From: Undibacter mobilis | GTDB lineage: Bacteria > Pseudomonadota > Alphaproteobacteria > Rhizobiales > Xanthobacteraceae | Direction: 5' to 3' | Length of the DNA: 64,000 bases | Assembly (NCBI RefSeq): GCF_003367195.1 | Contig: NZ_QRGO01000001.1 | Coordinates: forward strand, 62,001-126,000 | Part shown: positions 1-64,000 of the stretch, piece after piece | How positions within the stretch are numbered: the first letter of the stretch is position 1 | Layout of the letters: each line of letters starts with the position of its first letter | Translations under genes and position numbers: made by a program | Notes under the pieces: model-generated | What the model saw: the letters and a program-made list of their open reading frames with translations, nothing else | Told to the model about the DNA's origin: nothing | Databases searched by the model: none

Positions 1-971
1 GTCTTGGTCGCACTGGCGATCGATGACACATCCCACAACGGCGCGTCCCGCCAGTAATCGATATCGGCCAGAACATTTGCGACGCCCTGCTCGAAGCTGA
101 CCTTTGGCTTCCACCCGAGGTCGCGCGAGATTTTGCCGATATCCGCCCAGGTGCAGTCCGGCTCTCCGGGACGTTTCGGGATATTGATAACCGCGCCGCC
201 GAGCAGCTCGACCAGACGATTGACCGTCTGCGGATTTCCCGCCCCAAGATTCCATACCTGTCCGCTGATCTGCGCTTCCGCAGCCGCGACAAACGCCTCG
301 GCGACATCGGTCACATAAAGGAAGTCGCGGCTTTGGGTGCCGTCGCCAACGACCGTGAACGGCTTGCCGGCGATTTTCTGCTTGAGAAAAACCCCGAACA
401 CCGCCCCATAGGCGCCGGATGTGCGCGAGCGTGTACCGTAGGCGTTGAAAATGCGGATGACATTGACCGACAGGCCGTAGACCCCGAACCAATGCAGCGC
501 TGACAGCTCGCCGAGATATTTCGACAAGGCATAGGGGTACTTCGTGTTGATCGGATGATCCTCGCGCGTGGGCACGTTGGCCAGTCCGTAGCACGAGGAT
601 GAGGCAGCGTAGACAAAGCGCTTGATCTTGGCTTGTCGCGCGGCCTCAAGCACCTGAACGGTCCCTTGCACATTGACCGACATATATTCCGACGGCCGTT
701 CGATCGACGGAACGATATCGCCAATACCTGCGAAATGCAGAACGATCGAAGCGTCGCGAAAGGCGGCATCGTCCGGAGCGATATCGCGGATATCACGCCA
801 TTCAGCTGTGACATCGGGATTGGTGGCTTGAGATCGAAGATTGGCCTCGCGCCCACCGGAGAGATTGTCGATGACGCGCACGGCGTAACCGCGCGACACT
901 AGAACATCCACTGCGTGGCTGCCGATGAAGCCGGCCCCGCCAGTTACGACAGCAATCGCCTTGTTTGGCAT
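1..971 (-). CDS. NAD-dependent epimerase/dehydratase, UDP-glucose 4-epimerase-like (3' end cut by window)
   Basis: Extended short-chain dehydrogenase that would act on a nucleotide sugar for the glycan cluster. The start is ATG at 971 and 323 codons are readable without a stop before the window edge. Seen: an N-terminal Rossmann motif TGGAGFIG at residues 10-17, the YAASSSCYG segment around residue 121 and the catalytic Tyr147-x3-Lys151 in YPYALSK. These are the NAD-binding and active-site signatures of the family. It lies 19 bp downstream of the transaldolase in the same direction, so it is probably the last visible gene of the same transcript. The exact sugar cannot be told. The computed frames miss this gene because it has no stop inside the window. 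Confidence 0.9.
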   Translation of the reverse strand, partial: MPNKAIAVVTGGAGFIGSHAVDVLVSRGYAVRVIDNLSGGREANLRSQATNPDVTAEWRDIRDIAPDDAAFRDASIVLHFAGIGDIVPSIERPSEYMSVNVQGTVQVLEAARQAKIKRFVYAASSSCYGLANVPTREDHPINTKYPYALSKYLGELSALHWFGVYGLSVNVIRIFNAYGTRSRTSGAYGAVFGVFLKQKIAGKPFTVVGDGTQSRDFLYVTDVAEAFVAAAEAQISGQVWNLGAGNPQTVNRLVELLGGAVINIPKRPGEPDCTWADIGKISRDLGWKPKVSFEQGVANVLADIDYWRDAPLWDVSSIASATK

Positions 972-989
972 TGTCGTCCCGACTCTCTA

Positions 990-1730
990 TCAGGCCGCCG
1001 ACGCGCCGGGCACCCGGATGCTGTAACCCGCCGCCTGGGCGTCGCGGTAGAACATGGACACGGTTTCCAGCGAGAACGTCGAGAGATCCTTTCCGAGCCC
1101 GGCGACCTTAGCCAGCAGGTCGTTGGTCATGGTGATGATATCGCAACCGCAATCGTTCGCCTGAACAAGATTGAGGATTTCACGCGGGCTCGCCCACAAC
1201 AATTCGGCTTTCGGTCGGGATTGCAGGATCCGCTTGCACTCAAGCATGATCGCCACGGGATCGACGCCTGTATCGGCGATACGGCCGGCAAAGACCGAAA
1301 CAATGGCCGGGGTGGCCGGCGACAAAGCCTCGGCGACCTGGCGCACCTGATCCGTCGTCAGGATGGCCGTGACATTGAGGACTACGCCTTCCTTCGACAG
1401 GCGCGAGATGACCTCTCCCATGAACTCGCCCTTGGTGTTGGTGACCGGCACCTTCACATTAACGTTCTTGCCCCACGACCCGATGACGCGGCCTTGCGCG
1501 ATCATCTCATTCGCACTGTCGGCGAAGACCTCGAAAGACACCGGCCTGTCCTGAATGCGCGCCAGCACCTGACGGGCAAATTCCTCGTAGTCCTGAATGC
1601 CAGCCTTGCGCATCAGGGTCGGGTTCGTGGTGAATCCCTTGATGAAGGGCTTCTCCGCCATCGTCAGCATCCCTTGCAGATCGGCGCCGTCGGCGAAGAT
1701 CTTGATCTTGAAGTCGCGGATGGCGTTCAT
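990..1730 (-). CDS. Transaldolase (TalC/fructose-6-phosphate aldolase-like)
   Basis: Small transaldolase-family protein of 246 residues, the size of the TalC/FSA subgroup rather than the long TalB type. Seen: a GFTTNPTLM segment at residues 32-40 and KVPVT with Lys93, the expected Schiff-base lysine. Family knowledge: these enzymes transfer a dihydroxyacetone unit between sugar phosphates and can form sedoheptulose 7-phosphate. Its ATG overlaps the stop of the upstream GmhB-like gene as ATGA, so translation is probably coupled. With GmhA- and GmhB-like neighbours, it plausibly supplies the seven-carbon precursor for a heptose. That role is inference; a housekeeping pentose-phosphate role is less likely in this context. 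Confidence 0.85.
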   Translation of the reverse strand: MNAIRDFKIKIFADGADLQGMLTMAEKPFIKGFTTNPTLMRKAGIQDYEEFARQVLARIQDRPVSFEVFADSANEMIAQGRVIGSWGKNVNVKVPVTNTKGEFMGEVISRLSKEGVVLNVTAILTTDQVRQVAEALSPATPAIVSVFAGRIADTGVDPVAIMLECKRILQSRPKAELLWASPREILNLVQANDCGCDIITMTNDLLAKVAGLGKDLSTFSLETVSMFYRDAQAAGYSIRVPGASAA

Positions 1731-2299
1731 GTGTTCTCCTGTCCAAACCCGGCGAGGATCGCGTCGGCGGCCTCGCCAACGTCAAAAACTGTTAGGTCGG
1801 GGGTCGAAACCTTCTCGGGCCACCCCCGGTCCACGAGGATCGTGCGGCAGCCGGCAGCGCGCCCTGCCTCGATATCGCGCCAGCGATCGCCGATCATGAA
1901 ACTGCGCGACAAGTCTATTCCAAGTCTATCCGCGGCGCGGGTCAGCATACCAGGCAGCGGCTTGCGGCAATCGCAGCCATCGGCATCGACATGCGCACAA
2001 ACTTCAATGGCGTCGATTGCCAGTTCGTCTTGCAAACGCCGGTGCATGGCTTCGACGACCGCCGGGGAAACGTCGCCCGTCCGAATATCCGGTTGATTGG
2101 TCGCCACAACGATCAACCAGCCCGCTTCCTTGAGGGCTCGGCAGGCCGCTGGCGCTGTCGGGTAAATCTCAAAATCGTCACTGTTCCGCGGCGCGCGCGG
2201 CTTGCCGGCGAAAAACAGGGATTTGCTAAGTACGCCGTCGCGGTCCAGAAAAACCGCCCGCGCCGAACGCGCCGATCCATTGGCGGAAGCCCCGATCAT
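1727..2299 (-). CDS. gmhB: D-glycero-D-manno-heptose 1,7-bisphosphate phosphatase-like HAD phosphatase
   Basis: HAD-superfamily phosphatase of 190 residues. Seen: FLDRDGVL at residues 17-24 with the nucleophile Asp19 and acid/base Asp21; Cys101-x-His103 followed by Cys109-x-Cys111, the zinc loop typical of GmhB; and GDRWRD near residue 137. GmhB removes the C7 phosphate of heptose bisphosphate in ADP- or GDP-heptose synthesis. I chose ATG at 2299 because it overlaps the stop of the preceding gene as ATGA; an in-frame ATG at 2320 would add seven residues. Other HAD histidinol-phosphatase-like enzymes share this fold, but the neighbouring GmhA supports the heptose role. Confidence 0.85.
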   Translation of the reverse strand: MIGASANGSARSARAVFLDRDGVLSKSLFFAGKPRAPRNSDDFEIYPTAPAACRALKEAGWLIVVATNQPDIRTGDVSPAVVEAMHRRLQDELAIDAIEVCAHVDADGCDCRKPLPGMLTRAADRLGIDLSRSFMIGDRWRDIEAGRAAGCRTILVDRGWPEKVSTPDLTVFDVGEAADAILAGFGQENT

Positions 2300-2901
2300 C
2301 GGGAAACAGTGCTCTCCCATTTATTGCCCTGAAGCATCAGCTTGGGATGACAGGACAGCGAATGCCAAACCACCGCCTGGAATGCCTCGGCATGCGGTGT
2401 GACATGATCGGCATTTACGGTAGGCACTACGACGACGGCATCGCCGACTGTCTTTGTGTAACCGCCGTCACGGCCGACCACGCCGAGAATCTTGCAGCCG
2501 ATCCGCCGCGCCTCGTCCAAAGCGCGCACCAGATTGACACTGATGTTCCGCTCAACACTGCCGCCGCCGACCGACAGCACGAAGATCGCGTCGTTCGGCG
2601 TGGCCCGACTGCCTTTGAGCCAGCCGGTAAAGACCGTTTCCCAACCCTCGTCATTGGTCCGCGCCGTGAGTTCGGCGACGTTGTCCGTCGGTGCATAGGC
2701 CTCGAGCCCGCAGAGTTTTCGGAAATCGTTGACTGCGTGGCTACAGTTTGCGGCGCTCCCGCCGACGCCGAGCAGAAAAAGTCTTCCGCCGCGATTGCGC
2801 AGGGCCACCAGTTCGTCGGCCAGCTTCTCAATCAACCCATGATCCAGCGCCTGGCAGATCGCCGCTGCTTCTTTGAGATAATTCTGGGCATGCGTCGTCA
2901 T
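2296..2901 (-). CDS. gmhA: Sedoheptulose 7-phosphate isomerase-like SIS-domain protein
   Basis: SIS-domain sugar-phosphate isomerase of 201 residues, the usual GmhA length. Seen: GVGGSAANCSH at residues 45-55, corresponding to the phosphate-binding loop, and a second SIS signature VGGGSVERNIS near residue 111. GmhA converts sedoheptulose 7-phosphate to glycero-manno-heptose 7-phosphate, the first step of bacterial heptose synthesis. The loop differs from the common GNGGSAADAQH form, so substrate preference may differ. It overlaps the GmhB-like gene by four bases and lies 7 bp after an epimerase. No heptose kinase or nucleotidyltransferase is visible; these may lie beyond the window start. Confidence 0.82.
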   Translation of the reverse strand: MTTHAQNYLKEAAAICQALDHGLIEKLADELVALRNRGGRLFLLGVGGSAANCSHAVNDFRKLCGLEAYAPTDNVAELTARTNDEGWETVFTGWLKGSRATPNDAIFVLSVGGGSVERNISVNLVRALDEARRIGCKILGVVGRDGGYTKTVGDAVVVVPTVNADHVTPHAEAFQAVVWHSLSCHPKLMLQGNKWESTVSR

Positions 2902-2908
2902 AAGCGCC

Positions 2909-3925
2909 TCAAGCTATTTTTTGATTCTTCATGGTACGGACGTTGTAGTAGCGCTCGTCCGACATGCTGTTTGGAAGGCGACCGGCCTTGAAAGCCGCGC
3001 AAACGTCCCGGATGGCATCCTCGACGGTCCGCTTTGGCGCGTAGCCGAGTACACGGCGAATCTTGTCCGAGTTGACGTGATAGGAGCGCAGGTCGTCAGA
3101 CGGCGTCGTAACGATATCGACCGAGCCCTGATTGGGAAATTCGCTTTCGACCACCTGCTTCGCAATCTGCGCGATCTGCATGATCGACAGATTTTGGTAG
3201 CCGGCATTGAAAATTTCGCCGGCAATCTTGTCGTTCGGCGCCTCGAGCAGCAGGGAATAGACATCGGCCATATCATTGATATGCAGATTGGGCCGCATCT
3301 GACTGCCACCGAACACGGTAATCTTGCGGTTCATCACCGCATGCGCCGTCAGAATATTGACGGAAAGGTCGAGCCTCATGCGTGGGCCATAGCCGCAGAT
3401 GGTCGCGGGCCGGATCGCCACGCAGGTGAAATCGGTTGACTGGTGCTTGAAGAGGATCGGTTCGCACATGCCTTTGAATTTATTGTAGAGCGTCAGCGGC
3501 ACCAGAGGGTGCTCCTCGGTCACATCGGGAGCGTCGGACACGCCATAAACCGAGCTCGACGACGCGTAGATGAAGCGCTTGGCCCCCGCCGCCTTTGTAG
3601 CGAGCACAAGATCCTCGAAACAGTCGAAATTGATCGATTTGGAGAGACCTTCATTCAGTTCAAAGCTTGGATCGTTGGAGATGCAGGCCATGTGAATGAC
3701 GGCATCGCACCCATTTGCCGCCTCGCGAACGTGCGCCGCGTCACGAATATCGCCTTCGATCACTGTCAGCGCCGGGTTCTTGGGCAAACCGTCGCCGCCA
3801 AAATACATCGTGTCGTAAACGACGACTTCATAACCTTGGCTGAGAAGCTGCGGCACCAGCACCGAGCCGACATAGCCAGCCCCCCCGGTGACCAGTACAC
3901 GTTTAAAGCGCTTCTGAAGGGTCAT
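2909..3925 (-). CDS. NAD-dependent nucleotide-sugar epimerase/dehydratase
   Basis: Extended SDR enzyme of 338 residues. Seen: TGGAGYVG at residues 13-20 (NAD-binding loop), IYASSSSVYG mid-protein and a YNKFK active-site Tyr-x3-Lys. The C-terminal half has the open nucleotide-sugar domain pattern, with NLHINDMADVY. Known members epimerise, reduce or dehydrate nucleotide-linked sugars. It sits 7 bp upstream of the GmhA-like gene in the same direction, so it may modify a GDP- or ADP-heptose. The substrate is not determinable from sequence alone. Confidence 0.85.
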   Translation of the reverse strand: MTLQKRFKRVLVTGGAGYVGSVLVPQLLSQGYEVVVYDTMYFGGDGLPKNPALTVIEGDIRDAAHVREAANGCDAVIHMACISNDPSFELNEGLSKSINFDCFEDLVLATKAAGAKRFIYASSSSVYGVSDAPDVTEEHPLVPLTLYNKFKGMCEPILFKHQSTDFTCVAIRPATICGYGPRMRLDLSVNILTAHAVMNRKITVFGGSQMRPNLHINDMADVYSLLLEAPNDKIAGEIFNAGYQNLSIMQIAQIAKQVVESEFPNQGSVDIVTTPSDDLRSYHVNSDKIRRVLGYAPKRTVEDAIRDVCAAFKAGRLPNSMSDERYYNVRTMKNQKIA

Positions 3926-4003
3926 GATATCCTCTACGAGATTGAAGTCTTGGCTGATCGGGAAGCGGTGGTGAACGGCATTCTTTTAGTTACTCATAAC
4001 GTA

Positions 4004-5470
4004 TTACGAGACATTTCCTTGGGCTGTCGTTGCGGTCATAACGACGGCGTCCTTTACGATGCCGGCGCCGGCCGGGGCATAGGCCGAATAATAGGACCCA
4101 GCGTCGTGTTCGTTGTTGGCGGTTTCGGCCAACAGCCGATCAACGGCCTGTGCCAGCTCTTCCGGTGGAACCAGCATGATGTTGGGATGGATTTCCTCCG
4201 GAGCAATCATGTTGAGGTTTTCGAAGCGCAAATTTAGATAGTCGATATCGATCACTTTTTTGCCAGCAAGAGCACCCTGGTGATTGGTCGTACAGGAATG
4301 CGAGACAATGAAACGGCAGAACGGCTGCAGATAGTAGATCTGGTAGTTGCGCGAGATCGTGAAGCCATAGCGCATCGCGTGGCTATTGTAGGTATCGAAG
4401 TCGCAAAGCGGGTGCAGCGAAAGGATGATCTTCTGACCGGTAGCTTTGAGCACGTCGCAAATCGCGAAAAACTGCCGGAAGTGAACGTCCTCGGACGTGT
4501 TCTTGTGCTCGGCGGACGGGGCGACGTTGAACAGAATGAAGGATTCGTCAAACGTGAAGCCGAGTTCTTCTTGCATGCGGCTGACAAAACCCGGATCAGC
4601 ACATTGCCGAGCGACCTGATCGATGCTGGGTTTTCCTAACATACCGACGCGATTATGCGCATAACCGTTTCGATACAGCAGCTCGGCGGAGAACTGGTAC
4701 GGGACGTATATCCGGTCGTAAATATCGTAGGGCTTCTTCCAAGGATCGTGATAGAGCAGGCCCTGAAACCAAGCTGCCAGCATTTCTATCGGATCCTTCG
4801 CGAATTGTTGCTTTCCATTATAGCTACGGATCCAATGCGGAAAGATCTTAGCCAACTGCCGATTTACGATATCCACGTCGGCACGAAGGTAGTTGGTCCA
4901 CATACCCATATCGACATTCTGGAAGCGCCGGCGGATATAGACGTCCTCCCCGTAGCAGGGATAGGTTGGATAGCAGAAAAGTTTTGCTCCGGCCTGACGC
5001 GCAATCTTGGCCAGATGGTTCTCGACGCCGATTATCGAGCCAAACGATGCCGAGAAGTAGATGTCCGGTCGAGACCATGCCCAGGTCTTCCGGGCGATTT
5101 CCCTCGCGGCGATCGACGCGTGTAAATAATTTGGCAGTGAGATAAAGCGGCGCAGCGGCGAAGAGCGCGGCAAAAAGCGCGAGAGGACCGCGCGGATCCG
5201 ACTGCTGAGAAATTTGTGAATGCCAGGCCGGTCCGCCGGGATTATGGCTAGCCTGCCGGCCTCAGTCCCGAAGCCAAGTTGAGTACTGTAGTTTCGCACC
5301 TGCAGACCCTGGGCGCGACATTTGTCTTCATAAGCCTGAGCCACGCTGTCATTCCAGTACAATGCGACGTAAACCTCGTGCCCCTGGGCGGCAGCTTCGA
5401 AGGGCAGGCTCCCAGATTCGATAACGAATTGCTGAGCTTGGAACGTAAAGAGAATAGAATGCTTTTGCAT
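4004..5470 (-). CDS. Unrecognised glycan-cluster protein, possible glycosyltransferase
   Basis: A protein of 488 residues that I cannot place with certainty. The start is taken at ATG 5470 (MQKHSILF), because the longer frame to 5539 would overlap the upstream gene by about 47 bp. The N-terminus has a GT-B-like first strand (HSILFTFQAQQFVIESG). The C-terminal part contains ILFNVAPS, KIILSLHPLCDF and IVSHSCTTNHQGALAGKKVI. A serine/histidine segment near a 'which house to blame' helix is reminiscent of capsule-type (Kdo- or CDP-glycerol-like) transferases. No signal peptide or membrane helix is seen. Its place in the cluster, otherwise poor in glycosyltransferases on this strand, fits a transferase; this is inference. 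Base composition looks more AT-rich than the flagellar region. Confidence 0.6.
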   Translation of the reverse strand: MQKHSILFTFQAQQFVIESGSLPFEAAAQGHEVYVALYWNDSVAQAYEDKCRAQGLQVRNYSTQLGFGTEAGRLAIIPADRPGIHKFLSSRIRAVLSRFLPRSSPLRRFISLPNYLHASIAAREIARKTWAWSRPDIYFSASFGSIIGVENHLAKIARQAGAKLFCYPTYPCYGEDVYIRRRFQNVDMGMWTNYLRADVDIVNRQLAKIFPHWIRSYNGKQQFAKDPIEMLAAWFQGLLYHDPWKKPYDIYDRIYVPYQFSAELLYRNGYAHNRVGMLGKPSIDQVARQCADPGFVSRMQEELGFTFDESFILFNVAPSAEHKNTSEDVHFRQFFAICDVLKATGQKIILSLHPLCDFDTYNSHAMRYGFTISRNYQIYYLQPFCRFIVSHSCTTNHQGALAGKKVIDIDYLNLRFENLNMIAPEEIHPNIMLVPPEELAQAVDRLLAETANNEHDAGSYYSAYAPAGAGIVKDAVVMTATTAQGNVS

Positions 5471-5492
5471 GATGGTATTCAACGAACAGAGG

Positions 5493-6392
5493 CTAGTATT
5501 GGATAGGACGTTTGCGGCCGGCGGGTAGACGCCGCGCAAAACCTCGCAAGGTGTATTTCGCGCTCGGTTCCTGCAACCTTTCGCAGGCTATTAGGTCGAA
5601 GCCCGCTCGTGCGATCAGCAGTGCATAAGACGCAAAACTGAAAACGTGCATATGGCCGAGGAGATATTCTTCGCGTTCCTGACCTTCGATTTCGGCCGCC
5701 TCTGCATCGGGCAGTTCGACATAGACAAGGCCGTCCGGCTTCAGCAGTCTATCGACGCTGGCTAGCAGTCGGACAGGGTCGACAACATGCTCAAGCACCC
5801 GGTTGAAAGAGATTAGGTCGAACTGACCTAGATGCTCCACAGTGGCGACATCGGCAACCTCAGCCGCAATACCGACTTGGTCCCGAACATGGGCAATTAG
5901 CGTCGCATCCACGTCGATGCCGACGCAATCCCATCCAGCCTGCTTCATCCGGTAGGGGAAGACGCCAAGACCTGTGCCGACATCGAGCAGGCGCGGCGCT
6001 GCCTTCAGGCGGCCCTCAGGCCAGCATCGCGAGAGATAAACATGGATATTGGCGACACGCCCTGCGTTGTCCGAGCGGTCGGCGGGTAAGCTATTGATCC
6101 GATCGAACGTGCTCTTAATGCGATCGCGATCGCCCCAAACCTTATCGACATAATCAGCAAGGTAGAGCCGACTAAGGTCCGCATTGATCCATTCCAGCAG
6201 ATGTCCGCATCGATCGCAGCGGTGAAGCTCGCGGCGATAGACCATGTCCTTGATCGCATCAAATTTGAATTCGAGCGGAGGCTGTTTGTCATACACGAAA
6301 TGGACGTGCATTTCGGCGCCGTCGCACATTGGGCAGATGCGGGAAATCTTGTCTCCGGGCGGGCGCTTGGTATCAGGCTGGTACATAATCAC
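5493..6392 (-). CDS. Class I SAM-dependent methyltransferase with N-terminal Cys pairs
   Basis: Methyltransferase of 299 residues. Seen: a CPMC pair near residue 20 and CDRCGH near residue 59, which could form a zinc knuckle. Motif I LLDVGTGLGVFP follows near residue 138, then the acidic GIDVDATL and an LEHVVDP motif typical of Methyltransf_11/23 proteins in polysaccharide clusters. It probably methylates a sugar or a lipid-linked intermediate; sugar C-methyltransferases can have a similar N-terminal zinc region. Its ATG overlaps the stop of the upstream 126-residue gene as ATGA, so the two are translationally coupled. Confidence 0.8.
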   Translation of the reverse strand: MIMYQPDTKRPPGDKISRICPMCDGAEMHVHFVYDKQPPLEFKFDAIKDMVYRRELHRCDRCGHLLEWINADLSRLYLADYVDKVWGDRDRIKSTFDRINSLPADRSDNAGRVANIHVYLSRCWPEGRLKAAPRLLDVGTGLGVFPYRMKQAGWDCVGIDVDATLIAHVRDQVGIAAEVADVATVEHLGQFDLISFNRVLEHVVDPVRLLASVDRLLKPDGLVYVELPDAEAAEIEGQEREEYLLGHMHVFSFASYALLIARAGFDLIACERLQEPSAKYTLRGFARRLPAGRKRPIQY

Positions 6393-6769
6393 TCTTGGAA
6401 GGCGGCGCTAAGGCGCGCCAAGTCTTTTTCATCGTCCAGCCAGCAAACCAACGCCTGCTTGTCGGCGGTGAGATATGCTAGAAAGGATTCGATCTTATCG
6501 GTTTCAACCAGCATCACGAAGAAGCGGCCGGTAGAGGCGCGGACAAGAGCGGTCCGAAAGTTAAAGCTCTTGAGCCGGCCGTTCGTCGATGGAGTTGCGT
6601 AATAGCCCCAAGATTTCCGCGCGACATCATATTCCGCACCGTTTGGCGTAATGAAGGTGACCTGTTCGTTGGGTTCTAACCGTATATGGGCGCAGTCGCA
6701 CAAGACATCCTCGAGCCCCGCGCCTTTGACAGTGAAGCAGCGGGGTGGAGTTTTAGCGTCGATCTTCAT
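6389..6769 (-). CDS. Uncharacterised 126-residue protein of the glycan operon
   Basis: No family recognised. ATG at 6769 is chosen because it overlaps the amidotransferase stop as ATGA; an ATG six bases earlier is also in frame. The product is soluble with no signal peptide. It has a central stretch with RLEPNEQVTFITPNG and YDVARKSWGYYATPS, a small beta-rich pattern, and then an alternating region near FFVMLVETDKI. Overlaps on both sides (amidotransferase upstream, methyltransferase downstream) make it a genuine operon member. A dTDP-sugar-isomerase (cupin)-like or accessory role is possible, but nothing in the sequence proves it. Confidence 0.7.
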   Translation of the reverse strand: MKIDAKTPPRCFTVKGAGLEDVLCDCAHIRLEPNEQVTFITPNGAEYDVARKSWGYYATPSTNGRLKSFNFRTALVRASTGRFFVMLVETDKIESFLAYLTADKQALVCWLDDEKDLARLSAAFQE

Positions 6770-7884
6770 GTCCAAGTCCAGTCAGGCAGGATGAAATCTT
6801 TCATCTTCCAGGTGCCATCTTCCTTCGACCATATCTCCCTGTTGCGGAATTGCTCGGCGATGGAGAAGAATTCATCTTCGGAAATCTTGGTGAAGCGGCA
6901 AAATGCTTTGATATCATTAAGCGGAAGCTGGTCGCCAGTTGCACGAATGACCTCTAGAGCTGCATCGCGCGTCATCCGGCCATTGCGGATTTCGATGGAT
7001 AGATTGTCGAAGAGGCGCGTGAATCCGAACTTGTACCATTTCATCCAGTGGTGGACGGCGATGAACTCGTCATCGAGGTCGGCATAATTGTAGAAGCCAG
7101 TACGCGCGCCATCTTCTTTGATCTTCATGCCGTTCTCAACGGCAACGCGACGACTCTCTTCAGGATCCCACTTGAAGAAGTAGCCTAAGAAAATCGAGGC
7201 CGTTCCACTTTGAGTAAGCTCTTCGTCGCTAGCGCCAACATAGGGCGTCATCATCTTGGCGGTAAGGTCGGCGTCGACCCAATCGGCCGCGCTGGTTCCG
7301 TGCGAGACGCCGAATTTATTTAGCCAAGCCTTGTCGAGCTCAAATTCGGCATCGCTATCTTTCTTGCCGCCGTACTCTGTTGATGAATCCTCACCCCAGA
7401 TGATTAGCGGGATACGGAACCTGTTCGCCAGCATTCGAGAGATACTGAAGATCGCGGTATGCATCGGCGTACCGCAATTGCCAAAACGTCGGAACGATTT
7501 CAGCAGGAAAACAGCTTCGGCCTTCGGATTTATTCGGTAGTCAATATGGTCGACACCAAGGTCGATTAGATTGTCCAGGTTGTTGCGGCCCAATTCTGTA
7601 CGCAACGGCGGTGCATAGGTGAACGTCAGAGGGTTCAGGCCGTATTCCAAACACTTCACAGTCTGCCAGGTACTGTCCTTGCCGCCACTAACCGGGATAA
7701 GACAGTCATAGCCCGAGCTCCGGCGTTGCGCTTCCTCGACAATTTTTCGGAAGGTCTTTTGACGTTCCGGCCAGTCAATATGTGGTTTGTTGCGGTGATT
7801 CATACAGGCATTGCAGACGCCATCTCTTCCAATAACCAGATTTGGGCGCGTATCCGGAAGGACGCAGGAAGCACAGTATTTCAT
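6766..7884 (-). CDS. N-acetyl sugar amidotransferase (PseA/WbpG/LpxL-adjacent LegA-type family)
   Basis: ATP-dependent amidotransferase of 372 residues from the WbpG/PseA family. Seen: an N-terminal zinc-like set of cysteines (YCASC at residues 3-7 and CNAC near residue 25) and a PP-loop ATPase signature PVSGGKDST near residue 64. Later come IIWGEDSSTEYGG and LGYFFKWDP, characteristic of the family. Members convert an acetamido group on a nucleotide sugar to an acetamidino group, for example in O-antigens or on pseudaminic acid. They normally work with glutamine-amidotransferase partners (HisH/HisF-like), none of which is visible here. The asparagine-synthase-like gene 11 bp upstream could supply ammonia; that is inference. 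Confidence 0.88.
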   Translation of the reverse strand: MKYCASCVLPDTRPNLVIGRDGVCNACMNHRNKPHIDWPERQKTFRKIVEEAQRRSSGYDCLIPVSGGKDSTWQTVKCLEYGLNPLTFTYAPPLRTELGRNNLDNLIDLGVDHIDYRINPKAEAVFLLKSFRRFGNCGTPMHTAIFSISRMLANRFRIPLIIWGEDSSTEYGGKKDSDAEFELDKAWLNKFGVSHGTSAADWVDADLTAKMMTPYVGASDEELTQSGTASIFLGYFFKWDPEESRRVAVENGMKIKEDGARTGFYNYADLDDEFIAVHHWMKWYKFGFTRLFDNLSIEIRNGRMTRDAALEVIRATGDQLPLNDIKAFCRFTKISEDEFFSIAEQFRNREIWSKEDGTWKMKDFILPDWTWT

Positions 7885-7894
7885 TAGTGAAGGC

Positions 7895-9724
7895 CTAGCT
7901 GGAGAATTCTTCGAGGAAAAGCTTGGTGTTTAGGAAGTTAAACAGGAACTTGCTTTCGCTGTTTTGCAGATCGCCCTTGCTCAAGATTTCGGGCATGCGG
8001 TCGCGGCGGATCACATCGAAGACCGGGCTGTCTGCGAGGAGCTCATCTCGAACAGCGGGGTCCTGGGTGTCGAGCAGAGAAAGTATCGGCGTGTTGAAGC
8101 CGATCTTGCGTCTTTGATCGAGCACTAGATCGGGCACGATGCCACGCATAGAGTCGCGCAGCACTGCTTTGTTGAACCCATTCTGTATCAAGTGACGATT
8201 CGGAATCGAGTAGCAGAATTCGAACAAATTCCGGTCGAGATACGGCGAACGGTTCTCGATCGAAAAATACATCGCATTCAGATCGTCCTCGTGCAGAATG
8301 ACGCGAACGCCTTCGAAGAATATCTCGTTCATCATGCGGTTGCGCAGCAACGAGTCAGTATAGTGAACTTCCGCGAATTCTTCGGCAATGGGATTAGTGA
8401 GGAAATCGGCCCAGACGTGGTTGTTAAGATAGATGTGATCGCGGAATCCCCAGTTTCCAACAAAAAGGTCGGGGTTCGATAGCAATGGATTGCGGACTTC
8501 GAGTTTGACATGCTTGGTCCAGGCAGCTACGGCCGCGTCATAGCCAGGCTCGCCCTTCATCTCGGCCAAATACATCAGGTGATGGTCATAGTAGCCCGAA
8601 ACCAGTTCGTCGGCGCCGGTGCCGCTAAATGACACCTTGTAGCCGGCCTTGGCCACTTCCTGCATCAGTAGCCACTGCACATAATACGTGATCGTGTAGA
8701 TCGGCGCGTCGTGATATTTCACCAGCTCGCGCATTTCGGCCATGATGTTGCCCGGACGAAGATGCAGTGGCGTATGACGAATTCCTAGCGTGGCAACGGA
8801 AGATGCCACGATGGCACTCTCATCGTAGCGAACGTCGTCGTTCATGATGGTGAAGCCATGGACGTCGTAATTGAAGATCCGTTTGGCGATGCTGATGATC
8901 GCACTAGAATCGACGCCACCGCTCATCATAAAGGCCATAGGCACATCACTGCGCAGGCGCAAGCGGACGGCCTCAATGAGCCGCTCCCGGCAACCGTCGA
9001 CGGCCTGCTTATACGACATGTCGTCACGTGGCTGAAAGCGTGGATGCCAATACGGCCGCTGTTCGGTCTTCCCAGTCGCACCGATGAACAGGTTGTGGGA
9101 GGGCGGCAATTCGGACAGACCTTCGAAGAAGGTCTCGCCGCCCTTGTAAAGCGACTTGTAGCCATTCACCAGGAAGCGTGAAATCTGCGCCTTGTTGATC
9201 GGCAATTTCCGGCCAAGCAAGGCGAAGATAAATTTCGCCTCGGAACCGAAATAGATGCCGTCTTCGCTCTGGTGAATATAGAGTGGCTTTTCGCCGAAGC
9301 GGTCGCGCGACAGGGTGAGGCTACCGCGTACGGTGTCATAAACCGCGAGTGCCCACATGCCTTCGCACTGGTCCAGAATGTCCCAGCCTTCGCGCGCTAT
9401 AGCGGTGATCAGCACTTCCGTATCCGACTGGGTACGAAACTGTGCGCCGCCGAACTGGAGCTTCTGGCGCAGTTCTACATAGTTGTAGAGCTCGCCATTA
9501 TACACGGCGGCAAGATCGTCGACCTCGAAGGGCTGGTTCGCTCTTTCACCTATATCGATGATCGAGAGGCGGGAGTGAAGTAGATACGTCCGACGGCCGG
9601 CGGAATTGGCAAAGGACTTATAGCCGGCATGGTCGGGGCCGCGGCGCCCCATCAGGACGCGACAAGCTTCAAGCCGCTCCGGTGAGAGCGAGGCCGTTCC
9701 AAAATAACCGGCAATTCCGCACAT
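7895..9724 (-). CDS. Asparagine synthase (glutamine-hydrolysing) family protein
   Basis: Two-domain amidotransferase of 609 residues, the usual AsnB length. Seen: MCGIAGYFG at the N-terminus with Cys2 as the glutaminase nucleophile; LYNYVELRQ and SDTEVL of the class II glutaminase domain; and the ATP-pyrophosphatase loop [10 protein letters not shown] near residue 267. Later comes SFSGTGADELVSGY of the synthase domain. AsnB paralogues inside glycan clusters usually amidate a sugar acid or feed ammonia to a partner rather than make free asparagine. It is followed by the sugar amidotransferase in the same direction. Confidence 0.92.
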   Translation of the reverse strand: MCGIAGYFGTASLSPERLEACRVLMGRRGPDHAGYKSFANSAGRRTYLLHSRLSIIDIGERANQPFEVDDLAAVYNGELYNYVELRQKLQFGGAQFRTQSDTEVLITAIAREGWDILDQCEGMWALAVYDTVRGSLTLSRDRFGEKPLYIHQSEDGIYFGSEAKFIFALLGRKLPINKAQISRFLVNGYKSLYKGGETFFEGLSELPPSHNLFIGATGKTEQRPYWHPRFQPRDDMSYKQAVDGCRERLIEAVRLRLRSDVPMAFMMSGGVDSSAIISIAKRIFNYDVHGFTIMNDDVRYDESAIVASSVATLGIRHTPLHLRPGNIMAEMRELVKYHDAPIYTITYYVQWLLMQEVAKAGYKVSFSGTGADELVSGYYDHHLMYLAEMKGEPGYDAAVAAWTKHVKLEVRNPLLSNPDLFVGNWGFRDHIYLNNHVWADFLTNPIAEEFAEVHYTDSLLRNRMMNEIFFEGVRVILHEDDLNAMYFSIENRSPYLDRNLFEFCYSIPNRHLIQNGFNKAVLRDSMRGIVPDLVLDQRRKIGFNTPILSLLDTQDPAVRDELLADSPVFDVIRRDRMPEILSKGDLQNSESKFLFNFLNTKLFLEEFSS

Positions 9725-9759
9725 TTTCTGAATTTAGTCGTTTCGTGTTTTGGTCGGCA

Positions 9760-10707
9760 TTACGCCGGTATGGTCCGCAGTATCGCGGGTGGCGGGTTAC
9801 AGAGATGGGCAACCATTGCTTCCAATCCGCGATCAAGGTCGTAGGTCGGTTCCCAATTGAGCAGCTGTTTGGCATGCGCGATGGAAATCTGCCGGCGGGC
9901 GCCTTCGTTGGGATCGGGGTCGCCGCTGAATTTGATGCTGGCGTCGGCATTGCCCACCGCCTTTATGACGGACTGGGCCAGTTGGGCCATCGTGACCGGC
10001 CCCGGGCCGGCGATGTTGCATATACCAGACGCCTCGAACGTAACGGCGCTGAAGCAGGCGCGAGCAATATCACCGACATAGGTAAAGACCTGCTCGCGCT
10101 TGCCGCTGCCCTGCAGTTCGAGCGCTTCGCCGGCGAAAGCGCGTTGCACGAAAGTCGGGATCACAGCCTTGATGTTAAAGGCGGCACCGTAAGGCGCGCT
10201 GATCCGAAGGCCAATAAAGCGCGTCTTCGACGACCGGCCGAACATCTTTGCCGCTTCCTCGCAAGCAAGCTTGGAAAGCATATAGGAATCCGTCGGCGTC
10301 GCGATCATTGATTCTTCGATCTGAATCGTCGCGGAGCCGTACAGATTGGCTGTCGATATATAAACGAATTGGCGGACATCGTTGCACACGGCCATCTGCA
10401 TCAAATTGTAGCTGCCCAGGCTGTTGAGATCGTACAGCTGCCGGGCTCCCGCGCTCGTTCGCAGCAAGCCGCCTGATGGCAGTAAAGCGGCACAATGCAC
10501 CACGGCGGTTACTTTCCGCATCGCCGCTTCAAGGGCAGTATTTTCCGCCACGGCGGAAAGATCGAAAGGAATGACCTCGACAGCATCGTCGCAGGTCTCC
10601 ACACGCCCGCTGCAAGCAACGATGGCGCGCCAGCCCCGCATCCGGAAATAGCGCAGTACCTCGCTTCCGACCATCCCTCTTCCACCGGTAAGAAGAAGCG
10701 TGTTCAT
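9760..10707 (-). CDS. NAD(P)-dependent epimerase/reductase
   Basis: SDR enzyme of 315 residues. Seen: LLTGGRGMVGSEV at residues 5-17 as the nucleotide-binding loop, FVYISTANLYG near residue 112 and a YMLSK active-site motif near residue 143. The C-terminal part has the pattern of nucleotide-sugar epimerases (QVFTYVGDIARAC). Its ATG overlaps the stop of the DegT aminotransferase as ATGA. Together the pair could make an amino sugar through a keto intermediate. The substrate is unknown. Confidence 0.83.
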   Translation of the reverse strand: MNTLLLTGGRGMVGSEVLRYFRMRGWRAIVACSGRVETCDDAVEVIPFDLSAVAENTALEAAMRKVTAVVHCAALLPSGGLLRTSAGARQLYDLNSLGSYNLMQMAVCNDVRQFVYISTANLYGSATIQIEESMIATPTDSYMLSKLACEEAAKMFGRSSKTRFIGLRISAPYGAAFNIKAVIPTFVQRAFAGEALELQGSGKREQVFTYVGDIARACFSAVTFEASGICNIAGPGPVTMAQLAQSVIKAVGNADASIKFSGDPDPNEGARRQISIAHAKQLLNWEPTYDLDRGLEAMVAHLCNPPPAILRTIPA

Positions 10708-11843
10708 GCGTGGCGCGCCAGACCGGCCACGCAGTCGTACAGCGTGTGGGCAATGTCAGTCGCGCCCTGTTCGTCGATATAGGAATGCGTTGGCAGATTG
10801 ATGAGGCGCCCTACCACGCTTTCGGCCACAGGCAGCGACACGGCATTCTCGGCCTGGTGGGCATATAAGGGTTGCTGATGGCAAAGCGGCTCATACATCC
10901 ACGTCACGCGCGCATTGATCTGGTCGAGCAGCACCCGCTGGACCGTTTGGCGGTCTATGCCTTTGTCCAGAAGAATCGCGTAGCGCCAGTAGCTGTGCTC
11001 GTCATGTGGCACGGGATCCACCAAGTACATGTAAGGCGCATTGTGCAGAATATTGCGGTAGACAGCGGCGATGCGGCGTCGGTGCGCCACGATCTCTGCA
11101 AGTCGCCGCTGCTGAACCACACCGATGGCGGCCGGTATTTCAGCTAGGCGGAAATTGTTGCCGGCATAGTCGAAAACGCTTCCGCCGGTTTGTCGGCCAT
11201 GATCGCGGATGCGGCGCACCTGCTCGGCCAAACGGTCATCGCTGGTGGTAATTACGCCGCCTTCGCCAGTTGTGAGCACTTTCGTCGCGTAGTAGCTGAA
11301 ACAGCCGATCTGGCCCAGGCTGCCGGCGGGACGGCCGCAGAAGCTGGCGCCATGTGCATGCGCTGCATCCTCGATCAGCACCAGGCCTTCCTTGCGGCAA
11401 TAGTCCTGGATGGCCGCAATCTCGGACGACATCAGGCCAAACATATGCACGATGATGACAGCGGCGGTATTCGGTGTCTTCACCGCGGCAATGGTGCTTT
11501 CACTAATGGCAAGATCGTTCAGCCGCAGATCAGCGAAGATGGGGCGGCCGCCGGCGCGAACCACTGAATTCGCCGTGGCGACGAAGGTCTCTGTTGGGAC
11601 GATGACGTCCTTGCCCTTCACATTCACCGCTTCCAAGGCGATCTCTAGCGCAGTACCTCCGGAATTCACGCCTAGGGCATAGCGTGTGCCGGCCATTTCG
11701 GCAGCTGCGGCCTCAAATCGCTTCAGGTACGGACCCTGGGTCATGCTGCCGCTAACGAGGATATCCTCGACCGCGGCCATGATTTCAGCGCGATCCTCAT
11801 CCGGGAAATACGGTTGCGCTCCCGAGTAGCTGCGCGTTGCCAT
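10704..11843 (-). CDS. DegT/DnrJ/EryC1 sugar aminotransferase
   Basis: PLP-dependent aminotransferase of 379 residues. ATG at 11843 is preferred because it overlaps the WbqC stop as TGATG; the frame stays open 60 bases further upstream. Seen: SGGTALEIAL near residue 61 (cofactor phosphate binding), LIEDAAHAHGA near 156 and YYATKVLTTGEGG with the PLP lysine at about residue 188. Family members transaminate keto sugars of nucleotide-linked hexoses. It is one of two DegT enzymes in the cluster, so at least two amino groups are likely in the final glycan, or one enzyme may serve a separate sugar. Confidence 0.9.
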   Translation of the reverse strand: MATRSYSGAQPYFPDEDRAEIMAAVEDILVSGSMTQGPYLKRFEAAAAEMAGTRYALGVNSGGTALEIALEAVNVKGKDVIVPTETFVATANSVVRAGGRPIFADLRLNDLAISESTIAAVKTPNTAAVIIVHMFGLMSSEIAAIQDYCRKEGLVLIEDAAHAHGASFCGRPAGSLGQIGCFSYYATKVLTTGEGGVITTSDDRLAEQVRRIRDHGRQTGGSVFDYAGNNFRLAEIPAAIGVVQQRRLAEIVAHRRRIAAVYRNILHNAPYMYLVDPVPHDEHSYWRYAILLDKGIDRQTVQRVLLDQINARVTWMYEPLCHQQPLYAHQAENAVSLPVAESVVGRLINLPTHSYIDEQGATDIAHTLYDCVAGLARHA

Positions 11844-12562
11844 CAGGATGCCCCTTGGGTCATGGCACATGTCGCAGAAAATGGCGGGCGTCCGGGGCCG
11901 CAATTCAGCAGGTAATCTAGAGCGCTGAGCATCGGCTCGAAAGCGCCATGCAGTTGGGGATAGGTAAATTTTGAATATGACAGAAAGGTCAGACGGATGC
12001 CTTCCTGCTCAAACTCACTCGGGGGGTGATAGGCTTCCGTACCAGGCTTCACGATGAAATGCGTGCCATCGAGCATGCGACAAATCTTGATCAGTTTGCC
12101 GTTGCGACTTCCCTCGGCTGCGAGATCGCTGGACAGATGGAAAGGCGTGCTTATGCAGAACGCCTCGCGCATTATGTGAATCAGCGGCAGGACGATCTCC
12201 ATGAGCCGTTCGCAGGGGCGCGAATACAGATCAGCAAGCTGGTCGCGATACTGCGGCCAGAAAGCGGCGCGACTATATGCCTGTTCGATGGCGCGCCAGT
12301 GCTTCACGCGCCACCTGACGGCATTGTTCACCTGGATGTCGCAAATTAAGGTCTTCGAGTTTCCGCTGTAAAGTACGGGGACAGTCAACAGTTGCCTGCC
12401 TTGGGCCGTCTTGACCGAGTTGCGATTAAAGAAGTTGTTCTTCGAATATTCCACGTCGTCCAGCAGCACGAAGGCATCCGAAGCGGCCATCCGCTCAAAG
12501 AATGGCATCCAGGGCAGATAGGTCGGTTGCACGGCGCCGATGATGCGCGGGGCGGATTTCAC
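11843..12562 (-). CDS. WbqC family protein
   Basis: Member of the WbqC-like family, 239 residues, often found in O-antigen and capsule clusters. Seen: an early QPTYLPW motif at residues 12-18, FVLLDDVEYSKNNFFNRN with conserved acidic and asparagine residues, and a C-terminal FLSYSKFTYPQLHG. The biochemical role of the family is not firmly known to me; an acyl or amino-acid transfer role has been suggested by context. It overlaps the upstream methyltransferase by four bases and the downstream aminotransferase by one, which places it firmly in the operon. Confidence 0.85.
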   Translation of the reverse strand: MKSAPRIIGAVQPTYLPWMPFFERMAASDAFVLLDDVEYSKNNFFNRNSVKTAQGRQLLTVPVLYSGNSKTLICDIQVNNAVRWRVKHWRAIEQAYSRAAFWPQYRDQLADLYSRPCERLMEIVLPLIHIMREAFCISTPFHLSSDLAAEGSRNGKLIKICRMLDGTHFIVKPGTEAYHPPSEFEQEGIRLTFLSYSKFTYPQLHGAFEPMLSALDYLLNCGPGRPPFSATCAMTQGAS

Positions 12563-13461
12563 CGGCTGGCCTCTTTCGCGCCGAGAATCATCGTGAAAGC
12601 GCGGCCGACGCCGCAGCCAGCATAGGCGCGGCTCAAGGTCAGATAGGCATCCATACCGCTTTCCGCACAGATCAGGCTCATAATCATGCGCGCTTTATGA
12701 GCATCGGGTCCTGCGCAACGCTGACGCACGTAGTTTGACCCGGGATGGAACAGATAGGCCTCGATTGGAAAATCGGCGAAAGTATCAAGCACCGCGAGGC
12801 CGCGGCTGGCGGCGAGCGCAGCAGCGGCGGCGATGGTGAAGTAGTGCAGATGCTGCGGAGGGCTGAACCAGTATTCGGTTTCTATTGCGCCGGTGTCCAT
12901 CGCCACCTGCTGGACTCTGCTGTAGTCATTCGGAAGAGTGATGAGGAGGCGCCCGCTGGGTGTGAGCAGCTGACGAAGCCTATCGAGCAGGCCACGAGGG
13001 TCAATGACGTGTTCAAGCACATTCTGCAGCACGCAGGCATCGAAACGACGCCCGGATTCCATCATATTATCTAGCAGCGCGAAGGCATCGCCGATTTCAA
13101 TCGTCTTGCGCAATTCAGGGTGGAAGCGTTCGATCGCATGGGCGCTGAAATCGATACCGCTGACATCCAGGTTTTGCCGTGCGGCCTCGGCCAGCAGGAA
13201 GCCCTCGCCGCAGCCAACGTCAAGCAGCGTGCCCGCCCTTTCGCCCGATTGGTCGATCGCGTGCAACATCAGGCGCGCCTGCATACGCTTGTAGTCGAGT
13301 TCGAGGTCGGAATAGGCTTGCTGGTAAGAGGCAGATGCGGATTGCTGGTAATACTGCTGAGCATAAAAAGCCTGCAGCTCAGGAAGGCTTGGCAGAGGAA
13401 AAACGGATACAAATCCCTCCTCCTGCCGAACCTTAGTCCATGATGCCGTGATGCTGGTCAT
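12559..13461 (-). CDS. Class I SAM-dependent methyltransferase
   Basis: Methyltransferase of 300 residues. Seen: LLDVGCGEGFLLAEA (motif I) near residue 98, GIDFSAHAIERF after it, and VLQNVLEHVIDPRG with LLITLPN as the later motifs of the Methyltransf_23 group. An N-terminal segment of about 90 residues is rich in Tyr and Gln around residues 33-50 (QYYQQSASASYQQAY), which may be a flexible linker. It probably methylates a sugar in this glycan. It lies between the oxidoreductase (4 bp away) and wbqC (overlap). Confidence 0.83.
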   Translation of the reverse strand: MTSITASWTKVRQEEGFVSVFPLPSLPELQAFYAQQYYQQSASASYQQAYSDLELDYKRMQARLMLHAIDQSGERAGTLLDVGCGEGFLLAEAARQNLDVSGIDFSAHAIERFHPELRKTIEIGDAFALLDNMMESGRRFDACVLQNVLEHVIDPRGLLDRLRQLLTPSGRLLITLPNDYSRVQQVAMDTGAIETEYWFSPPQHLHYFTIAAAAALAASRGLAVLDTFADFPIEAYLFHPGSNYVRQRCAGPDAHKARMIMSLICAESGMDAYLTLSRAYAGCGVGRAFTMILGAKEASR

Positions 13462-13465
13462 GCGG

Positions 13466-14473
13466 TCAGATCAGCTTTCGCGGCTTGACGAACTGGCCAC
13501 TGGCGCGCGACTCCTGCGCGGCGAGGCAGATTTCCATCACCTGGAAGACTTCAGCAACGGTAACCTTCATTGGCGCGCCGGTGCGAATCGCCTGGACGAA
13601 ATCGGGAAGTAGGTCACCCTTTTCCACGGCAGGATATGGGGCGGTCATTGGCTGCCGGCCGGCGGGATCCTCGCCAGTATACCAATCGGCGTCGCCCAAG
13701 GCATTTACGAAGCTTGCTTTCGTTCCAAACACGCGCAAGGCATGGAATTTCGGATGCTGCGGCACCAACGTCACCAAGACCTTAGCCAGGCTGCCGTCGG
13801 CGAACCGCATCAAGATGACGTCGGTATCGTCGAATCGATAACCCGTTGGCGCCGTGGTTTTCTGGCTGCCCATGGCGCAGACCTCGACGACCTCACTCTT
13901 ATTCAGCCAGGTAATCAGGTCGATCAAGTGAATCCCGCCACCGAAGATGGGCGAATAGAAAGAGATATTGGCGCGCCAGCCATTGACGATCTTGTACTCA
14001 ATCTGATGTATGTAATCGCCCTCAAGATAGAAGAGTTCACCCATTTCGCCTGCATCGATACGTTGCTTCAAGACTCGGAAGCGCGGGCTGCTGCGCAGGA
14101 TCAGGTTCGAGGTGATCAGTCGGTTGCTGTCTTTATAAGCCGCGAAAATGGCATCAGCCTGATCCTTGGTAATGGCCAGCGGCTTTTCAACCATTACATG
14201 CTGTCCGTGACGCAGCGCCGAGACGGTCTGCTCGGCGTGATCATCATCGAACGTGCAGATCGAAACGACATCAATAGATGTATCTTCGGTGATGCGGCGG
14301 TAGTCGGTGTATCGGGTGGCAACGCTATTTCGGTCAGCAACGACTTTCAGCTTCTCTTCATCGACATCGCAGATCGCAACCACTTCGCAGCCCGGAATCT
14401 TAGCGTAGGAAAGAACATGCTGCTCACCGACGCCAAGGCCGATAACGGCAGCCCTAATTCGCTGATGTGACAT
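13466..14473 (-). CDS. Gfo/Idh/MocA family oxidoreductase
   Basis: NAD(P)-dependent sugar oxidoreductase of 335 residues. Seen: VIGLGVGEQH at residues 10-19 as the Rossmann loop, the family motif EKPLAITK near residue 95, and a C-terminal beta domain with GGGIHLIDL. Members oxidise or reduce ring hydroxyls of nucleotide sugars, for example the 3-keto step used before a DegT transaminase. Its position 17 bp after the NeuB-like gene and the presence of two DegT enzymes fit such a coupled oxidation/transamination. The exact substrate is not known. Confidence 0.87.
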   Translation of the reverse strand: MSHQRIRAAVIGLGVGEQHVLSYAKIPGCEVVAICDVDEEKLKVVADRNSVATRYTDYRRITEDTSIDVVSICTFDDDHAEQTVSALRHGQHVMVEKPLAITKDQADAIFAAYKDSNRLITSNLILRSSPRFRVLKQRIDAGEMGELFYLEGDYIHQIEYKIVNGWRANISFYSPIFGGGIHLIDLITWLNKSEVVEVCAMGSQKTTAPTGYRFDDTDVILMRFADGSLAKVLVTLVPQHPKFHALRVFGTKASFVNALGDADWYTGEDPAGRQPMTAPYPAVEKGDLLPDFVQAIRTGAPMKVTVAEVFQVMEICLAAQESRASGQFVKPRKLI

Positions 14474-14489
14474 ACGCGATCTATGTGGG

Positions 14490-15512
14490 TCAATTACCGG
14501 CCGGCGCCACGCCGGCGGCGGGAATCAATTCGCCTTGGTGCAGCGAGACTATCAACTGGCGCCCGACCAAGCCGTCAACGTCGGACCAATTGAATTCGGT
14601 GGCTGGTCTCGCATAGGCCATATCGCCGGCGGCGAGAACAGTGCCCGCGGGAAGGTCCCGGGCGGCGACCACACCCTTTCGCATTAACGGGCGCAACGCG
14701 ACCTCGCTGGGCAGGACCGGGCGTCCATATTGCCCGCATGCGGCGCGCACTGCACGGATGCCGGTGATCAGCTTCCGCATTTCTTCCGGCTCGAAGGACA
14801 GCGAGTGATCGTGGAACGTGCGACCGGCGCGTCGGTCGGTGAAATGGACCTCGATGACCTGCGCACCTAGTGCGGTGGCGGCGATCACAGCCTCAGGCTC
14901 GACGGCATGGTTGGAATAGCCGGTCGGCAAGCCGTAGCGCTCTTTGAGGAACGGAATGCTGAGCAGGTTCAAGTCGTGCATGGGAGCGGGATAGGAGGCC
15001 ACGCAATGCAGCAGCACCAGCCGGTCGGACAGATTCTGCTGCCCAGAGGCGTCGCGGCACCAGGACAGGGCAGTGTCGATTTCGTCCAGGGTACTGTTTC
15101 CGGTCGACAGGATCACCGCTTTGCCGGTCCTCATCGCGGCTTCCAGGACGGGACGAAAATTTAAATCGCCGCTGGCGATCTTTACCGCGGGGCCAAGGGT
15201 GGCGACGAAGTCCACGACGTCTTCGGTCACTGCGGTGGAAAACAGGCTCACGCCGAGTTCGGCCGCTTCGTCCCGAAGGCGCAGATGGTCCTGACGCGAC
15301 AGTGCAAAGCGGGTCACGCGCTCGAAGCGCTGCTGATTCGAAGTCGTGACGAAGCGGGACGGAGTGTAGGTCTGCAGCTTAACGGCGTCGGCGCCGGCTT
15401 CCGCCGCGAGGCGCAACAGAGTTGAGGCGGATTCGACGCTGCCTTCGTGATTAACACCGATCTCAGCAATCACGGCCACATCGTTATCGAGATATCTCCC
15501 AAATAGATTCAT
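14490..15512 (-). CDS. neuB: N-acetylneuraminate/nonulosonate synthase-like protein with SAF domain
   Basis: NeuB-family synthase of 340 residues. ATG at 15512 gives the canonical start MNLFGRYL; the longer frame to 15602 would overlap the cytidylyltransferase. Seen: VIAEIGVNHEGS at residues 13-24, KIASGDLN near residue 111, LHCVASYPAP and GYSNHA further on, EVHFTDRR, and a C-terminal SAF (antifreeze-like) region with RKGVVAARDLPAGTVL. NeuB enzymes condense phosphoenolpyruvate with an amino-hexose to make sialic, legionaminic or pseudaminic acid. Paralogues using other sugars occur in O-antigen clusters, so the exact acid is open. Confidence 0.88.
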   Translation of the reverse strand: MNLFGRYLDNDVAVIAEIGVNHEGSVESASTLLRLAAEAGADAVKLQTYTPSRFVTTSNQQRFERVTRFALSRQDHLRLRDEAAELGVSLFSTAVTEDVVDFVATLGPAVKIASGDLNFRPVLEAAMRTGKAVILSTGNSTLDEIDTALSWCRDASGQQNLSDRLVLLHCVASYPAPMHDLNLLSIPFLKERYGLPTGYSNHAVEPEAVIAATALGAQVIEVHFTDRRAGRTFHDHSLSFEPEEMRKLITGIRAVRAACGQYGRPVLPSEVALRPLMRKGVVAARDLPAGTVLAAGDMAYARPATEFNWSDVDGLVGRQLIVSLHQGELIPAAGVAPAGN

Positions 15513-15528
15513 GGCTGCGTCCTCCCCG

Positions 15529-16215
15529 TCACCGGTGATTAGCTTGCAGAAGCTGCAACACGTCGTCGAGGCTGTATTCGGTATGCGGCCGCTCCATGGC
15601 ATTCAGAATGGCATGAAATTCCGCCAGATCCTCGGGCGTGTCGACGGAAAGCTGGATGTCACTCGCGTCGCGGCCGTACGAAAAATTCCGGATTCGGAAA
15701 CGGTCCGGGTGATCGTAGAAGAACATCGCCACGTGTTCGCGATAGGCGACGCTATCGGTTTGAGCCGCAACCGCCTGCAGAGCCGAAACGGAAATTACCT
15801 CAACGCCCTGCCCTTTCGGATATGAACGGGGAAAGGCATTGCTGACCAGATCGACCGGTGCGGCTTCATATTCCGCAATGCCGCGGTCGATAAGACGATG
15901 GTCAAGCAGCGGGCTGTCGCCGTTTATGCGGACGAAAGCGCTCGCCTGTATCCGCGTCGCCGCATCGATGAAGCGGCCCATGACATCGTCAAGCGGGCCC
16001 CGTAGGACGCGTATTCCCTCCGCTTCGCCGAATGCCGCCAGAGCGTCATCCTCACGATCCGTCGAGGTGACGAGATTGACGCTGTCGGCATTCTTGCAGT
16101 AGCGCAAGCGTTCGATCAAATATGCGATCAGTGGCTTGCCTCGGGCTACTTGCAGGACCTTGCCCGGCAGCCGTTTGGACGACATGCGGGCCTGTATGAA
16201 AACCGGAAGCGCCAC
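15529..16215 (-). CDS. Cytidylyltransferase, SpsF/NeuA-like
   Basis: Nucleotidyltransferase of 228 residues with an SpsF-type N-terminus. Seen: FIQARMSSKRLPGKVL at residues 6-21, the nucleotide-binding motif, and FVRINGDSPLL with the metal-binding acidic residue near 94-104. SpsF/NeuA-like proteins activate a nonulosonate or related acid as a CMP sugar. The gene is 16 bp upstream of the NeuB-like synthase, so product activation right after synthesis is likely. The sequence is closer to SpsF-like proteins than to classic NeuA, which leaves the accepted sugar uncertain. Confidence 0.82.
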   Translation of the reverse strand: MALPVFIQARMSSKRLPGKVLQVARGKPLIAYLIERLRYCKNADSVNLVTSTDREDDALAAFGEAEGIRVLRGPLDDVMGRFIDAATRIQASAFVRINGDSPLLDHRLIDRGIAEYEAAPVDLVSNAFPRSYPKGQGVEVISVSALQAVAAQTDSVAYREHVAMFFYDHPDRFRIRNFSYGRDASDIQLSVDTPEDLAEFHAILNAMERPHTEYSLDDVLQLLQANHR

Positions 16216-16224
16216 AGTCCGAGT

Positions 16225-17286
16225 TCAGGCCACTTTGAAGAGATCGGGGTGCTTTTTGGCCAGCGTCTTATACCATTTGATGTACTCGACGAAGCCCTTT
16301 TCCAGCGGATAGGCCGGCTCATAACCGATGAGCTTGCGCGCCTTTTCGACCGAAAGCGTACCACGTTCCGGCATCAAGGCGTCTCGCGGATTGTGCCTCA
16401 CTTCGACGCCAGGGAATTCGGCACGCATGATGTCGACCATCTGGTTTAGCGTGCGGGCGCTGCCATAGGTTAGGTTGAATATCTGATTATGGGCGGCCGG
16501 ATGAGCAATGCAAAGTAGCAGACCTTGCACCAAGTCACCAATATAGGTGAAATCCAGCCCGTCGGTGCCGTCGCCATTAATGGTCAGCGGCTGACCACGC
16601 AGGGCGTTCTCGATGAAAGCTTGGCCAACGCGGCGGCTGACGCATCGCTGGCCATACAGAGCAGAAGGGCGCACAATCGTGTACGGAAGGTTGAAGACTT
16701 GATTGTAGGCCATCACGAGCCGCTCGCCGCCGTATTTCAGGGCGCCATAGATGCCCACCGGTTCGCAGCGACGGTCTTCCTGCACGGCGTCGCCGTCGAA
16801 ATTTCCGTAGGCCATAGACGACGAGAAATAGATAAAGCGTGAGACATTCAGCCCCTCTCCGCGGGAGAAATCGAGGGCATTCTCCAATGTGCGGAAGCTG
16901 TGGTCGAAGGTGCTGAACGGATCCTTGTTCGATCGGTTGGCATGCGCGATGGCCGCCAGCTGCACCACCACCCCGGGACGGATATCGCTGAGCGTCCGGG
17001 TCAGCAGATGATAGTCTCGGCAATCCACTACATGTAGCGGCACACGGTTTTCATTCAGCAACCGGATACGTTCGTTGATCAGATGCAGATACAATGTCTT
17101 GTTTGGGTCGCCGACAGTATTGGAGAAGGCGCCGAGGTTGTTGACTTGCAGGCTGTCGATCACATGGACATCGGCCTTGAGCTCGCGCAGGCGAAGGGCC
17201 AAATTGTGCCCAATGAAGCCAGCGCCGCCGATCAAGGCGACCCGTTTGCCAGCGAGGGTGGAAAGATAATCGGTCACGAGCGGCAC
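16225..17286 (-). CDS. NAD-dependent nucleotide-sugar epimerase/dehydratase
   Basis: Extended SDR enzyme of 353 residues. Seen: LIGGAGFIGHNLA at residues 18-30, IYFSSSMAYG near residue 147, and YGALKYGGERL with the Tyr-x3-Lys pair. The C-terminus carries the substrate domain with LDFTYIGDLVQG. It may be the epimerase or 4,6-dehydratase for the activated hexose that feeds the DegT aminotransferase. Its start overlaps the aminotransferase end by 13 bp, so it is translated from the same messenger. Confidence 0.87.
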   Translation of the reverse strand: MPLVTDYLSTLAGKRVALIGGAGFIGHNLALRLRELKADVHVIDSLQVNNLGAFSNTVGDPNKTLYLHLINERIRLLNENRVPLHVVDCRDYHLLTRTLSDIRPGVVVQLAAIAHANRSNKDPFSTFDHSFRTLENALDFSRGEGLNVSRFIYFSSSMAYGNFDGDAVQEDRRCEPVGIYGALKYGGERLVMAYNQVFNLPYTIVRPSALYGQRCVSRRVGQAFIENALRGQPLTINGDGTDGLDFTYIGDLVQGLLLCIAHPAAHNQIFNLTYGSARTLNQMVDIMRAEFPGVEVRHNPRDALMPERGTLSVEKARKLIGYEPAYPLEKGFVEYIKWYKTLAKKHPDLFKVA

Positions 17287-18419
17287 TCCAGGATGGCGGC
17301 CTTGACGGCTTGAGCGACGGTCTTCATGTCGTCGGGATTGAGATGCGGTCCAACAGGAAGAGCAATGGACTGCTGGCTAATACGCAAGGCATTGGGGAAG
17401 GCCTCCGGCACATTGGCAAGATCGTTTTTGTACAGCGCGGTCAGCGGTACCGGTACCGGATAGTAAATGGAGGTGCCGACGCCCTTGCCGTTGATCGAAC
17501 CAATTATCTCGCGGCGCTTAGACGCGATGCGGTCAGCAAGCACGATAGCCAAGCAATAGTGGCTGCCCTTCCGGACGGCATCGCCGTCTGAAGCGAGGAT
17601 GCGAAGCTCAGCGACATCGACCAAGGCAGCCTTCAGGGCGGCGTAATTTTGCGCGCGCTGCTCGAGAAAACGCGGCAACTTTTTCATCTGCTCAACACCA
17701 ATGGCGCAGGCGATTTCCGACAGCCGGTAATTGTAGCCGAGCAGGTTAACATCGTAGTGGCCCGGCACGGTCCGTTCGCCAACCTGCTTATCGTAGCCGA
17801 AGGATTTTAGCTTCTCGATGCGGCTTATGATGTCTTGATGGCGGCTTACGAACATACCGCCTTCGGACGTCGTGATGTGCTTGACGGGATAGAAGGAGAA
17901 GCAGCCGGCATCGCCAATCAAGCCGGTATGGACGCCGTTATAGGTCGCGCCCAGTGACAGGGCGGCATCTTCCACCACGAACAGATTGCGACTGCGGGCG
18001 AGTTCCATAATCGGGGCCATGTCAACCGGCAGGCCGAGATAATGCACGACGCTGATCGCCTTGGTGCGCGGCGTTAGAACCTTGGCGATGCGGGCAGCGC
18101 TGATATTACCGGTCTCGGGATCGCAGTCGACGAAAACCGGCGTGGCGCCGGTATGGGCCACCACATGCGCCGTAGCGACGTGGGTCTGTGCCGGCACGAT
18201 CACTTCGTCGCCGGGGACGATGCCGAGATGTACGTAGGCAAGATGAAGGCCGGTGGTGCAGGAGCTGACGCTGGTGGCATGGCCGCCGGTATAGCTTCCG
18301 AAATCGGCTTCGAATTGCTTGGCAGCGGGGCCATGCACCAACTGTGGTCCAGCCATTACCTTGAGAACGGCGGCGCGCTCCGCCTCGCCCAGGATCGGAC
18401 GGCCGAATGGAATTTTCAT
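17274..18419 (-). CDS. DegT/DnrJ/EryC1 sugar aminotransferase
   Basis: PLP-dependent aminotransferase of 381 residues, with ATG at 18419 giving MKIPFGRPIL; an upstream in-frame start at 18440 lacks a better context. Seen: SCTTGLHLAY near residue 53, VVEDAALSLGA near 148 and FYPVKHITTSEGG with the PLP lysine at about residue 180. It has the family size and all expected motifs. It is the first gene after the 200-bp gap that follows the radical SAM gene, and it could start its own transcript or be read through from upstream. Confidence 0.9.
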   Translation of the reverse strand: MKIPFGRPILGEAERAAVLKVMAGPQLVHGPAAKQFEADFGSYTGGHATSVSSCTTGLHLAYVHLGIVPGDEVIVPAQTHVATAHVVAHTGATPVFVDCDPETGNISAARIAKVLTPRTKAISVVHYLGLPVDMAPIMELARSRNLFVVEDAALSLGATYNGVHTGLIGDAGCFSFYPVKHITTSEGGMFVSRHQDIISRIEKLKSFGYDKQVGERTVPGHYDVNLLGYNYRLSEIACAIGVEQMKKLPRFLEQRAQNYAALKAALVDVAELRILASDGDAVRKGSHYCLAIVLADRIASKRREIIGSINGKGVGTSIYYPVPVPLTALYKNDLANVPEAFPNALRISQQSIALPVGPHLNPDDMKTVAQAVKAAILECRS

Positions 18420-18439
18420 TGCGGGAGAAGACGGAGCCA

Positions 18440-18640
18440 CGGTGTCACCAATCTATGAAATGCAAGAATCCGGATACGGTTTTCCTTTCGCGACCGGAGC
18501 TGCGCAGAAAACTGTATGGATTGTTTGATGTCCGTCGCCGCTTACGGTGGTGACGGAGTTCTGGACGTATACGGCAGTGCCACCTGTCTATACCGGGCCA
18601 CTACAGCGAAGGGTATCGCCTGGGCCGTCAGGCTAGTTTT
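18440..18640 (-). other. Intergenic gap within the glycan cluster
   Basis: About 200 bases without a coding frame I can support. The only structure noticed is a pair of imperfect arms, TCCGTC near 18531 and GACGGA near 18552, around CCGCTTACGG, which could fold as a hairpin in the transcript. No T-run follows on the minus strand, so it is not a convincing terminator. A promoter for the downstream genes cannot be excluded. Confidence 0.35.
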
Positions 18641-20197
18641 TTAGACGGCGCCAGTCACTACGGCCATGTTCAGGGACTCGTTCGACAGGCGATTGCGCAT
18701 CACAAGCATCTCTTTATCGAGATGCTCATTGTGCTTTGCGTAGCCACCGGTCTTGATAAGTTCCTCTTCCTTGAGAAGATTACCGAACTTGCTATTGAGA
18801 TGGCTAAGCGAATTTTTCACCAGACCGAGCAACTCGTCGTCTTTCATCGAGGTCATGTTCAGAACCAGATCCTGACGCTCGGTCATTTCCACGAGATAAC
18901 GGTCAATGTCGGTAATGAAACCGTTCTCGAGCGCATGCGTCCACATTCCGGTGGCGGGCAAGGGCAGCAGGAAACCGACTGACGGGTAAATGCGGTTTTG
19001 TTCGCACATATCCATCGTTTTCTTGATCGTCTCCGGCGTTTCCTGCGGATAGCCGATCACGAGGCTGGTGTCGGCCACGAGACCCACCTGGCGCAAAATG
19101 CGAACCTGCTCATTGAAGAAGCTCGACTTCACACGCTTGTTCATCGCTTCGAGAATCTCGTCGTCGCCGGACTCCAGCGAGAAACCGAGCGCTATTGCGC
19201 CGGCTTCCTTGAACTTGTTGGCGACCCGCACACGGTCTTCGAGCGGCAGATCATCGCGGCCCAGAAGGTCCGAACGCACCGCGCAGTTGAAGTGAATATT
19301 GAGGTCGGCGGCGATTACTTCGTCGAGGAACTTCTCTGTCGGCCCGATCTTGTGGAACGAAAGCTCATCCCAGAATTCGATATAGTTGGCGCCGTATTTC
19401 TGCTGGTTGCGGCGGATCTCGCCGATCACCGATTGCGCCGAGCGGTGGCGATAGGGGTCGTTCCAGAACACGTAATGGCAGAACGTGCATTTGAAAACGC
19501 AGCCGCGCGCGGTGTTGACCGGAAACACGACCGCCTTTTCCTTCGGAAAGCGGGTCGTGTGGCGCGCCAGATAATGGCTCGCGTCGATGTATTTCTGGAC
19601 GTCAAACAGATCCCAATCCGGGAACGCCAGCGTGTTGATGTCTTTCACCGCCTTGCGCGGACCATTGTTCAACAGCCGGCCATTCGGGCCGCGGAACATG
19701 ATGCCTTCGACGCCTGTAGATTTGAACGTCGGCGGCAAATCGCCGTTGGTATGCGGCACCGGCGTCGGCGGCTCGACCATCTCGCCGATCGATTTGCCGT
19801 CGCGCAGATGCTCCAGCAATTCGACGATCGTGACGTCGGCCTCGCCCTTGATGATGATGTCGGCCTTGGTGTGGGCGAAGATCACTTCCGAGATCGACCC
19901 GCCGACCGAATTGCCAACGATCACCTTGCATTCAGGCTGATAAGACTTGGTGAGGTTGATGAACCATTTGACCCACTTGTAGTGGGTCACGATCGAACCA
20001 ATGCAGACCACATCGTAGTGATGCGTTTGCATGTATTTTTCGACGTAAGCATCGTCGTAACGCGCGATATCGACGTCCAGGAGATCGAACTTGAACCCGC
20101 CGTCCCGCACGGCCGTGACGACATAGCCCAGACCGACCGGGATATATCGGTGCGGAGCGCCGGGACGAAGGCTCGGATTGACGAAAAGGATTCTCAT
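18641..20197 (-). CDS. B12-binding-domain radical SAM enzyme
   Basis: Radical SAM protein of 518 residues. Seen: an N-terminal cobalamin-binding-type Rossmann region (MRILFVNPSLRPG, later VVCIGSIVTHYKWV and IIIKGEADVTIVELL) and the cluster motif Cys233-x3-Cys237-x2-Cys240 in ARGCVFKCTFCHY. The classic DxHxxG cobalamin ligand is not obvious, so cobalamin may bind base-off without that His. Class B enzymes of this type methylate unactivated carbons or rearrange substrates. It is the first biosynthetic gene after the leader with the ops-like element. Its role in the glycan is unknown; C-methylation of a sugar or modification of a lipid carrier are options. Confidence 0.87.
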   Translation of the reverse strand: MRILFVNPSLRPGAPHRYIPVGLGYVVTAVRDGGFKFDLLDVDIARYDDAYVEKYMQTHHYDVVCIGSIVTHYKWVKWFINLTKSYQPECKVIVGNSVGGSISEVIFAHTKADIIIKGEADVTIVELLEHLRDGKSIGEMVEPPTPVPHTNGDLPPTFKSTGVEGIMFRGPNGRLLNNGPRKAVKDINTLAFPDWDLFDVQKYIDASHYLARHTTRFPKEKAVVFPVNTARGCVFKCTFCHYVFWNDPYRHRSAQSVIGEIRRNQQKYGANYIEFWDELSFHKIGPTEKFLDEVIAADLNIHFNCAVRSDLLGRDDLPLEDRVRVANKFKEAGAIALGFSLESGDDEILEAMNKRVKSSFFNEQVRILRQVGLVADTSLVIGYPQETPETIKKTMDMCEQNRIYPSVGFLLPLPATGMWTHALENGFITDIDRYLVEMTERQDLVLNMTSMKDDELLGLVKNSLSHLNSKFGNLLKEEELIKTGGYAKHNEHLDKEMLVMRNRLSNESLNMAVVTGAV

Positions 20198-20350
20198 TTA
20201 TTTTCCCAGATCGTGATTTGCTGGCGTCGGGTCAGACAAATATCTCTAATTCCTAGCGTTTTCCGCCCAGCCTCGCAATCCGCGTTCCAAGGCGGCGCCG
20301 GCCAAAAGACGTCTACCAGCGGTATCGATAGCATCTTTTGCAGGGCTTTT

Positions 20351-20363
20351 CGCAAGCTACCGC
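20351..20363 (-). promoter_or_regulatory. ops-like element (RfaH recruitment site)
   Basis: Minus-strand sequence GCGGTAGCTTGC (20363 to 20352). The E. coli ops site is GGCGGTAGCGTGC, so this matches 11 of 12 positions starting from the second G; the one mismatch is at a non-conserved base. It sits 84 bases after the stop of the RfaH-like gene and about 154 before the radical SAM start. Known: RfaH binds the non-template strand of ops in a paused complex. That this alphaproteobacterial paralogue uses the same signal is inference. Confidence 0.5.
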
Positions 20364-20387
20364 ACTTCGGGGTGAAAACCCCAAAGT
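20364..20387 (-). promoter_or_regulatory. 10-bp hairpin just before the ops-like element
   Basis: On the minus strand the arms ACTTTGGGGT and ACCCCGAAGT pair over ten positions (one G-U) around the loop TTTC. No T-run follows, so it is not a standard terminator. Its place directly before the ops-like site suggests a pause- or antitermination-related structure. Confidence 0.5.
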
Positions 20388-20447
20388 CATGAAACGTTCG
20401 AATTTTCCCAGCGAAATCCGCTGGTTAGACGCGCCGAACCGGCGGAT

Positions 20448-20948
20448 TTATGCGGCCTCGATGGCCTCCGCCGGAACCTGCAGGCGCACCTTTCGCCCCA
20501 GCAAGGACACCAGCAGAATGACGCGACTCTCATCGCGGATGTCCTGAAAGAGCCCCTCGATATTCACCATCGGACCTTCGGTGACGCGCACGGCCTGCCC
20601 GCGAACGAAGGTCGCGGCAGCCAAATCAATCACGCCGGATTCATCTTCACGCGCCTTGATCTCCGCGACGATCTTTTCGTCGAGGTAGCGCGGCCGCTCG
20701 CCGTCGCTCAGGATCTGGCGGACGCCAACCGTTCCGTTGATGCTGCGCCACCGGCTGACCTCGGGGTCGAACAACACGAACAGATAGCCCGGGAAGAGCG
20801 GCCGGGTGACGACGCTGGTGCGCCCGGCATGGCGGATGCGCCGCCGGTAGACCGGCAAATAGGTCTCGAACCCCTGATTGACGAGGTGCCGCTTGGCCTT
20901 CACCTCACAGTGAGGCTGCGTCTGGACGACAAACCAGTTGCCCTGCAT
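20448..20948 (-). CDS. RfaH/NusG-type transcription antitermination factor
   Basis: NusG-family protein of 166 residues, close to E. coli RfaH (162). Seen: an NGN domain starting NWFVVQTQPHCEVKAKRHL, the PLFPGYLFVLFDPEV segment near residue 52 that is very similar to RfaH, and a C-terminal KOW-like region with VRVTEGPMVNIEGLF. ATG at 20948 overlaps the stop of the upstream gene as TGATG. Specialised NusG paralogues bind RNA polymerase and suppress pausing or termination in long polysaccharide operons. The gene leads directly into the 20-kb glycan transcript, so it probably controls it. Confidence 0.85.
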   Translation of the reverse strand: MQGNWFVVQTQPHCEVKAKRHLVNQGFETYLPVYRRRIRHAGRTSVVTRPLFPGYLFVLFDPEVSRWRSINGTVGVRQILSDGERPRYLDEKIVAEIKAREDESGVIDLAAATFVRGQAVRVTEGPMVNIEGLFQDIRDESRVILLVSLLGRKVRLQVPAEAIEAA

Positions 20949-21568
20949 CACGGCTTATCCACGCTTGACGGAAACGAAACACGCAGAAACGGCGGCACCA
21001 GAATTCTTTGAGGACCGATCGCCGCGATCAGCCAGTCACAGGTCGCCTGCGGCTGACGGCCGTCGGTGATAACCACGACTTCGTCCGGCTGCAAATTCGC
21101 CAGCGAGCGCAACACCGGAAGGCCAGCGACCTGCCCCTGGTTGGTCTCATGGTCGAGTACGCCGACAATGTCGATACCGAGCCCGTTAACCGCGAGCGTG
21201 GCGATCTCGGCGAGTTCGCCGGCGCCGCACAGCACGACGCGCTTGTGGCCGGCGACCGCACAGCGCTCGAAGATGTCGTGATATTCCTGCCGTGCCGCCC
21301 GGAAGAAAGTCAGCGAATAATCGAGATACTCGGCGACCAGCTTGCTCTTTTCGGCAAAGCCCTTCGGCGTCAGGTAATAGGCATAGCGCTTGGTCGGCGC
21401 TTCCTTTACCTTGATCAGACCTTTGCGCACCGCCCGGTGCACAAGCGCGTTAACCAGACCGACTGAAATGCCAATCTTGCGCGCCAGCGCACGCTGATTC
21501 GGCGCGTCCTGGCCGGCCACGTTGTCAAGCAATTGAACGGTCTCAGCGAGATTACCGTCGCGGGGCAT
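20948..21568 (-). CDS. Winged-helix regulator with Rossmann-like C-terminal domain
   Basis: Protein of 206 residues with two parts. Residues 1-75 look like a MarR/winged-helix DNA-binding domain (NQRALARKIGISVGLVNALVHRAVRKGLI). The C-terminal part has VVLCGAGELAEIATLAVN, a glycine-rich Rossmann loop like those of CoA-binding or PglD-type N-terminal domains, which could sense a nucleotide sugar or cofactor. It is the first gene of the minus-strand transcript and overlaps the RfaH-like gene. Inverted repeats upstream may be its operator. Function inferred from architecture only. Confidence 0.78.
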   Translation of the reverse strand: MPRDGNLAETVQLLDNVAGQDAPNQRALARKIGISVGLVNALVHRAVRKGLIKVKEAPTKRYAYYLTPKGFAEKSKLVAEYLDYSLTFFRAARQEYHDIFERCAVAGHKRVVLCGAGELAEIATLAVNGLGIDIVGVLDHETNQGQVAGLPVLRSLANLQPDEVVVITDGRQPQATCDWLIAAIGPQRILVPPFLRVSFPSSVDKP

Positions 21569-21633
21569 CGAAATCGCCTTCCCACACCCGGTTTCCCGGG
21601 GATTCCATGTCTATCCCGGCGCAAACCCAGCGC

Positions 21634-21671
21634 ATGTTCATTGTGTGAGCATATCCGTTCATGGTATGAAC
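21634..21671. promoter_or_regulatory. Two inverted repeats in the divergent promoter region
   Basis: ATGTTCA-N5-TGAGCAT (21634-21652, one mismatch) and GTTCAT-GGT-ATGAAC (21657-21671, perfect) lie five bases apart between the winged-helix regulator and the plus-strand glycosyltransferase. Both share the half-site GTTCA. Such paired palindromes are typical operator sites, so autoregulation by the regulator and shared control of both directions is a reasonable guess. Confidence 0.5.
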
Positions 21672-21715
21672 AGTCAACGACCGGCCGGGATCACCGCACC
21701 ACCCCAGATGATTGA

Positions 21716-23020
21716 ATGGTTGATTTTCCCCGCCTGCTTTTCATCACCCCCGTGGCCTTTAACCCTTATTCCGGAGGCGGCGCTACTTTTGCCTCCTTGT
21801 TGCAAGGCTGGCCGAAGAGCGCCCTCGCGACCATCCACAACGACCGGGCACCGTCGCCTACTGATACCTGCGAGCAATACTTCGTTTTGGGGCCAGACGA
21901 GCTCGATTTTGTTTTCCCGTTCAACACGTTACGAGGGATCGCCTCCGCAAGGACAGAGACCCGCAGGGAGGCGGGCTTCGAAGCACCTGACGGGGCCCTA
22001 CGCCGCCCACGCTGGATGGATGCCGGGCGTAAGATCCTGCTGGGCGACAGCATTCCCGAGCGCGCCCACCTCACCTCGCGGCTGACCCGTTGGATCAATG
22101 ATTTCCGGCCCGACCTGATCTACACGATCCTCGGCTCGAACGGCATGATGTCGCTGATCGAACAGGTGCGCGCGCGATTCAATATTCCGCTCGTCGTCCA
22201 CATCATGGATGATTGGGTGAGCGTCAATCATCGCGACGGCCTTTTTGCTCCTATCGAGCGGGCTCGCATGACGCGCGCTGTCGAACACGCTTTCAAGGCT
22301 GCACGTACCTGCCTGGGCATTTCCCCAGCCATGTGTGCAGCCTATTCCGAGCGCTACGGACGGGATTTCATTCCGTTCCAGTATTCACTGGATCGCACAC
22401 GATGGGGTGAGATCCGCAAAAGCGATCTGGCCGTTTCGCAACCACCAGAATTGCTCTATGCCGGATCAATTTTTCGCAATGCACAACTCGATTCTCTGAT
22501 CGACTGCGCGCACGCGGTCGCCAAACTGAATGAGGCCGGCTTTCCCTTGAAACTCCGGGTCGCCACGTCGCCGGCAAATGGTGCGAATTTCGGCGCGCAA
22601 CTCAAGGTCCACCCGAACATCATCGTTGACACCGCAGCAGTGGACGACGACGCCTTCTTTCGCCGCCTTGCCGCCGCCGACGCGCTCGTGCTGCCGGTCA
22701 ATTTCGATCGCGCCAGTGTCGACTTCATCCGATATTCGATGCCAACCAAGGTGCCGGCCTATCTCAATTCGGGTACACCCATCTTCGCCTATGGCTCCCT
22801 TGATACCGCTCAAATTCAGTATGCGCGCGATGCCCGCTGGGGGCTTACCGTGACCGAACGATCGACAGACAAACTGCAGGCCGCGCTCAGGCGGATCACG
22901 GCCGATATGGACCTGCGACGTTTGCTGTCTCATACCGCGCGCAAGGTGGCCGAAAACCACGACGCGCACCGTGTGCGCGACGCCTTTCAGGACCTACTGC
23001 GTCGAAGCGCCGCGCTATAG
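21716..23020 (+). CDS. Glycosyltransferase, GT4-like
   Basis: Protein of 434 residues with a GT-B pattern. Seen: an N-terminal LLFITPVAFNPYSGGGATF with a glycine-rich loop near residue 18, VVHIMDDWVSV mid-protein and a C-terminal domain with ELLYAGSIF and ADALVLPVNFD. These fit family-4-type transferases that add a sugar to a lipid-linked glycan in the cytoplasm. It starts at ATG 21716 and is the first gene of the plus-strand group, divergent from the regulator. Donor and acceptor are unknown. Confidence 0.8.
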   Translation: MVDFPRLLFITPVAFNPYSGGGATFASLLQGWPKSALATIHNDRAPSPTDTCEQYFVLGPDELDFVFPFNTLRGIASARTETRREAGFEAPDGALRRPRWMDAGRKILLGDSIPERAHLTSRLTRWINDFRPDLIYTILGSNGMMSLIEQVRARFNIPLVVHIMDDWVSVNHRDGLFAPIERARMTRAVEHAFKAARTCLGISPAMCAAYSERYGRDFIPFQYSLDRTRWGEIRKSDLAVSQPPELLYAGSIFRNAQLDSLIDCAHAVAKLNEAGFPLKLRVATSPANGANFGAQLKVHPNIIVDTAAVDDDAFFRRLAAADALVLPVNFDRASVDFIRYSMPTKVPAYLNSGTPIFAYGSLDTAQIQYARDARWGLTVTERSTDKLQAALRRITADMDLRRLLSHTARKVAENHDAHRVRDAFQDLLRRSAAL

Positions 23021-23046
23021 CTTTAGCGCACCGAACGGGGATTAAT

Positions 23047-23739
23047 GTGGACGAGGCCAAACATACCCTGCAGACGCGCCAATTTTTTGACGCTGTCGCT
23101 CCAGGCTGGACTGCCCGCTATACTCAGGATGCCGCCGTCGCGGCACGTATCGCGCGTTTCCACGATGCCGTTCAGACACGGCTTTCGCCGCCCGCCAGCA
23201 TCCTTGATTTTGGCTGCGGTTCCGGCGACATCGCCTTGAGCCTTGCCGCCACCGGCTATACATTGACCGGATTCGATCTGTCTACGCAGATGATTGAGCA
23301 GGCTCAGCGCGCAGATACTGAGCAGCGCGTGGCCTGGATCGCACGCGGCAAACAGGGTGACAACCTGCCGTTTGAAGACGCAAGCTTCGATGCCATCGTC
23401 ACGTCCAGCGTGCTCGAATATTTGCCCGCACTCAACGTAACACTCGGAGAATTTGTGCGCGTTCTGCGGCCGGGCGGCTGGCTCATCGCCACGGTTCCGG
23501 ACATGCGCGATCCGCATCGGCGACGCGAGCACTGGTTCCGGACCGTTCTGACGCTGCCCGGCGTTGCGACGCTAGCGCGGCATTCACGCTGGCGCGAAGG
23601 CGCGCATTATCTGCAGATTTCGATAAACCGAATGGCGGCGGCCGCATGGCAGGAACGCCTGCAAGCGAGCGGCATGACGCCAGAAGCCTGGCCGGAATTC
23701 ACGGGACCACTGTTGATGCTCGTGGCACAAAGGCCCTGA
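23047..23739 (+). CDS. Class I SAM-dependent methyltransferase (GTG start)
   Basis: Methyltransferase of 230 residues beginning at GTG 23047; an ATG two bases earlier lies in a different frame. Seen: ILDFGCGSGDIALSLA (motif I) near residue 58, GFDLSTQMIEQA and SSVLEYLPAL. The later LRPGGWLIATVPD completes the Methyltransf_11 pattern. It is 26 bp after the glycosyltransferase in the same direction, so it probably acts on the same glycan or its carrier. No signal peptide. Confidence 0.82.
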   Translation: MDEAKHTLQTRQFFDAVAPGWTARYTQDAAVAARIARFHDAVQTRLSPPASILDFGCGSGDIALSLAATGYTLTGFDLSTQMIEQAQRADTEQRVAWIARGKQGDNLPFEDASFDAIVTSSVLEYLPALNVTLGEFVRVLRPGGWLIATVPDMRDPHRRREHWFRTVLTLPGVATLARHSRWREGAHYLQISINRMAAAAWQERLQASGMTPEAWPEFTGPLLMLVAQRP

Positions 23740-23801
23740 CGACATAGGATTCGACAAAGATTCTACCGGCTCTACATTTTTCGGTGTGAACGGCCCGATC
23801 T

Positions 23802-25967
23802 ATGAAATACGTTCGCCTTTTAATATCTTTGCTTCTACTTGCTGTGGCGACGTGGGTCGTTGCCCGCGAGACCGACTGGACTCTTGTCAGCTCAACCTTC
23901 ACGCGCGTTTCGTGGGCAGCTTTCGTTCTGACGATCCTGGCGCTTCTGGCCGGCGCGCTGCTCGCGACGCTTCGTCTGCAATGGATCGCCCGCGACCTCG
24001 GTTACCGGCTGTCATTTCGGGACGCCCTGGCCGGCTTCACTTATGGGCAGGTGCTGGGCGCCGTGTTTTTTCAGCTTGCAGGACAATTGCTAGCTCGCAG
24101 CACTGTTCTGGCACGCCGGCAGGTGCCACCTGCTGCGACGATCCTCATCACCGGCTACGAGCGCCTCGCTGCTCTCTTTATATCGCTTCTGTTGGCGACC
24201 CTAGCTGCGAGTTACCTGTTCGGTGCCATCTCGCTCGACTATCGGCAGGGCGGATCTGCCTTCATCAGAATTGTCGCAGGTGGAACGCTGGTCCTGATCG
24301 GCGGCGCAGTGTTTGTCTGGGGCAAAGCGCTGATCTCGCAATCGTTGCCGATCACACGTCACACAGTCGGCGGACTGGCCCGGAACGCCGCCCTCTCTCT
24401 CGCCATTCAGCTTTTCACGATGATCGCTTACGTGGCTCTAGCGCGCGCCCTTGCGCCCAACATTCCGATCGTGCAACTCGCCGCCGCTTCCGCCCTCGTC
24501 ATGCTCGCCGCGAGCGTGCCGATCAGCCTGGCTGGATGGGGCATCCGGGAGATGAGCGCCATTTATGTGCTGGGCACGCTCGGGGTGTCGGCCAATGCGT
24601 CGTTCATGATCGCCTTCTCTATCGGCATCTTGTCTCTTGCAGTCGTGGGCACCCTGGCGCTGATCGGTCTTCGCGAGACCGCCGCGACAGCAAAGCCGTC
24701 TGCTCCGTCCGCTCACTCGGCCGATTATTCGACGCTGCTCGATACAGCCTTACCGATTGCCGCAGCGACGGCCGTGTTCTTCCAGCTTTTCTTGCCCGTA
24801 AAAAGCGGGCTGATATCGGTCAATCTTGCCGATCCTGTCGTTATCATCGGCGGTTGCCTCTTTGTCTATAACCATTTCCGCCGACCGCCGCCGCGCTGGC
24901 GATTGCCGTATTTCAACGTCCTGATTTGCCTGGCAACCGTCGCAGTCGCCGCCGCCTATCTCCATGGATATAGTCAGATCGGCTGGACGCAGTGGGCGTT
25001 TGCGAACAAACTAACCGGATGGCCGATATTGCTCTGCTACGGCGCCACGGGGGCGCTTATCGTGTATCGCTTGCGCAACGTCGGCCTCGAATTGCTGTTG
25101 CAAACTTTTGTCGTGACAAGCTTGATCATCTTTGTATTCGACTATGCAATCTCCATCGCTTACTGGTCGGGCCTGCAATCCCTGAAGCCTCTGGTTCAAT
25201 TTCCGATAGAAGGGTTTTCCCAAAATCGGAATGCGTTCGCATTTCAATTGCTTCTATCGATCTGCGTCATCCTCGCAACCCGGTGGCCGGCTAAAGCACT
25301 TTGGCTTGGCGCTGCAATTGCCGGAGTGATTATCACCGGTTCCCGCGCCGGTTATCTAGCCCTTTGCGCCGTTCTGGTCGTCGCCATATACGTCTCATCG
25401 ACAGATTGGCGACAAATCCTGGTTGCTGCCGTGGCTGCGACACTGGTCGTTGCTATCAGCGAACTCGTTCCCGACCTCGTGCAGCTTATTAGAAACTTGA
25501 TGGCTTCCCAGTCTGGCCCACCAATACCGAGTTACATGGCTGGCACGATATCCGGAGCGTCATCAGACACCGAACGACTACAGAGTCTGGTTGGCGCTTG
25601 GCGGTTGTTCTTGGCCCATCCCGTCTTCGGCGCGGGACTAGGCGTTTTCATGGAAGAGCAAGTTCAGCGCGGTTCGATGCTTGTCATACATTCCACTCCG
25701 CTGTGGCTCCTTGCAGAGTTCGGCACCGTCGGTTTCGTTGCGCTCGTTGTCCCCGTGGTCATGATTTTCCGGACAGAAATTTTGCGTGCGCGGGCACTCG
25801 ATACGGCTGGTCGTCTTTTGATCCTGACGATCGCCGGCTTCTCCGTCATGTCGCTAGTCCACGAACTGCTTTACCAGCGGACATTTTGGATTCTTTTGGG
25901 TGCGGCGATGGCGATGCCATACCTGATAACGGCGCCTGACCGGGACGCTCGATCCAAAGACACTTGA
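23802..25967 (+). CDS. Integral membrane fusion: lysylphosphatidylglycerol-synthase-like flippase plus O-antigen ligase/polymerase domain
   Basis: A very hydrophobic protein of 721 residues with two parts. The first ~300 residues resemble the UPF0104/LPG-synthase transmembrane family (TRLQ-like LRLQWIARDLG near residue 61, YERLAAL near 115, SLAGWGIRE near 240). The second part resembles the O-antigen ligase/Wzy family, with EGFSQNRNAFAFQLLL, ITGSRAGYLAL and a periplasmic loop before HPVFGAGLGVF and VIHSTPLWLLAEFG. Known relatives are normally separate proteins. The fusion suggests one protein that handles a lipid-linked glycan and ligates or polymerises it in the periplasm. No frameshift is seen across the join. 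Confidence 0.8.
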   Translation: MKYVRLLISLLLLAVATWVVARETDWTLVSSTFTRVSWAAFVLTILALLAGALLATLRLQWIARDLGYRLSFRDALAGFTYGQVLGAVFFQLAGQLLARSTVLARRQVPPAATILITGYERLAALFISLLLATLAASYLFGAISLDYRQGGSAFIRIVAGGTLVLIGGAVFVWGKALISQSLPITRHTVGGLARNAALSLAIQLFTMIAYVALARALAPNIPIVQLAAASALVMLAASVPISLAGWGIREMSAIYVLGTLGVSANASFMIAFSIGILSLAVVGTLALIGLRETAATAKPSAPSAHSADYSTLLDTALPIAAATAVFFQLFLPVKSGLISVNLADPVVIIGGCLFVYNHFRRPPPRWRLPYFNVLICLATVAVAAAYLHGYSQIGWTQWAFANKLTGWPILLCYGATGALIVYRLRNVGLELLLQTFVVTSLIIFVFDYAISIAYWSGLQSLKPLVQFPIEGFSQNRNAFAFQLLLSICVILATRWPAKALWLGAAIAGVIITGSRAGYLALCAVLVVAIYVSSTDWRQILVAAVAATLVVAISELVPDLVQLIRNLMASQSGPPIPSYMAGTISGASSDTERLQSLVGAWRLFLAHPVFGAGLGVFMEEQVQRGSMLVIHSTPLWLLAEFGTVGFVALVVPVVMIFRTEILRARALDTAGRLLILTIAGFSVMSLVHELLYQRTFWILLGAAMAMPYLITAPDRDARSKDT

Positions 25968-26055
25968 TGGTGCTGTTGCCCGACCGGCGGCAACACCGCC
26001 GCTCGTACCGCATGGGAATGCAGGCACCGAAATCCGACTATGGCTTTCATGAATT

Positions 26056-26132
26056 TGGTAGCGGGAGAGGGACTTGAACCCCCGACCTACGGATTATGAT
26101 TCCGCCGCTCTAACCAGCTGAGCTACCCCGCC
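26056..26132 (-). tRNA. tRNA-Met (CAT anticodon)
   Basis: A complete 77-nt tRNA including an encoded CCA. The acceptor arm GGCGGGG pairs with TCCCGCT (two G-U ends), the D stem is GCTC/GAGC, the anticodon stem GCGGA/TCCGT encloses loop ATCATAA, and the T arm is GGGGG-TTCAAGT-CCCTC. The anticodon CAT is at 26096-26098. Elongator methionine is most likely from overall similarity; tRNA-Ile2 with a modified C34 has the same anticodon and cannot be wholly excluded. Confidence 0.93.
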
Positions 26133-26343
26133 ACACCGTTGATCCACGGTCTGAACACCGCCGATCAAGGGCGCGATATAGGGAGGCGCGGCGAAGCCTG
26201 TCAAGCAAGCTTGCCGCAAAACCCTGATCCACCTGTCACTTCGGGGACATCTCGCCCCCGGCGTCACGCCAGGGAAATTCAGCCCGCAGCTTCGAGGACA
26301 TTCCGCACGGGCGTTGCACGTTCACAGGCGTCCTGTCCGCCGT

Positions 26344-26709
26344 CTATTTCGGCTGCACCTGCGGATTGCCGCCCGGCGAGCCCGGCGGCGGGATCACCGG
26401 GGTCCGCCCGGCCTCCGGCGTCGGCGCCCTGATCTCCGGATCGACCGCCGGCGGACAGATCACCCCGCCCGATTGGGCCAGCTTGCTGCTGAGCGTTTCG
26501 TCATTCGGCTTGCGGACGACCATGTCGCCGCCCTGCCCGACCGTGGCATGCGTCCCGTCCGGACCGCAGGCCTTGCCGTCGGTCGGCTGTGTTTTGGGCG
26601 GCTCCGCCGGCTGGTCGGAGGGCGGCGCCTGCGCCGCCGCGAGCCCCGCCGACGCGGCCAGAAGGGCCGCAGCCAAGATCGAATGTCTGATTGCGCGTTG
26701 GATCGCCAT
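26344..26709 (-). CDS. Small secreted proline-rich protein
   Basis: A protein of 121 residues, no family recognised. ATG at 26709 is chosen because GGAGG lies five bases ahead of it; an upstream in-frame start at 26733 adds eight residues. An N-terminal signal peptide is visible (AAALLAASAGLAAAQA, cleavage likely after AQA near residue 28). The mature part is rich in Pro, Gly and Gln with two cysteines, ending PPGSPGGNPQVQPK. A weak EcfG-like promoter lies just upstream. Likely periplasmic or exported; function unknown. Confidence 0.65.
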   Translation of the reverse strand: MAIQRAIRHSILAAALLAASAGLAAAQAPPSDQPAEPPKTQPTDGKACGPDGTHATVGQGGDMVVRKPNDETLSSKLAQSGGVICPPAVDPEIRAPTPEAGRTPVIPPPGSPGGNPQVQPK

Positions 26710-26731
26710 GGCGTCCTCCATTCGGAGAGAC

Positions 26732-26757
26732 AACCGCCGGCCCCGCAGGCCAGTTCC
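26732..26757 (-). promoter_or_regulatory. Weak EcfG-like promoter (GGAAC-N17-GGTT)
   Basis: Minus-strand GGAAC at 26757-26753 and GGTT at 26735-26732 with 17 bases between. It differs from the EcfG consensus only at the first, least conserved base of the -10 part. It lies about 23 bases ahead of the start of the small secreted protein. The match is partial, so confidence is low. Confidence 0.35.
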
Positions 26758-26784
26758 GCGGCCTTCCGCCCCAGGCGCCCGGTC

Positions 26785-27453
26785 TCAGGCCGCCTTCGGT
26801 TCCGCCTCAGTGCGGGCAAACCGGATCATCGCGAAATGCCCGAGCGGCGGCAAAGGCCGCCTTTCGACGATGCGCATACCGCCGTGCCGGGCCGCCCAAT
26901 TGGCCAGCCGCGCAAACGGAAACTCCGGCCGCCAGCCGAGCCGGCGCGCCAAGGGCGCAAAACAGGCCTCGAACACGCGCCGCAGGCCGCTTTCGGCGCC
27001 AATGTGATTGACCAGGATGATCTCGCCGCCCGGCTTCAGCACGCGCGCGAACTCGTCGAGCGTCGCTTCGGGGTCCGGCACCGCCGTGATGACGTATTGC
27101 GCCACGATGACGTCAAAGGAATGATCCGGCACCGCCATGCGCTGCGCATCCATCACCGACAGCGTTTCCACATGGGAGAGCTTCTGCGTCACCACACGCT
27201 CATGCGCCTTGCGCAGCATGGGCTCCGACAGATCGACGCCGACAATGCGGATATTCGAAGGATAGCTCGGCAGCGAAATCCCGGTGCCGACGCCGACCTC
27301 GAGCAGCCGGCCGCCCTGCGGGCAAGCCCTGCCCGCCGCCTCGATGGCGGCGTTGCGTCCCGCTTCGAACACCTTGCCGAAAACGAAGTCGTAAATCGGC
27401 GCCCAGCGCGCATACGCTTTCTCGACGCCGTCCTTGCTGATGTCTCCGCCCAT
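26785..27453 (-). CDS. pmtA: Phosphatidylethanolamine N-methyltransferase, PmtA-type
   Basis: SAM-dependent methyltransferase of 222 residues. Seen: YARWAPIYDFVFGKVFEAGR near residues 14-33, typical of the Rhizobium/Rhodobacter PmtA group, motif I LLEVGVGTGISLPSY near residue 50, GVDLSEPMLRKA, and VAQYVITAVPDPEATL. Members turn phosphatidylethanolamine into phosphatidylcholine at the inner membrane. It is followed on the minus strand by the small secreted protein and lies 21 bp after mnmA. It may instead be the related ubiquinone/menaquinone-type methyltransferase, but the N-terminus favours PmtA. Confidence 0.8.
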   Translation of the reverse strand: MGGDISKDGVEKAYARWAPIYDFVFGKVFEAGRNAAIEAAGRACPQGGRLLEVGVGTGISLPSYPSNIRIVGVDLSEPMLRKAHERVVTQKLSHVETLSVMDAQRMAVPDHSFDVIVAQYVITAVPDPEATLDEFARVLKPGGEIILVNHIGAESGLRRVFEACFAPLARRLGWRPEFPFARLANWAARHGGMRIVERRPLPPLGHFAMIRFARTEAEPKAA

Positions 27454-27474
27454 GCTGTCTTTTTTGTTTGTTGT

Positions 27475-28659
27475 TTAAGCGACCGATGCCCGCGCCTCTT
27501 CGGCCACGCGCGGCCGCTCGCCGGCCGCCACCGCGCCGCGGATGAAGCCGCCGCCGAGCACGCGCGCCTGCCCGTCCGCCGCATCGTAGAACACGCAGGC
27601 CTGTCCCGGCGACACGCCATGCTCGCCATCGACCAGATCGACTTCGTAGCCGCCCGCGCCGCGGCGCAGCCAGGCTGCCTGCGGCGGCCGCGACGAGCGC
27701 ACCTTCACATGAACCTCGAGCCGGCCATGGCCGAGCACGTCGTCGATATCGCCGTCGCCGATCCAGTTGACGTCGCGCAAGGTGATGCTCTGCGTTCTGA
27801 GCGCCTCACGCGCGCCGACAATGACGCGCCGGCTCTCTGCATCGAGCCGCACCACATAAAGCGGCGCGCCCGACGCAATGCCAAGACCGCGGCGCTGGCC
27901 GACGGTGAAATGAATGATGCCGTTATGTTTGCCGAGCACCTGGCCGTTGATGTCGACGATCTCGCCGGGCTCCGCCGCGCCGGGCTTCAGGCGCGCAATG
28001 ATATCGGCATAGCTGCCCGTCGGCACGAAGCAGATGTCCTGACTGTCGTGCTTGTCGGCGACCGACAGCTCGAACTGGCGCGCCAGTTCGCGCGTCTCCG
28101 CCTTTGACTTGTCGCCGAGCGGAAAGCGCAGGATGTCGAGCTGATCCGACGTGGTGCCGAACAGGAAGTAGCTCTGGTCCTTGTCATCCTCGCGCGCGCG
28201 GAACAGGCCGCGACGGCCGGACGACAACTGACGCGACGACACGTAATGACCGGTCGCCATGATGTCGGCGTTAAGATCGCGCGCGGTGTGCAGCAGATCG
28301 TGAAACTTGATCGACATGTTGCAGGCGATGCACGGCACCGGCGTCTCGCCGGCGATGTAGCTTTCGGCAAAACGGTCGATCACCGCTTCCTTGAAGCGGC
28401 TTTCGTAGTCGAGCACGTAATGCGGAATGCCGATGCGCTCGGCCACGGCGCGGGCGTCGTAGATATCCTGCCCGGCGCAGCAGGCGCCTTTGCGATGAAC
28501 CGCGGCGCCGTGGTCGTACAGCTGCAGCGTGACGCCAACGACGTCGTAACCCTCGGCCTTGAGCAAGGCAGCCGTCACCGACGAGTCAACGCCGCCGGAC
28601 ATGGCGACGACGACACGGGTATCTTCCGGCCGCTTGGGCAATTCGAGCGAGTTCATCAT
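27475..28659 (-). CDS. mnmA: tRNA-specific 2-thiouridylase MnmA
   Basis: Protein of 394 residues from ATG 28659 (the frame is open to 28689, but the alternative start gives ten extra residues of low similarity). Seen: [17 protein letters not shown] near residue 17 (PP-loop), [26 protein letters not shown] with a catalytic cysteine, [11 protein letters not shown] and a second cysteine in [10 protein letters not shown]. MnmA adds sulfur to U34 of glutamate, lysine and glutamine tRNAs. All key residues are visible. Confidence 0.95.
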
Positions 28660-28769
28660 GGCGTTTGTCTTACACCATATGGCGGCCACAGGCGCAGATT
28701 GAAAGCAGGCACGGCCTAGGGCCTTGCGGCGGCCTGATACCGCGATTTCCGGGCCAATTCGACGTTAAA

Positions 28770-28785
28770 CCGGCAAAAGCTGCCG
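28770..28785 (+). promoter_or_regulatory. Possible FlbD (ftr-like) enhancer site
   Basis: Imperfect palindrome CCGGCAAAAGCTGCCG. Its core GGCAA-AAG-CTGCC differs by one base from the GGCAA-N3-TTGCC repeats at fliF and flhA. It lies about 130 bases upstream of the predicted sigma-54 start, where enhancer sites for FlbD are found in Caulobacter. The link to FlbD is inference. Confidence 0.5.
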
Positions 28786-28879
28786 CTTCGCCAGCAGAGC
28801 CTGCCGGGCCACGACCTGGCCAGCGCCAGCTCTACTCTTTATGCTATTGATTATATTGAATAATTTTTACGGCGCGGGC

Positions 28880-28895
28880 TGGCCTGCCGATTGCA
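28880..28895 (+). promoter_or_regulatory. Sigma-54 promoter of fliK-flgD
   Basis: TGGCCTGCCGATTGCA matches TGGCAC-N5-TTGCA at all but two positions and keeps the required ten bases between the -24 GG and -12 GC. Transcription would begin near 28906, about 20 bases before the fliK start. The activator FlbD is encoded in the same locus. Confidence 0.75.
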
Positions 28896-28926
28896 AACGC
28901 GAGGGGGTCATTAGCGGAGGTGCGTC

Positions 28927-30438
28927 TTGTCCCAGGTTGCGACCGATTTTCAGACCCAGGCGTCGAACGTGCTGCCAAAAGCCGGCCGGCCGAGCTTTGC
29001 GTCGCAAAAAGCGCCGTCGAGCCAGTTTGACGACCTTCTCTCCGCCATTCCCGACGCGCCGCCGGAGCCGCGGGCGCGCGCCAGCGCGGATGAACGCCCC
29101 CAGCCGGCCCAGAGCCGCAGCGCCGACCGCCCCGGCCGCGATGACCGCCCCGCACGCACGGACCGCTCCGACCGCACCGCCAAATCCGACACCAAGAGCA
29201 GCCCGCGCGCCGAAGACAGCCGGGCCGCGCCGGCGAACGACGCCCCGGCCAAGGATGCCGCCGAAGCGCCAAAGGCCGACGCCGTATCCGAGACGAAGCC
29301 CGCGGGCACTGACGACACCGCCAAGGCCGACGATGCCAGCCAGACGACCGAAACCCAGAGCACCGACACCGCGCCGGTGACCGAAGCGGCCGTCGCCGCC
29401 GTGGTGCCGCAGGCCGTGGCGATCGACCCGGCGGCTCCGGCTGCCGCGCCGTCGCTCGAAGGCGACACAGTGGCCAAGCCCATCGACGCCAAGACCGAGA
29501 TCCCGACCGCAGCCACCGCTCCGTCGGCCAAGGCCGCCGAGCAGCAGGCCGCGGCAATGACCGAACAATCGACCGGCCTGAGCGCCGACGACGCCGAAGT
29601 GCTGTCGGCGCTCGCAGCCAAGGCCCAGCGCGGGCCGAAACAGGCCCAGGGCGACAAGACAGAAGCGAAAACCGACAAGCCGGCTCACGCCGCGAAATTG
29701 AATGCCGAAACGGCGCCGGGCGCCACGGCCGCCCAGCCCGCGGCCACCAATAGCGGCGACGCCAAAACGGCCGAGGCCAAGCCGGTGCAGTCCGATCTCG
29801 CCAAGCTCGGTGTCGAGCATCAGCGCAGCCAGGGCGACGGCAACCCCAAGACCGGTGCCGAGACCGCGCCGGCGGCCGCCACGGCCAACGCCGCAGCCGT
29901 CAAAACCCCCGACACCTTTGCGATGCATCTGTTGCCGGCGTCGGGCCATTCGGCTCATGCCGCCACGTCGGCCGCCGACAACGCGCCGGGACAATCGGCA
30001 GGCAGCGACAAGCCTGTGGCCATCGCCAATGTCGCCGTCGAAGTTTCAGCGAAGATCTCGGCTGGCAAGAACCAGTTCGACATCCGCCTCGATCCGGAAG
30101 AACTCGGCCGCATTCATGTGAAGGTGAATGTCGATCGTGACGGCAACGTCACCACCCACATGGTCGCCGACCGTCCCGACACGCTCGATCTCCTGCGCCG
30201 CGACACCCAGGGCCTCGAACGCGCCCTGCAGGATGCCGGCCTCAAGACCTCCGACAACAGCCTGCAATTCTCGCTGCGCGACCAGACGCAGCAGCAACAG
30301 CAGAACCAGCAGGACGGCCAGGCCAGCCGCCGGCCTCCTGCCGACGACGAACTAACGCCCGCCGTGACCACCACCGTCATCGCCCGCGACTACGGCCGCT
30401 ATCTGTCGCGGCCGAGCGGCGTCGATATCCGGGTTTGA
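28927..30438 (+). CDS. fliK: Flagellar hook-length control protein FliK
   Basis: Protein of 503 residues. The start is TTG at 28927 with GGAGG at 28916-28920. The first ~350 residues are low-complexity, rich in Ala, Lys, Asp and Pro, as expected for the ruler part of FliK. The C-terminal domain has FDIRLDPEELGRIHVKVNVD near residue 380, a clear FliK signature, followed by a Gln-rich stretch. FliK sets hook length and switches export specificity. flgD follows 16 bp downstream. Confidence 0.88.
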   Translation: MSQVATDFQTQASNVLPKAGRPSFASQKAPSSQFDDLLSAIPDAPPEPRARASADERPQPAQSRSADRPGRDDRPARTDRSDRTAKSDTKSSPRAEDSRAAPANDAPAKDAAEAPKADAVSETKPAGTDDTAKADDASQTTETQSTDTAPVTEAAVAAVVPQAVAIDPAAPAAAPSLEGDTVAKPIDAKTEIPTAATAPSAKAAEQQAAAMTEQSTGLSADDAEVLSALAAKAQRGPKQAQGDKTEAKTDKPAHAAKLNAETAPGATAAQPAATNSGDAKTAEAKPVQSDLAKLGVEHQRSQGDGNPKTGAETAPAAATANAAAVKTPDTFAMHLLPASGHSAHAATSAADNAPGQSAGSDKPVAIANVAVEVSAKISAGKNQFDIRLDPEELGRIHVKVNVDRDGNVTTHMVADRPDTLDLLRRDTQGLERALQDAGLKTSDNSLQFSLRDQTQQQQQNQQDGQASRRPPADDELTPAVTTTVIARDYGRYLSRPSGVDIRV

Positions 30439-30454
30439 GAGCGAGAACCGTATC

Positions 30455-31180
30455 ATGACCACGATTGCGGGATCGGCCACAACGGCCAACAACAACACGA
30501 CATCCGGCAGCTCGTCGACCAACCAGATGGTCGCGAGCAATTTCACGACCTTCCTGCAACTGCTGACGACGCAGTTGAAGAACCAGAACCCGCTCGATCC
30601 GCTGGACACCAACCAGTTCACCCAGCAGCTCGTGCAGTTCGCGCAGGTCGAGCAGCAGATGAAGTCGAACGACCAGCTCGCCTCGATCCTGGCGCTGGAG
30701 AAGAACGCGCAGCAGACGACGGCGATGGCTTATGTCGGCCATACCGTGGTCGTCGACGGCTCGACCACCACGCTCGGCACTGACGGCGCGACCTGGAGCT
30801 TCAACGCGCCGAAGACCGCGACCGCCACCGTAACCATCAAGGACGACGCGACCGGCCAGACCGCCTATTCCGGCACCTTCGGCGTCAATGCGGGCGACCA
30901 GAAATTCACCTGGGACGGCAAGGGCAGCGACGGCAAGCAATGGCCGCCCGGCAACTACACGATGTCGGTCACCGCGGTGGATGCCAGCCAGAAGCCCGTG
31001 AACATCTCGACCGAAATTCAGGCTGTCGTCACCGCGGCGAACATGGCGGATGACCCGCCGACGCTGACCATCGCCGGCAAGGACTACACCCCCGACAAGA
31101 TCAAACGCATCGTGATCCCGAACACGACCAAGACCGACACGGGCAGCGGCAACGGCAACGGCAACGGCACGGGCACCTGA
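30455..31180 (+). CDS. flgD: Flagellar hook assembly scaffold FlgD
   Basis: Protein of 241 residues. Seen: an N-terminal FLQLLTTQLKNQNPLDPLD near residue 32 and TQQLVQFAQVEQQ, the hallmark of FlgD, then a C-terminal FlgD Ig-like/tudor part with FTWDGKGSDGKQWPPGNY. It caps the growing hook and is lost afterwards. Start ATG 30455. The C-terminus ends in a run of Gly-Asn/Gly-Ser repeats (about residues 229-241). It shares the sigma-54 promoter with fliK. Confidence 0.93.
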   Translation: MTTIAGSATTANNNTTSGSSSTNQMVASNFTTFLQLLTTQLKNQNPLDPLDTNQFTQQLVQFAQVEQQMKSNDQLASILALEKNAQQTTAMAYVGHTVVVDGSTTTLGTDGATWSFNAPKTATATVTIKDDATGQTAYSGTFGVNAGDQKFTWDGKGSDGKQWPPGNYTMSVTAVDASQKPVNISTEIQAVVTAANMADDPPTLTIAGKDYTPDKIKRIVIPNTTKTDTGSGNGNGNGTGT

Positions 31181-31515
31181 CGCACCGCAGCGGCCGGGCG
31201 CCCGGCCCTCGAAATAACGAAGTTCCCGCCGTCAGCATCGTTGATTACTGATAACGCCGAGACATTAAGAGGCCGACCCGTCGCGCGGCCGTCGTCGCGT
31301 CAGGCTGTTTAAAAACGCCGCAAACGCCTTATATTACAGATGACTTTGCCGCCGGGGCCGGCCATCGCCAGGCACCCTGAGCCGCCGCCAACCGTAACCA
31401 AAAGGTTAGCGCCGGTTAGGCAAACATTTCCTCATCGTCGCAATAGGCTTAGGCAAATTTTAAGCCGCCCTGTGTAGTTTTTGCGGTGTTGAGTACTTAG
31501 TCAGTCCGAGTCTTT
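31181..31515 (+). other. Non-coding region between flgD and sciP
   Basis: This 335-base gap holds no gene I can support. Early on there is a GC-rich palindrome (GGCCGGGCGCCCGGCC, 31192-31207) after flgD. The second half contains several CtrA-like half-sites, listed separately, which makes it the likely promoter region of sciP. Confidence 0.6.
31395..31463 (+). promoter_or_regulatory. CtrA-type binding sites upstream of sciP
   Basis: Two kinds of sites are seen: TAACC-AAAA-GGTTA at 31395-31408 with another GGTTA at 31414-31418, and TTAG-N7-TTAA at 31449-31463, which is one base away from the CtrA consensus TTAA-N7-TTAA. In Caulobacter sciP is CtrA-activated, so this pattern fits. Actual binding is inferred. 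Confidence 0.55.
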
Positions 31516-31803
31516 GTGAGTAAACCAATGACCGAACCCCACCGCCCGAGGGTCAAATACGTCATCGGGCCCGATGGCAGTCCGCTGACGATCGCCGACT
31601 TGCCGCCGCCGACGACGAAGCGCTGGGTCATCCGCCGCAAGGCCGAGGTGGTCGCAGCCGTCCGTGGCGGCCTCCTGTCGCTCGAAGAGGCCTGCGCCCG
31701 TTACACGCTGACCGTGGAGGAATTTCTCTCCTGGCAGTATTCGATCGACCAGCACGGTCTGGCGGGCCTGCGCACCACGCGCATCCAGCAGTATCGCCAG
31801 TAA
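31516..31803 (+). CDS. sciP: SciP-type CtrA inhibitor (DUF1153)
   Basis: Small helical protein of 95 residues (GTG start at 31516; an ATG at 31528 would give 91). Seen: KYVIGPDGSPLTIADLPPP near residue 14, RWVIRRKAEVVAAVRGGLLS and a helix-turn-helix EACARYTLTVEEFLSWQ. This is the DUF1153 pattern of SciP, which binds CtrA and blocks its activation of flagellar and cell-cycle genes. It is followed by a terminator and precedes fliF, one of the typical CtrA targets. Confidence 0.9.
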   Translation: MSKPMTEPHRPRVKYVIGPDGSPLTIADLPPPTTKRWVIRRKAEVVAAVRGGLLSLEEACARYTLTVEEFLSWQYSIDQHGLAGLRTTRIQQYRQ

Positions 31804-31826
31804 GCCGTCCGATATCCGATTTCACG

Positions 31827-31865
31827 AAAACGCCAGCCCCTGCGGCTGGCGTTTTCATTTTTCGT
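31827..31865 (+). terminator. Rho-independent terminator after sciP
   Basis: Twelve-base arms AAAACGCCAGCC (31827-31838) and GGCTGGCGTTTT (31844-31855) around a five-base loop, followed by a T-rich tail. It lies 24 bases after the sciP stop. Confidence 0.85.
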
Positions 31866-31936
31866 TCACCGCGGCACCAACAACCGGCCGTTTGCCGGTT
31901 GCATCCGCATTCCACAGCGGCGGAAACGGGAACTCG

Positions 31937-31974
31937 TTAACCGGGCGCTAACCATCTACTGGGCAAAACTTGCC
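31937..31974 (+). promoter_or_regulatory. fliF promoter module: CtrA box plus inverted repeat
   Basis: TTAA-N7-CTAA at 31937-31951, followed by CCAT, then GGCAA-AAC-TTGCC at 31962-31974. The identical arrangement with the same 25-base offset lies ahead of flhA. The first part fits CtrA; the second fits an FlbD-type repressor site. Binding is inferred from Caulobacter. Confidence 0.65.
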
Positions 31975-32019
31975 GGGTAGGCGCGTTCCCTCGCGCCGCC
32001 CCGGCCGCAGGACAGCCCC

Positions 32020-33753
32020 GTGCAAGGTTTGCTCGATTTTCTGAAGTCTCTTGGCGCCGCGCGGCTGGCCGCGATGGGCGCCGTGACGATGGCGCTCATC
32101 GGCTTCTTCGCCTTTCTGATGATGCAGATGACCTCGCCGGTCATGGTGCCGCTGTTCACCGACCTCACGGTCGAGGACTCCAGCGCTATCCTCAAGGACC
32201 TCGAGCGCCAGGCGATCCCGTTCAGCGTCAAGAACGACGGCGCCATCATCATGGTGCCGAAGGACAAGGTCACCCGCCTGCGCATGAAGCTGGCCGAAGG
32301 CGGCCTGCCCAAGGGCGGCGGCGTCGGCTACGAGATCTTCGACAAGTCGGACGCGCTGGGCGCCACGTCTTTCATTCAGAACATCAATCACCTGCGGGCG
32401 CTGGAGGGCGAACTTGCCCGCACCATCCGCTCCATCGACCGGGTGCAGGCGGCGCGCGTCCATCTGGTGCTGCCGGAGCGACCGCTGTTCTCACGCGACA
32501 AGGTCGAGGCCACCGCCTCCATCGTGCTCAAGGTGCGCGGCCAGCTGGAGACGCAGCAGGTCCGCGCCATCCGCCACCTGGTGGCGAGCGCGGTCAACGG
32601 CATGAAGCCGGAGCGCGTCTCGGTTATCGACGAAACCGGCCGCCTGCTCGCCGACGGCGCGGCGCAGGACAACCTCGCCGGCGGCGCCACCGCCGACGAG
32701 CGCAAGACCGCCTTCGAAGGCCGGATGCGCAGCCAGGTCGAACAGATCGTCGGTTCGGTGGTCGGCCCCGGCAAGGCGCGGGTGCAGATCAGCGCCGACT
32801 TCGACATGAACCGCATCACCGAGACCCAGGACAAGTTCGATCCCGACGGCCGCGTGCTGCGCTCCAGCCAGACCCGCGAAGAACAGTCGAACTCGACCGA
32901 AGGCAAGGAAAGCGGCCAGGTGTCGGTCGCCGGCGAACTGCCGGGCGCCAACAAGGACGGCACCAACAACAACGGCGGCTCGCGCGACCAGAGCAAGAAG
33001 ACCGAGGAAATCGTCAATTACGAAATCTCGCGCATCACCAAGACCGAGGTGACCGAGGCCGGCCGCCTCAATCGCCTGTCGGCGGCGGTGCTGGTCGATG
33101 GCCGCTACACCAAGAACGACAAGGGCGAGATGGTCTACGAGGCGCGCCCGAAGGAAGAAATCGACCGCATCGCCGCGCTGGTGCGCACCGCGATCGGCTT
33201 CGACGCCAAGCGCGGCGACCAGGTGGAGGTCGTCAACCTGCGCTTTGCCGACTCCGTGCCGGTCACGGTCGGCGAGGATGGCGGCTGGATGAGGTTTCTG
33301 GCCTTCAGCAAGGACGACATCCTGGGCCTAGCCGAGAAGGGCGTGATGTTCCTGCTGGGCCTCATTGTGCTGCTGATGGTGGTGCGGCCGCTGGTGCGCC
33401 GCGTCATCGCGCCCGACGCGGCAGAAAAGGCACGGCTCGCCGGCATGGCGGGCGTTGCCGGCGCGCTCGGCGGCCCGAACATGATCGGCGGCGGCGTACC
33501 GGGCGCCATGGAGATCGGTCCCGACGGCAAGCCGGTCTCGACCATTACCGACAAGAGCGGCACCAACATCGCCATCGTCAATTCCGAGGAGCAGGTCGCC
33601 ATCTCGAACCGCACCTCGGCCATGATCGACGTCGCCAAGGTGCAGGGCCAGGTTCACGCGCAGTCGGTGCAGAAGGTGGGGGAGCTCGCCGAAAAAAACC
33701 CTCATGAGGCGGTGTCGATCATTCGCAGCTGGCTGCATGAGGACGCCGCCTGA
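32020..33753 (+). CDS. fliF: Flagellar MS-ring protein FliF
   Basis: Protein of 577 residues starting at GTG 32020. Seen: an N-terminal membrane segment at about residues 18-36, the ring domain with [15 protein letters not shown] and [11 protein letters not shown], a disordered stretch near residues 290-330 with NNNGG, a second membrane segment near 443-461 ([17 protein letters not shown]), and a C-terminal tail that binds FliG. FliF forms the membrane ring of the flagellum. It overlaps fliG as TGATGG. Confidence 0.95.
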
Positions 33754-34850
33754 TGGCCAAGACGCAGCCCAAAGACCCCGACGCAATGCGCGACGACATC
33801 GGCGGCCTGATGGCCGAACTCGCCAGCCGGCCGGCCAGCAGCAAGCCGCTGCGCAAGCTGACCGGGCCGGAACGCGCCGCCGTGCTGATGCTGGCGCTCG
33901 GCGAACAATACGGCGGCAAGATCTTCTCGCTGCTCGACGACGACGAGCTGCGCGAAATCTCCATCGTCATGTCGTCGCTGGGCACCGTCGACGCCGAACA
34001 GGTCGAGCAGCTTATGCTCGAATTCGTCGGCCGTCTGTCGGCCTCCGGCGCGCTGCTCGGCAACTATGACGCCACCGAGCGCTTGCTGGCGCAGTTCCTG
34101 CCGAAGGACCGCATCGCCGGCATCATGGACGAAATCCGCGGCCCGGCCGGCCGCAACATGTGGGAAAAACTCGCTAACGTTCAGGAAGAGGTGCTGGCGA
34201 ACTATCTCAAGAACGAATACCCGCAGACCGTCGCGGTGGTGCTGTCCAAGCTGCGTCCCGAACACGCCGCGCGCGTGCTCGGCATCCTGCCGGAAGACAT
34301 GGCGCTCGACTGCGTCAACCGCATGCTCAAGATGGAAGCGGTGCAAAAGGAAGTCATCGAGCGCGTCGAACAGACGCTGCGCACCGAATTCATGTCCAAC
34401 ATCTCGCAGACGCGCCGCCGTGACGCCCACGAGGTGATGGCCGAAATCTTCAACAACTTCGACCGCCAGACTGAGACCCGCTTCCTGACCGCGCTCGAAG
34501 AAGAGAACCGCGACGCATCCGAGCGCATCAAGGCGCTGATGTTCACTTTCGACGATCTGGTCAAGCTCGACTCGGGCTCGGCGCAAACACTGATGCGATC
34601 GATCGACAAGGACAAGCTCGCCGTTGCGCTCAAGGGCGCCTCCGAAGGCGTGCGCGAGTTCTTCTTCAAGAACATGTCCTCGCGGGCCGCCAAGATGCTG
34701 GTGGACGACATGCAGGCGATGGGCGCGGTGCGCCTGCGCGACGTCGACGAAGCGCAAACTTTGCTCGTGAATATCGCCAAGGACCTCGCGGCCAAGGGCG
34801 AAATCCTGATCGCCAAGAGCCGCGGCGGCGACGACGAACTCGTGTACTAA
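33753..34850 (+). CDS. fliG: Flagellar motor switch protein FliG
   Basis: Protein of 365 residues. Seen: [17 protein letters not shown] near residue 35, the middle domain with [20 protein letters not shown], and the C-terminal torque domain with [14 protein letters not shown]. FliG transmits torque and switches rotation direction. The first 30 residues ([17 protein letters not shown]) are longer than in enteric FliG, which is common in this group. Its ATG overlaps the fliF stop. Confidence 0.95.
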
Positions 34851-34862
34851 GGTAACTGAAAG

Positions 34863-35480
34863 ATGGCTGCTGCCGCCAAATTCCTGTTCGACGAGGACTT
34901 CGCCTCCGGCGAGAAGCCGACCATTACCCTGGTCGAGGCCGAACGCCGCCGCGAGGACGCCGAGTCGATCGCCCATCGCAAGGGCTTCGACGCGGGGCAG
35001 ACCCAGGCGCGCGCCGAACAGAACGAGCGCATCGCCCGAGCGCTGACCATGCTGGCCGAACAGGCAATGCTGCTGGACGGCCAACTCAAGGACATCGAAG
35101 CGCGCCTCGAGAGCGAAGCGGTTCAGGTCGCGTTCGCGGTGGCGAGCAAGCTGGCGCCCGAACTGATCGCCCGCGAACCTTTCGCCGAGATCGAGGTGCT
35201 GGCCACCGACTGCTTCCGCCAGCTCATCGCCACGCCGCAAATCTCGATCCATGTCGGCCAGGACATCTACGACGAAGCCAAACAGAAGATCGAAGACATC
35301 GCGCGCTCGCGCGGCTTCGACGGCCGCATCGACGTGATGGCCGATGCCGCGCTGGCGCCCGGCAATTGCCGTATCGAATGGGCGGAAGGCGGCATCGTGC
35401 GCGACCGCGACGCCACGCTCAAAGTGATCGACGAAGCGGTGCAACGCTACATCGCGGCACGCACCGCCCCGCATAATTAA
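34863..35480 (+). CDS. fliH: Flagellar export regulator FliH-like protein
   Basis: Protein of 205 residues. Seen: an N-terminal KFLFDEDFASGE, a coiled central helix rich in Ala and Glu (EAERRREDAESIAHRKGFDAGQ), and a C-terminal ISIHVGQDIYDEAKQKI. This is the arrangement of FliH/YscL proteins, which control the export ATPase. Its place between fliG and fliN agrees. Short divergent sequences make assignment less certain than for its neighbours. Confidence 0.8.
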   Translation: MAAAAKFLFDEDFASGEKPTITLVEAERRREDAESIAHRKGFDAGQTQARAEQNERIARALTMLAEQAMLLDGQLKDIEARLESEAVQVAFAVASKLAPELIAREPFAEIEVLATDCFRQLIATPQISIHVGQDIYDEAKQKIEDIARSRGFDGRIDVMADAALAPGNCRIEWAEGGIVRDRDATLKVIDEAVQRYIAARTAPHN

Positions 35481-35504
35481 GCAAAAGGGTTCGGAGAAAA
35501 GACC

Positions 35505-35864
35505 ATGAGTGACAATGACAGCAAAGTTCCGCTCCCGGACCTGGAAGGCGGCGCGCCGGAAATCGTCGAGGCCGGCCCGCTGGCGCCGACCGGCGCCGAA
35601 GACTCGGTGCATCGCGGCGCCGCCGATCTTGAAGCGGTGTTTGACGTTCCGGTGCAGGTCTCGGCCGTGCTCGGCCGCACCCGCATGGAAGTCGGCGATC
35701 TGTTGAAGCTCGGACCCGGCGCCGTGCTCGAGCTCGACCGCAAGGTCGGCGAAGCGATCGATATCTACGTGAACAACCGGCTGGTGGCGCGCGGCGAAGT
35801 CGTGCTCGTCGAGGAAAAACTCGGCGTAACCATGACGGAAATCATCAAGGCGGACAAGAACTGA
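35505..35864 (+). CDS. fliN: Flagellar motor switch protein FliN
   Basis: Protein of 119 residues with an acidic, variable start and a C-terminal SpoA domain. Seen: VFDVPVQVSAVLGRTRMEVGDLL and LELDRKVGEAIDIYVNNRLVARGEVV (in parts), the FliN/SpoA signature. FliN completes the C-ring. It lies 24 bp after fliH and is followed 52 bp later by flbD. Start ATG 35505 preceded by a GGAG-like site. Confidence 0.93.
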   Translation: MSDNDSKVPLPDLEGGAPEIVEAGPLAPTGAEDSVHRGAADLEAVFDVPVQVSAVLGRTRMEVGDLLKLGPGAVLELDRKVGEAIDIYVNNRLVARGEVVLVEEKLGVTMTEIIKADKN

Positions 35865-35916
35865 CGCGACGCCGCGCCTTTAGGGCGCAGCGACCTGCAC
35901 GAGAAGGAAGAATGCC

Positions 35917-37287
35917 ATGCGGCTACTCATCGTCGGAACGCTCGGCGGCCAGCTCACCATCGCGAGCAAGATCGCGATGGACAAGGGCGCCTCGGTCACG
36001 CACGCCGACTCCATCGACCAGGCCCTCGCTGTCCTGCGCTCCGGGCGCGGCGCCGATCTGCTGATGGTCGATGTCGCGATCGACATCCGCGAACTGGTGG
36101 ACAAGCTCGAACTCGAGCGCATCCATGTGCCGATCGTGGCCTGCGGCATCACCAACGACGCCCGCGCCGCGGTGCGCGCCATCCACGCCGGCGCCAAAGA
36201 ATACATCCCGCTGCCGCCCGATCCCGATCTGATCGCCGCCGTGCTCGCCGCCGTCACGCATGACAACCGCGACATGATCTATCGCGACGAGGCCATGGCC
36301 GCCGTCGTGAAGCTGGCCCAGCAGGTTGCCGGTTCGGAAGCCTCGGTGCTGATCACCGGCGAAAGCGGCACGGGCAAGGAAGTCCTCGCCCGCTTCGTGC
36401 ATTCGCGCTCGCAGCGCGCCAAGAAACCGTTCATCTCGGTCAACTGCGCCGCCATTCCCGAGAACCTGCTCGAATCCGAACTGTTCGGCCACGAGAAAGG
36501 CGCCTTCACCGGCGCGCTTGCCCGCCGCATCGGCAAGTTCGAGGAAGCCAATGGCGGCACGCTGCTGCTCGACGAAATTTCGGAAATGGATGTGCGCCTC
36601 CAGGCCAAGCTGCTGCGCGCCATTCAGGAGCGCGTCATTGACCGCGTCGGTGGCGGCAAGCCGGTGCCGGTCGATATCCGCATCATCGCCACCTCGAACC
36701 GCAATCTTGCCGAAGCGGTGCGCGCGGGCCAGTTCCGCGAAGATCTCATGTTCCGCCTCAATGTCGTGAACCTGAAGATCCCGCCGCTGCGCGAGCGCCC
36801 GGCCGATATTCCGGAACTCGCCACCTACTTCATCAAGAAGTATTCGGACGCCAACAACCTCCCGGTGCGGCCGCTGTCGGACGAAGCGCGGCGCGCGCTC
36901 AACCACACCCGCTGGCCGGGCAACGTGCGCGAGCTGGAAAACACGCTGCATCGCGCCGTCATTCTTTCGACCGGCGCGGAGATCGGCGTTGACGGCATCC
37001 TGTCGCCCGACGGCGCGCGCCTCGACTCCTCGCACGGTACCAATGTCGCCGAACAGGCGGCCATGACCGCCGAACAGGTCACCCGCAACCTCGTCGGCCG
37101 CACCGTGGCCGAGGTGGAGCGCGACCTGATCCTGGAGACGCTGCGGCACTGCCTCGGCAACCGGACGCACGCTGCCAATATTCTCGGCATCTCGATCCGC
37201 ACCTTGCGCAACAAGCTCAACGAATATTCGGCCGACGGCCAGCCGATCCCGCCGCCGCACGGTGGCGAAATGAAGGGCGCGGCCTAA
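35917..37287 (+). CDS. flbD: Sigma-54-dependent flagellar regulator FlbD
   Basis: Protein of 456 residues with a receiver-like start, AAA+ domain and Fis-type helix-turn-helix end. Seen: GESGTGKE (Walker A) near residue 148, GAFTGA near 192 (the sigma-54 contact loop), DEISEMD, and RTHAANILGISIRTLRNKL at the C-terminus. The receiver keeps an Asp at about 52 (LLMVDV) but lacks the usual acidic pair near the start and the later Lys-Pro, so it may not work by standard phosphorylation. In Caulobacter FlbD activates late flagellar sigma-54 promoters and represses fliF. Confidence 0.92.
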   Translation: MRLLIVGTLGGQLTIASKIAMDKGASVTHADSIDQALAVLRSGRGADLLMVDVAIDIRELVDKLELERIHVPIVACGITNDARAAVRAIHAGAKEYIPLPPDPDLIAAVLAAVTHDNRDMIYRDEAMAAVVKLAQQVAGSEASVLITGESGTGKEVLARFVHSRSQRAKKPFISVNCAAIPENLLESELFGHEKGAFTGALARRIGKFEEANGGTLLLDEISEMDVRLQAKLLRAIQERVIDRVGGGKPVPVDIRIIATSNRNLAEAVRAGQFREDLMFRLNVVNLKIPPLRERPADIPELATYFIKKYSDANNLPVRPLSDEARRALNHTRWPGNVRELENTLHRAVILSTGAEIGVDGILSPDGARLDSSHGTNVAEQAAMTAEQVTRNLVGRTVAEVERDLILETLRHCLGNRTHAANILGISIRTLRNKLNEYSADGQPIPPPHGGEMKGAA

Positions 37288-37304
37288 AGCTGCACCAAAC
37301 ATCG

Positions 37305-37338
37305 AAACGGCCGGTGGCTTATCCCCACCGGCCGTTTT
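37305..37338 (+). terminator. Rho-independent terminator after flbD
   Basis: Thirteen-base arms AAACGGCCGGTGG (37305-37317) and CCACCGGCCGTTT (37325-37337) with a seven-base loop, ending in TTTT. It closes the fliF-flbD transcript. Confidence 0.9.
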
Positions 37339-37389
37339 GCATTTTGGGCATTCGGGAACTTAGACCCCACCGTTGCGGTTATGCGGGTC

Positions 37390-38307
37390 ATGGTAAAAGT
37401 CCTGCTCTGCCACAATCCCAATGCCGGCAATAAAGGCCACGACCGCGACAGCCTCGAGGCCGCGCTCAAACTGGCCGGCTTTGACGTCCGCTATGCGTCG
37501 GTGAAGGACGAGAAATTCGCCGACGCCTTCGACAAGTCGGTGGACCTCATCGTCGCCGCCGGCGGTGACGGCACCATTGCGACGGTGCTCACAACCATTC
37601 CCGACCGGAGCATTCCGGTCGCTCTCTTGCCGCTCGGCACCGCCAACAATTTCGCGCGCTCGCTCGGCATCGCCGGCACGCCGCAGGAACTGGTGGAGAT
37701 GTGGGACCCCGAACGCACCTGCCCGGTGTCACTGGGTTCCGTGACTGGCCACTGGGGCACCAGCCTGCTTCTCGAGGCCTACGGCGTCGGCGTCTTTCCG
37801 CAGTTCCTGCTCGATGCCAGGAAGGGCAAGAAGCCGGAAGGCGCCGACAATCTGCGCCAGGGCCGCACTTTGCTGCAGAAGGCGCTCAAGCGCGCCAAGC
37901 CGATCGAGATCGTCATGACCATCGACGGCAAATCGCACGAGCGCGAGGTACTGGGCATCGAGGTCTGCAACATTGCCTTCACCGGACCCGGCCTGCCGAT
38001 CGCGGCAACGGCCGATGTCAGCGACGACAAGCTCGACGTCGTCCTGTTCGAAACGGACAATCGCAAGGCGCTGATGGAATGGGTCGAGGCGCCCCAGGAC
38101 GACAAGCCGCCTGTTACCAACCGCAAGGGTGCGAAGGTCGAGATTACCTTCCGCGACGCACCCACGCGGCTCGACGACGCATCCTATGAAGCCACCGGCG
38201 GCAAGCACAGCATCGACGTCACGCTGGAAGAGATACCACTCAACGTCGTCATCCCGGTGAAGCATCCGGCGCAGAAGACTCCGGAAAAGAAGGCGACCGC
38301 CGCATGA
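37390..38307 (+). CDS. Diacylglycerol/sphingosine kinase-family protein
   Basis: Protein of about 305 residues. ATG at 37390 gives MVKVLLCHNPNAG; an upstream ATG at 37381 adds three residues. Seen: HNPNAGNKGHDRDS near the N-terminus, AAGGDGTIATVL (the GGDGT nucleotide-binding signature), and LLPLGTANNFARSLGI. This is the catalytic-domain pattern of DagK/YegS-like lipid kinases. It overlaps the next gene as ATGA. A GGAAC-N17-GGTT motif ends one base before the first ATG, which hints at a leaderless start, but this is weak. Confidence 0.83.
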   Translation: MVKVLLCHNPNAGNKGHDRDSLEAALKLAGFDVRYASVKDEKFADAFDKSVDLIVAAGGDGTIATVLTTIPDRSIPVALLPLGTANNFARSLGIAGTPQELVEMWDPERTCPVSLGSVTGHWGTSLLLEAYGVGVFPQFLLDARKGKKPEGADNLRQGRTLLQKALKRAKPIEIVMTIDGKSHEREVLGIEVCNIAFTGPGLPIAATADVSDDKLDVVLFETDNRKALMEWVEAPQDDKPPVTNRKGAKVEITFRDAPTRLDDASYEATGGKHSIDVTLEEIPLNVVIPVKHPAQKTPEKKATAA

Positions 38308-39197
38308 CAATGGCTGCTCCACCAAATGCCGACGCTTCGCCGCCTGATGCGGCATCGCCAACCCTGGTCGATGGCGTGTCGCGCGATTTGCTGCGCGACA
38401 TCGAGCATCTCGCCGTCGAACTCGCCGGTATCGCCGGCGCGGAGATCGCCAAGGCGCTCGGCGGCCTGCTCGCGGTCAAGTACAAGACCGCCGCCAAGGA
38501 AGACGAATGGCGCGATCCGGTGTCCGAGGTGGACAACAAGGTCGAGCGCATGATCCGCGAGCGGCTGGCCGAGAATTTCCCCACGCACGACATCATCGGC
38601 GAGGAGATGGACGATCGCCCGGCGCGCGGCGGCGATTTCGTCTGGTCGGTCGACCCGATCGACGGTACTGCCAATTTCGTCAACGGCTTTCCGTTATTTT
38701 CGGCATCGATCGGCGTACTGCACAAGGGCGTGCCGGTGGTCGGTGCCTTGTGGTGTCCGGTGTCGCATGCGCTGCGCTCCGGCGTTTATCACTGCACGCG
38801 CAGCGGCAAGCTGCGCTTCGACGGCGCCGACGTGACGCCGAAGGTCAATCCCGCCGTACGCCGCCGTCTGGTCGGCGTGCCGGTCGCGACCGTGAGTGAC
38901 GGCTTCTGGGAGACGCGCAAGACCGGCTCGGCGGCCTTCGAATGCGCCATGGTCGCCGCCGGCCTGATGCAGGCGGCGCGCTTTGCCTCGCCGAATATCT
39001 GGGACGTTGCCGGCGGCCTCGCGCTGGTTTTCGCCGGCGGCGGCATCGCACGGCGGCGCGACGGCGACGATTGGGTGCCGATGGAAAAGTTCGCGCCGAC
39101 CAAAGAAGCGCCGGACCTGCGGTACTGGAAGAATGAACTGATCGTCGGCGAGCCGAGCGCGGTCGAGAAGATGTGCGAGGCGCAGAAGGCCGCGTGA
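38304..39197 (+). CDS. Inositol monophosphatase-family phosphatase
   Basis: Protein of 297 residues. Seen: GEEMDDRPARGGDFVWSVD and DPIDGTANFVNGFP near residues 112-126 (metal-binding acidic residues), and a C-terminal NIWDVAGGLALV. These are the core IMPase motifs. Substrate could be inositol phosphate, fructose bisphosphate or another sugar phosphate. ATGA overlap with the lipid-kinase-like gene suggests the two are made together. A terminator-like hairpin follows. Confidence 0.85.
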   Translation: MTMAAPPNADASPPDAASPTLVDGVSRDLLRDIEHLAVELAGIAGAEIAKALGGLLAVKYKTAAKEDEWRDPVSEVDNKVERMIRERLAENFPTHDIIGEEMDDRPARGGDFVWSVDPIDGTANFVNGFPLFSASIGVLHKGVPVVGALWCPVSHALRSGVYHCTRSGKLRFDGADVTPKVNPAVRRRLVGVPVATVSDGFWETRKTGSAAFECAMVAAGLMQAARFASPNIWDVAGGLALVFAGGGIARRRDGDDWVPMEKFAPTKEAPDLRYWKNELIVGEPSAVEKMCEAQKAA

Positions 39198-39206
39198 TGC
39201 GGACAA

Positions 39207-39238
39207 CACAAAGCCCGGCGCAATGGCCGGGCTTTGTG
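39207..39238. terminator. Hairpin between convergent genes
   Basis: Arms CACAAAGCCCGGC (39207-39219) and GCCGGGCTTTGTG (39226-39238) with a six-base loop. It lies just after the phosphatase stop and before the minus-strand small gene, so it could serve both directions. There is no true T-run. Confidence 0.6.
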
Positions 39239-39269
39239 CGACGTCCGATGGCAGGCGTTAAACTCGGGC

Positions 39270-39458
39270 TCAGCGCTTGGCGGCCCGAACAGACCTTTCA
39301 TCCTTGTTGAGGCGGTCGCGCGCAGAATCGAGCGCGACCGCTCTTGCCATGAGATCATGCCCCATGGTTTCCAGGCTGTCCGCCAGTTCTCTGCCTGCGC
39401 GCGCCAGCCTGGCGCACTCATCGGCCTTGTCGATGAGATATTGTTCGATATCTTGCAT
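39270..39458 (-). CDS. Small helical protein of 62 residues
   Basis: A short minus-strand frame starting at ATG 39458 (MQDIEQYLIDKADEC). The longer frame to 39695 is less likely because it overlaps the DUF952 gene. The protein is charged and helical (LIDKADECARLARAGRELAD, then LDSARDRLNKDERSVRAAKR). No family recognised; similar small proteins occur in Bradyrhizobium-like genomes from general experience. Function unknown. Confidence 0.55.
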   Translation of the reverse strand: MQDIEQYLIDKADECARLARAGRELADSLETMGHDLMARAVALDSARDRLNKDERSVRAAKR

Positions 39459-39593
39459 CCACGTCCCTTTCGTTTGCCGCCAAGTAGGCGCAAAAGATGA
39501 CGCATTCAAGGACGCGCATGGGCGGTGCAGATCGTTGTTACGCGTATAGCGGCAATAATCTGACGCTACGCCCGCAATTCGAGATTGTTTATA

Positions 39594-39935
39594 ATGTTCA
39601 TCTACAAAGTATGTACTGAGACGTTGTGGCGCGAGGCCGAACGCGAAGGCGTCTTCCGAGGCGCGCCGGTCGATTTTCAGGACGGCTACATTCACTTTTC
39701 AACGGCAAGCCAGGTCGCTGAAACCCTGGCGAAGCATTTTGCCGGACAGACCGACCTGTTGTTGATCGAAATCGATACCGGCCGTCTCGGCGCGGCGCTG
39801 AAGTGGGAGCCGTCGCGCGGCGGCGCTCTATTCCCGCATCTCTATGGCGCGCTCAAGCTTGCGGCGGTGACGCGCGTGGTGCCGCTGCCGCTCGGCGCAG
39901 GCGGTATCCACACTCTGCCACCGCTGCCTGCATGA
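39594..39935 (+). CDS. DUF952 family protein
   Basis: Protein of 113 residues from ATG 39594 (MFIYKVCTETLW). Seen: DGYIHFSTASQVAETLAKHF and ALKWEPSRGGALFPHLYGAL, the conserved parts of the DUF952 family. Structure and role are not established to my knowledge. It is a single gene with no clear operon partner. Confidence 0.85.
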   Translation: MFIYKVCTETLWREAEREGVFRGAPVDFQDGYIHFSTASQVAETLAKHFAGQTDLLLIEIDTGRLGAALKWEPSRGGALFPHLYGALKLAAVTRVVPLPLGAGGIHTLPPLPA

Positions 39936-39971
39936 TTTGCGGGCATGGCTAGCATTGAGGCAGTAGCTGTC

Positions 39972-39997
39972 GGAACGCAAGCCCGGCCCCGTGCGTT
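39972..39997 (+). promoter_or_regulatory. EcfG-type promoter (GGAAC-N17-CGTT)
   Basis: GGAAC at 39972-39976 and CGTT at 39994-39997 with 17 bases between, a perfect match to the alphaproteobacterial general-stress sigma consensus. The start codon of the next small gene is 25 bases downstream. Confidence 0.7.
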
Positions 39998-40021
39998 TCC
40001 ACTGCGGAACAGGATGCCGTT

Positions 40022-40288
40022 ATGAACCCCGACGAACTCAGCCGGGCGGGCCATTTTCACCCGTCCGTTTTTCATGCCAGCGCCGGTCCGTTGCGTCAGG
40101 CCGAAACCGAGCCGCGCGCCTCCGGCGCCATGCGCTATCGCTGCCCGGTCAGCGCCTCCTTCGTCCTGGTGACCGAAGAGCCGATCCTGGAGTCGCTGAG
40201 GGACCGCCCGGCCCTGCGCCGCCGCTGTCCGGCCTGCGGCGAAATGCACCTGCTGTGCGTCAGCGACGACGAGGCCGACGACGCTTGA
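40022..40288 (+). CDS. Small protein with zinc-knuckle-like cysteines
   Basis: Protein of 88 residues with no family recognised. Seen: AMRYRCPVSASFVLV and a C-terminal CPACGEMHLLCV, so up to four cysteines could bind a metal. AGGA precedes the ATG at 40022. A perfect EcfG-type promoter lies just upstream, which supports it being a real, stress-induced gene. The acidic tail (SDDEADDA) is notable. Confidence 0.65.
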   Translation: MNPDELSRAGHFHPSVFHASAGPLRQAETEPRASGAMRYRCPVSASFVLVTEEPILESLRDRPALRRRCPACGEMHLLCVSDDEADDA

Positions 40289-40422
40289 CGTTTCTGTCCG
40301 TCTCCCTGAACGCGCCGCACTGAGTTACCGTCATCCCGACGATCCGACCTTGTAAGGTCGATCCGTACTTCCAGCGTGCCGCCGATCCGCGCGGAGACGT
40401 GCGAGCAGGTTAATCGCCACGA

Positions 40423-40992
40423 ATGGATCTCGACGCCAACCGAAATCTGGTCATCGCCGCCCTGTCGCGGATCGCCGGCGGCGAGAGAACCGCGCTGCAG
40501 ACCGTCTATCGGCTGACCTCCGCGAAGCTTTTTGCCGTTGTCCTGCGTATCTTGGGCAGCCGCGAGGAAGCGGAGGATGTGTTGCAGGACGTTTATCTGA
40601 CCGTTTGGCGGCGTGCCGCCGATTTCGACCCGAGCCGCGCCAGCCCCATGACCTGGCTCATCACGATCGCGCGCAACCGCGCCATCGATCGTCTGCGCGC
40701 GACACGCGGCACCACGTCGTTCGAGGCCCTCGACGCCGCCAACGCCATCGCCGACGATGCGCCGGGCGCGGAACAATTACTCACGGCGCATGAAGACCAG
40801 GCGCGTCTGCGAACCTGTCTCGACAGCCTCGCGACCGAGGAAAGCACCGCGCTGCGCGGCGCATTCTTCGCCGGATCGACCTACGAGGAACTGGCGCGCC
40901 GCGGCGGCATACCGGCCGGCACCATGAAAAGCCGGATCCGGCGCGCCCTGATGAAAATGAAGCTGTGCCTGGAGGCAGCCGCAACGCGATGA
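40423..40992 (+). CDS. ECF-type RNA polymerase sigma factor
   Basis: Sigma-70 family protein of 189 residues. Seen: region 2 with EEAEDVLQDVYLTVWRRA and MTWLITIARNRAIDRLRA, then region 4 with GSTYEELARRGGIPAGTMKSRIRRAL. It resembles the SigK/RpoE-like group paired with RskA-type anti-sigma factors. It overlaps the anti-sigma gene as ATGA. The operon also includes a fasciclin gene, a known arrangement for this type. Confidence 0.92.
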   Translation: MDLDANRNLVIAALSRIAGGERTALQTVYRLTSAKLFAVVLRILGSREEAEDVLQDVYLTVWRRAADFDPSRASPMTWLITIARNRAIDRLRATRGTTSFEALDAANAIADDAPGAEQLLTAHEDQARLRTCLDSLATEESTALRGAFFAGSTYEELARRGGIPAGTMKSRIRRALMKMKLCLEAAATR

Positions 40993-41705
40993 GCGACATG
41001 CGCGACGATAACGGGTTGTCGCCCGACGAATGGCTCGCCGCCGAATATGCACTCGGCGTGCTCGAGCGCGACGATCGTGCGCGCGCCGAAGTCCGCATGG
41101 CCCGCGACGCAGCGTTCGGCAGGCTGGTCGAGGACTGGCAATCGCGTCTTGTGCCGATGGCGGCCGATCTAACGGAAGTCGCGCCGCCTGCGGCGCTGTG
41201 GGACCGGATCGCCGCATCGCTTCCGGCCGCGGACGAGGCGCCTTCCCGCGCCGGGCTGTGGCAAAGCCTCGCCTTCTGGCGCGGATTGACCGCGGCGAGC
41301 GCGGCATTGGCCGTCGCTTGTCTCGGGCTCTTTATCTACGTCGGCGGATTCCCAAGCGGTTCCCGCACGCCGGCGCCGCTTCTGGCGTCGATCGACGGCG
41401 GCGGCCATCGCCACTTCATCGCCACCGTCGATCCTGCGCATGGCAATGTCGCTGTCGTGCCGGCCGCTTTTGCCGCCGATGCAACGCGCGTTCCCGAACT
41501 CTGGCTCATTCCCGCAGACGGCCGTCCGCGGCCGCTCGGTATCCTGAGCGCCACGCAAGCCGTCACCATCGCAATCCCGGCTGCGCTGATCCCGCATGCG
41601 ACGGCCGACGCCGTGCTGGCCGTATCGCTGGAGCCGCAAGGCGGCTCACCGACAGGCCAGCCGACCGGCCCGGTCGTTGCCTCCGGCAAGCTCACGCGTC
41701 TGTGA
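40989..41705 (+). CDS. Anti-sigma factor, RskA-like
   Basis: Membrane protein of 238 residues. ATG 40989 overlaps the sigma stop as ATGA. Seen: an N-terminal zinc-free anti-sigma region with DEWLAAEYALGVLERDDRARAEV, a membrane helix at about residues 101-119 (ASAALAVACLGLFIYVGG), and a periplasmic domain with ELWLIPADGRPRPLGIL typical of anti-sigma-K. It would hold the ECF sigma inactive at the inner membrane until a signal arrives. Confidence 0.9.
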   Translation: MSDMRDDNGLSPDEWLAAEYALGVLERDDRARAEVRMARDAAFGRLVEDWQSRLVPMAADLTEVAPPAALWDRIAASLPAADEAPSRAGLWQSLAFWRGLTAASAALAVACLGLFIYVGGFPSGSRTPAPLLASIDGGGHRHFIATVDPAHGNVAVVPAAFAADATRVPELWLIPADGRPRPLGILSATQAVTIAIPAALIPHATADAVLAVSLEPQGGSPTGQPTGPVVASGKLTRL

Positions 41706-41801
41706 AGTCGGCGCCGGCATCCCGCGCCGCAACGCTCCCGTAGCTCCTGTGTCTCCCGCACATCGCCGGAGACGTTGAAGAGAGATAAAGGGAGTTGACT
41801 G

Positions 41802-42380
41802 ATGAATCTCGCATGCAAGGCCGCGTTTGCCGGCGCCGCTCTGGCGCTTGGCGTCGCCATCACCGCCGCGTCCTACGTTCCGACCCACGCTGAAGAAACC
41901 AAGATGGTCGGCGGCGCTGCGATGTATCCGTCGAAGAACATCGTGCAGAACGCGATGAACTCGAAGGACCACACGACCCTGGTCGCCGCGGTGAAGGCCG
42001 CAGGCCTCGTCGATACGCTCTCGGGCAAGGGACCGTTCACGGTCTTCGCGCCGACCAACGCAGCCTTCGCCAAGTTGCCGGCGGGCACCGTCGATACGCT
42101 GCTCAAGCCCGAGAACAAGGCGCAGCTCACCAAGATCCTGACGTGTCATGTGGTCGCGGCCGACGCCATGGCGTCCACCATCGGCAAGATGATCAAGGAC
42201 GACGGCGGCATGCACAAGGTCAAGACCGTCGGCGGCTGCATGCTGACCGCCAAGATGGCCGGCAACAAGCTCCAGCTGGTCGATGAAAAGGGCCAGACCG
42301 CGACGGTCACCATCGCGGACGTGAAGCAGTCGAACGGCGTCATCCACGTCATCGACACGGTGCTGCTGCCGGCGATGTAA
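41802..42380 (+). CDS. Secreted fasciclin-domain protein
   Basis: Protein of 192 residues with a signal peptide (CKAAFAGAALALGVAITAA) and one FAS1 domain. Seen: GPFTVFAPTNAAFAKLP near residue 68 and ITIADVKQSNGVIHVID-type end. GGGAG lies seven bases before the ATG. Fasciclin proteins are extracytoplasmic and linked to adhesion. It follows the sigma/anti-sigma pair by 96 bp and is a likely target of the sigma factor. Confidence 0.92.
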   Translation: MNLACKAAFAGAALALGVAITAASYVPTHAEETKMVGGAAMYPSKNIVQNAMNSKDHTTLVAAVKAAGLVDTLSGKGPFTVFAPTNAAFAKLPAGTVDTLLKPENKAQLTKILTCHVVAADAMASTIGKMIKDDGGMHKVKTVGGCMLTAKMAGNKLQLVDEKGQTATVTIADVKQSNGVIHVIDTVLLPAM

Positions 42381-42465
42381 CCCGGCAAACCGGGCCGAGA
42401 CCCCTTGGCCCCCGGCCCCCTCCCGTCTCCCCGCGGGAGGGGCCAACCGGCCATTCGGGGGGCCG

Positions 42466-42503
42466 TTAACCACTCGCTAACCATAAACTGGGCAATCTTT
42501 GCC
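42466..42503 (+). promoter_or_regulatory. flhA promoter module: CtrA box plus inverted repeat
   Basis: TTAA-N7-CTAA at 42466-42480 with CCAT after it, then GGCAA-TCT-TTGCC at 42491-42503. Layout and spacing equal those ahead of fliF although the two genes are 10 kb apart. Confidence 0.65.
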
Positions 42504-42573
42504 GGGTTGCCGGCGCGTGTTCGCCGGCGACCGCATTTTCGCCGTCCGGCCACCCGAGAGCCCAGCGCCCCGC

Positions 42574-44694
42574 ATGACCGACACTACCGCCGCGTCCCCT
42601 GCCCCACGCGCCTCGCGCATCCCGAGCCTGGGGGACATCGGCAATATCATCCGGCGCAGCGATCTCGGCCTCGCGATCGGCGTTCTCGTCATTCTCGTCG
42701 TCCTGATCCTGCCCTTGCCGGCGGTGCTGCTCGACGCCTTTCTCGCCATTTCGATCATCCTGTCGGTGCTGATCCTGATGACGGCGCTGTTCATCCACAC
42801 GCCGCTGGAATTCTCCGCCTTCCCGACCGTGCTGCTCGTTTCCACGATGCTGCGGCTGTCGCTCAACCTCGCTTCGACACGCCTGATCCTCGCGCACGGT
42901 CATGAAGGCACCGACGCCGCCGGCCACGTCATTCAGGCGTTCGGCAATTTCGTGATGGGCGGCAATTTCGTCATCGGCATCATCGTCTTCGCCATTCTGG
43001 TGATCGTGAACTTCGTCGTCATCACCAAGGGCTCGGGCCGCATCGCCGAAGTGGCCGCGCGCTTCCACCTCGACGCCATGCCGGGCAAGCAAATGGCCAT
43101 CGACGCCGACCTGTCGGCCGGCCTGATCGACGAGAAGGACGCCCGCCGCCGCCGCAAGGATCTGGAGGACGAAGGCGGCTTCTTCGGTGCCATGGACGGC
43201 GCCTCGAAATTCGTGCGCGGCGACGCCATCGCCGGCCTGCTTATCGTCTTCATCAATGTCATCGGCGGCATGATCATCGGCATCGCGCAGCAGGGACTGA
43301 CATTCGCCGACGCCGCGCGCTCCTACACGTTGCTCACCGTCGGTGACGGCCTCGTCACCCAGGTGCCGGCGCTGATCGTTTCGACCGCGGCGGGCTTGCT
43401 CGTCTCCAAGGCCGGCATTTCCGGCGCCGCCGACAAGGCGCTGATGAAGCAGCTCTCCGGTTATCCGAAGGCGCTCGGCCTGTCGGGCGGCGTGATGATG
43501 TGCATGGCGCTGTTGCCCGGCATCCCATTCCTCCCCTTCATGATGCTCGGCGGCGGCGCCATCGCCCTCGCCACCGTCACCGCCCGCCGCACCAAGGAAA
43601 TGGCCGCGCGCGAAATCGGACAGCAGCAATCCGAGGCGAAAGCAGCGCAAGCGACCGAAGAGCCGATCTCGACCGCGCTCAAGATCGACGACCTCAAGGT
43701 CGAACTCGGCTACGCTTTGCTGCCGCTGGTCAACGCACCGGACGGCACCGACCGCCTGACCGAACAGATCAAGGCGCTGCGCCGTTCGCTCGCCAGCGAA
43801 ATGGGCTTCGTGATGCCGGCGGTCCGCATTCTCGACAACGTGCATCTCGACGCCAACAGCTACATCATCAAGATCAAGGAAGTGGACGCCGGCACCGGCA
43901 AGGTGTGGGCGGGCCAGTACATGGTCATGGACCCGGCCGGCAATCAGGTGCGCCTGCCCGGCAACCACACCACCGAGCCGACCTTCGGCCTGCCCGCCAC
44001 CTGGGTCGACGCCGCCATCAAGGACGAGGCGGCGATGCAAGGCTACACCGTGGTCGACGCCGCCACCGTGCTGTCGACGCATCTCACCGAGCTGCTCAAG
44101 GGCAACATGTCGGAGCTGTTGTCTTACGGCGAGGTTCAGAAGCTGCTCAAGGAACTGCCGAAAGACCAGGCCGAACTGCTCAAGGACATCACGCCGGCGC
44201 TCATCACCACCTCGGGCATCCAGCGCGTGCTGCAAATGCTGCTCGCCGAACGGGTCTCGATCCGCGATCTTTCGACCATTCTCGAAGGCATCGCCGAAGG
44301 GCTCGCCTCGACGCGCAACCCGGTCATGCTCACCGAGCATGTGCGCATGCGTTTGGCGCGCCAGATCTGCGCGCAATATGCCAATCCGTCGGGCTACCTG
44401 CCGCTGATCGCCCTGTCGGCGCATTGGGAGCAGGCCTTCGCGGAATCGCTGGTCGGCACCGGCGAGGAGCGCCAGCTCGCCATGCAGCCTTCCAAACTCA
44501 CCGAATTCATCACGTTGGTGCGCCATGCTTACGAAGCGGCCGCGCGTGAAGGTGAAGCGCCGGTGCTCGTCACCTCGGCCGGCATCCGGCCTTACGTGCG
44601 GGGCATTGTCGAGCGCTTCCGCGCCCAGACGCCGGTGATCTCGCAATCGGAAATCCACCCGCGCGCGCGATTGAAGACGGTGGGTAGCGTTTAA
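42574..44694 (+). CDS. flhA: Flagellar export protein FlhA
   Basis: Membrane protein of 706 residues from ATG 42574 (MTDTTAASP); an upstream start at 42499 would include the promoter module and is rejected. Seen: several N-terminal membrane helices (VILVVLILPLPAVLLDAFLA), the FHIPEP-family signature RLSLNLASTRLIL, and a large cytoplasmic C-terminal domain. FlhA forms the export gate of the flagellar secretion apparatus. It lies alone here, away from the other flagellar genes. Confidence 0.96.
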   Translation: MTDTTAASPAPRASRIPSLGDIGNIIRRSDLGLAIGVLVILVVLILPLPAVLLDAFLAISIILSVLILMTALFIHTPLEFSAFPTVLLVSTMLRLSLNLASTRLILAHGHEGTDAAGHVIQAFGNFVMGGNFVIGIIVFAILVIVNFVVITKGSGRIAEVAARFHLDAMPGKQMAIDADLSAGLIDEKDARRRRKDLEDEGGFFGAMDGASKFVRGDAIAGLLIVFINVIGGMIIGIAQQGLTFADAARSYTLLTVGDGLVTQVPALIVSTAAGLLVSKAGISGAADKALMKQLSGYPKALGLSGGVMMCMALLPGIPFLPFMMLGGGAIALATVTARRTKEMAAREIGQQQSEAKAAQATEEPISTALKIDDLKVELGYALLPLVNAPDGTDRLTEQIKALRRSLASEMGFVMPAVRILDNVHLDANSYIIKIKEVDAGTGKVWAGQYMVMDPAGNQVRLPGNHTTEPTFGLPATWVDAAIKDEAAMQGYTVVDAATVLSTHLTELLKGNMSELLSYGEVQKLLKELPKDQAELLKDITPALITTSGIQRVLQMLLAERVSIRDLSTILEGIAEGLASTRNPVMLTEHVRMRLARQICAQYANPSGYLPLIALSAHWEQAFAESLVGTGEERQLAMQPSKLTEFITLVRHAYEAAAREGEAPVLVTSAGIRPYVRGIVERFRAQTPVISQSEIHPRARLKTVGSV

Positions 44695-44728
44695 CTTGCT
44701 AGCCGGTGCGCCGTCGTCTAAGAACTTC

Positions 44729-44848
44729 CCGGGCGCATTCTTTGCGCCCGGTGCCGCCGGTCCCAACCGGCCGTAAGCGTTCAACGTGAACCAACGCAAT
44801 CAACCGCTCTCGGTCGTAACGACCGTCGCCGGTCGGATTGCGTTTTTT
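44729..44848 (+). other. Structured intergenic region with terminator-like end
   Basis: Between flhA and the MFS gene lie four successive inverted repeats: CCGGGCGCA/TGCGCCCGG (44729-44751), CCGGT/ACCGG (44757-44770), GTTCA/TGAAC (44779-44791), and AACGCAATC/GATTGCGTT (44793-44844) enclosing GGTCG/CGACC. The last is followed by six T bases. It could be just the flhA terminator, or a leader or small RNA. Confidence 0.55.
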
Positions 44849-44897
44849 ATTGTTCGCGACGCAGTCCGTTCGGTGACGAGCACCGCAAGGATCTCCG

Positions 44898-46100
44898 ATG
44901 ACCTCCCTGAAGACTCGTGACCCGGCCGACAGCCGTCTGCTGCTGCTCACCGCCGTCCTGTTTCTCTCCTATCTCTGCATCGCCATGCCGCTGCCTATCG
45001 TGCCGGTCTTCGTGACCACGCAACTGGGCTACAGCAATGTTTGGGCCGGCCTCGGCGTCGGCATCGCCTTCGTCGCCACCATCGCCTCGCGCGGCATCAC
45101 CGGCACTTTCACCGACCGGCGCGGCGCCAAGCTGGCGCTGCGGCGCGGCCTGTTGTTCTACATAGCCGGCGCGCTGGTCGCGCTCGGCGCCGGGCTTTTC
45201 TCAAACATGCCACTCGCAGCCTATGGCGCGCTGCTCAGCGGCCGGCTGCTCATCGGCATCGGCGAAAGCCTCGTCACCGTCAGCGTCGTCTCGTGGGGCG
45301 TTGGCATCGTCGGTCCGGCACGGTCGTCGCGCGTGCTGGCATTGATGGGTGCGGCGATGTACGGCGCGCTCGCCGTTGGCGGGCCGATCGGCGTCATCAT
45401 GCTCGACAAACTCGGCTTCGCCGCGGCGATGGCGATCAGCGCGGTATTGCCGGCCATCTCCCTGCTGGTCATCTGGCGCATACCCGGCGTGGCCGCACAT
45501 CCCGACGCCGACCGGCCATCCTTCGTCAGCGTGATCGGCCGCATCTGGTGGCATGGTTCGATCGTCGGCCTGCAGGGCATCGGCTTTGCCGCCATCGGCG
45601 CTTTCTTCGTGCTGTATTTCCGCGACCAGCACTGGACCTATGCCGGGCTCGGCCTCACCGCCTTCGGCGGCGGCTTCGTGCTGGTGCGCATCCTGTTCGG
45701 GCACCTGCCGGATCGCTTTGGCGGCGTGCCGGTGGCGATCGTGTCGCTCGGCGTCGAGACGATCGGCCAGGTCCTGATTTGGACCGCGCCGCATCCCGCC
45801 TTTGCGTTGGCCGGCGCGTTTCTGACCGGGCTCGGTTGCTCGATGGTGTTTCCGGCCATGGGCCGCGAAGTCATCCGTCTGGTCGATCCGCATTTGCGCA
45901 GCACCGCACTGGGCGGCTTCGCGGCATTTCAGGACATCGCCTATGGTCTCACCGGCCCCATCGCCGGCCTGGTCGCCGACCGCGCCGGCTATGGCAGCGT
46001 CTACCTGATCGGCGCCATCGGGGCGGCGCTCGGCTTCGTCATGGCCAATGTCCTGTACCGCGACAGCAGGGCCGCGCCGCCTCAGGCCGGCGGGTCGTAG
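44898..46100 (+). CDS. Major facilitator superfamily transporter
   Basis: Membrane protein of 400 residues with about 12 hydrophobic segments. Seen: GITGTFTDRRGAKLALRRG after the second or third helix, the MFS motif A region, and GRLLIGIGESLVTV. An arabinose-efflux/YfcJ-like type is likely. AAGGA precedes the ATG. Substrate unknown. Its end overlaps the convergent tautomerase gene by 19 bp. Confidence 0.88.
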   Translation: MTSLKTRDPADSRLLLLTAVLFLSYLCIAMPLPIVPVFVTTQLGYSNVWAGLGVGIAFVATIASRGITGTFTDRRGAKLALRRGLLFYIAGALVALGAGLFSNMPLAAYGALLSGRLLIGIGESLVTVSVVSWGVGIVGPARSSRVLALMGAAMYGALAVGGPIGVIMLDKLGFAAAMAISAVLPAISLLVIWRIPGVAAHPDADRPSFVSVIGRIWWHGSIVGLQGIGFAAIGAFFVLYFRDQHWTYAGLGLTAFGGGFVLVRILFGHLPDRFGGVPVAIVSLGVETIGQVLIWTAPHPAFALAGAFLTGLGCSMVFPAMGREVIRLVDPHLRSTALGGFAAFQDIAYGLTGPIAGLVADRAGYGSVYLIGAIGAALGFVMANVLYRDSRAAPPQAGGS

Positions 46101-46315
46101 CCCGGAGCCTTGAAGATGGTGTCGAGCTTGGCCGCAATATCCGGCCGGTAGACCTCGGCACCCCAGTTCTCCGGCTTGATGTCCTCAATGCCGACCGAAA
46201 TCGACTTGTCGGTCGAACCGAGCGTTTCAATAACCGCCCGGGAGAGGGCATCAGCCAGCCGGGCCTTGTCGGCGTCGGAACGCCCGGCGAACATTTTCAC
46301 GACAATATGGGGCAT
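46082..46315 (-). CDS. Tautomerase (4-oxalocrotonate tautomerase/PptA-like)
   Basis: Protein of 77 residues from ATG 46315, so that Pro follows Met and becomes the catalytic N-terminal base after Met removal; the longer frame to 46351 would bury it. Seen: PHIVVKMFAGRS and later SVGIEDIKPENW, the PptA/YdcE pattern. These enzymes tautomerise keto-enol compounds. The gene faces the MFS gene and overlaps it at the 3' end. Confidence 0.85.
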   Translation of the reverse strand: MPHIVVKMFAGRSDADKARLADALSRAVIETLGSTDKSISVGIEDIKPENWGAEVYRPDIAAKLDTIFKAPGYDPPA

Positions 46316-46512
46316 TATGCTTGTCCTGGTTTCCGGCCGGATGACATCCAAGATAAACTCTTTAGTCGCAGGCGGTTAACTACGCCACCACCGGTACCCG
46401 TCAGGGTAGCGATTAGTCCCCCGGGCCACTGGATTGCCGCAGTTATATGACTATATAGAGTGCTCAAATCCTCGCCGGAATGCCTGTTTGGTCCGGCTGC
46501 TCTGGAGACATC

Positions 46513-46761
46513 ATGAAGACCATCGATTTTACCGCGCCGGCGGAGCTTTTCCCGTCGCGTAACCGCAAGGTCGCCAGCAAGGTCCGCTACCGCCGGTTCG
46601 ACAAGGCCTCCGAGGCCATCCGCTTTGCGGTCGAGGAATTGCCGGAAGCCCAGTTGCTCGGCGCCTATATCGAAATCAACGAAGCCCGCCTGAGCCATCA
46701 GGACATCAAGGCGCTCTACGAGAGCGAAGCCTATCCGCTCAAGCGCGCAGCCAACGCCTGA
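46513..46761 (+). CDS. Small conserved-looking protein of 82 residues
   Basis: ATG at 46513 (MKTIDFTAPAELF) with GGAGA eight bases upstream. The protein is basic at the start (RNRKVASKVRYRRF) and has a helical middle with AIRFAVEELPEAQLLGAYIEIN. I recall similar short proteins in Rhizobiales genomes but know no function. A clear terminator follows. Confidence 0.72.
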   Translation: MKTIDFTAPAELFPSRNRKVASKVRYRRFDKASEAIRFAVEELPEAQLLGAYIEINEARLSHQDIKALYESEAYPLKRAANA

Positions 46762-46791
46762 TCCTGCCGCTGCTAACCTGCCCGTGAAATT

Positions 46792-46816
46792 GCCCGGCCA
46801 TCGAGCCGGGCTTTTT
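46792..46816 (+). terminator. Rho-independent terminator
   Basis: Seven-base arms GCCCGGC (46792-46798) and GCCGGGC (46805-46811) with a six-base loop and a T-run. It ends the transcript of the 82-residue protein gene. Confidence 0.85.
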
Positions 46817-46955
46817 CTTTTTGCGCTGCATCCATCAGCGCGGCCGGGGCGGAATAAACAACTGCCGCAGGCCGGCCGCAATTGGCCCCCAACCGGCCGA
46901 AACGTCTTCGCGCCCCGATCATCACGCAGTTTCACTGTTCCGTGAAAGGACGGGC

Positions 46956-46980
46956 GGAACTGCCGGCGCGCCCCCACGTT
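46956..46980 (+). promoter_or_regulatory. EcfG-type promoter (GGAAC-N16-CGTT)
   Basis: GGAAC at 46956-46960 and CGTT at 46977-46980, 16 bases apart. It is a perfect match to the general-stress sigma consensus and lies about 72 bases before the small membrane protein gene. Confidence 0.7.
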
Positions 46981-47051
46981 AACAAAGCGAACGAGATCGC
47001 TCCCCGATGCTTTGAAACAAGGCAACCCGGCGGACGTTGGAGGACTGAGAG

Positions 47052-47261
47052 ATGAACTGGTCGATGTACACGGCCGACCGCAGCACCCACCTCAAGATCG
47101 TGGTGGTCGGCCTTTTTGCCGCGCTAGTGATCGCTGTGATCGGCATCGCGGCCACGCAACTAAATCTCGGCACCGACGTTATGACGGCGCAGGGACCGCA
47201 AGTTTACAAAGCCGGCCAGCCGGTAGTGATGACCGTGCGCGAAGGCACGACCATCCGCTAA
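47052..47261 (+). CDS. Small single-pass membrane protein
   Basis: Protein of 69 residues with one membrane helix at about residues 16-34 (IVVVGLFAALVIAVIGIAA) and a short exported tail (QVYKAGQPVVMTVREG). GGAGG lies about ten bases before the ATG. An EcfG-type promoter and a strong terminator frame it as a single-gene stress transcript. Function unknown. Confidence 0.75.
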   Translation: MNWSMYTADRSTHLKIVVVGLFAALVIAVIGIAATQLNLGTDVMTAQGPQVYKAGQPVVMTVREGTTIR

Positions 47262-47348
47262 CGCCTGATCGGTGCTCTGACTGACACTGGACGACGATAA
47301 CTGACGTGTGATGACTGAGACTATCGATTGAACCTCCCCCAAGACTAA

Positions 47349-47377
47349 ACGCGCCGCTTTGCCGGCGCGTTTTTTTT
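47349..47377 (+). terminator. Rho-independent terminator
   Basis: Arms ACGCGCCG (47349-47356) and CGGCGCGT (47363-47370) with a six-base loop, followed by a run of eight T bases. It lies about 90 bases after the small membrane protein. Confidence 0.9.
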
Positions 47378-47493
47378 GCATCATACGCGCGGCGTACGCG
47401 GCGAATGATCGCGCCGGCACTCGGCATCCGCCCTTGAAACGTCGGATAAAAGTCGCAGGGTGGAGGCTGACGCGAATCAGCCCGGGACAATTC

Positions 47494-48648
47494 ATGCTGC
47501 GCCGCCTCGTCACTGCCGCCCTGCTCTCCCCGCTCGCCGTGATGTTGTCGGCCTGCGCCGGCGGACTGCCCGCAGGGTCGAGTATTGCCGTCGCCGGCGA
47601 CTACGAGGCGAAGCTTGCCGCTTGGGACGCGGCGCGCCGGCCCTATGAAGCAGCAGCAGCCGCCTACTGGGACGCTGTGAGTGACAAACGCCGCATCCGC
47701 AACGCCAAGCGTCGCAGCAACGAAACCATCCTGCTCGACGACTATGTACTCGAGCATCCGCCGGTCTATTCCGGCCCGCCGCGCCCGGTCGATCCCAATG
47801 CGCCGCCGGGTCCGCGGCCCGGCGAGGCGCCGCCGATCCCGGTGATCGCCGATTTCCTACGTCACGCCAAAGCCCAGTTCGGCTTCGTTCCCGACCAGCC
47901 GGCCAGCGAACTCGACTTCAAGCGCGCCTATGCCCGCGTCGCGCTCGCCTCAGGCCTGACGCGCGAGCAGATCGTCGGCGTCTATGCCTTCGAGACCGGC
48001 GGCAACGGCACCTATGACACGCAAGCCGGCGTTTCGCCGAAGCGCGCCACCGCGATCTCACCCGCTGTCGGTTACAACCAGATGCTCTCGACCAATTCGG
48101 TGTCGATGCTGGCCGAGCATGCCGACATCGTACTCGCCGCGCTGCGCCGCAAGGAGCAGACCTTGCAGGGCGAAGCCAGGCGCGCCATGGCGCGCAAGAT
48201 CGAGGCGGTGAAGCGGATGATCGCTTACGCCAAATCGGTGCCCGGCAAATGGAGCGAATACGACAAGCTCGCCAAGCAGACCGCCGGCGGCATGGGCATC
48301 CACGCCATCGTGCTCGACATCGATATCGGCCCGGTGGTGCAGACGCAGAAGCTTCTGAACTCGGTGCTGTTCGCGCGCATGAAGGGCTATCGCGCCCCGC
48401 TCACCGCGCCCGAACTCGAACTGATGAACCTCACCGGCGATTCCACCGGGCTCGATATGGTGACCATGCCGGTGGAATTCCGCACCCAGGTGCCGACCTC
48501 GAACTTCTTTCAGCGGAACGGCTATGAGCGCAATCCGGTGGCGCGGCGCACCGGCGTGGTCGGCAAACTGATCGCCGACATCGACGGGCAGATGCAGCGC
48601 GGCGCGCAGGCCGCCGGCTCCAAGGAACTGGCGGCGGCGGCGAACTAA
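47494..48648 (+). CDS. Lipoprotein with lytic-transglycosylase-like features
   Basis: Protein of 384 residues from ATG 47494 (MLRRLVTAALL). A lipobox LSAC with Cys21 is clear; the open frame further upstream lacks a signal. Seen in the mature part: GLTREQIVGVYAFETGGNGTY (Glu in an SLT-like setting) and AISPAVGYNQML. This loosely resembles lysozyme-fold domains, but key residues are not certain. A proline-rich linker lies near residues 88-110. Likely outer-membrane-anchored; enzymatic role is a guess. Confidence 0.7.
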   Translation: MLRRLVTAALLSPLAVMLSACAGGLPAGSSIAVAGDYEAKLAAWDAARRPYEAAAAAYWDAVSDKRRIRNAKRRSNETILLDDYVLEHPPVYSGPPRPVDPNAPPGPRPGEAPPIPVIADFLRHAKAQFGFVPDQPASELDFKRAYARVALASGLTREQIVGVYAFETGGNGTYDTQAGVSPKRATAISPAVGYNQMLSTNSVSMLAEHADIVLAALRRKEQTLQGEARRAMARKIEAVKRMIAYAKSVPGKWSEYDKLAKQTAGGMGIHAIVLDIDIGPVVQTQKLLNSVLFARMKGYRAPLTAPELELMNLTGDSTGLDMVTMPVEFRTQVPTSNFFQRNGYERNPVARRTGVVGKLIADIDGQMQRGAQAAGSKELAAAAN

Positions 48649-48653
48649 GGACT

Positions 48654-48684
48654 TGCCCCGGGCGCGGCGCCGCGTCCGGGGGCA
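48654..48684. terminator. Strong palindrome between convergent genes
   Basis: GC-rich arms around 48654-48668 and 48669-48684 (GCCCCGGGCGCGG and its near complement). It sits between the lipoprotein gene and the minus-strand TRAP permease and could end both transcripts, though no T-run follows. Confidence 0.5.
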
Positions 48685-48690
48685 GTCGTC

Positions 48691-49974
48691 TCAGTTCATC
48701 AATGTCCGCGGCAGCCAGAGCGACAGCTCCGGAATGTAGGTCACCAGCATCAGAACGATGATCATCGGGATGTAGAAGATCAGGATGCTCTTGGCGACGG
48801 CCTCCATACTGACCCTGCCTATCGCACACCCCACCACCATGGTCGGCCCCACCGGCGGCGTCAGAAGGCCGATGCCGAGGTTGAGGATCATGATGATCCC
48901 GAAATGCACCGGATCGATGCCGAAAGCCGGCAGGATCGGCAAAAAGATCGGTGTGCAGATCAGCAGCATCGGCGCCAGGTCCATGAACGTGCCAAGCGCC
49001 AACAACAGAATGTTGATGTAGAGCAGGAACATGTACTTGTTGTGCGAGATATTGACGAAGAACTCGGTTGCGATCGCCGGGATCCGCAGGATCGCCATCA
49101 TGTAGCCGAACGAGATCGAGAAACCGATCATGATCATGACCATGCCGACCGTGCGCGTCACGCGCCCAAGCAGCATCGGCAGTTCGGCCCATGTGATGTC
49201 TTTGTAGACGAACATCGTCACGAAGAATGCCCAAACGCAGGCGATGGCGCCGGACTCGGTCGGCGTGAACACGCCGGAGGTGATTCCGCCGAGGATGATC
49301 GCGACCGTGGTCAGGCCCCAGATCGCATCGACGGCGATCTTAAAAGCCTGGCGCAGCGGGATGGCCTCGCCCTTCGGGAAATTGTCGCGCTTGGCGACAT
49401 AGAGGACGAGGATGACCAGCGAGGCGCCGAGCAGCAGTGTCGGGATGATGCCCGCCATGAACATGGCGCCAATCGACACCGTGCCGCCGGCGGCGATCGA
49501 ATAGATCACCATGTTGTGTGAGGGCGGCACCAGTAGCGGCTGCAACGAGCCAGAGATGGTGACGTTCACCGCGAACAGTCTCGGATAACCCGCCTTGATC
49601 ATCTGCGGGATCATCACCGAACCGACGGCGGCCGTGTCGGCCACCGACGAGCCCGACAGACAACCGAACATCGTCGACGCGACGATATTGACCAACGCCA
49701 GACCACCGCGGATCGCACCGACGAAGACTTTGGCAAGATTGACGAGGCGCGTCGCCATGCCGCCAAGCGCCATGATGGCGCCAGCCAGGATGAAGAACGG
49801 GATGGCGAGCAGTGAGAACCCGCTCATGCCGCCCGCCACTTTCAGCATGACGGCTTCGAGCGGAATGTCGGTGTAGAGCGCCGCGGCGATCGAAGCGATG
49901 CCGAGGGCATAAGCGACCGGCATACCGAGCAGACAGACGACCGTGAAGCCGCCAATGAGAATGAGAATTTCCAT
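48691..49974 (-). CDS. dctM: TRAP transporter large permease (DctM)
   Basis: Membrane protein of 427 residues with about 12 hydrophobic segments. Seen: FTVVCLLGMPVAYALGIAS at the start, and LTPPVGPTMVVGCAIG near residue 370, a DctM signature. It is the channel subunit of a periplasmic-binding-protein-dependent secondary transporter for organic or sugar acids. It lies 11 bp after the small subunit gene. Confidence 0.95.
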   Translation of the reverse strand: MEILILIGGFTVVCLLGMPVAYALGIASIAAALYTDIPLEAVMLKVAGGMSGFSLLAIPFFILAGAIMALGGMATRLVNLAKVFVGAIRGGLALVNIVASTMFGCLSGSSVADTAAVGSVMIPQMIKAGYPRLFAVNVTISGSLQPLLVPPSHNMVIYSIAAGGTVSIGAMFMAGIIPTLLLGASLVILVLYVAKRDNFPKGEAIPLRQAFKIAVDAIWGLTTVAIILGGITSGVFTPTESGAIACVWAFFVTMFVYKDITWAELPMLLGRVTRTVGMVMIMIGFSISFGYMMAILRIPAIATEFFVNISHNKYMFLLYINILLLALGTFMDLAPMLLICTPIFLPILPAFGIDPVHFGIIMILNLGIGLLTPPVGPTMVVGCAIGRVSMEAVAKSILIFYIPMIIVLMLVTYIPELSLWLPRTLMN

Positions 49975-49985
49975 GACAGCCGCCT

Positions 49986-50504
49986 TTACTCGGTCGTCAG
50001 CGTGCTGACCGTCTCGGCGTCAGCTTCCTGGAAGAACTGGCCTTTCATCATCCGCTCGATGATGAACAGGATGGTCAGACCGCCGCCGAGCGGAACTGGC
50101 AGGTAACTGATGCCCACCGACAGGACCGGGAATTCCGGAATGATCTGGTTATAGGTGGTCGCGACCAGCTTGAGTCCCCACCACAACATGAACAGGTTGG
50201 TCAGAAGCATCAGCGCTTCCAGCAACCAGCCGAGGGCGGTCTTGTACGGCTCATTGAGGAAGGCCGGCAGCACGCCGACGCCAATGTGCAGATATTCCCG
50301 GTAACAGACGACAGCCGAGATGAACGACATCACGATCATCAGCAGGGTCGCCAGCGGCTCTGGCCAGGATGCGGCGCTATTGAGCACGTAGCGCGTGAAG
50401 ACGCCGTAGGGGATGATCAGGGTGATGATGAGAAGGCATCCCCCCGCCACGATGAGACAACCGCGATGGACGATGTCCATCAAGCGGGAATACTGCGAGA
50501 CCAT
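49986..50504 (-). CDS. dctQ: TRAP transporter small permease (DctQ)
   Basis: Membrane protein of about 172 residues with four hydrophobic segments. ATG at 50504 is chosen because GGGGGA lies ahead of it; the frame is open to 50537. Seen: VFTRYVLNSAASWPEPLATLL (typical DctQ region near residue 36). It bridges the binding protein and the large permease. It sits between dctM and dctP in the same direction. Confidence 0.9.
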   Translation of the reverse strand: MVSQYSRLMDIVHRGCLIVAGGCLLIITLIIPYGVFTRYVLNSAASWPEPLATLLMIVMSFISAVVCYREYLHIGVGVLPAFLNEPYKTALGWLLEALMLLTNLFMLWWGLKLVATTYNQIIPEFPVLSVGISYLPVPLGGGLTILFIIERMMKGQFFQEADAETVSTLTTE

Positions 50505-50581
50505 TCCTTCCCCCATGTCAAAAGCGAGGCCGGCCAAATCCGGATGAGGACCTGGCCGGCCCGATTGCTATCCGCGCGAAA

Positions 50582-51571
50582 CTACTTCGTTTCCTGGATC
50601 TGCTTGACGAGATCGGCGTACTTGGCGCCGTACTTGTCCCACACCGGCTTCACCGCGTCCTGGAAGGGCTTCTTGTCGGCGATGGTGATGACGTTCACAC
50701 CGGCGGCCTTGATCTTGTCCATGGCCATCTTCGTGCGCTCGTCCCACAGCTTGCGCTGCTCAAGCTGGGTTTCCTTGCCGAACTTCATGATCAGCGCCTG
50801 GTCTTCCTTCGACATGGCGTCGAACGACTTGCGCGAGAACACCAGGATTTCCGGGATGATCAGATGTTCGGTCAGCGAGTAGTGCTTGGCGACCGGAACG
50901 TGGCCGAACGAGTCGTAGCTCGGCGGGTTGTTCTCGGCGCCGTCGACGACACCGGTCTGCAGCGCGTTCATCACCTGGTCCATACCCATGGCGACACCGT
51001 TGGCGCCGAGCGCGTTGGCGGTGTCGACGAAGATCGGGTTGCCCATCATGCGGAACTTCAGACCCTTGAGATCTTCGACGGACTTGATGTCACGGGTCTT
51101 GTTGTAGAAGGAGCGCGCGCCGCTATCCATCCAGGCCAGCCCGATCAGGCCCGACTTCGGGTTGTCGGTGATTTCCTTGAGCAGACGGTCGCCGATCGGG
51201 CCGTCGATCACGGCGCGCATATGCGCGGTGTTGCGAAACACGAAAGGCAGATTGAAAACGTTAAGATTGTCGACGACGGCGCCGACCGGACCGACGCTGA
51301 CGCGGGCGAACTGCAGCGCGCCAACCTGCGCCTGCTCGATCATTTCCTTTTCGCCGCCGAGCTGCATCGACGGATACATCTGGATCGACAGCCGGCCGTT
51401 GGTGGCCTGCTCGAGCTTCTTGCCCATCTGCACGACCGCTTCGACGGTCGGATAGCCCAGCGGATGGACGTCGGCGGCTTTCAGCACGGTCTTCTGAGCG
51501 AGCGCGGGACCAGCAAGTGTGACCGCGGCGGCGATGAGGCCCGCGGACAGAATCGTTCTGCGTGTTGGCAT
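50582..51571 (-). CDS. dctP: TRAP transporter substrate-binding protein (DctP)
   Basis: Periplasmic protein of 329 residues with a signal peptide (LSAGLIAAAVTLAGPALAQ). Seen: KAADVHPLGYPTVEAVVQMG, GALQFARVSVGPV and GLKFRMMGNPIFVDTANALGA with the conserved substrate-binding arginine. It captures an acid for the membrane pair. The neighbouring uronate-dehydrogenase-like gene suggests hexuronates such as galacturonate or glucuronate. Confidence 0.95.
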   Translation of the reverse strand: MPTRRTILSAGLIAAAVTLAGPALAQKTVLKAADVHPLGYPTVEAVVQMGKKLEQATNGRLSIQMYPSMQLGGEKEMIEQAQVGALQFARVSVGPVGAVVDNLNVFNLPFVFRNTAHMRAVIDGPIGDRLLKEITDNPKSGLIGLAWMDSGARSFYNKTRDIKSVEDLKGLKFRMMGNPIFVDTANALGANGVAMGMDQVMNALQTGVVDGAENNPPSYDSFGHVPVAKHYSLTEHLIIPEILVFSRKSFDAMSKEDQALIMKFGKETQLEQRKLWDERTKMAMDKIKAAGVNVITIADKKPFQDAVKPVWDKYGAKYADLVKQIQETK

Positions 51572-51665
51572 GATGCGTCTTCCTCCCTTGTATTTCTTTT
51601 CGTGCGAGTTAGCGTTCTCGAAGATGCGCCGATTGATCGGCGAGGCCCCCTCGTGCTACTCATCA

Positions 51666-51699
51666 GGTCATATGATGACCGGACCAACCGGTGCCGGTC
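51666..51699. promoter_or_regulatory. Probable operator of the GntR regulator
   Basis: A perfect palindrome GGTCAT-ATG-ATGACC (51666-51680) lies between the divergent dctP and gntR genes. A second pair, GACCGG (51677-51682) and CCGGTC (51694-51699), overlaps its right end. FadR-type regulators bind such GGTC/GACC or GGT/ACC repeats. Control of both directions is inferred. Confidence 0.6.
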
Positions 51700-51718
51700 A
51701 AGGTGGTGGACTGTCCTA

Positions 51719-52456
51719 TTGAATAAAAATCTTTCGCTTCTCAAACCGATCCAGGCCCCGCGCGGCCTCACTGGCGAAATCGTGGCCCGCCTGACTGCCG
51801 ATATCGTCAGCGGCAAGCTGCTGCCCGGCTCGCGCCTGCCGACCGAACAGGAAATGATCGCCGCCACGGGCGTTTCGCGCACCGTGATCCGAGAGGCGGT
51901 TGCAGCGTTGCGTGCTGACAAGCTGGTGGTGAGCCGCCAGGGCATCGGCACCTTCGTCGCCGAAAAGGTTCGCCGGCCTTTCCGTGTGGAATTCGACGAG
52001 CACTCTTCGCTGCGCGACGTGCTCAACGTCATGGAGTTGCGCACCGGCGTCGAGGTCGAGGCCGCCGGGCTGGCTGCCGAACGCGCCACGCCCGCGCAGA
52101 TCCGGAAGATCACCGAGCGCTTCGACGCCATTCAGGCCGCTATCGACGCCGGCGAGAATGCGGTCGATCAGGATTTCGCCTTCCACTGCGAAATCGCCGA
52201 GGCGACCAACAATCCGCAGTTCAGGGGCTTCCTCGAATATCTCGGCAGCGTCGTCATTCCGCGCCAGACCGTGTGGGGCCGCAGCGCGCCGCTGCTTCGC
52301 CGCAACAACCTCACTTTATTCCAGCGCGAGCACGCCAAGATCCTCTCCGCCATTCGTACCCACGACGTGCCGAAGGCGCGCGCCGCCATGCATGCGCATC
52401 TCGGCAACAGCCGCGACCGGCACCAGAAGCTGGCGACGGAACTGGGGATCAAGTAG
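51719..52456 (+). CDS. FadR-type GntR transcriptional regulator
   Basis: Protein of 245 residues that begins at TTG 51719 with GGTGGA upstream. Seen: an N-terminal winged helix (GSRLPTEQEMIAATGVSRTVIREAV), then an all-helical FCD domain with LRTGVEVEAAGLAAERA, DFAFHCEIAEATNN and a final HLGNSRDRH. Such regulators sense sugar acids and related metabolites. It is divergent from the TRAP genes and 2 bp before the uronate-dehydrogenase-like gene. Confidence 0.9.
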   Translation: MNKNLSLLKPIQAPRGLTGEIVARLTADIVSGKLLPGSRLPTEQEMIAATGVSRTVIREAVAALRADKLVVSRQGIGTFVAEKVRRPFRVEFDEHSSLRDVLNVMELRTGVEVEAAGLAAERATPAQIRKITERFDAIQAAIDAGENAVDQDFAFHCEIAEATNNPQFRGFLEYLGSVVIPRQTVWGRSAPLLRRNNLTLFQREHAKILSAIRTHDVPKARAAMHAHLGNSRDRHQKLATELGIK

Positions 52457-52458
52457 CC

Positions 52459-53262
52459 ATGAAACTCCTCGTCACCGGCGCTGCCGGCGGTATCGGCACG
52501 CGGCTGCGCCAAATGCTGCCGTCGATCTACAAGGACATTCGCTGGAGCGACATCAGGAAGCCCGATGACCTCGTCGCCGGCGCCGAGTTCGTCGCCGCCG
52601 ATCTCGCCGACATGGCGCAGGTCGAAAAGATGGTCGCCGGCATCGACGGCATCGTCCATCTCGGCGGCTTCTCGATCGAAGGCCCGTGGGAGACGATCCT
52701 CCAGGCCAACATCATCGGCTGCTACAATCTGTTCGAAGCGGCCTATCGCGCGAACGTCAAGCGCGTGATCTTCGCCACTTCGAACCACGCCGTCGGCATG
52801 TATCCGCGCGACCAGAAAATCGGCGTCAATGTCACGGTGCGGCCGGACTCGCGCTACGGCATTTCCAAATGCTTCGGCGAGGCGGTCGGCGCCATGTATG
52901 CCGACAAGCATGGCCTGCGCGTCACCTGTCTGCGCATCGGCAACTTCGCCGACACGCCGATCGACCAGCGCCGGCTATCGATCTTCCTGCACCCGGAGGA
53001 CCTGGTGCAGCTCATCCGCATCGGGCTGGAGCACCCGGAGATCAAATACGAGATCTTCTACGGCGCCTCCGACAACGCCGCCGCGTGGTGGGACAATTCC
53101 AATGCCCACAAATTCGGCTATCGTCCGAAGCACAAGGCCGAGAATTTCCGCGCCGAGGCCATGGCCGCGCAGGCCAAGCTGCCACCCGACCCCGTTGGCG
53201 ATTATTTCCAGGGCGGCTCCTTCTCCAGCGCCGAATACGACGCCGACAAGCGGCGATCCTGA
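52459..53262 (+). CDS. udh: Uronate dehydrogenase-like SDR
   Basis: NAD-dependent enzyme of 267 residues. Seen: LLVTGAAGGIGTRLR at residues 3-17, VHLGGFSIEGPWETIL, ATSNHAVGMYPR and YGISKCFGEAVG with Tyr-x3-Lys. These closely follow the Agrobacterium/Pseudomonas uronate dehydrogenases, which oxidise galacturonate or glucuronate to the lactone. It is two bases after the regulator. No further hexarate-pathway genes are visible. Confidence 0.85.
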   Translation: MKLLVTGAAGGIGTRLRQMLPSIYKDIRWSDIRKPDDLVAGAEFVAADLADMAQVEKMVAGIDGIVHLGGFSIEGPWETILQANIIGCYNLFEAAYRANVKRVIFATSNHAVGMYPRDQKIGVNVTVRPDSRYGISKCFGEAVGAMYADKHGLRVTCLRIGNFADTPIDQRRLSIFLHPEDLVQLIRIGLEHPEIKYEIFYGASDNAAAWWDNSNAHKFGYRPKHKAENFRAEAMAAQAKLPPDPVGDYFQGGSFSSAEYDADKRRS

Positions 53263-53345
53263 GCCATAACGCTGCGGTCTGGCGCATGGCCGCTGGTCAA
53301 ATTCGGCGTACGGCGGCCGCGCCCGCTGTGCTAGGCTTCCCGGCA

Positions 53346-55097
53346 GTGGATCATATTGCCAGGACTGCCGTTTTGCCCGACCGCTCGCCAGAAAAACAGA
53401 GTTTGCTCGCCCTCCCCGCCGACATGTTCGGCTACCGCCTTTTGGCCGACCCGCGGCTCAACAAGGGCACCGCATTCACCGAGGATGAACGCTCCGCCTT
53501 CCGCCTCCACGGCTTGCTGCCGCCGACCGTGGTCAGCATCGACGAGCAGGTGACGCGCCGGCTGCAGGCCTTTCGGGAATTCCACACCGACCTCGAGCGC
53601 TACGCCTTCCTGCGCGACCTGCAGGACACCAACGAGACCCTGTATTACGCCCTGCTCGGCCGCCACGTCGAAGAGCTGCTGCCCATCGTCTATACGCCGA
53701 CCGTCGGCGCCGGCTGCGCCTCGTTCAGCCGGCTGTTCCGCAAGCCGCGCGGCGTCTTCCTGTCGATCCCGCACCGCTCGCGTATCCGCGAGATCCTGGC
53801 CAACCCGCAATTCGACAAGACCGAGGTCATCGTCGTCACCGACGGCGAGCGCATTCTCGGCCTCGGTGACCAGGGCGCTGGCGGCATGGGCATCCCGATC
53901 GGCAAGCTGGCGCTTTACACCGCCTGCGGCGGCATCAGCCCGGCGACCGCGCTGCCGATCCTGCTCGATGTCGGCACCGACAATGAAGAGAACCTGAAAG
54001 ACCCGCTCTATATCGGCTGGCGCCACAAGCGCGTGCGCGGCGAAGAATACGACACCTTCGTCGCCGAGTTCATCGCCGCGGTGAAGGAGCGCTGGCCGCA
54101 CGTCCTCCTGCAGTGGGAAGATTTCGCCAAAGGCAACGCCACGCGCCTGCTCGACCAGTATCGCGACGCGCTGTGCAGCTTCAACGACGACATCCAGGGT
54201 ACCGCCGCGGTCGCGACCGGCGCGCTTCTCGCCGCCATCAACGTCACCGGCGAGGCAATGCAGAACCAGCGCATCGCCGTGCTCGGCGCCGGCTCGGCCG
54301 GCTGCGGCATCGCCAAGCTGCTGATGGAAGCGATGATCGATGCCGGCCTGTCGCCGCAGGACGCCGCCAGCCGCTTCTACATGGTGGACAAGGACGGCCT
54401 CATCACCGACGGCACGAACGATCTTGCGTCGTTCCAGCGCCCCTTCGTGCAGAAACGCGAGGCGCTGACGCACTGGAATCTCGGCAATCCGAGCCGCATC
54501 TCCCTGCTCGATGTCATCTACAACGCCAAGCCGACGGCGCTGATCGGCGTCTCAGCGCAAGCCGGCGCCTTCACCGAAAGCGTGGTGCGCGGCATGGCGC
54601 GGCACAACAAGCGGCCGATCATCTTCCCGCTGTCGAACCCGGTGTCATGCGCCGAAGCCAATCCGGCCGACATCGAGATCTGGAGCGAAGGACGTGCTGT
54701 GATCGGCGCCGGCTCACCGTTCCCGCCGCTCAAGCGCAATGGCCACGTGTTTCCGGTCGACCAGACCAACAACTCCTACATCTTCCCGGGCGTCGGCCTC
54801 GGCGCGATCGCGACGCGCGCCAGCCGCATCACCGACACCATGTTCATGGCCGCCGCCAAGGCGCTGGCGGACATGTCGCCGGCACGCAGCGACCCCAACG
54901 CCAATCTGCTGCCGCGCGTCACCCAGTTGCGCGATGTCGCCATCGCCGTGGCGATCGCCGTCGGCAAGCAGGCCTGCGCCGAGGGCCTGACCGAAGGCGT
55001 CACGGTCGACACCGTCGAGGCTGCCGTCCGCGCCAGAATGTGGTGGCCGCGCTATCTGAGTTATGTGCCGGCCAATGCGGAACAGAGCGCGGCTTGA
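53346..55097 (+). CDS. maeA: NAD-dependent malic enzyme
   Basis: Protein of 583 residues, close to the SfcA/MaeA size. No ATG fits the start; GTG 53346 is used, and TTG 53373 with an AGGA site eight bases ahead is the alternative. Seen: [13 protein letters not shown] near residue 119, [20 protein letters not shown] (the malate-binding signature), [11 protein letters not shown] and [15 protein letters not shown] (NAD-binding loop). It converts malate to pyruvate and CO2. Confidence 0.92.
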
Positions 55098-55111
55098 ACC
55101 GCGATAACCGA

Positions 55112-55744
55112 ATGTCCCTCACCGCCACCCTGCTCCAGCTCTCGCTGCTCCACATCCTGATGGCGATGATCCCCGGCCCCAACACCGTGGTGGTCAGCTA
55201 CGTCTCGGCCCGGGTGTCGCGCCGCGCCGGCTTGCTGGCGGTCGCCGGTGTCGTGCTTGGCTCGGCTATCTGGGTGATCCTGTCGATGTTCGGCTTCGGC
55301 ATCCTGCTGCTCGAGGCCGGCATCGTGTATCGCGCGTTGCGGTGGCTGGGCGCCGCCTACCTCATCTATGTCGGCGTGCGGCTGCTGATGGCCGGCCTGC
55401 GTCCCGCCGAACTGCAGCGCCCGCCGCAAGGCGCCCGCGCGCCGCTTCTCGCCGGGCTCCTCACCACCTTGTCCAACCCGAAATCCGCGGTGTTCTGGAC
55501 CAGCGTCTTCGTCGTCGTGGTGCCGGCGCATGCGCCGGCCTGGTTCTATGCCGCGGTGGTGGCGCTGATCGTGGCGCAGTCCTTTGCCTGGTACGCCTTC
55601 GTTGCACTGGTGCTGTCCACCGACTTTGCGCGCCGCTATTACCATCGCTTCGCGCAGTGGCTTGACCGGCTCGCCGGTGTCATCATGATCGGGCTCGGCG
55701 CCAAGCTGGCCTATGAGCTGCGCAACGAATTAATCGGACGCTGA
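55112..55744 (+). CDS. LysE-family amino-acid exporter
   Basis: Membrane protein of 210 residues with about six hydrophobic segments. Seen: HILMAMIPGPNTVVVSYVSA near residue 14 (the PGPN signature) and LTTLSNPKSAVFW near residue 118. LysE/RhtB proteins export amino acids or homoserine lactones. It lies 15 bp after maeA in the same direction. Confidence 0.9.
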   Translation: MSLTATLLQLSLLHILMAMIPGPNTVVVSYVSARVSRRAGLLAVAGVVLGSAIWVILSMFGFGILLLEAGIVYRALRWLGAAYLIYVGVRLLMAGLRPAELQRPPQGARAPLLAGLLTTLSNPKSAVFWTSVFVVVVPAHAPAWFYAAVVALIVAQSFAWYAFVALVLSTDFARRYYHRFAQWLDRLAGVIMIGLGAKLAYELRNELIGR

Positions 55745-55752
55745 TCGCCCGC

Positions 55753-56166
55753 ATGAACAGAAGCGACTACGCCGACTGGACGATGGACACCATCCGTTTC
55801 GCCGACACCGACAAGCTCGGCCATGTCAACAACGCGGCGTTCTCGACCTTCCTCGAGACCGGCCGCACGCATTTCCTGCTCGATCCGGTAAAGCCCATGG
55901 GCCAGCCTGGTACGACCTTCGTCATTGCCAAGCTGATCCTCGACTTCAAGGCCGAGATGCACTGGCCGGGGCAGGCGCATATCGGCACGCGCTGCAAGAG
56001 CATCGGCCGCTCGTCCTTCGTGCTCGAACAGGTGATCCTGCAGGGCGATACTGTCGCCGCGCTGGCCGAGACGGTCATGGTGATGTTCGACGAGACAACG
56101 CGCAAATCGACGCCGCTGCTCGACATCACCATCGCGCGGTTGAAGCAGATGCAGGTGGCGCTCTAA
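55753..56166 (+). CDS. Acyl-CoA thioesterase, 4-hydroxybenzoyl-CoA type
   Basis: Hot-dog fold protein of 137 residues. Seen: TIRFADTDKLGHVNNAAF near residue 13, with the Asp-x-Asp and GHVNN signature, then ALAETVMVMFDETTRKS. Members cleave acyl-CoA thioesters. It starts eight bases after the LysE stop, so it is probably co-transcribed. Substrate unknown. Confidence 0.87.
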   Translation: MNRSDYADWTMDTIRFADTDKLGHVNNAAFSTFLETGRTHFLLDPVKPMGQPGTTFVIAKLILDFKAEMHWPGQAHIGTRCKSIGRSSFVLEQVILQGDTVAALAETVMVMFDETTRKSTPLLDITIARLKQMQVAL

Positions 56167-56271
56167 CCTGTCCACCGTTCGTTCCCGCCAAAGCGGGGAT
56201 CCAGTTCTTTCTTTTGACGCCATGCTATACGGCTCTGGCCGCCGCTTTCGCGGGGCGAACGGAGTATCCGA

Positions 56272-56571
56272 ATGCGGTTGGGACCAAAGCTGGCCTGCCT
56301 CGCGCTACTTTCGACCTCCCCAGCGTTTGCCCAGGACATTCGCGGGCTCGAGGTCTGCACTGCGGAAAAGCAGATGGACCGGCGTACGTCGTGCCTGCAA
56401 TCCAATGTCGAGTTCCTGCAGCAGACGCTCGATCGTCAGCAACGCGACGCGCAGAAGAGGCTCGCGGCCGCGGAGGCCGAAATCAATCTGCTCAAGGCGA
56501 AGCTCACGACAATCGAAGCCGATCTCAAAGCCCTGAAGACCAAACCCGCGGAGCCGCCGAAGAAGCCGTAA
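56272..56571 (+). CDS. Small secreted coiled-coil protein
   Basis: Protein of 99 residues with a signal peptide (LACLALLSTSPAFAQ, cleavage after FAQ near residue 21). The mature part has two cysteines (VCTAEKQMDRRTSC) and a long charged helix (DAQKRLAAAEAEINLLKAKL) ending in proline and lysine. No family recognised. It faces the ABC transporter gene, six bases away. Confidence 0.7.
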   Translation: MRLGPKLACLALLSTSPAFAQDIRGLEVCTAEKQMDRRTSCLQSNVEFLQQTLDRQQRDAQKRLAAAEAEINLLKAKLTTIEADLKALKTKPAEPPKKP

Positions 56572-56577
56572 GCCGCT

Positions 56578-58524
56578 TCAGGCCTGCCGCGGTTTCAGCC
56601 AGCGCCGCATCAGTTTCGGCTTGCGCGGTTTCAGGACGATGTCGCTGATCAGCTTGGCCCCGCCACGCCGCCGCTCCAGCACCAGCTTGCGGCTGTGGAA
56701 CTGCTCCAGCTCCGGACGATGGCCAACGCTGATGATGGTGAGGCCTTTCATTTCCTCAGACAGGATTTCCATGAGCTGATCCTGGCTCTTCGGATCGAGC
56801 GCCGCGGTCGCCTCGTCGAGGACGATAATATCCGGCCGGTGCAGCAACACGCGCGCCACGGTGAGACGCTGCTTTTCGCCGCCCGAGAGGATCTGATCCC
56901 ACGGCTGCTCTTCCTCGAGCTTGTCCTTGAGATGGCCGAGCCCAACCTTGTCCAGCTTCTCGCCAATCTCTTCGACCGACCAGTCTTCGGCCGCGCCGGG
57001 ATAGGCGGCGGCGCGGCGCAACGTGCCGGTCGGCACATAAGGCCGCTGTGGCAGCAGGAACAGGCGCGCGCCCTTCTCGATCTCGATCGCGCCGCCGCCC
57101 CAAGGCCACAACCCGGCAATGGCGCGCACCAGCGTGCTCTTGCCGGTGCCGCTTTCGCCGGCGACCAGCACGCGCTCGCCCTTCTGGATCACGACCTCGG
57201 TGTCGTCCACCACCGCCGTTCCGTCGTCGAGCGATACCGAGAGGTCTTTGAGCCGCATCGCGGCGCCTGCCGTCTCGCCGCGCGTGATGCGGTTGAAGCC
57301 GTCGCCGGTCTCTGCCTTTTCCAGGCCGTCGAGCGACACCATCAGCGACGAAATGCGCCGCGCCGATGCATTCCAGTCGGCGAGCCGCGGATAGTTGTCG
57401 ACCAGCCATGAGAACGCCGCCTGCACGATTGTGAAGGCGGACGCCGCCTGCATCACCTCGCCGAGCGTCATGCTGTTGTCGAGATATTTCGGAGCGCACA
57501 GTAGAATAGGCACCACCGGCGCGATCAGCGACGAACTTTGCGAAACGACCGTCGTCTTCATGTATTGCCGGCACAATTCGCGCCAGCGATGCAGTACGCC
57601 GCCGAGGGAACGGTCGATACCGGCGCGCTCTTCTTCCTCGCCGCCGAGCAGCGCGATGCTCTCGCCGTTCTCGCGAACGCGCGTGAGCTGGTAGCGATAA
57701 TCGGCCTCGGCCTGGTTCTTGGCTTCCGACACGGACACAAAGCTGCGGCCGACCAGGGTCATGGCACCGCTCGCCAGCACGGCGTAGAGCACCGCTGCGA
57801 CGACGAGAAAACCGGGAATGGTAATCGACGAACCGCCGAGCGGCACGGTGAGCGCGCCGCCGATGGTCCACAGCACGGTGATGAAGGTCACGGCCGACAG
57901 GCTCGCCTGCAAAACGCCGACAGCGAAATCGACCGGCGCATCGGTCGAGACACGCAAATCTTCGGTCAGGCGGCCTTCGGGATTCTGGTGATCACCGCTG
58001 ACAAGGTTGAGCTGATAATAACGACCGTTCTTCAGCCATCGGCCGAGCACATTGTCCGACACCCAGGCGCGCCAGCGGCGCTGCGTCGTCATGCGAGCCC
58101 AGACATTGAGGACACCGCATATTACGCTCGCCGCCGCCAGCGGGAAGAAGATCAGCGACAGGCTGAGTACATGCGCACTGTCGCGCTTTTCCAGCGCATC
58201 GAAGATACGCCTGTTCCAGACATTGATCCCGTAGAGGGCAACGAGGTTGCCGACGATCAGGACCACCAGCGAGATCGTCAGGAAGAGCGCCAGCCGATCG
58301 CCGCGCCGGCGGCTCCAGAAACCGCGCGCGGTATGCCAGAACCGTTGCAGCAGATATCTCTTCCGTAACTTCTCTTCCTCGCCCTTGCTATAGGCCTCGA
58401 GCGCCTCGGCCTCGCCGGGAAGGCGTTCTTCTTCGGGAAGGTCGTCGATCGACGGCTTGGGGGCATCGGTAGACTTGGCCTCGGCTTCAGAAGTCGCGGG
58501 GTCCAGCTTCGGCTCGATTGTCAT
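56578..58524 (-). CDS. SbmA/BacA-related ABC transporter (ABC_membrane_2 type)
   Basis: Fused membrane-ATPase protein of 648 residues. Seen: an acidic N-terminal tail of about 75 residues, six membrane segments with the ABC_membrane_2 pattern, Walker A GESGTGKST near residue 459, LSGGEKQR and IIVLDEATAALD. Related proteins (YddA, Rv1819c, BclA) import peptides or cobalamin, and BacA-like ones matter for symbiosis. A perfect EcfG-type promoter lies 30 bp upstream. Import or export cannot be decided here. Confidence 0.85.
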   Translation of the reverse strand: MTIEPKLDPATSEAEAKSTDAPKPSIDDLPEEERLPGEAEALEAYSKGEEEKLRKRYLLQRFWHTARGFWSRRRGDRLALFLTISLVVLIVGNLVALYGINVWNRRIFDALEKRDSAHVLSLSLIFFPLAAASVICGVLNVWARMTTQRRWRAWVSDNVLGRWLKNGRYYQLNLVSGDHQNPEGRLTEDLRVSTDAPVDFAVGVLQASLSAVTFITVLWTIGGALTVPLGGSSITIPGFLVVAAVLYAVLASGAMTLVGRSFVSVSEAKNQAEADYRYQLTRVRENGESIALLGGEEEERAGIDRSLGGVLHRWRELCRQYMKTTVVSQSSSLIAPVVPILLCAPKYLDNSMTLGEVMQAASAFTIVQAAFSWLVDNYPRLADWNASARRISSLMVSLDGLEKAETGDGFNRITRGETAGAAMRLKDLSVSLDDGTAVVDDTEVVIQKGERVLVAGESGTGKSTLVRAIAGLWPWGGGAIEIEKGARLFLLPQRPYVPTGTLRRAAAYPGAAEDWSVEEIGEKLDKVGLGHLKDKLEEEQPWDQILSGGEKQRLTVARVLLHRPDIIVLDEATAALDPKSQDQLMEILSEEMKGLTIISVGHRPELEQFHSRKLVLERRRGGAKLISDIVLKPRKPKLMRRWLKPRQA

Positions 58525-58553
58525 GGGGATAATCTGGTCTCGGGAACCGACCT

Positions 58554-58578
58554 AACGTTCTGAGGTTTCCGGGGTTCC
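58554..58578 (-). promoter_or_regulatory. EcfG-type promoter (GGAAC-N16-CGTT)
   Basis: Minus-strand GGAAC at 58578-58574 and CGTT at 58557-58554, 16 bases apart. It points at the SbmA/BacA-like ABC transporter with about 30 bases to its start codon. Confidence 0.75.
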
Positions 58579-58647
58579 ATAAACGGCCTTGGCTCCGCCC
58601 AAGGCCGTGGTATCAGAACGCGAAGGAAGCAGGCGGGGCCCACAAGC

Positions 58648-60417
58648 ATGACTCTGATGACGGTTTACCGTCGCGTTTTGGCGCTACTGGCGCCGGAAGC
58701 AGCGCTGGCCTGGGCATTGGCTTTGGGCAATCTGGCGCTCGTCGGTGCGCAGTTCGCTGAGCCGGTCCTGCTCGGCCGCATCATCGACGCGCTCACCAAA
58801 GGCCAGGCCAGCGGCACCGCGCCGTCATGGTCCGACCTGTCGGTTCTGCTTGGCGCCTGGACCGGCTTCGGCATCTTCACCATCATCGCCGGCACGCTGA
58901 TCGCGCTGCATTCCGACCGCCTCGCCCATCGCCGCCGCCAGGTGGTGCTGACGCGCTATTTCGAGCACGTCCTGCAGCTGCCGCAATCCTATCACGGCAA
59001 CACCCATTCGGGCCGCCTGATGAAGGTGATGCTGGAAGGCACCGACGACCTCTGGGGCCTGTGGCTCGGCTTTTTCCGCGAACACTTCGCCTCGGTGGTC
59101 GGCCTCATCGTGCTGTTGCCGCTGTCGCTCTATATCAACTGGCAGCTGGCCAGCGTACTCATTGCGCTATGCGTCGTCTTCGCCCTGCTGACCTCGATCA
59201 TCGTGCGCAAGACCGGCTCCATGCAGGAAGAGGTCGAGGAGCATTACTCGGCGCTGGCCGAGCGCGCCTCTGACACGCTTGGCAATATCGCCCTGGTGCA
59301 GAGCTTCTCGCGGCTCGAGCAGGAAGTCGCGGAGTTGCGCAGCATCGTCGATCGCCTGCTCGCGGCGCAACTGCCGGTGTTGTCCTGGTGGGCGCTGGCC
59401 AATGTGCTGACGCGCACCGCGACTACGCTCGCCGTGCTCGCGATCATCGTCATCGGCACCTGGCTCAACATCAACGGCCGGGCGTCGATCGGCGAGATGG
59501 TCACCTTCATGAGCTTCGCCGGGCTGATCATCGCGCGCATGGAGCACACCGTCTCCTTCATCGATGATCTGGTCGGCCATGTGCCCCAGTTGCGGGAGTT
59601 CTTTCAGGTCTGGGACACCATCCCCGATATCCGCGACAAACCGGACTCCATCGATCCCGGCCGCCTCACCGGCAACATCGCCTTCAAGGATGTCACCTTC
59701 TCGTATGATGGCACCCGCCTCGCCGCCGACCATCTCAACTTCACGGTCCGGCCGGGTGAGACCATCGCTCTGGTCGGCGCTACCGGCGCGGGGAAATCGA
59801 CCGCCATCGCGCTGTTGCACCGCGCCTTCGATCCGCAGTCGGGCGTCATCGAAGCCGACGGTCACGACATCCGCGACATCAAGCTCGCCGCGCTTCGCCG
59901 CAACATCGGCGTGGTGTTTCAGGAATCGCTGCTGTTCAACCGCTCCATCGGCGAGAACCTGCGCGTCGGCAAGCCGGATGCCACCGAGGAAGAGCTGCGC
60001 GAGGCCGCGCGGCGCGCCCAGGCGCTCGACTTCATCGATCGCAAGTTCAAAGGCTTCAATGAACGAGCCGGTGAGCGTGGTCGCTCGCTGTCCGGCGGCG
60101 AGCGTCAGCGTCTGTCGATCGCCCGCGCACTGTTGAAGAATCCTCCGATCCTCATTCTCGACGAGGCGACCAGTGCGCTCGATGCCGATACCGAGACCAA
60201 GGTGATGGCCGCGCTCGACGAAGTGATGAAGGGCCGCACCACCTTCGTCATCGCGCACCGGTTATCGACCGTGCGCAATGCCGATCGCATTCTGGTGTTC
60301 GATTCCGGCAAGATCGTCGAAAGCGGCACATTCGATGAACTGGTCGCGCAAGGCGGCCGCTTCGCCGGCCTGGCCAAGGCGCAGTTCATGGTCGCGGCGA
60401 CGGCGAAGCCGGAGTAA
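58648..60417 (+). CDS. ndvA: ABC exporter similar to the cyclic beta-glucan exporter NdvA/ChvA
   Basis: Fused exporter of 589 residues, matching the NdvA length. Seen: N-terminal [14 protein letters not shown] and [12 protein letters not shown], six membrane segments, [18 protein letters not shown], the ATPase Walker [11 protein letters not shown] near residue 378, [16 protein letters not shown] and [11 protein letters not shown]. Similarity to Rhizobium NdvA runs through the whole length (for example LDWWALA-like [10 protein letters not shown]). It would export cyclic glucan or a related polymer across the inner membrane. Confidence 0.85.
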
Positions 60418-60464
60418 TCCGTCGTTCCGGAGTGCGGCCGCTAGGCCGCGAGCCCGGAGTGACG

Positions 60465-61169
60465 TCACCACCTGTAATTCAAACCGGCGCGCAGGATGTT
60501 GTCGGTGATCGGCACGTTGAGCGTGTTGGTGCCGGACGCCGCGCCCATGAAGGTGGCGGTGCCGAGATCGAGATGCAGATACTCGGCCTTGGCCGTCCAG
60601 CTCTTGGTCAGACCGACTTCGAGGCCGCCGCCCGCGGTCCAGCCCGCACGGGTGTCGCGCTGCGAACCGTTCGCCTGCACCGCCTTGACGTCGCCATAAG
60701 CGAGACCGCCGGTGACGTAGGGCAGGAAATTGCCGAAGGCGTAACCGATGCGCGCGCGTGTCGTACCAAACCAGCTCTGCTCGGTGCGGCACTCACCACC
60801 GCCATTGGTGGCGCAGACGCCGCCATTGGCGGCGCTGCCGGACAGCTTGGCCCAGTTGATATCACTCTCCAGGCCGATCACGGTGCGACCGGTCTGCCAA
60901 TTGTAGCCGATCTGGCCGCCGATCAATCCGCCATCGGTATTGAAACGGCCGGAGCCGCCGCCGGCAAACGGATCGCTCCAGCTCGAACGTCCGAAGCCGT
61001 AGCCGCCATTGAGGCCGAGATAGAAACCGTTCCAGTCATACATCGGCGATGGCGCCTGATAGACCGGCGTGCCCTGCGGACGGGCCGGCGCGACATCGGC
61101 CGCGAAGGCGGACGCGCTCATCGCCATCGCCGCGGCAATACCTGCAAGCACAAGAACCGAACGCTTCAT
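60465..61169 (-). CDS. Outer-membrane beta-barrel porin-like protein (Omp25/31 type)
   Basis: Protein of 234 residues from ATG 61169 with a signal peptide (VLVLAGIAAAMAMSASAFA). Seen: YDWNGFYLGLNGGYGFG near residue 41, many Gly-Tyr alternating strands and a C-terminal RAGLNYRW ending in Trp, as for outer-membrane barrels. It is a member of the Omp25/Omp31 group common in Rhizobiales. It faces ndvA, from which it is 47 bp away. An EcfG-type promoter lies upstream. Confidence 0.88.
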   Translation of the reverse strand: MKRSVLVLAGIAAAMAMSASAFAADVAPARPQGTPVYQAPSPMYDWNGFYLGLNGGYGFGRSSWSDPFAGGGSGRFNTDGGLIGGQIGYNWQTGRTVIGLESDINWAKLSGSAANGGVCATNGGGECRTEQSWFGTTRARIGYAFGNFLPYVTGGLAYGDVKAVQANGSQRDTRAGWTAGGGLEVGLTKSWTAKAEYLHLDLGTATFMGAASGTNTLNVPITDNILRAGLNYRW

Positions 61170-61280
61170 CGTCAACTCAACTCCCGTTTCAGCGCGAACT
61201 GACATGCCAGCAACGCGCCGCCTTACGTAGTTAAAGTATGGACAGGTAAAAGAGGCCCGTGCGTGGCCCGGTCATGACGC

Positions 61281-61306
61281 AACGCGGGCATTCGTTGCCG
61301 CGTTCC
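61281..61306 (-). promoter_or_regulatory. EcfG-type promoter (GGAAC-N17-CGTT)
   Basis: Minus-strand GGAAC at 61306-61302 and CGTT at 61284-61281, 17 bases apart. It points to the porin-like gene with a leader of about 105 bases. Confidence 0.55.
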
Positions 61307-61469
61307 CGCCCGGGAGTCGCCGCAATTGAGGGGCGCAAACCAAAACCGCGCCGTCCGGTCTGTTTCACGGCCCGCCAATCTTCCAGTAAGAATTAAATCC
61401 TCTCGTCACAACCATCGGATGTGTTAGAATGATGGGCCTGTACGCACCTGATCGGGGGATTTGGGGGAC

Positions 61470-63614
61470 ATGTGCGCGATTACGGCAAGCCTTAGCAGAA
61501 GCGTCTGGTCAAGATTGGCCGTCGTTCTCATTGGCAGCATTGCCTTCTTCACCGTGGCGACACGCGACGTCGCGGCTCAGGAAAGCTGTTCGAATTTGCA
61601 ATACCAATTGAGCGTGCTGCGTTCGTCCGGCGGCGCCGGATCTGAATGGGATTTTTTCATTCAGCGCCGCATGCAGGAGCTTGGCTGCTTTGGAGGTCAG
61701 GGCCAGACAACTTCAAGATGCCCGGCGGGCACAGAATATTGTCCGCGATTCAATTTGTGTTGCGGCAGCGGCAATTACTGCTCCGTCTACGGCTGTATTC
61801 AACGAGGCTCGATCGAGTGTGGCGGATACTCCTGTAGCCCGGGCAATCAATGCTCCCGTGGCGGAGGATGCATTCCGGAAGGCGCCGTCGACTGTGGTAG
61901 CGGCTCCTATTGCCAGGAAGGCTCCGTTTGCTGGACTGCAAATGGCGACATTCCCGGCGTCGTCAAACGGGGCGAAAAGAAATGCACAACCGCTGAGAAC
62001 GCTCGCCTCCTCGACGAAAGGATAGCGGAGATTGATCAGCAGAAGAGACGAGAACGAGAAGCAGCCGAAACGCGCGTGCGTTGGCAAAAGCTGGCCGAGA
62101 AACAACAAAGGGAAGCCGCGCTGAAGCTGAAGCAAGAGGAGAAACGCAGGGCGGAAGAGGAAAAGCGGGACGCAATTCGGCGCAAGGAGGAAGCGCGCAA
62201 GGCCGAAATCGAACGCAAGAAGGCCGAAGCGATCGAGGCGCAGCAAAGGGCCGAGCGGGCGCGCGTCGAGGCGCTGGAAGCAAAGCGCAAGGCCGAGGCC
62301 GAGGCTAGAGCGTCGGTGGCGAAAGTTGCGGCTGAAAAGGCCGCCGCCGCGAAGCTGACTGCGGAACGGGCGGCCGCGGAGAAAGCCGCCGCGCTGAAGG
62401 CTGCGGCGGACAAGGCAGCGGCCGACAGGCTGGCCGCGCAGGCCGCCGCCGACAAAGCGGCAGCCGAGAAGCTCGCGGCAAAAGCGGCTGCCGACAGGGC
62501 GGCGGCCGAGAAGATTGCTGCGGCAAGATCCGCCGCGGAAAAGGCTGCGGCTGATAAAGCCGCTGTCGACAAGGCTGCCGCCGACAGGATCGCTGCAGCG
62601 AAAGCTGCGGCTGAAAAAGCAGCGGCCGACAAAGCCGCTGCCGCGAAGGCCGTGGCCGACAAGGCCGCGGCGGACAGGATCGCCGCAGCCCGAGCCGCCG
62701 CCGAGAAGGCTGCCGCTGAAAAGATCGCCCAAAAGCCGATCACGGTAATCGCACCGGGGACTTCGACGACGCTCACCAGCCAGGCGTCGGCACGACAGCA
62801 ACTTTGGCCGCGAATGGGCGTGCCATCCATGACGAGCCCCCTACCCGTCAACAAGGAGAAGCTGAAATACGACTGGGTGTCGCTGCAACTGGCAAATGCC
62901 GCCTACAGCGATAAACTGACATTGGGATCCACCGTTTTCAAAAACAATCCGGACTGGAAGGTTCTGGATCGGCGCGACGACAAGGCCACCGGTTTCACGG
63001 CTTTCACGTTCGTCAACATCAAGGAGCACCGCATGGTTGTCGCCGTGCGCGGCTCGGCGAGCCCGACATGTCTGGTGCTAGCGACGGTCTGTCCCGCCGA
63101 CAAGGTGCGCGATGCCGCCGCCGACTGGATCGGCAACGCCGATGCCATGGTCCGTGGCAACATATCTCCGCAATTCCGCAACGCCGAGCAATATGTCGGC
63201 GACATCAAAAGGAGGTTTGGGGACCGCTTCGCTATCGACTGCAGTGGCCACAGCCAGGGCGGCGGCGCGTGTGCCTATGCCGCATCTCAAACCACAGGTG
63301 TTCATGCCGTCACGATCAATCCAACTTCGGCAAACAGTCTCTCGACGGACAATGCCTATATGATCGACAATTATGTAGTCGGCGGCGAAGTCGCGCTCGG
63401 CGGCCGACAGTTCATGGACAAGGGGCTGACGGGCTGGGCCTACAATGTCGAGACGCCGCCACAGCAGGGATCCCTGATAACGTCGAACGCCAACTCCACC
63501 GTTCAGACTGCCGATCCGCTGGGTGGCAATCCGATCGCTCGACACTCGGCAGGCGGCGTCATTGACGTGCTTGGCAAGGAAATCGGACTTAGCCCGCTCG
63601 AACTCGCACAATAG
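61470..63614 (+). CDS. Large secreted protein: Cys-rich head, Ala-rich coiled coil, lipase-like C-terminus
   Basis: Protein of 714 residues from ATG 61470 (a TTG at 61461 would add three residues), GGGGGA ten bases ahead. Seen in order: a signal peptide to about residue 35 (SRLAVVLIGSIAFFTVAT); a Cys-rich part to about residue 171 with many Cys-Gly pairs (FNLCCGSGNYCSVYGC); a charged helix from about 180; Ala-Lys-Asp repeats at about 283-421 like those in TolA; and a C-terminal domain with VVAVRGSAS and GHSQGGG (Ser595), the nucleophile elbow of alpha/beta hydrolases. No close family recognised; a secreted lipase or esterase with a long periplasm-spanning stalk is plausible. Confidence 0.75.
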   Translation: MCAITASLSRSVWSRLAVVLIGSIAFFTVATRDVAAQESCSNLQYQLSVLRSSGGAGSEWDFFIQRRMQELGCFGGQGQTTSRCPAGTEYCPRFNLCCGSGNYCSVYGCIQRGSIECGGYSCSPGNQCSRGGGCIPEGAVDCGSGSYCQEGSVCWTANGDIPGVVKRGEKKCTTAENARLLDERIAEIDQQKRREREAAETRVRWQKLAEKQQREAALKLKQEEKRRAEEEKRDAIRRKEEARKAEIERKKAEAIEAQQRAERARVEALEAKRKAEAEARASVAKVAAEKAAAAKLTAERAAAEKAAALKAAADKAAADRLAAQAAADKAAAEKLAAKAAADRAAAEKIAAARSAAEKAAADKAAVDKAAADRIAAAKAAAEKAAADKAAAAKAVADKAAADRIAAARAAAEKAAAEKIAQKPITVIAPGTSTTLTSQASARQQLWPRMGVPSMTSPLPVNKEKLKYDWVSLQLANAAYSDKLTLGSTVFKNNPDWKVLDRRDDKATGFTAFTFVNIKEHRMVVAVRGSASPTCLVLATVCPADKVRDAAADWIGNADAMVRGNISPQFRNAEQYVGDIKRRFGDRFAIDCSGHSQGGGACAYAASQTTGVHAVTINPTSANSLSTDNAYMIDNYVVGGEVALGGRQFMDKGLTGWAYNVETPPQQGSLITSNANSTVQTADPLGGNPIARHSAGGVIDVLGKEIGLSPLELAQ
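62320..62735 (+). repeat. Degenerate Ala-rich coding repeat
   Basis: About 415 bases within the secreted protein gene code for repeated units of the AAAEKAAADKAAADRIAA type, roughly 7-11 residues each. Units differ in sequence at the DNA level, so it is a protein-level rather than a recent tandem duplication. Confidence 0.8.
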
Positions 63615-63657
63615 CGTCTGTGCAGACCCGAAGCCTCCGCGCATCTAAGGGATCGTC

Positions 63658-64000
63658 ATGAACCGGCTGGTGGCAATCGGAGTCGTTAGTGCCGGCCTGC
63701 TGATGACGCCGGTCGCCGGGTTTTTCCAGCTCGCGACGGCGCAAGAGGACAAGCGCTACCTCAATGAAATGGAATCTCGCCTGCGGTCGTTTGAATCCGC
63801 CACGCCGCCGGCAGTGCAGGCCCCTTCTCGCTGGAACACGAACGGCTCGATCGTCCAACTCGTGGCCGAGAGAGCGAATCGTCGTTTGATTTACGAGATT
63901 CCGCGCGCGGATCTGCTGGCGGCCGGCGTCGGAAAAGGAACGCTGCTGTTCAAGGGCAAGAAAGAAGCCGCGCGCTATTCCGGAACCGCCTATGCATTCG
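63658..64000 (+). CDS. Secreted protein of unknown function (cut by window end)
   Basis: An open frame of 114 codons that runs off the window. ATG 63658 is preceded by AAGGGA. An N-terminal signal peptide is seen (VAIGVVSAGLLMTPVAG). The mature part has LVAERANRRLIYEIPRADLL and GTLLFKGKKEAARYSGTAY. The gene starts 43 bp after the large secreted protein in the same direction and could be functionally linked to it. No family recognised. Confidence 0.7.
   Translation, partial: MNRLVAIGVVSAGLLMTPVAGFFQLATAQEDKRYLNEMESRLRSFESATPPAVQAPSRWNTNGSIVQLVAERANRRLIYEIPRADLLAAGVGKGTLLFKGKKEAARYSGTAYAF

Follow-up and report, generated by a model that had tools for sequence, protein, structure and literature searches.

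An RfaH-like gene, a hairpin, an ops-like motif and a long run of glycan genes follow one another on the minus strand of the DNA studied here, and this order raises a question: does a system equivalent to RfaH and ops operate in an alphaproteobacterium? The sequence-only reading of the window (the whole 64,000-nucleotide stretch of Undibacter mobilis DNA that was analyzed) had proposed as much. We find that hairpin and motif recur together, and we put at about 0.8 the probability that this two-part element is an ops-type loading site, acting mainly in cis, for the RfaH-like protein encoded upstream of it.

The site and its neighbors

The minus-strand series begins with a gene for a 206-residue MarR_EPS-like regulator (20948..21568), which matches MarR_2 and scores 55.6 bits against TIGR04176 (cut-off, 88). 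The protein consists of a winged helix and an extra C-terminal part of ~100 residues with weak Rossmann-type or NeuD/PglB similarity (PglD_N at an E-value of only 0.05). Its stop codon overlaps the start of the RfaH-like gene (20448..20948) by one base (TGATG). The ATG at 20948 is the coding start of this NusG paralogue, a protein of 166 residues (M-Q-G-N-W...) that matches Pfam NusG (E = 4e-19). Next come the hairpin (20364..20387), the ops core (20352..20363) and the remaining leader (20198..20351), which extends to the first gene of the glycan run, a B12-binding radical SAM enzyme by its profile matches (18641..20197). The collinear genes that follow (990..18440) encode mostly sugar and glycan enzymes: aminotransferases, epimerases/dehydratases, a NeuB-like synthase, a cytidylyltransferase and methyltransferases, along with WbqC-like, asparagine synthase, SIS, HAD and transaldolase-like genes; two of the ORFs have no Pfam match. 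Minus-strand collinear genes thus extend from 20197 to about 990, a 19-kb run. Profile matches and collinearity bear out the earlier claim that the motif lies between an RfaH/NusG paralogue and a glycan gene run. Nonulosonate-like sugar genes (aminotransferase, dehydratase, cytidylyltransferase, NeuB-like synthase and oxidoreductase) occupy 13466–18440 of the minus strand, and a tRNA-Met gene is found at 26056–26132 on the same strand.

On the minus strand, the site reads ...ACTTTGGGGTTTTCACCCCGAAGT|GCGGTAGCTTGC..., with the hairpin (20387–20364) abutting the core (20363–20352). The hairpin, identified by its sequence, its folding energy and covariation among related elements, spans 24 nt and has 10 base pairs, one of them G-U, and a UUUC loop; it folds at −14.4 kcal/mol, and a 28-nt stretch gives −15.2 kcal/mol (z = −4.3). 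The core GCGGTAGCTTGC, assigned to ops positions 2–13 by sequence match, begins 84 nt after the stop codon of the RfaH-like gene and is identical to the E. coli core GCGGTAGCGTGC (from the K-12 waaQ leader) at 11 of 12 bases. Both this match and the 10-bp stem-loop right before it had been claimed, and both are present in the sequence. Relative to the E. coli ops (G1–G12), position 1 is T instead of G and position 10 is T instead of G; positions 2–9, on the non-template strand of the leader, are identical, and the T11–G12 pause dinucleotide is present. As predicted from the E. coli ops, the pause would occur at U11 (base 20354; G12 is 20353). The last base of the hairpin's 3′ arm is ops position 1, which puts it 11 nt short of the 3′ end expected for the paused RNA (with that nucleotide counted as −1). 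The structure does not have the form of an intrinsic terminator: the stem is followed by GCGGTAGC instead of a U-tract, and a terminator scan lists nothing there.

How much weight can the motif itself bear? The earlier estimate of about 0.3 chance matches in 64 kb on both strands was correct (37 patterns × 128,000 / 4^12 = 0.28). With up to two mismatches to GCGGTAGCNTGC allowed, the window contains 29 matches where 35 are expected, and we therefore rejected the motif by itself as evidence. The support for the site comes instead from conservation. When a covariance model of the element was run on the organism's own genome, it returned one good element (E = 7e-8); the next best match had an E-value of 0.018.

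Conservation and distribution of the element

We searched 40 relatives and 297 genomes of the order for RfaH-like proteins and examined the DNA 3′ of each gene. This search gave 75 RfaH-like genes with a complete stop codon, 15 in the genus and 60 in the order; a gene cut at a contig end and the second RfaH-like copy of one genome were left out of the count. Exact GCGGTAGC occurs within 300 nt 3′ of the gene, on the same strand, in 43 of the 75 (9/15 in the genus, 34/60 in the order). The controls were nearly empty: the motif was found in 1/75 cases in the same region of the opposite strand, 0/75 in the 300 nt upstream on either strand, 1/75 in the 600 nt upstream on the opposite strand, 0/75 inside the gene, and 0/73 and 0/71 further downstream. 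The core lies a median of 72 nt from the stop codon (range 48–245), and within 125 nt in 36 of 43 cases. For the remaining 32 genes, the exact core is missing from this 300-nt stretch; for some of them an element elsewhere or a core with one mismatch was found, and for others none was.

A hairpin accompanies these cores. Across the 43 elements, the mean folding energy is −13.9 kcal/mol for the 36 nt before the core, compared with −6.6 for the 36 nt after it; the mean folding z is −2.7, with 33 of the 43 below −1.5. As a weak control, we took 32 other occurrences of GCGGTAGC without CACC nearby, of which a few are probably real divergent elements and one is an E. coli JUMPstart; there, upstream folding averages −8.4 kcal/mol, significantly less than in the elements (p = 5e-7). 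The base of the stem is 0–4 nt from the core in 39 of the 43 elements, but a stem ending within 4 nt of the motif is also present in 19 of the 32 control occurrences, so the distance from stem to core does not by itself tell elements from controls. Because the elements were picked by the exact core, its invariance in the 43, and its identity in the first 15 aligned elements, are a matter of selection.

Two of the checks that the sequence-only reading had suggested were the leaders of related clusters and the DNA 3′ of other NusG-paralogue genes, and both speak for it: motif and hairpin are kept in the genus, the order, the class and one family outside the class, and the motif recurs 3′ of the paralogue genes at the rate given above, against 0–1 of 71–75 in the controls. 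Absence from close relatives, which the sequence-only reading had named as grounds for refutation, is thus not what the genomes show. The hairpin and ops signal recurs in many putatively alphaproteobacterial genomes, the label of the relatives being based on organism names at 15 of 19 loci.

Two covariance models (R2, a trimmed seed of six elements, and R3, built from 46 elements of the genus and the order) were used to search more widely. Over the 297 order genomes, R2 found the element at E ≤ 1e-3 in 25, two of which had supplied seed sequences; all 25 carry the RfaH-like gene, which occurs in 59 of the 297 overall (p = 2e-20). Over 385 genomes of the class, R3 found the element at the same threshold in 56, and 52 of these carry the gene, which was detected at E ≤ 1e-13 in 88 of the 385. 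With the organism's own genome removed, the class table is 51/4/36/293 (Fisher p = 6e-35). Searches over more than 40 genomes ran with stricter filters, and their counts are probably low. Four class genomes have an element at E ≤ 1e-3 although the gene was not detected in them; it may lie on contigs that are missing or have diverged, or the matches may be false.

The gene-bearing class genomes contain 55 elements. Thirty lie within 300 nt 3′ of the gene on the same strand, eight farther 3′ on that strand, three divergently upstream, three elsewhere on the same contig and 11 on another contig. In Aliiruegeria, Martelella and HTCC2255, the element is on the opposite strand 319–340 nt upstream of the gene. 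Another 44 loci comprised the 29 strongest new matches in the class and 15 named loci. The exact core is downstream in 9/44 of them; the corresponding controls gave 0/44 on the opposite strand, 2/44 upstream on the same strand, 1/44 upstream on the opposite strand, 4/44 at 1 kb upstream on the opposite strand, and 0/43 and 0/43 in two others. This signal is weaker than that in the order; a probable reason is that the element of many class genomes lies elsewhere. In a phylum sample of 249 genomes, the element was found outside the class at E ≤ 1e-3 in five genomes of a single family, and at three of these loci an RfaH-like gene on the same strand precedes it by 60–270 nt; the other two loci lack it, as do the loci of two further matches in the phylum sample. 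Judged from these matches, the element system extends wider than the Alphaproteobacteria. Three genomes have two RfaH-like genes each, every one with a nearby core or model match; it is possible that these are specificity pairs.

What do the elements away from an RfaH-like gene precede? After each of 14 such elements (13 loci, one with a second site), we took the largest ORF that begins in the next 700 nt and translated it. Ten match sugar-pathway or related families, namely UDP-glucose dehydrogenase (3), GDP-mannose dehydratase/epimerase (3), DegT aminotransferase, UDP-GlcNAc 2-epimerase, glycosyltransferase and asparagine synthase, and four have no Pfam match; not all of these loci are independent, as two are near copies in two genomes and one of that pair shares its genome with a third. 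The non-adjacent elements thus mostly precede sugar genes. This placement bears on the idea that the element is a site of RNA processing or stability, either a ribonuclease site or a 3′-end protector, that splits the rfaH-like message from the glycan message. A position between two cistrons, 48–245 nt after a stop codon, would suit such a role. The same element, however, precedes sugar genes far from any RfaH-like gene and sits upstream of the gene on the opposite strand in Aliiruegeria, Martelella and HTCC2255, and a processing site would leave the conserved ops core unexplained. We regard this explanation as extremely unlikely.

A hairpin that probably acts as RNA

For covariation analysis, 48 presumed element loci were supplied, and 44 of them gave the 46 matches (E ≤ 0.0025) that make up the alignment. 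The other four loci gave no match, and two near copies (palindromes also match the other strand) and six weaker, doubtful or unmatched loci had been left out, so pair counts lean towards good elements; the alignment was, moreover, fitted to the structure and so leans in its favor. An earlier model, R1, built from a MAFFT alignment, had been dropped: the loops differ in length, which misaligned the hairpin, and only two pairs resulted. In the 46-element alignment, 88% of the cells are paired. Changes on both sides occur in seven of nine pairs, amounting to 34 cells where shuffled alignments gave 8.9 (0 of 500 reached 34) and slid registers gave three to nine.

The two arms behave differently. 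The 3′ arm, TCACCC, is kept (T in 39, C in 40, A in 37, C in 40, C in 39 and C in 38 of 43 elements), and the 5′ arm varies. The same 3′ arm recurs in many elements of the class while the 5′ arm varies, a pattern that pairing alone does not explain. When stems were scored by Watson-Crick pairs only, so that G-U and A-C had equal standing (82/83 elements), G-U combinations outnumbered A-C combinations by 29 to 10 (p = 0.003). This excess fits folding of the RNA from this strand, not a DNA palindrome. The conserved hairpin therefore probably acts as RNA.

An inverted repeat beside a regulator gene might nonetheless be a DNA operator, for example for the MarR_EPS-like regulator, with GCGGTAGC as part of the site. 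MarR-family proteins bind palindromes, and a MarR_EPS-like relative is found just upstream of the RfaH-like gene at 24 of the 75 loci: 20 of the 43 that have the element alongside, but only 4 of the 32 that do not. Yet 23 of the 43 element loci have no detected MarR_EPS-like gene in that position. The bias towards G-U, the retention of one arm's sequence while the other covaries, the variable loop length and the asymmetric GCGGTAGC, which keeps to one side and one strand, are likewise at odds with an operator. We consider it very unlikely.

The RfaH-like protein and a putative loading site

Does the protein encoded upstream resemble RfaH closely enough to read such an element? By its profiles, it is of the RfaH/NusG kind, with NGN and KOW domains and about the same length as E. 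coli RfaH, which is its best PDB relative by sequence. It nevertheless falls below the model cut-offs for the RfaH equivalog (TIGR01955, 128.5 vs. 144.5 bits), LoaP (NF033641, 60.4 vs. 125 bits) and UpxY (NF033644, 76.4 vs. 100 bits), and these tests place it outside the RfaH equivalog. In an AlphaFold2 model (pLDDT 91), the C-terminal domain is predicted to be a beta-barrel, and Foldseek ranks E. coli RfaH on RNA polymerase second and third among the matches to the model; a beta-barrel is also predicted (pLDDT 85) for a homologue from another genome whose elements lie kilobases away.

E. coli RfaH contacts ops bases through K10, H20, R23 and R73, and alanine changes at K10 or R73 compromise its recruitment (PMC5995543). 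The window protein has Q, H, N and V at these positions. Of the 43 proteins whose gene has an element beside it, 5 carry K at position 10, 19 carry H and 19 carry N at position 20, 30 have R at position 23, and 4 have R at position 73; Q24 (43/43), T72 (41/43) and G74 (43/43) are kept. The window protein shares F51, Y54, Q24, T72, G74 and R138 with E. coli RfaH. It is not predicted to have the E48–R138 pair and alpha-helical C-terminal domain of autoinhibited RfaH: position 48 is R here and E in only 2 of the 43, and R138 is kept in 42. The proposal that an RfaH/ops-equivalent system operates here is thus upheld as to conservation and the tie to an RfaH-like gene, but most of the E. coli ops-contact and autoinhibition residues are gone. 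As K10 and R73 are mostly replaced, E. coli recognition cannot simply be copied. The DNA core is kept and two of its four reading residues mostly are not, which suggests either that other residues read the core or that the hairpin shares the work.

Might the hairpin do all of the work, loading the protein by RNA recognition as in LoaP, with GCGGTAGC merely a pause sequence? The loss of K10 and R73, the retention of each TCACCC base in 37–40 of 43 elements and the recurrence of this arm across the class are compatible with that, and LoaP itself binds an RNA hairpin with the assistance of a downstream pause (PMC12691694). In the dfn leader of Bacillus as described there, a NusG paralogue, an RNA hairpin and a pause come together much as they do here, though the available text of that report mentions no ops element. 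In contrast to the UNCG-type hairpin of LoaP, the loops and 5′ arms of the present elements are not conserved, and the protein scores far below the LoaP cut-off. Furthermore, the core is kept at G4, G5, A7 and G8, which E. coli RfaH needs for recruitment and not for pausing (PMC5995543). A hairpin acting alone is thus unlikely.

Several observations do count against an ops-type site. Among them are the 32 RfaH-like genes with no exact core nearby, the low downstream count at the 44 other loci, the replaced K10 and R73, and the four class genomes in which no gene was detected. At five loci, the hairpin occurs with a core altered at T6, a base that E. coli RfaH reads. In addition, the pause dinucleotide is not universal: T11 is present in 28 of the 43 elements, and G12, which is required for the E. 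coli pause at U11, in only 22, with T at position 12 in 19. By its geometry, the element resembles a class I, his-type pause: the hairpin base would trail the predicted 3′ end of the RNA by ~11 nt, near the spacing of his-type pauses, and a hairpin at that spot could add an extra hold to the pause. The E. coli ops pause, by comparison, belongs to class II and is distinct from hisPEC (PMC5995543, PMC11001881).

Under the ops-type reading that we favor, RNA polymerase transcribing the MarR_EPS-like and RfaH-like genes would meet the ops core 84 nt past the stop codon. The hairpin would then fold in the RNA exit region, its base ~11 nt behind the 3′ end at U11; hairpin and T11–G12 pause signal would jointly halt the polymerase. 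The RfaH-like protein, largely protein freshly made from the same transcript, would read the exposed non-template GCGGTAGC, and the loaded polymerase, presumably insulated from NusG and Rho and so resistant to termination, would go on to copy the 19-kb glycan run. With the core within 125 nt of the stop codon in most elements, the polymerase would wait there while the ribosome finishes the protein, which would favor loading in cis. Loading in trans is probable too, since in other genomes the element also stands before distant glycan operons.

The closest known counterpart is JUMPstart/ops (RF01707; E. coli waaQ), in which a hairpin and then GGCGGTAGCGTG also precede a long glycan operon. In the waaQ leader, the stem is followed by 13 unpaired positions, a single base and then the 12 of ops; here, too, a stem-loop is followed at once by ops. 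The models, however, miss each other's sites at the thresholds used. RF01707 exceeded its gathering cut-off (35 bits) in 0 of the 40 relatives and had no match at E ≤ 10 to the elements of 15 loci, where no other Rfam model matched at the element either, and R2, searched at E ≤ 1, missed the waaQ site of E. coli. In the 249-genome sample, RF01707 passes its cut-off in six genomes, all of the same phylum and none of the same class. Compared with JUMPstart, the present element has a longer, covariation-supported stem and a TCACCC 3′ arm, and it often lies just 3′ of an rfaH-like gene; unlike that of E. coli RfaH, the gene here adjoins its likely target. On sequence grounds, the element is a variant of the JUMPstart/ops plan, with a stronger hairpin, other protein residues and a placement often beside the rfaH-like gene, and the comparative evidence suggests that it works like ops/RfaH.

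The JUMPstart stem-loop was assigned to Gammaproteobacteria by Weinberg et al. (PMC2864571), and 18% of rfaH genes have been placed in Alphaproteobacteria (PMC7593976). Among the titles and abstract starts listed in our searches, which mostly exclude subscription journals and so prove no absence, there was no report of ops or JUMPstart elements in Alphaproteobacteria. The element is a concrete, searchable candidate. It is also relevant to the sequence of steps proposed for RfaH evolution, in which ops interaction and autoinhibition are both described as "late" (PMC7593976). A 2026 preprint proposes that non-autoinhibited RfaH homologues are recruited in cis, without ops (PMC13015549); in contrast to that account, proteins without E48, two of which were modeled and predicted to have the beta domain, still accompany an ops-type element here. 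More tentatively, and at somewhat less than even odds, the element may form a composite code in which an RNA hairpin (with its conserved TCACCC strand) and a non-template ops hairpin together recruit a NusG paralogue, in cis from protein newly made on the same transcript and without the RfaH fold switch. If so, the LoaP and RfaH modes would be joined in one element, and ops recognition would be older than autoinhibition and the K10/R73 contacts.
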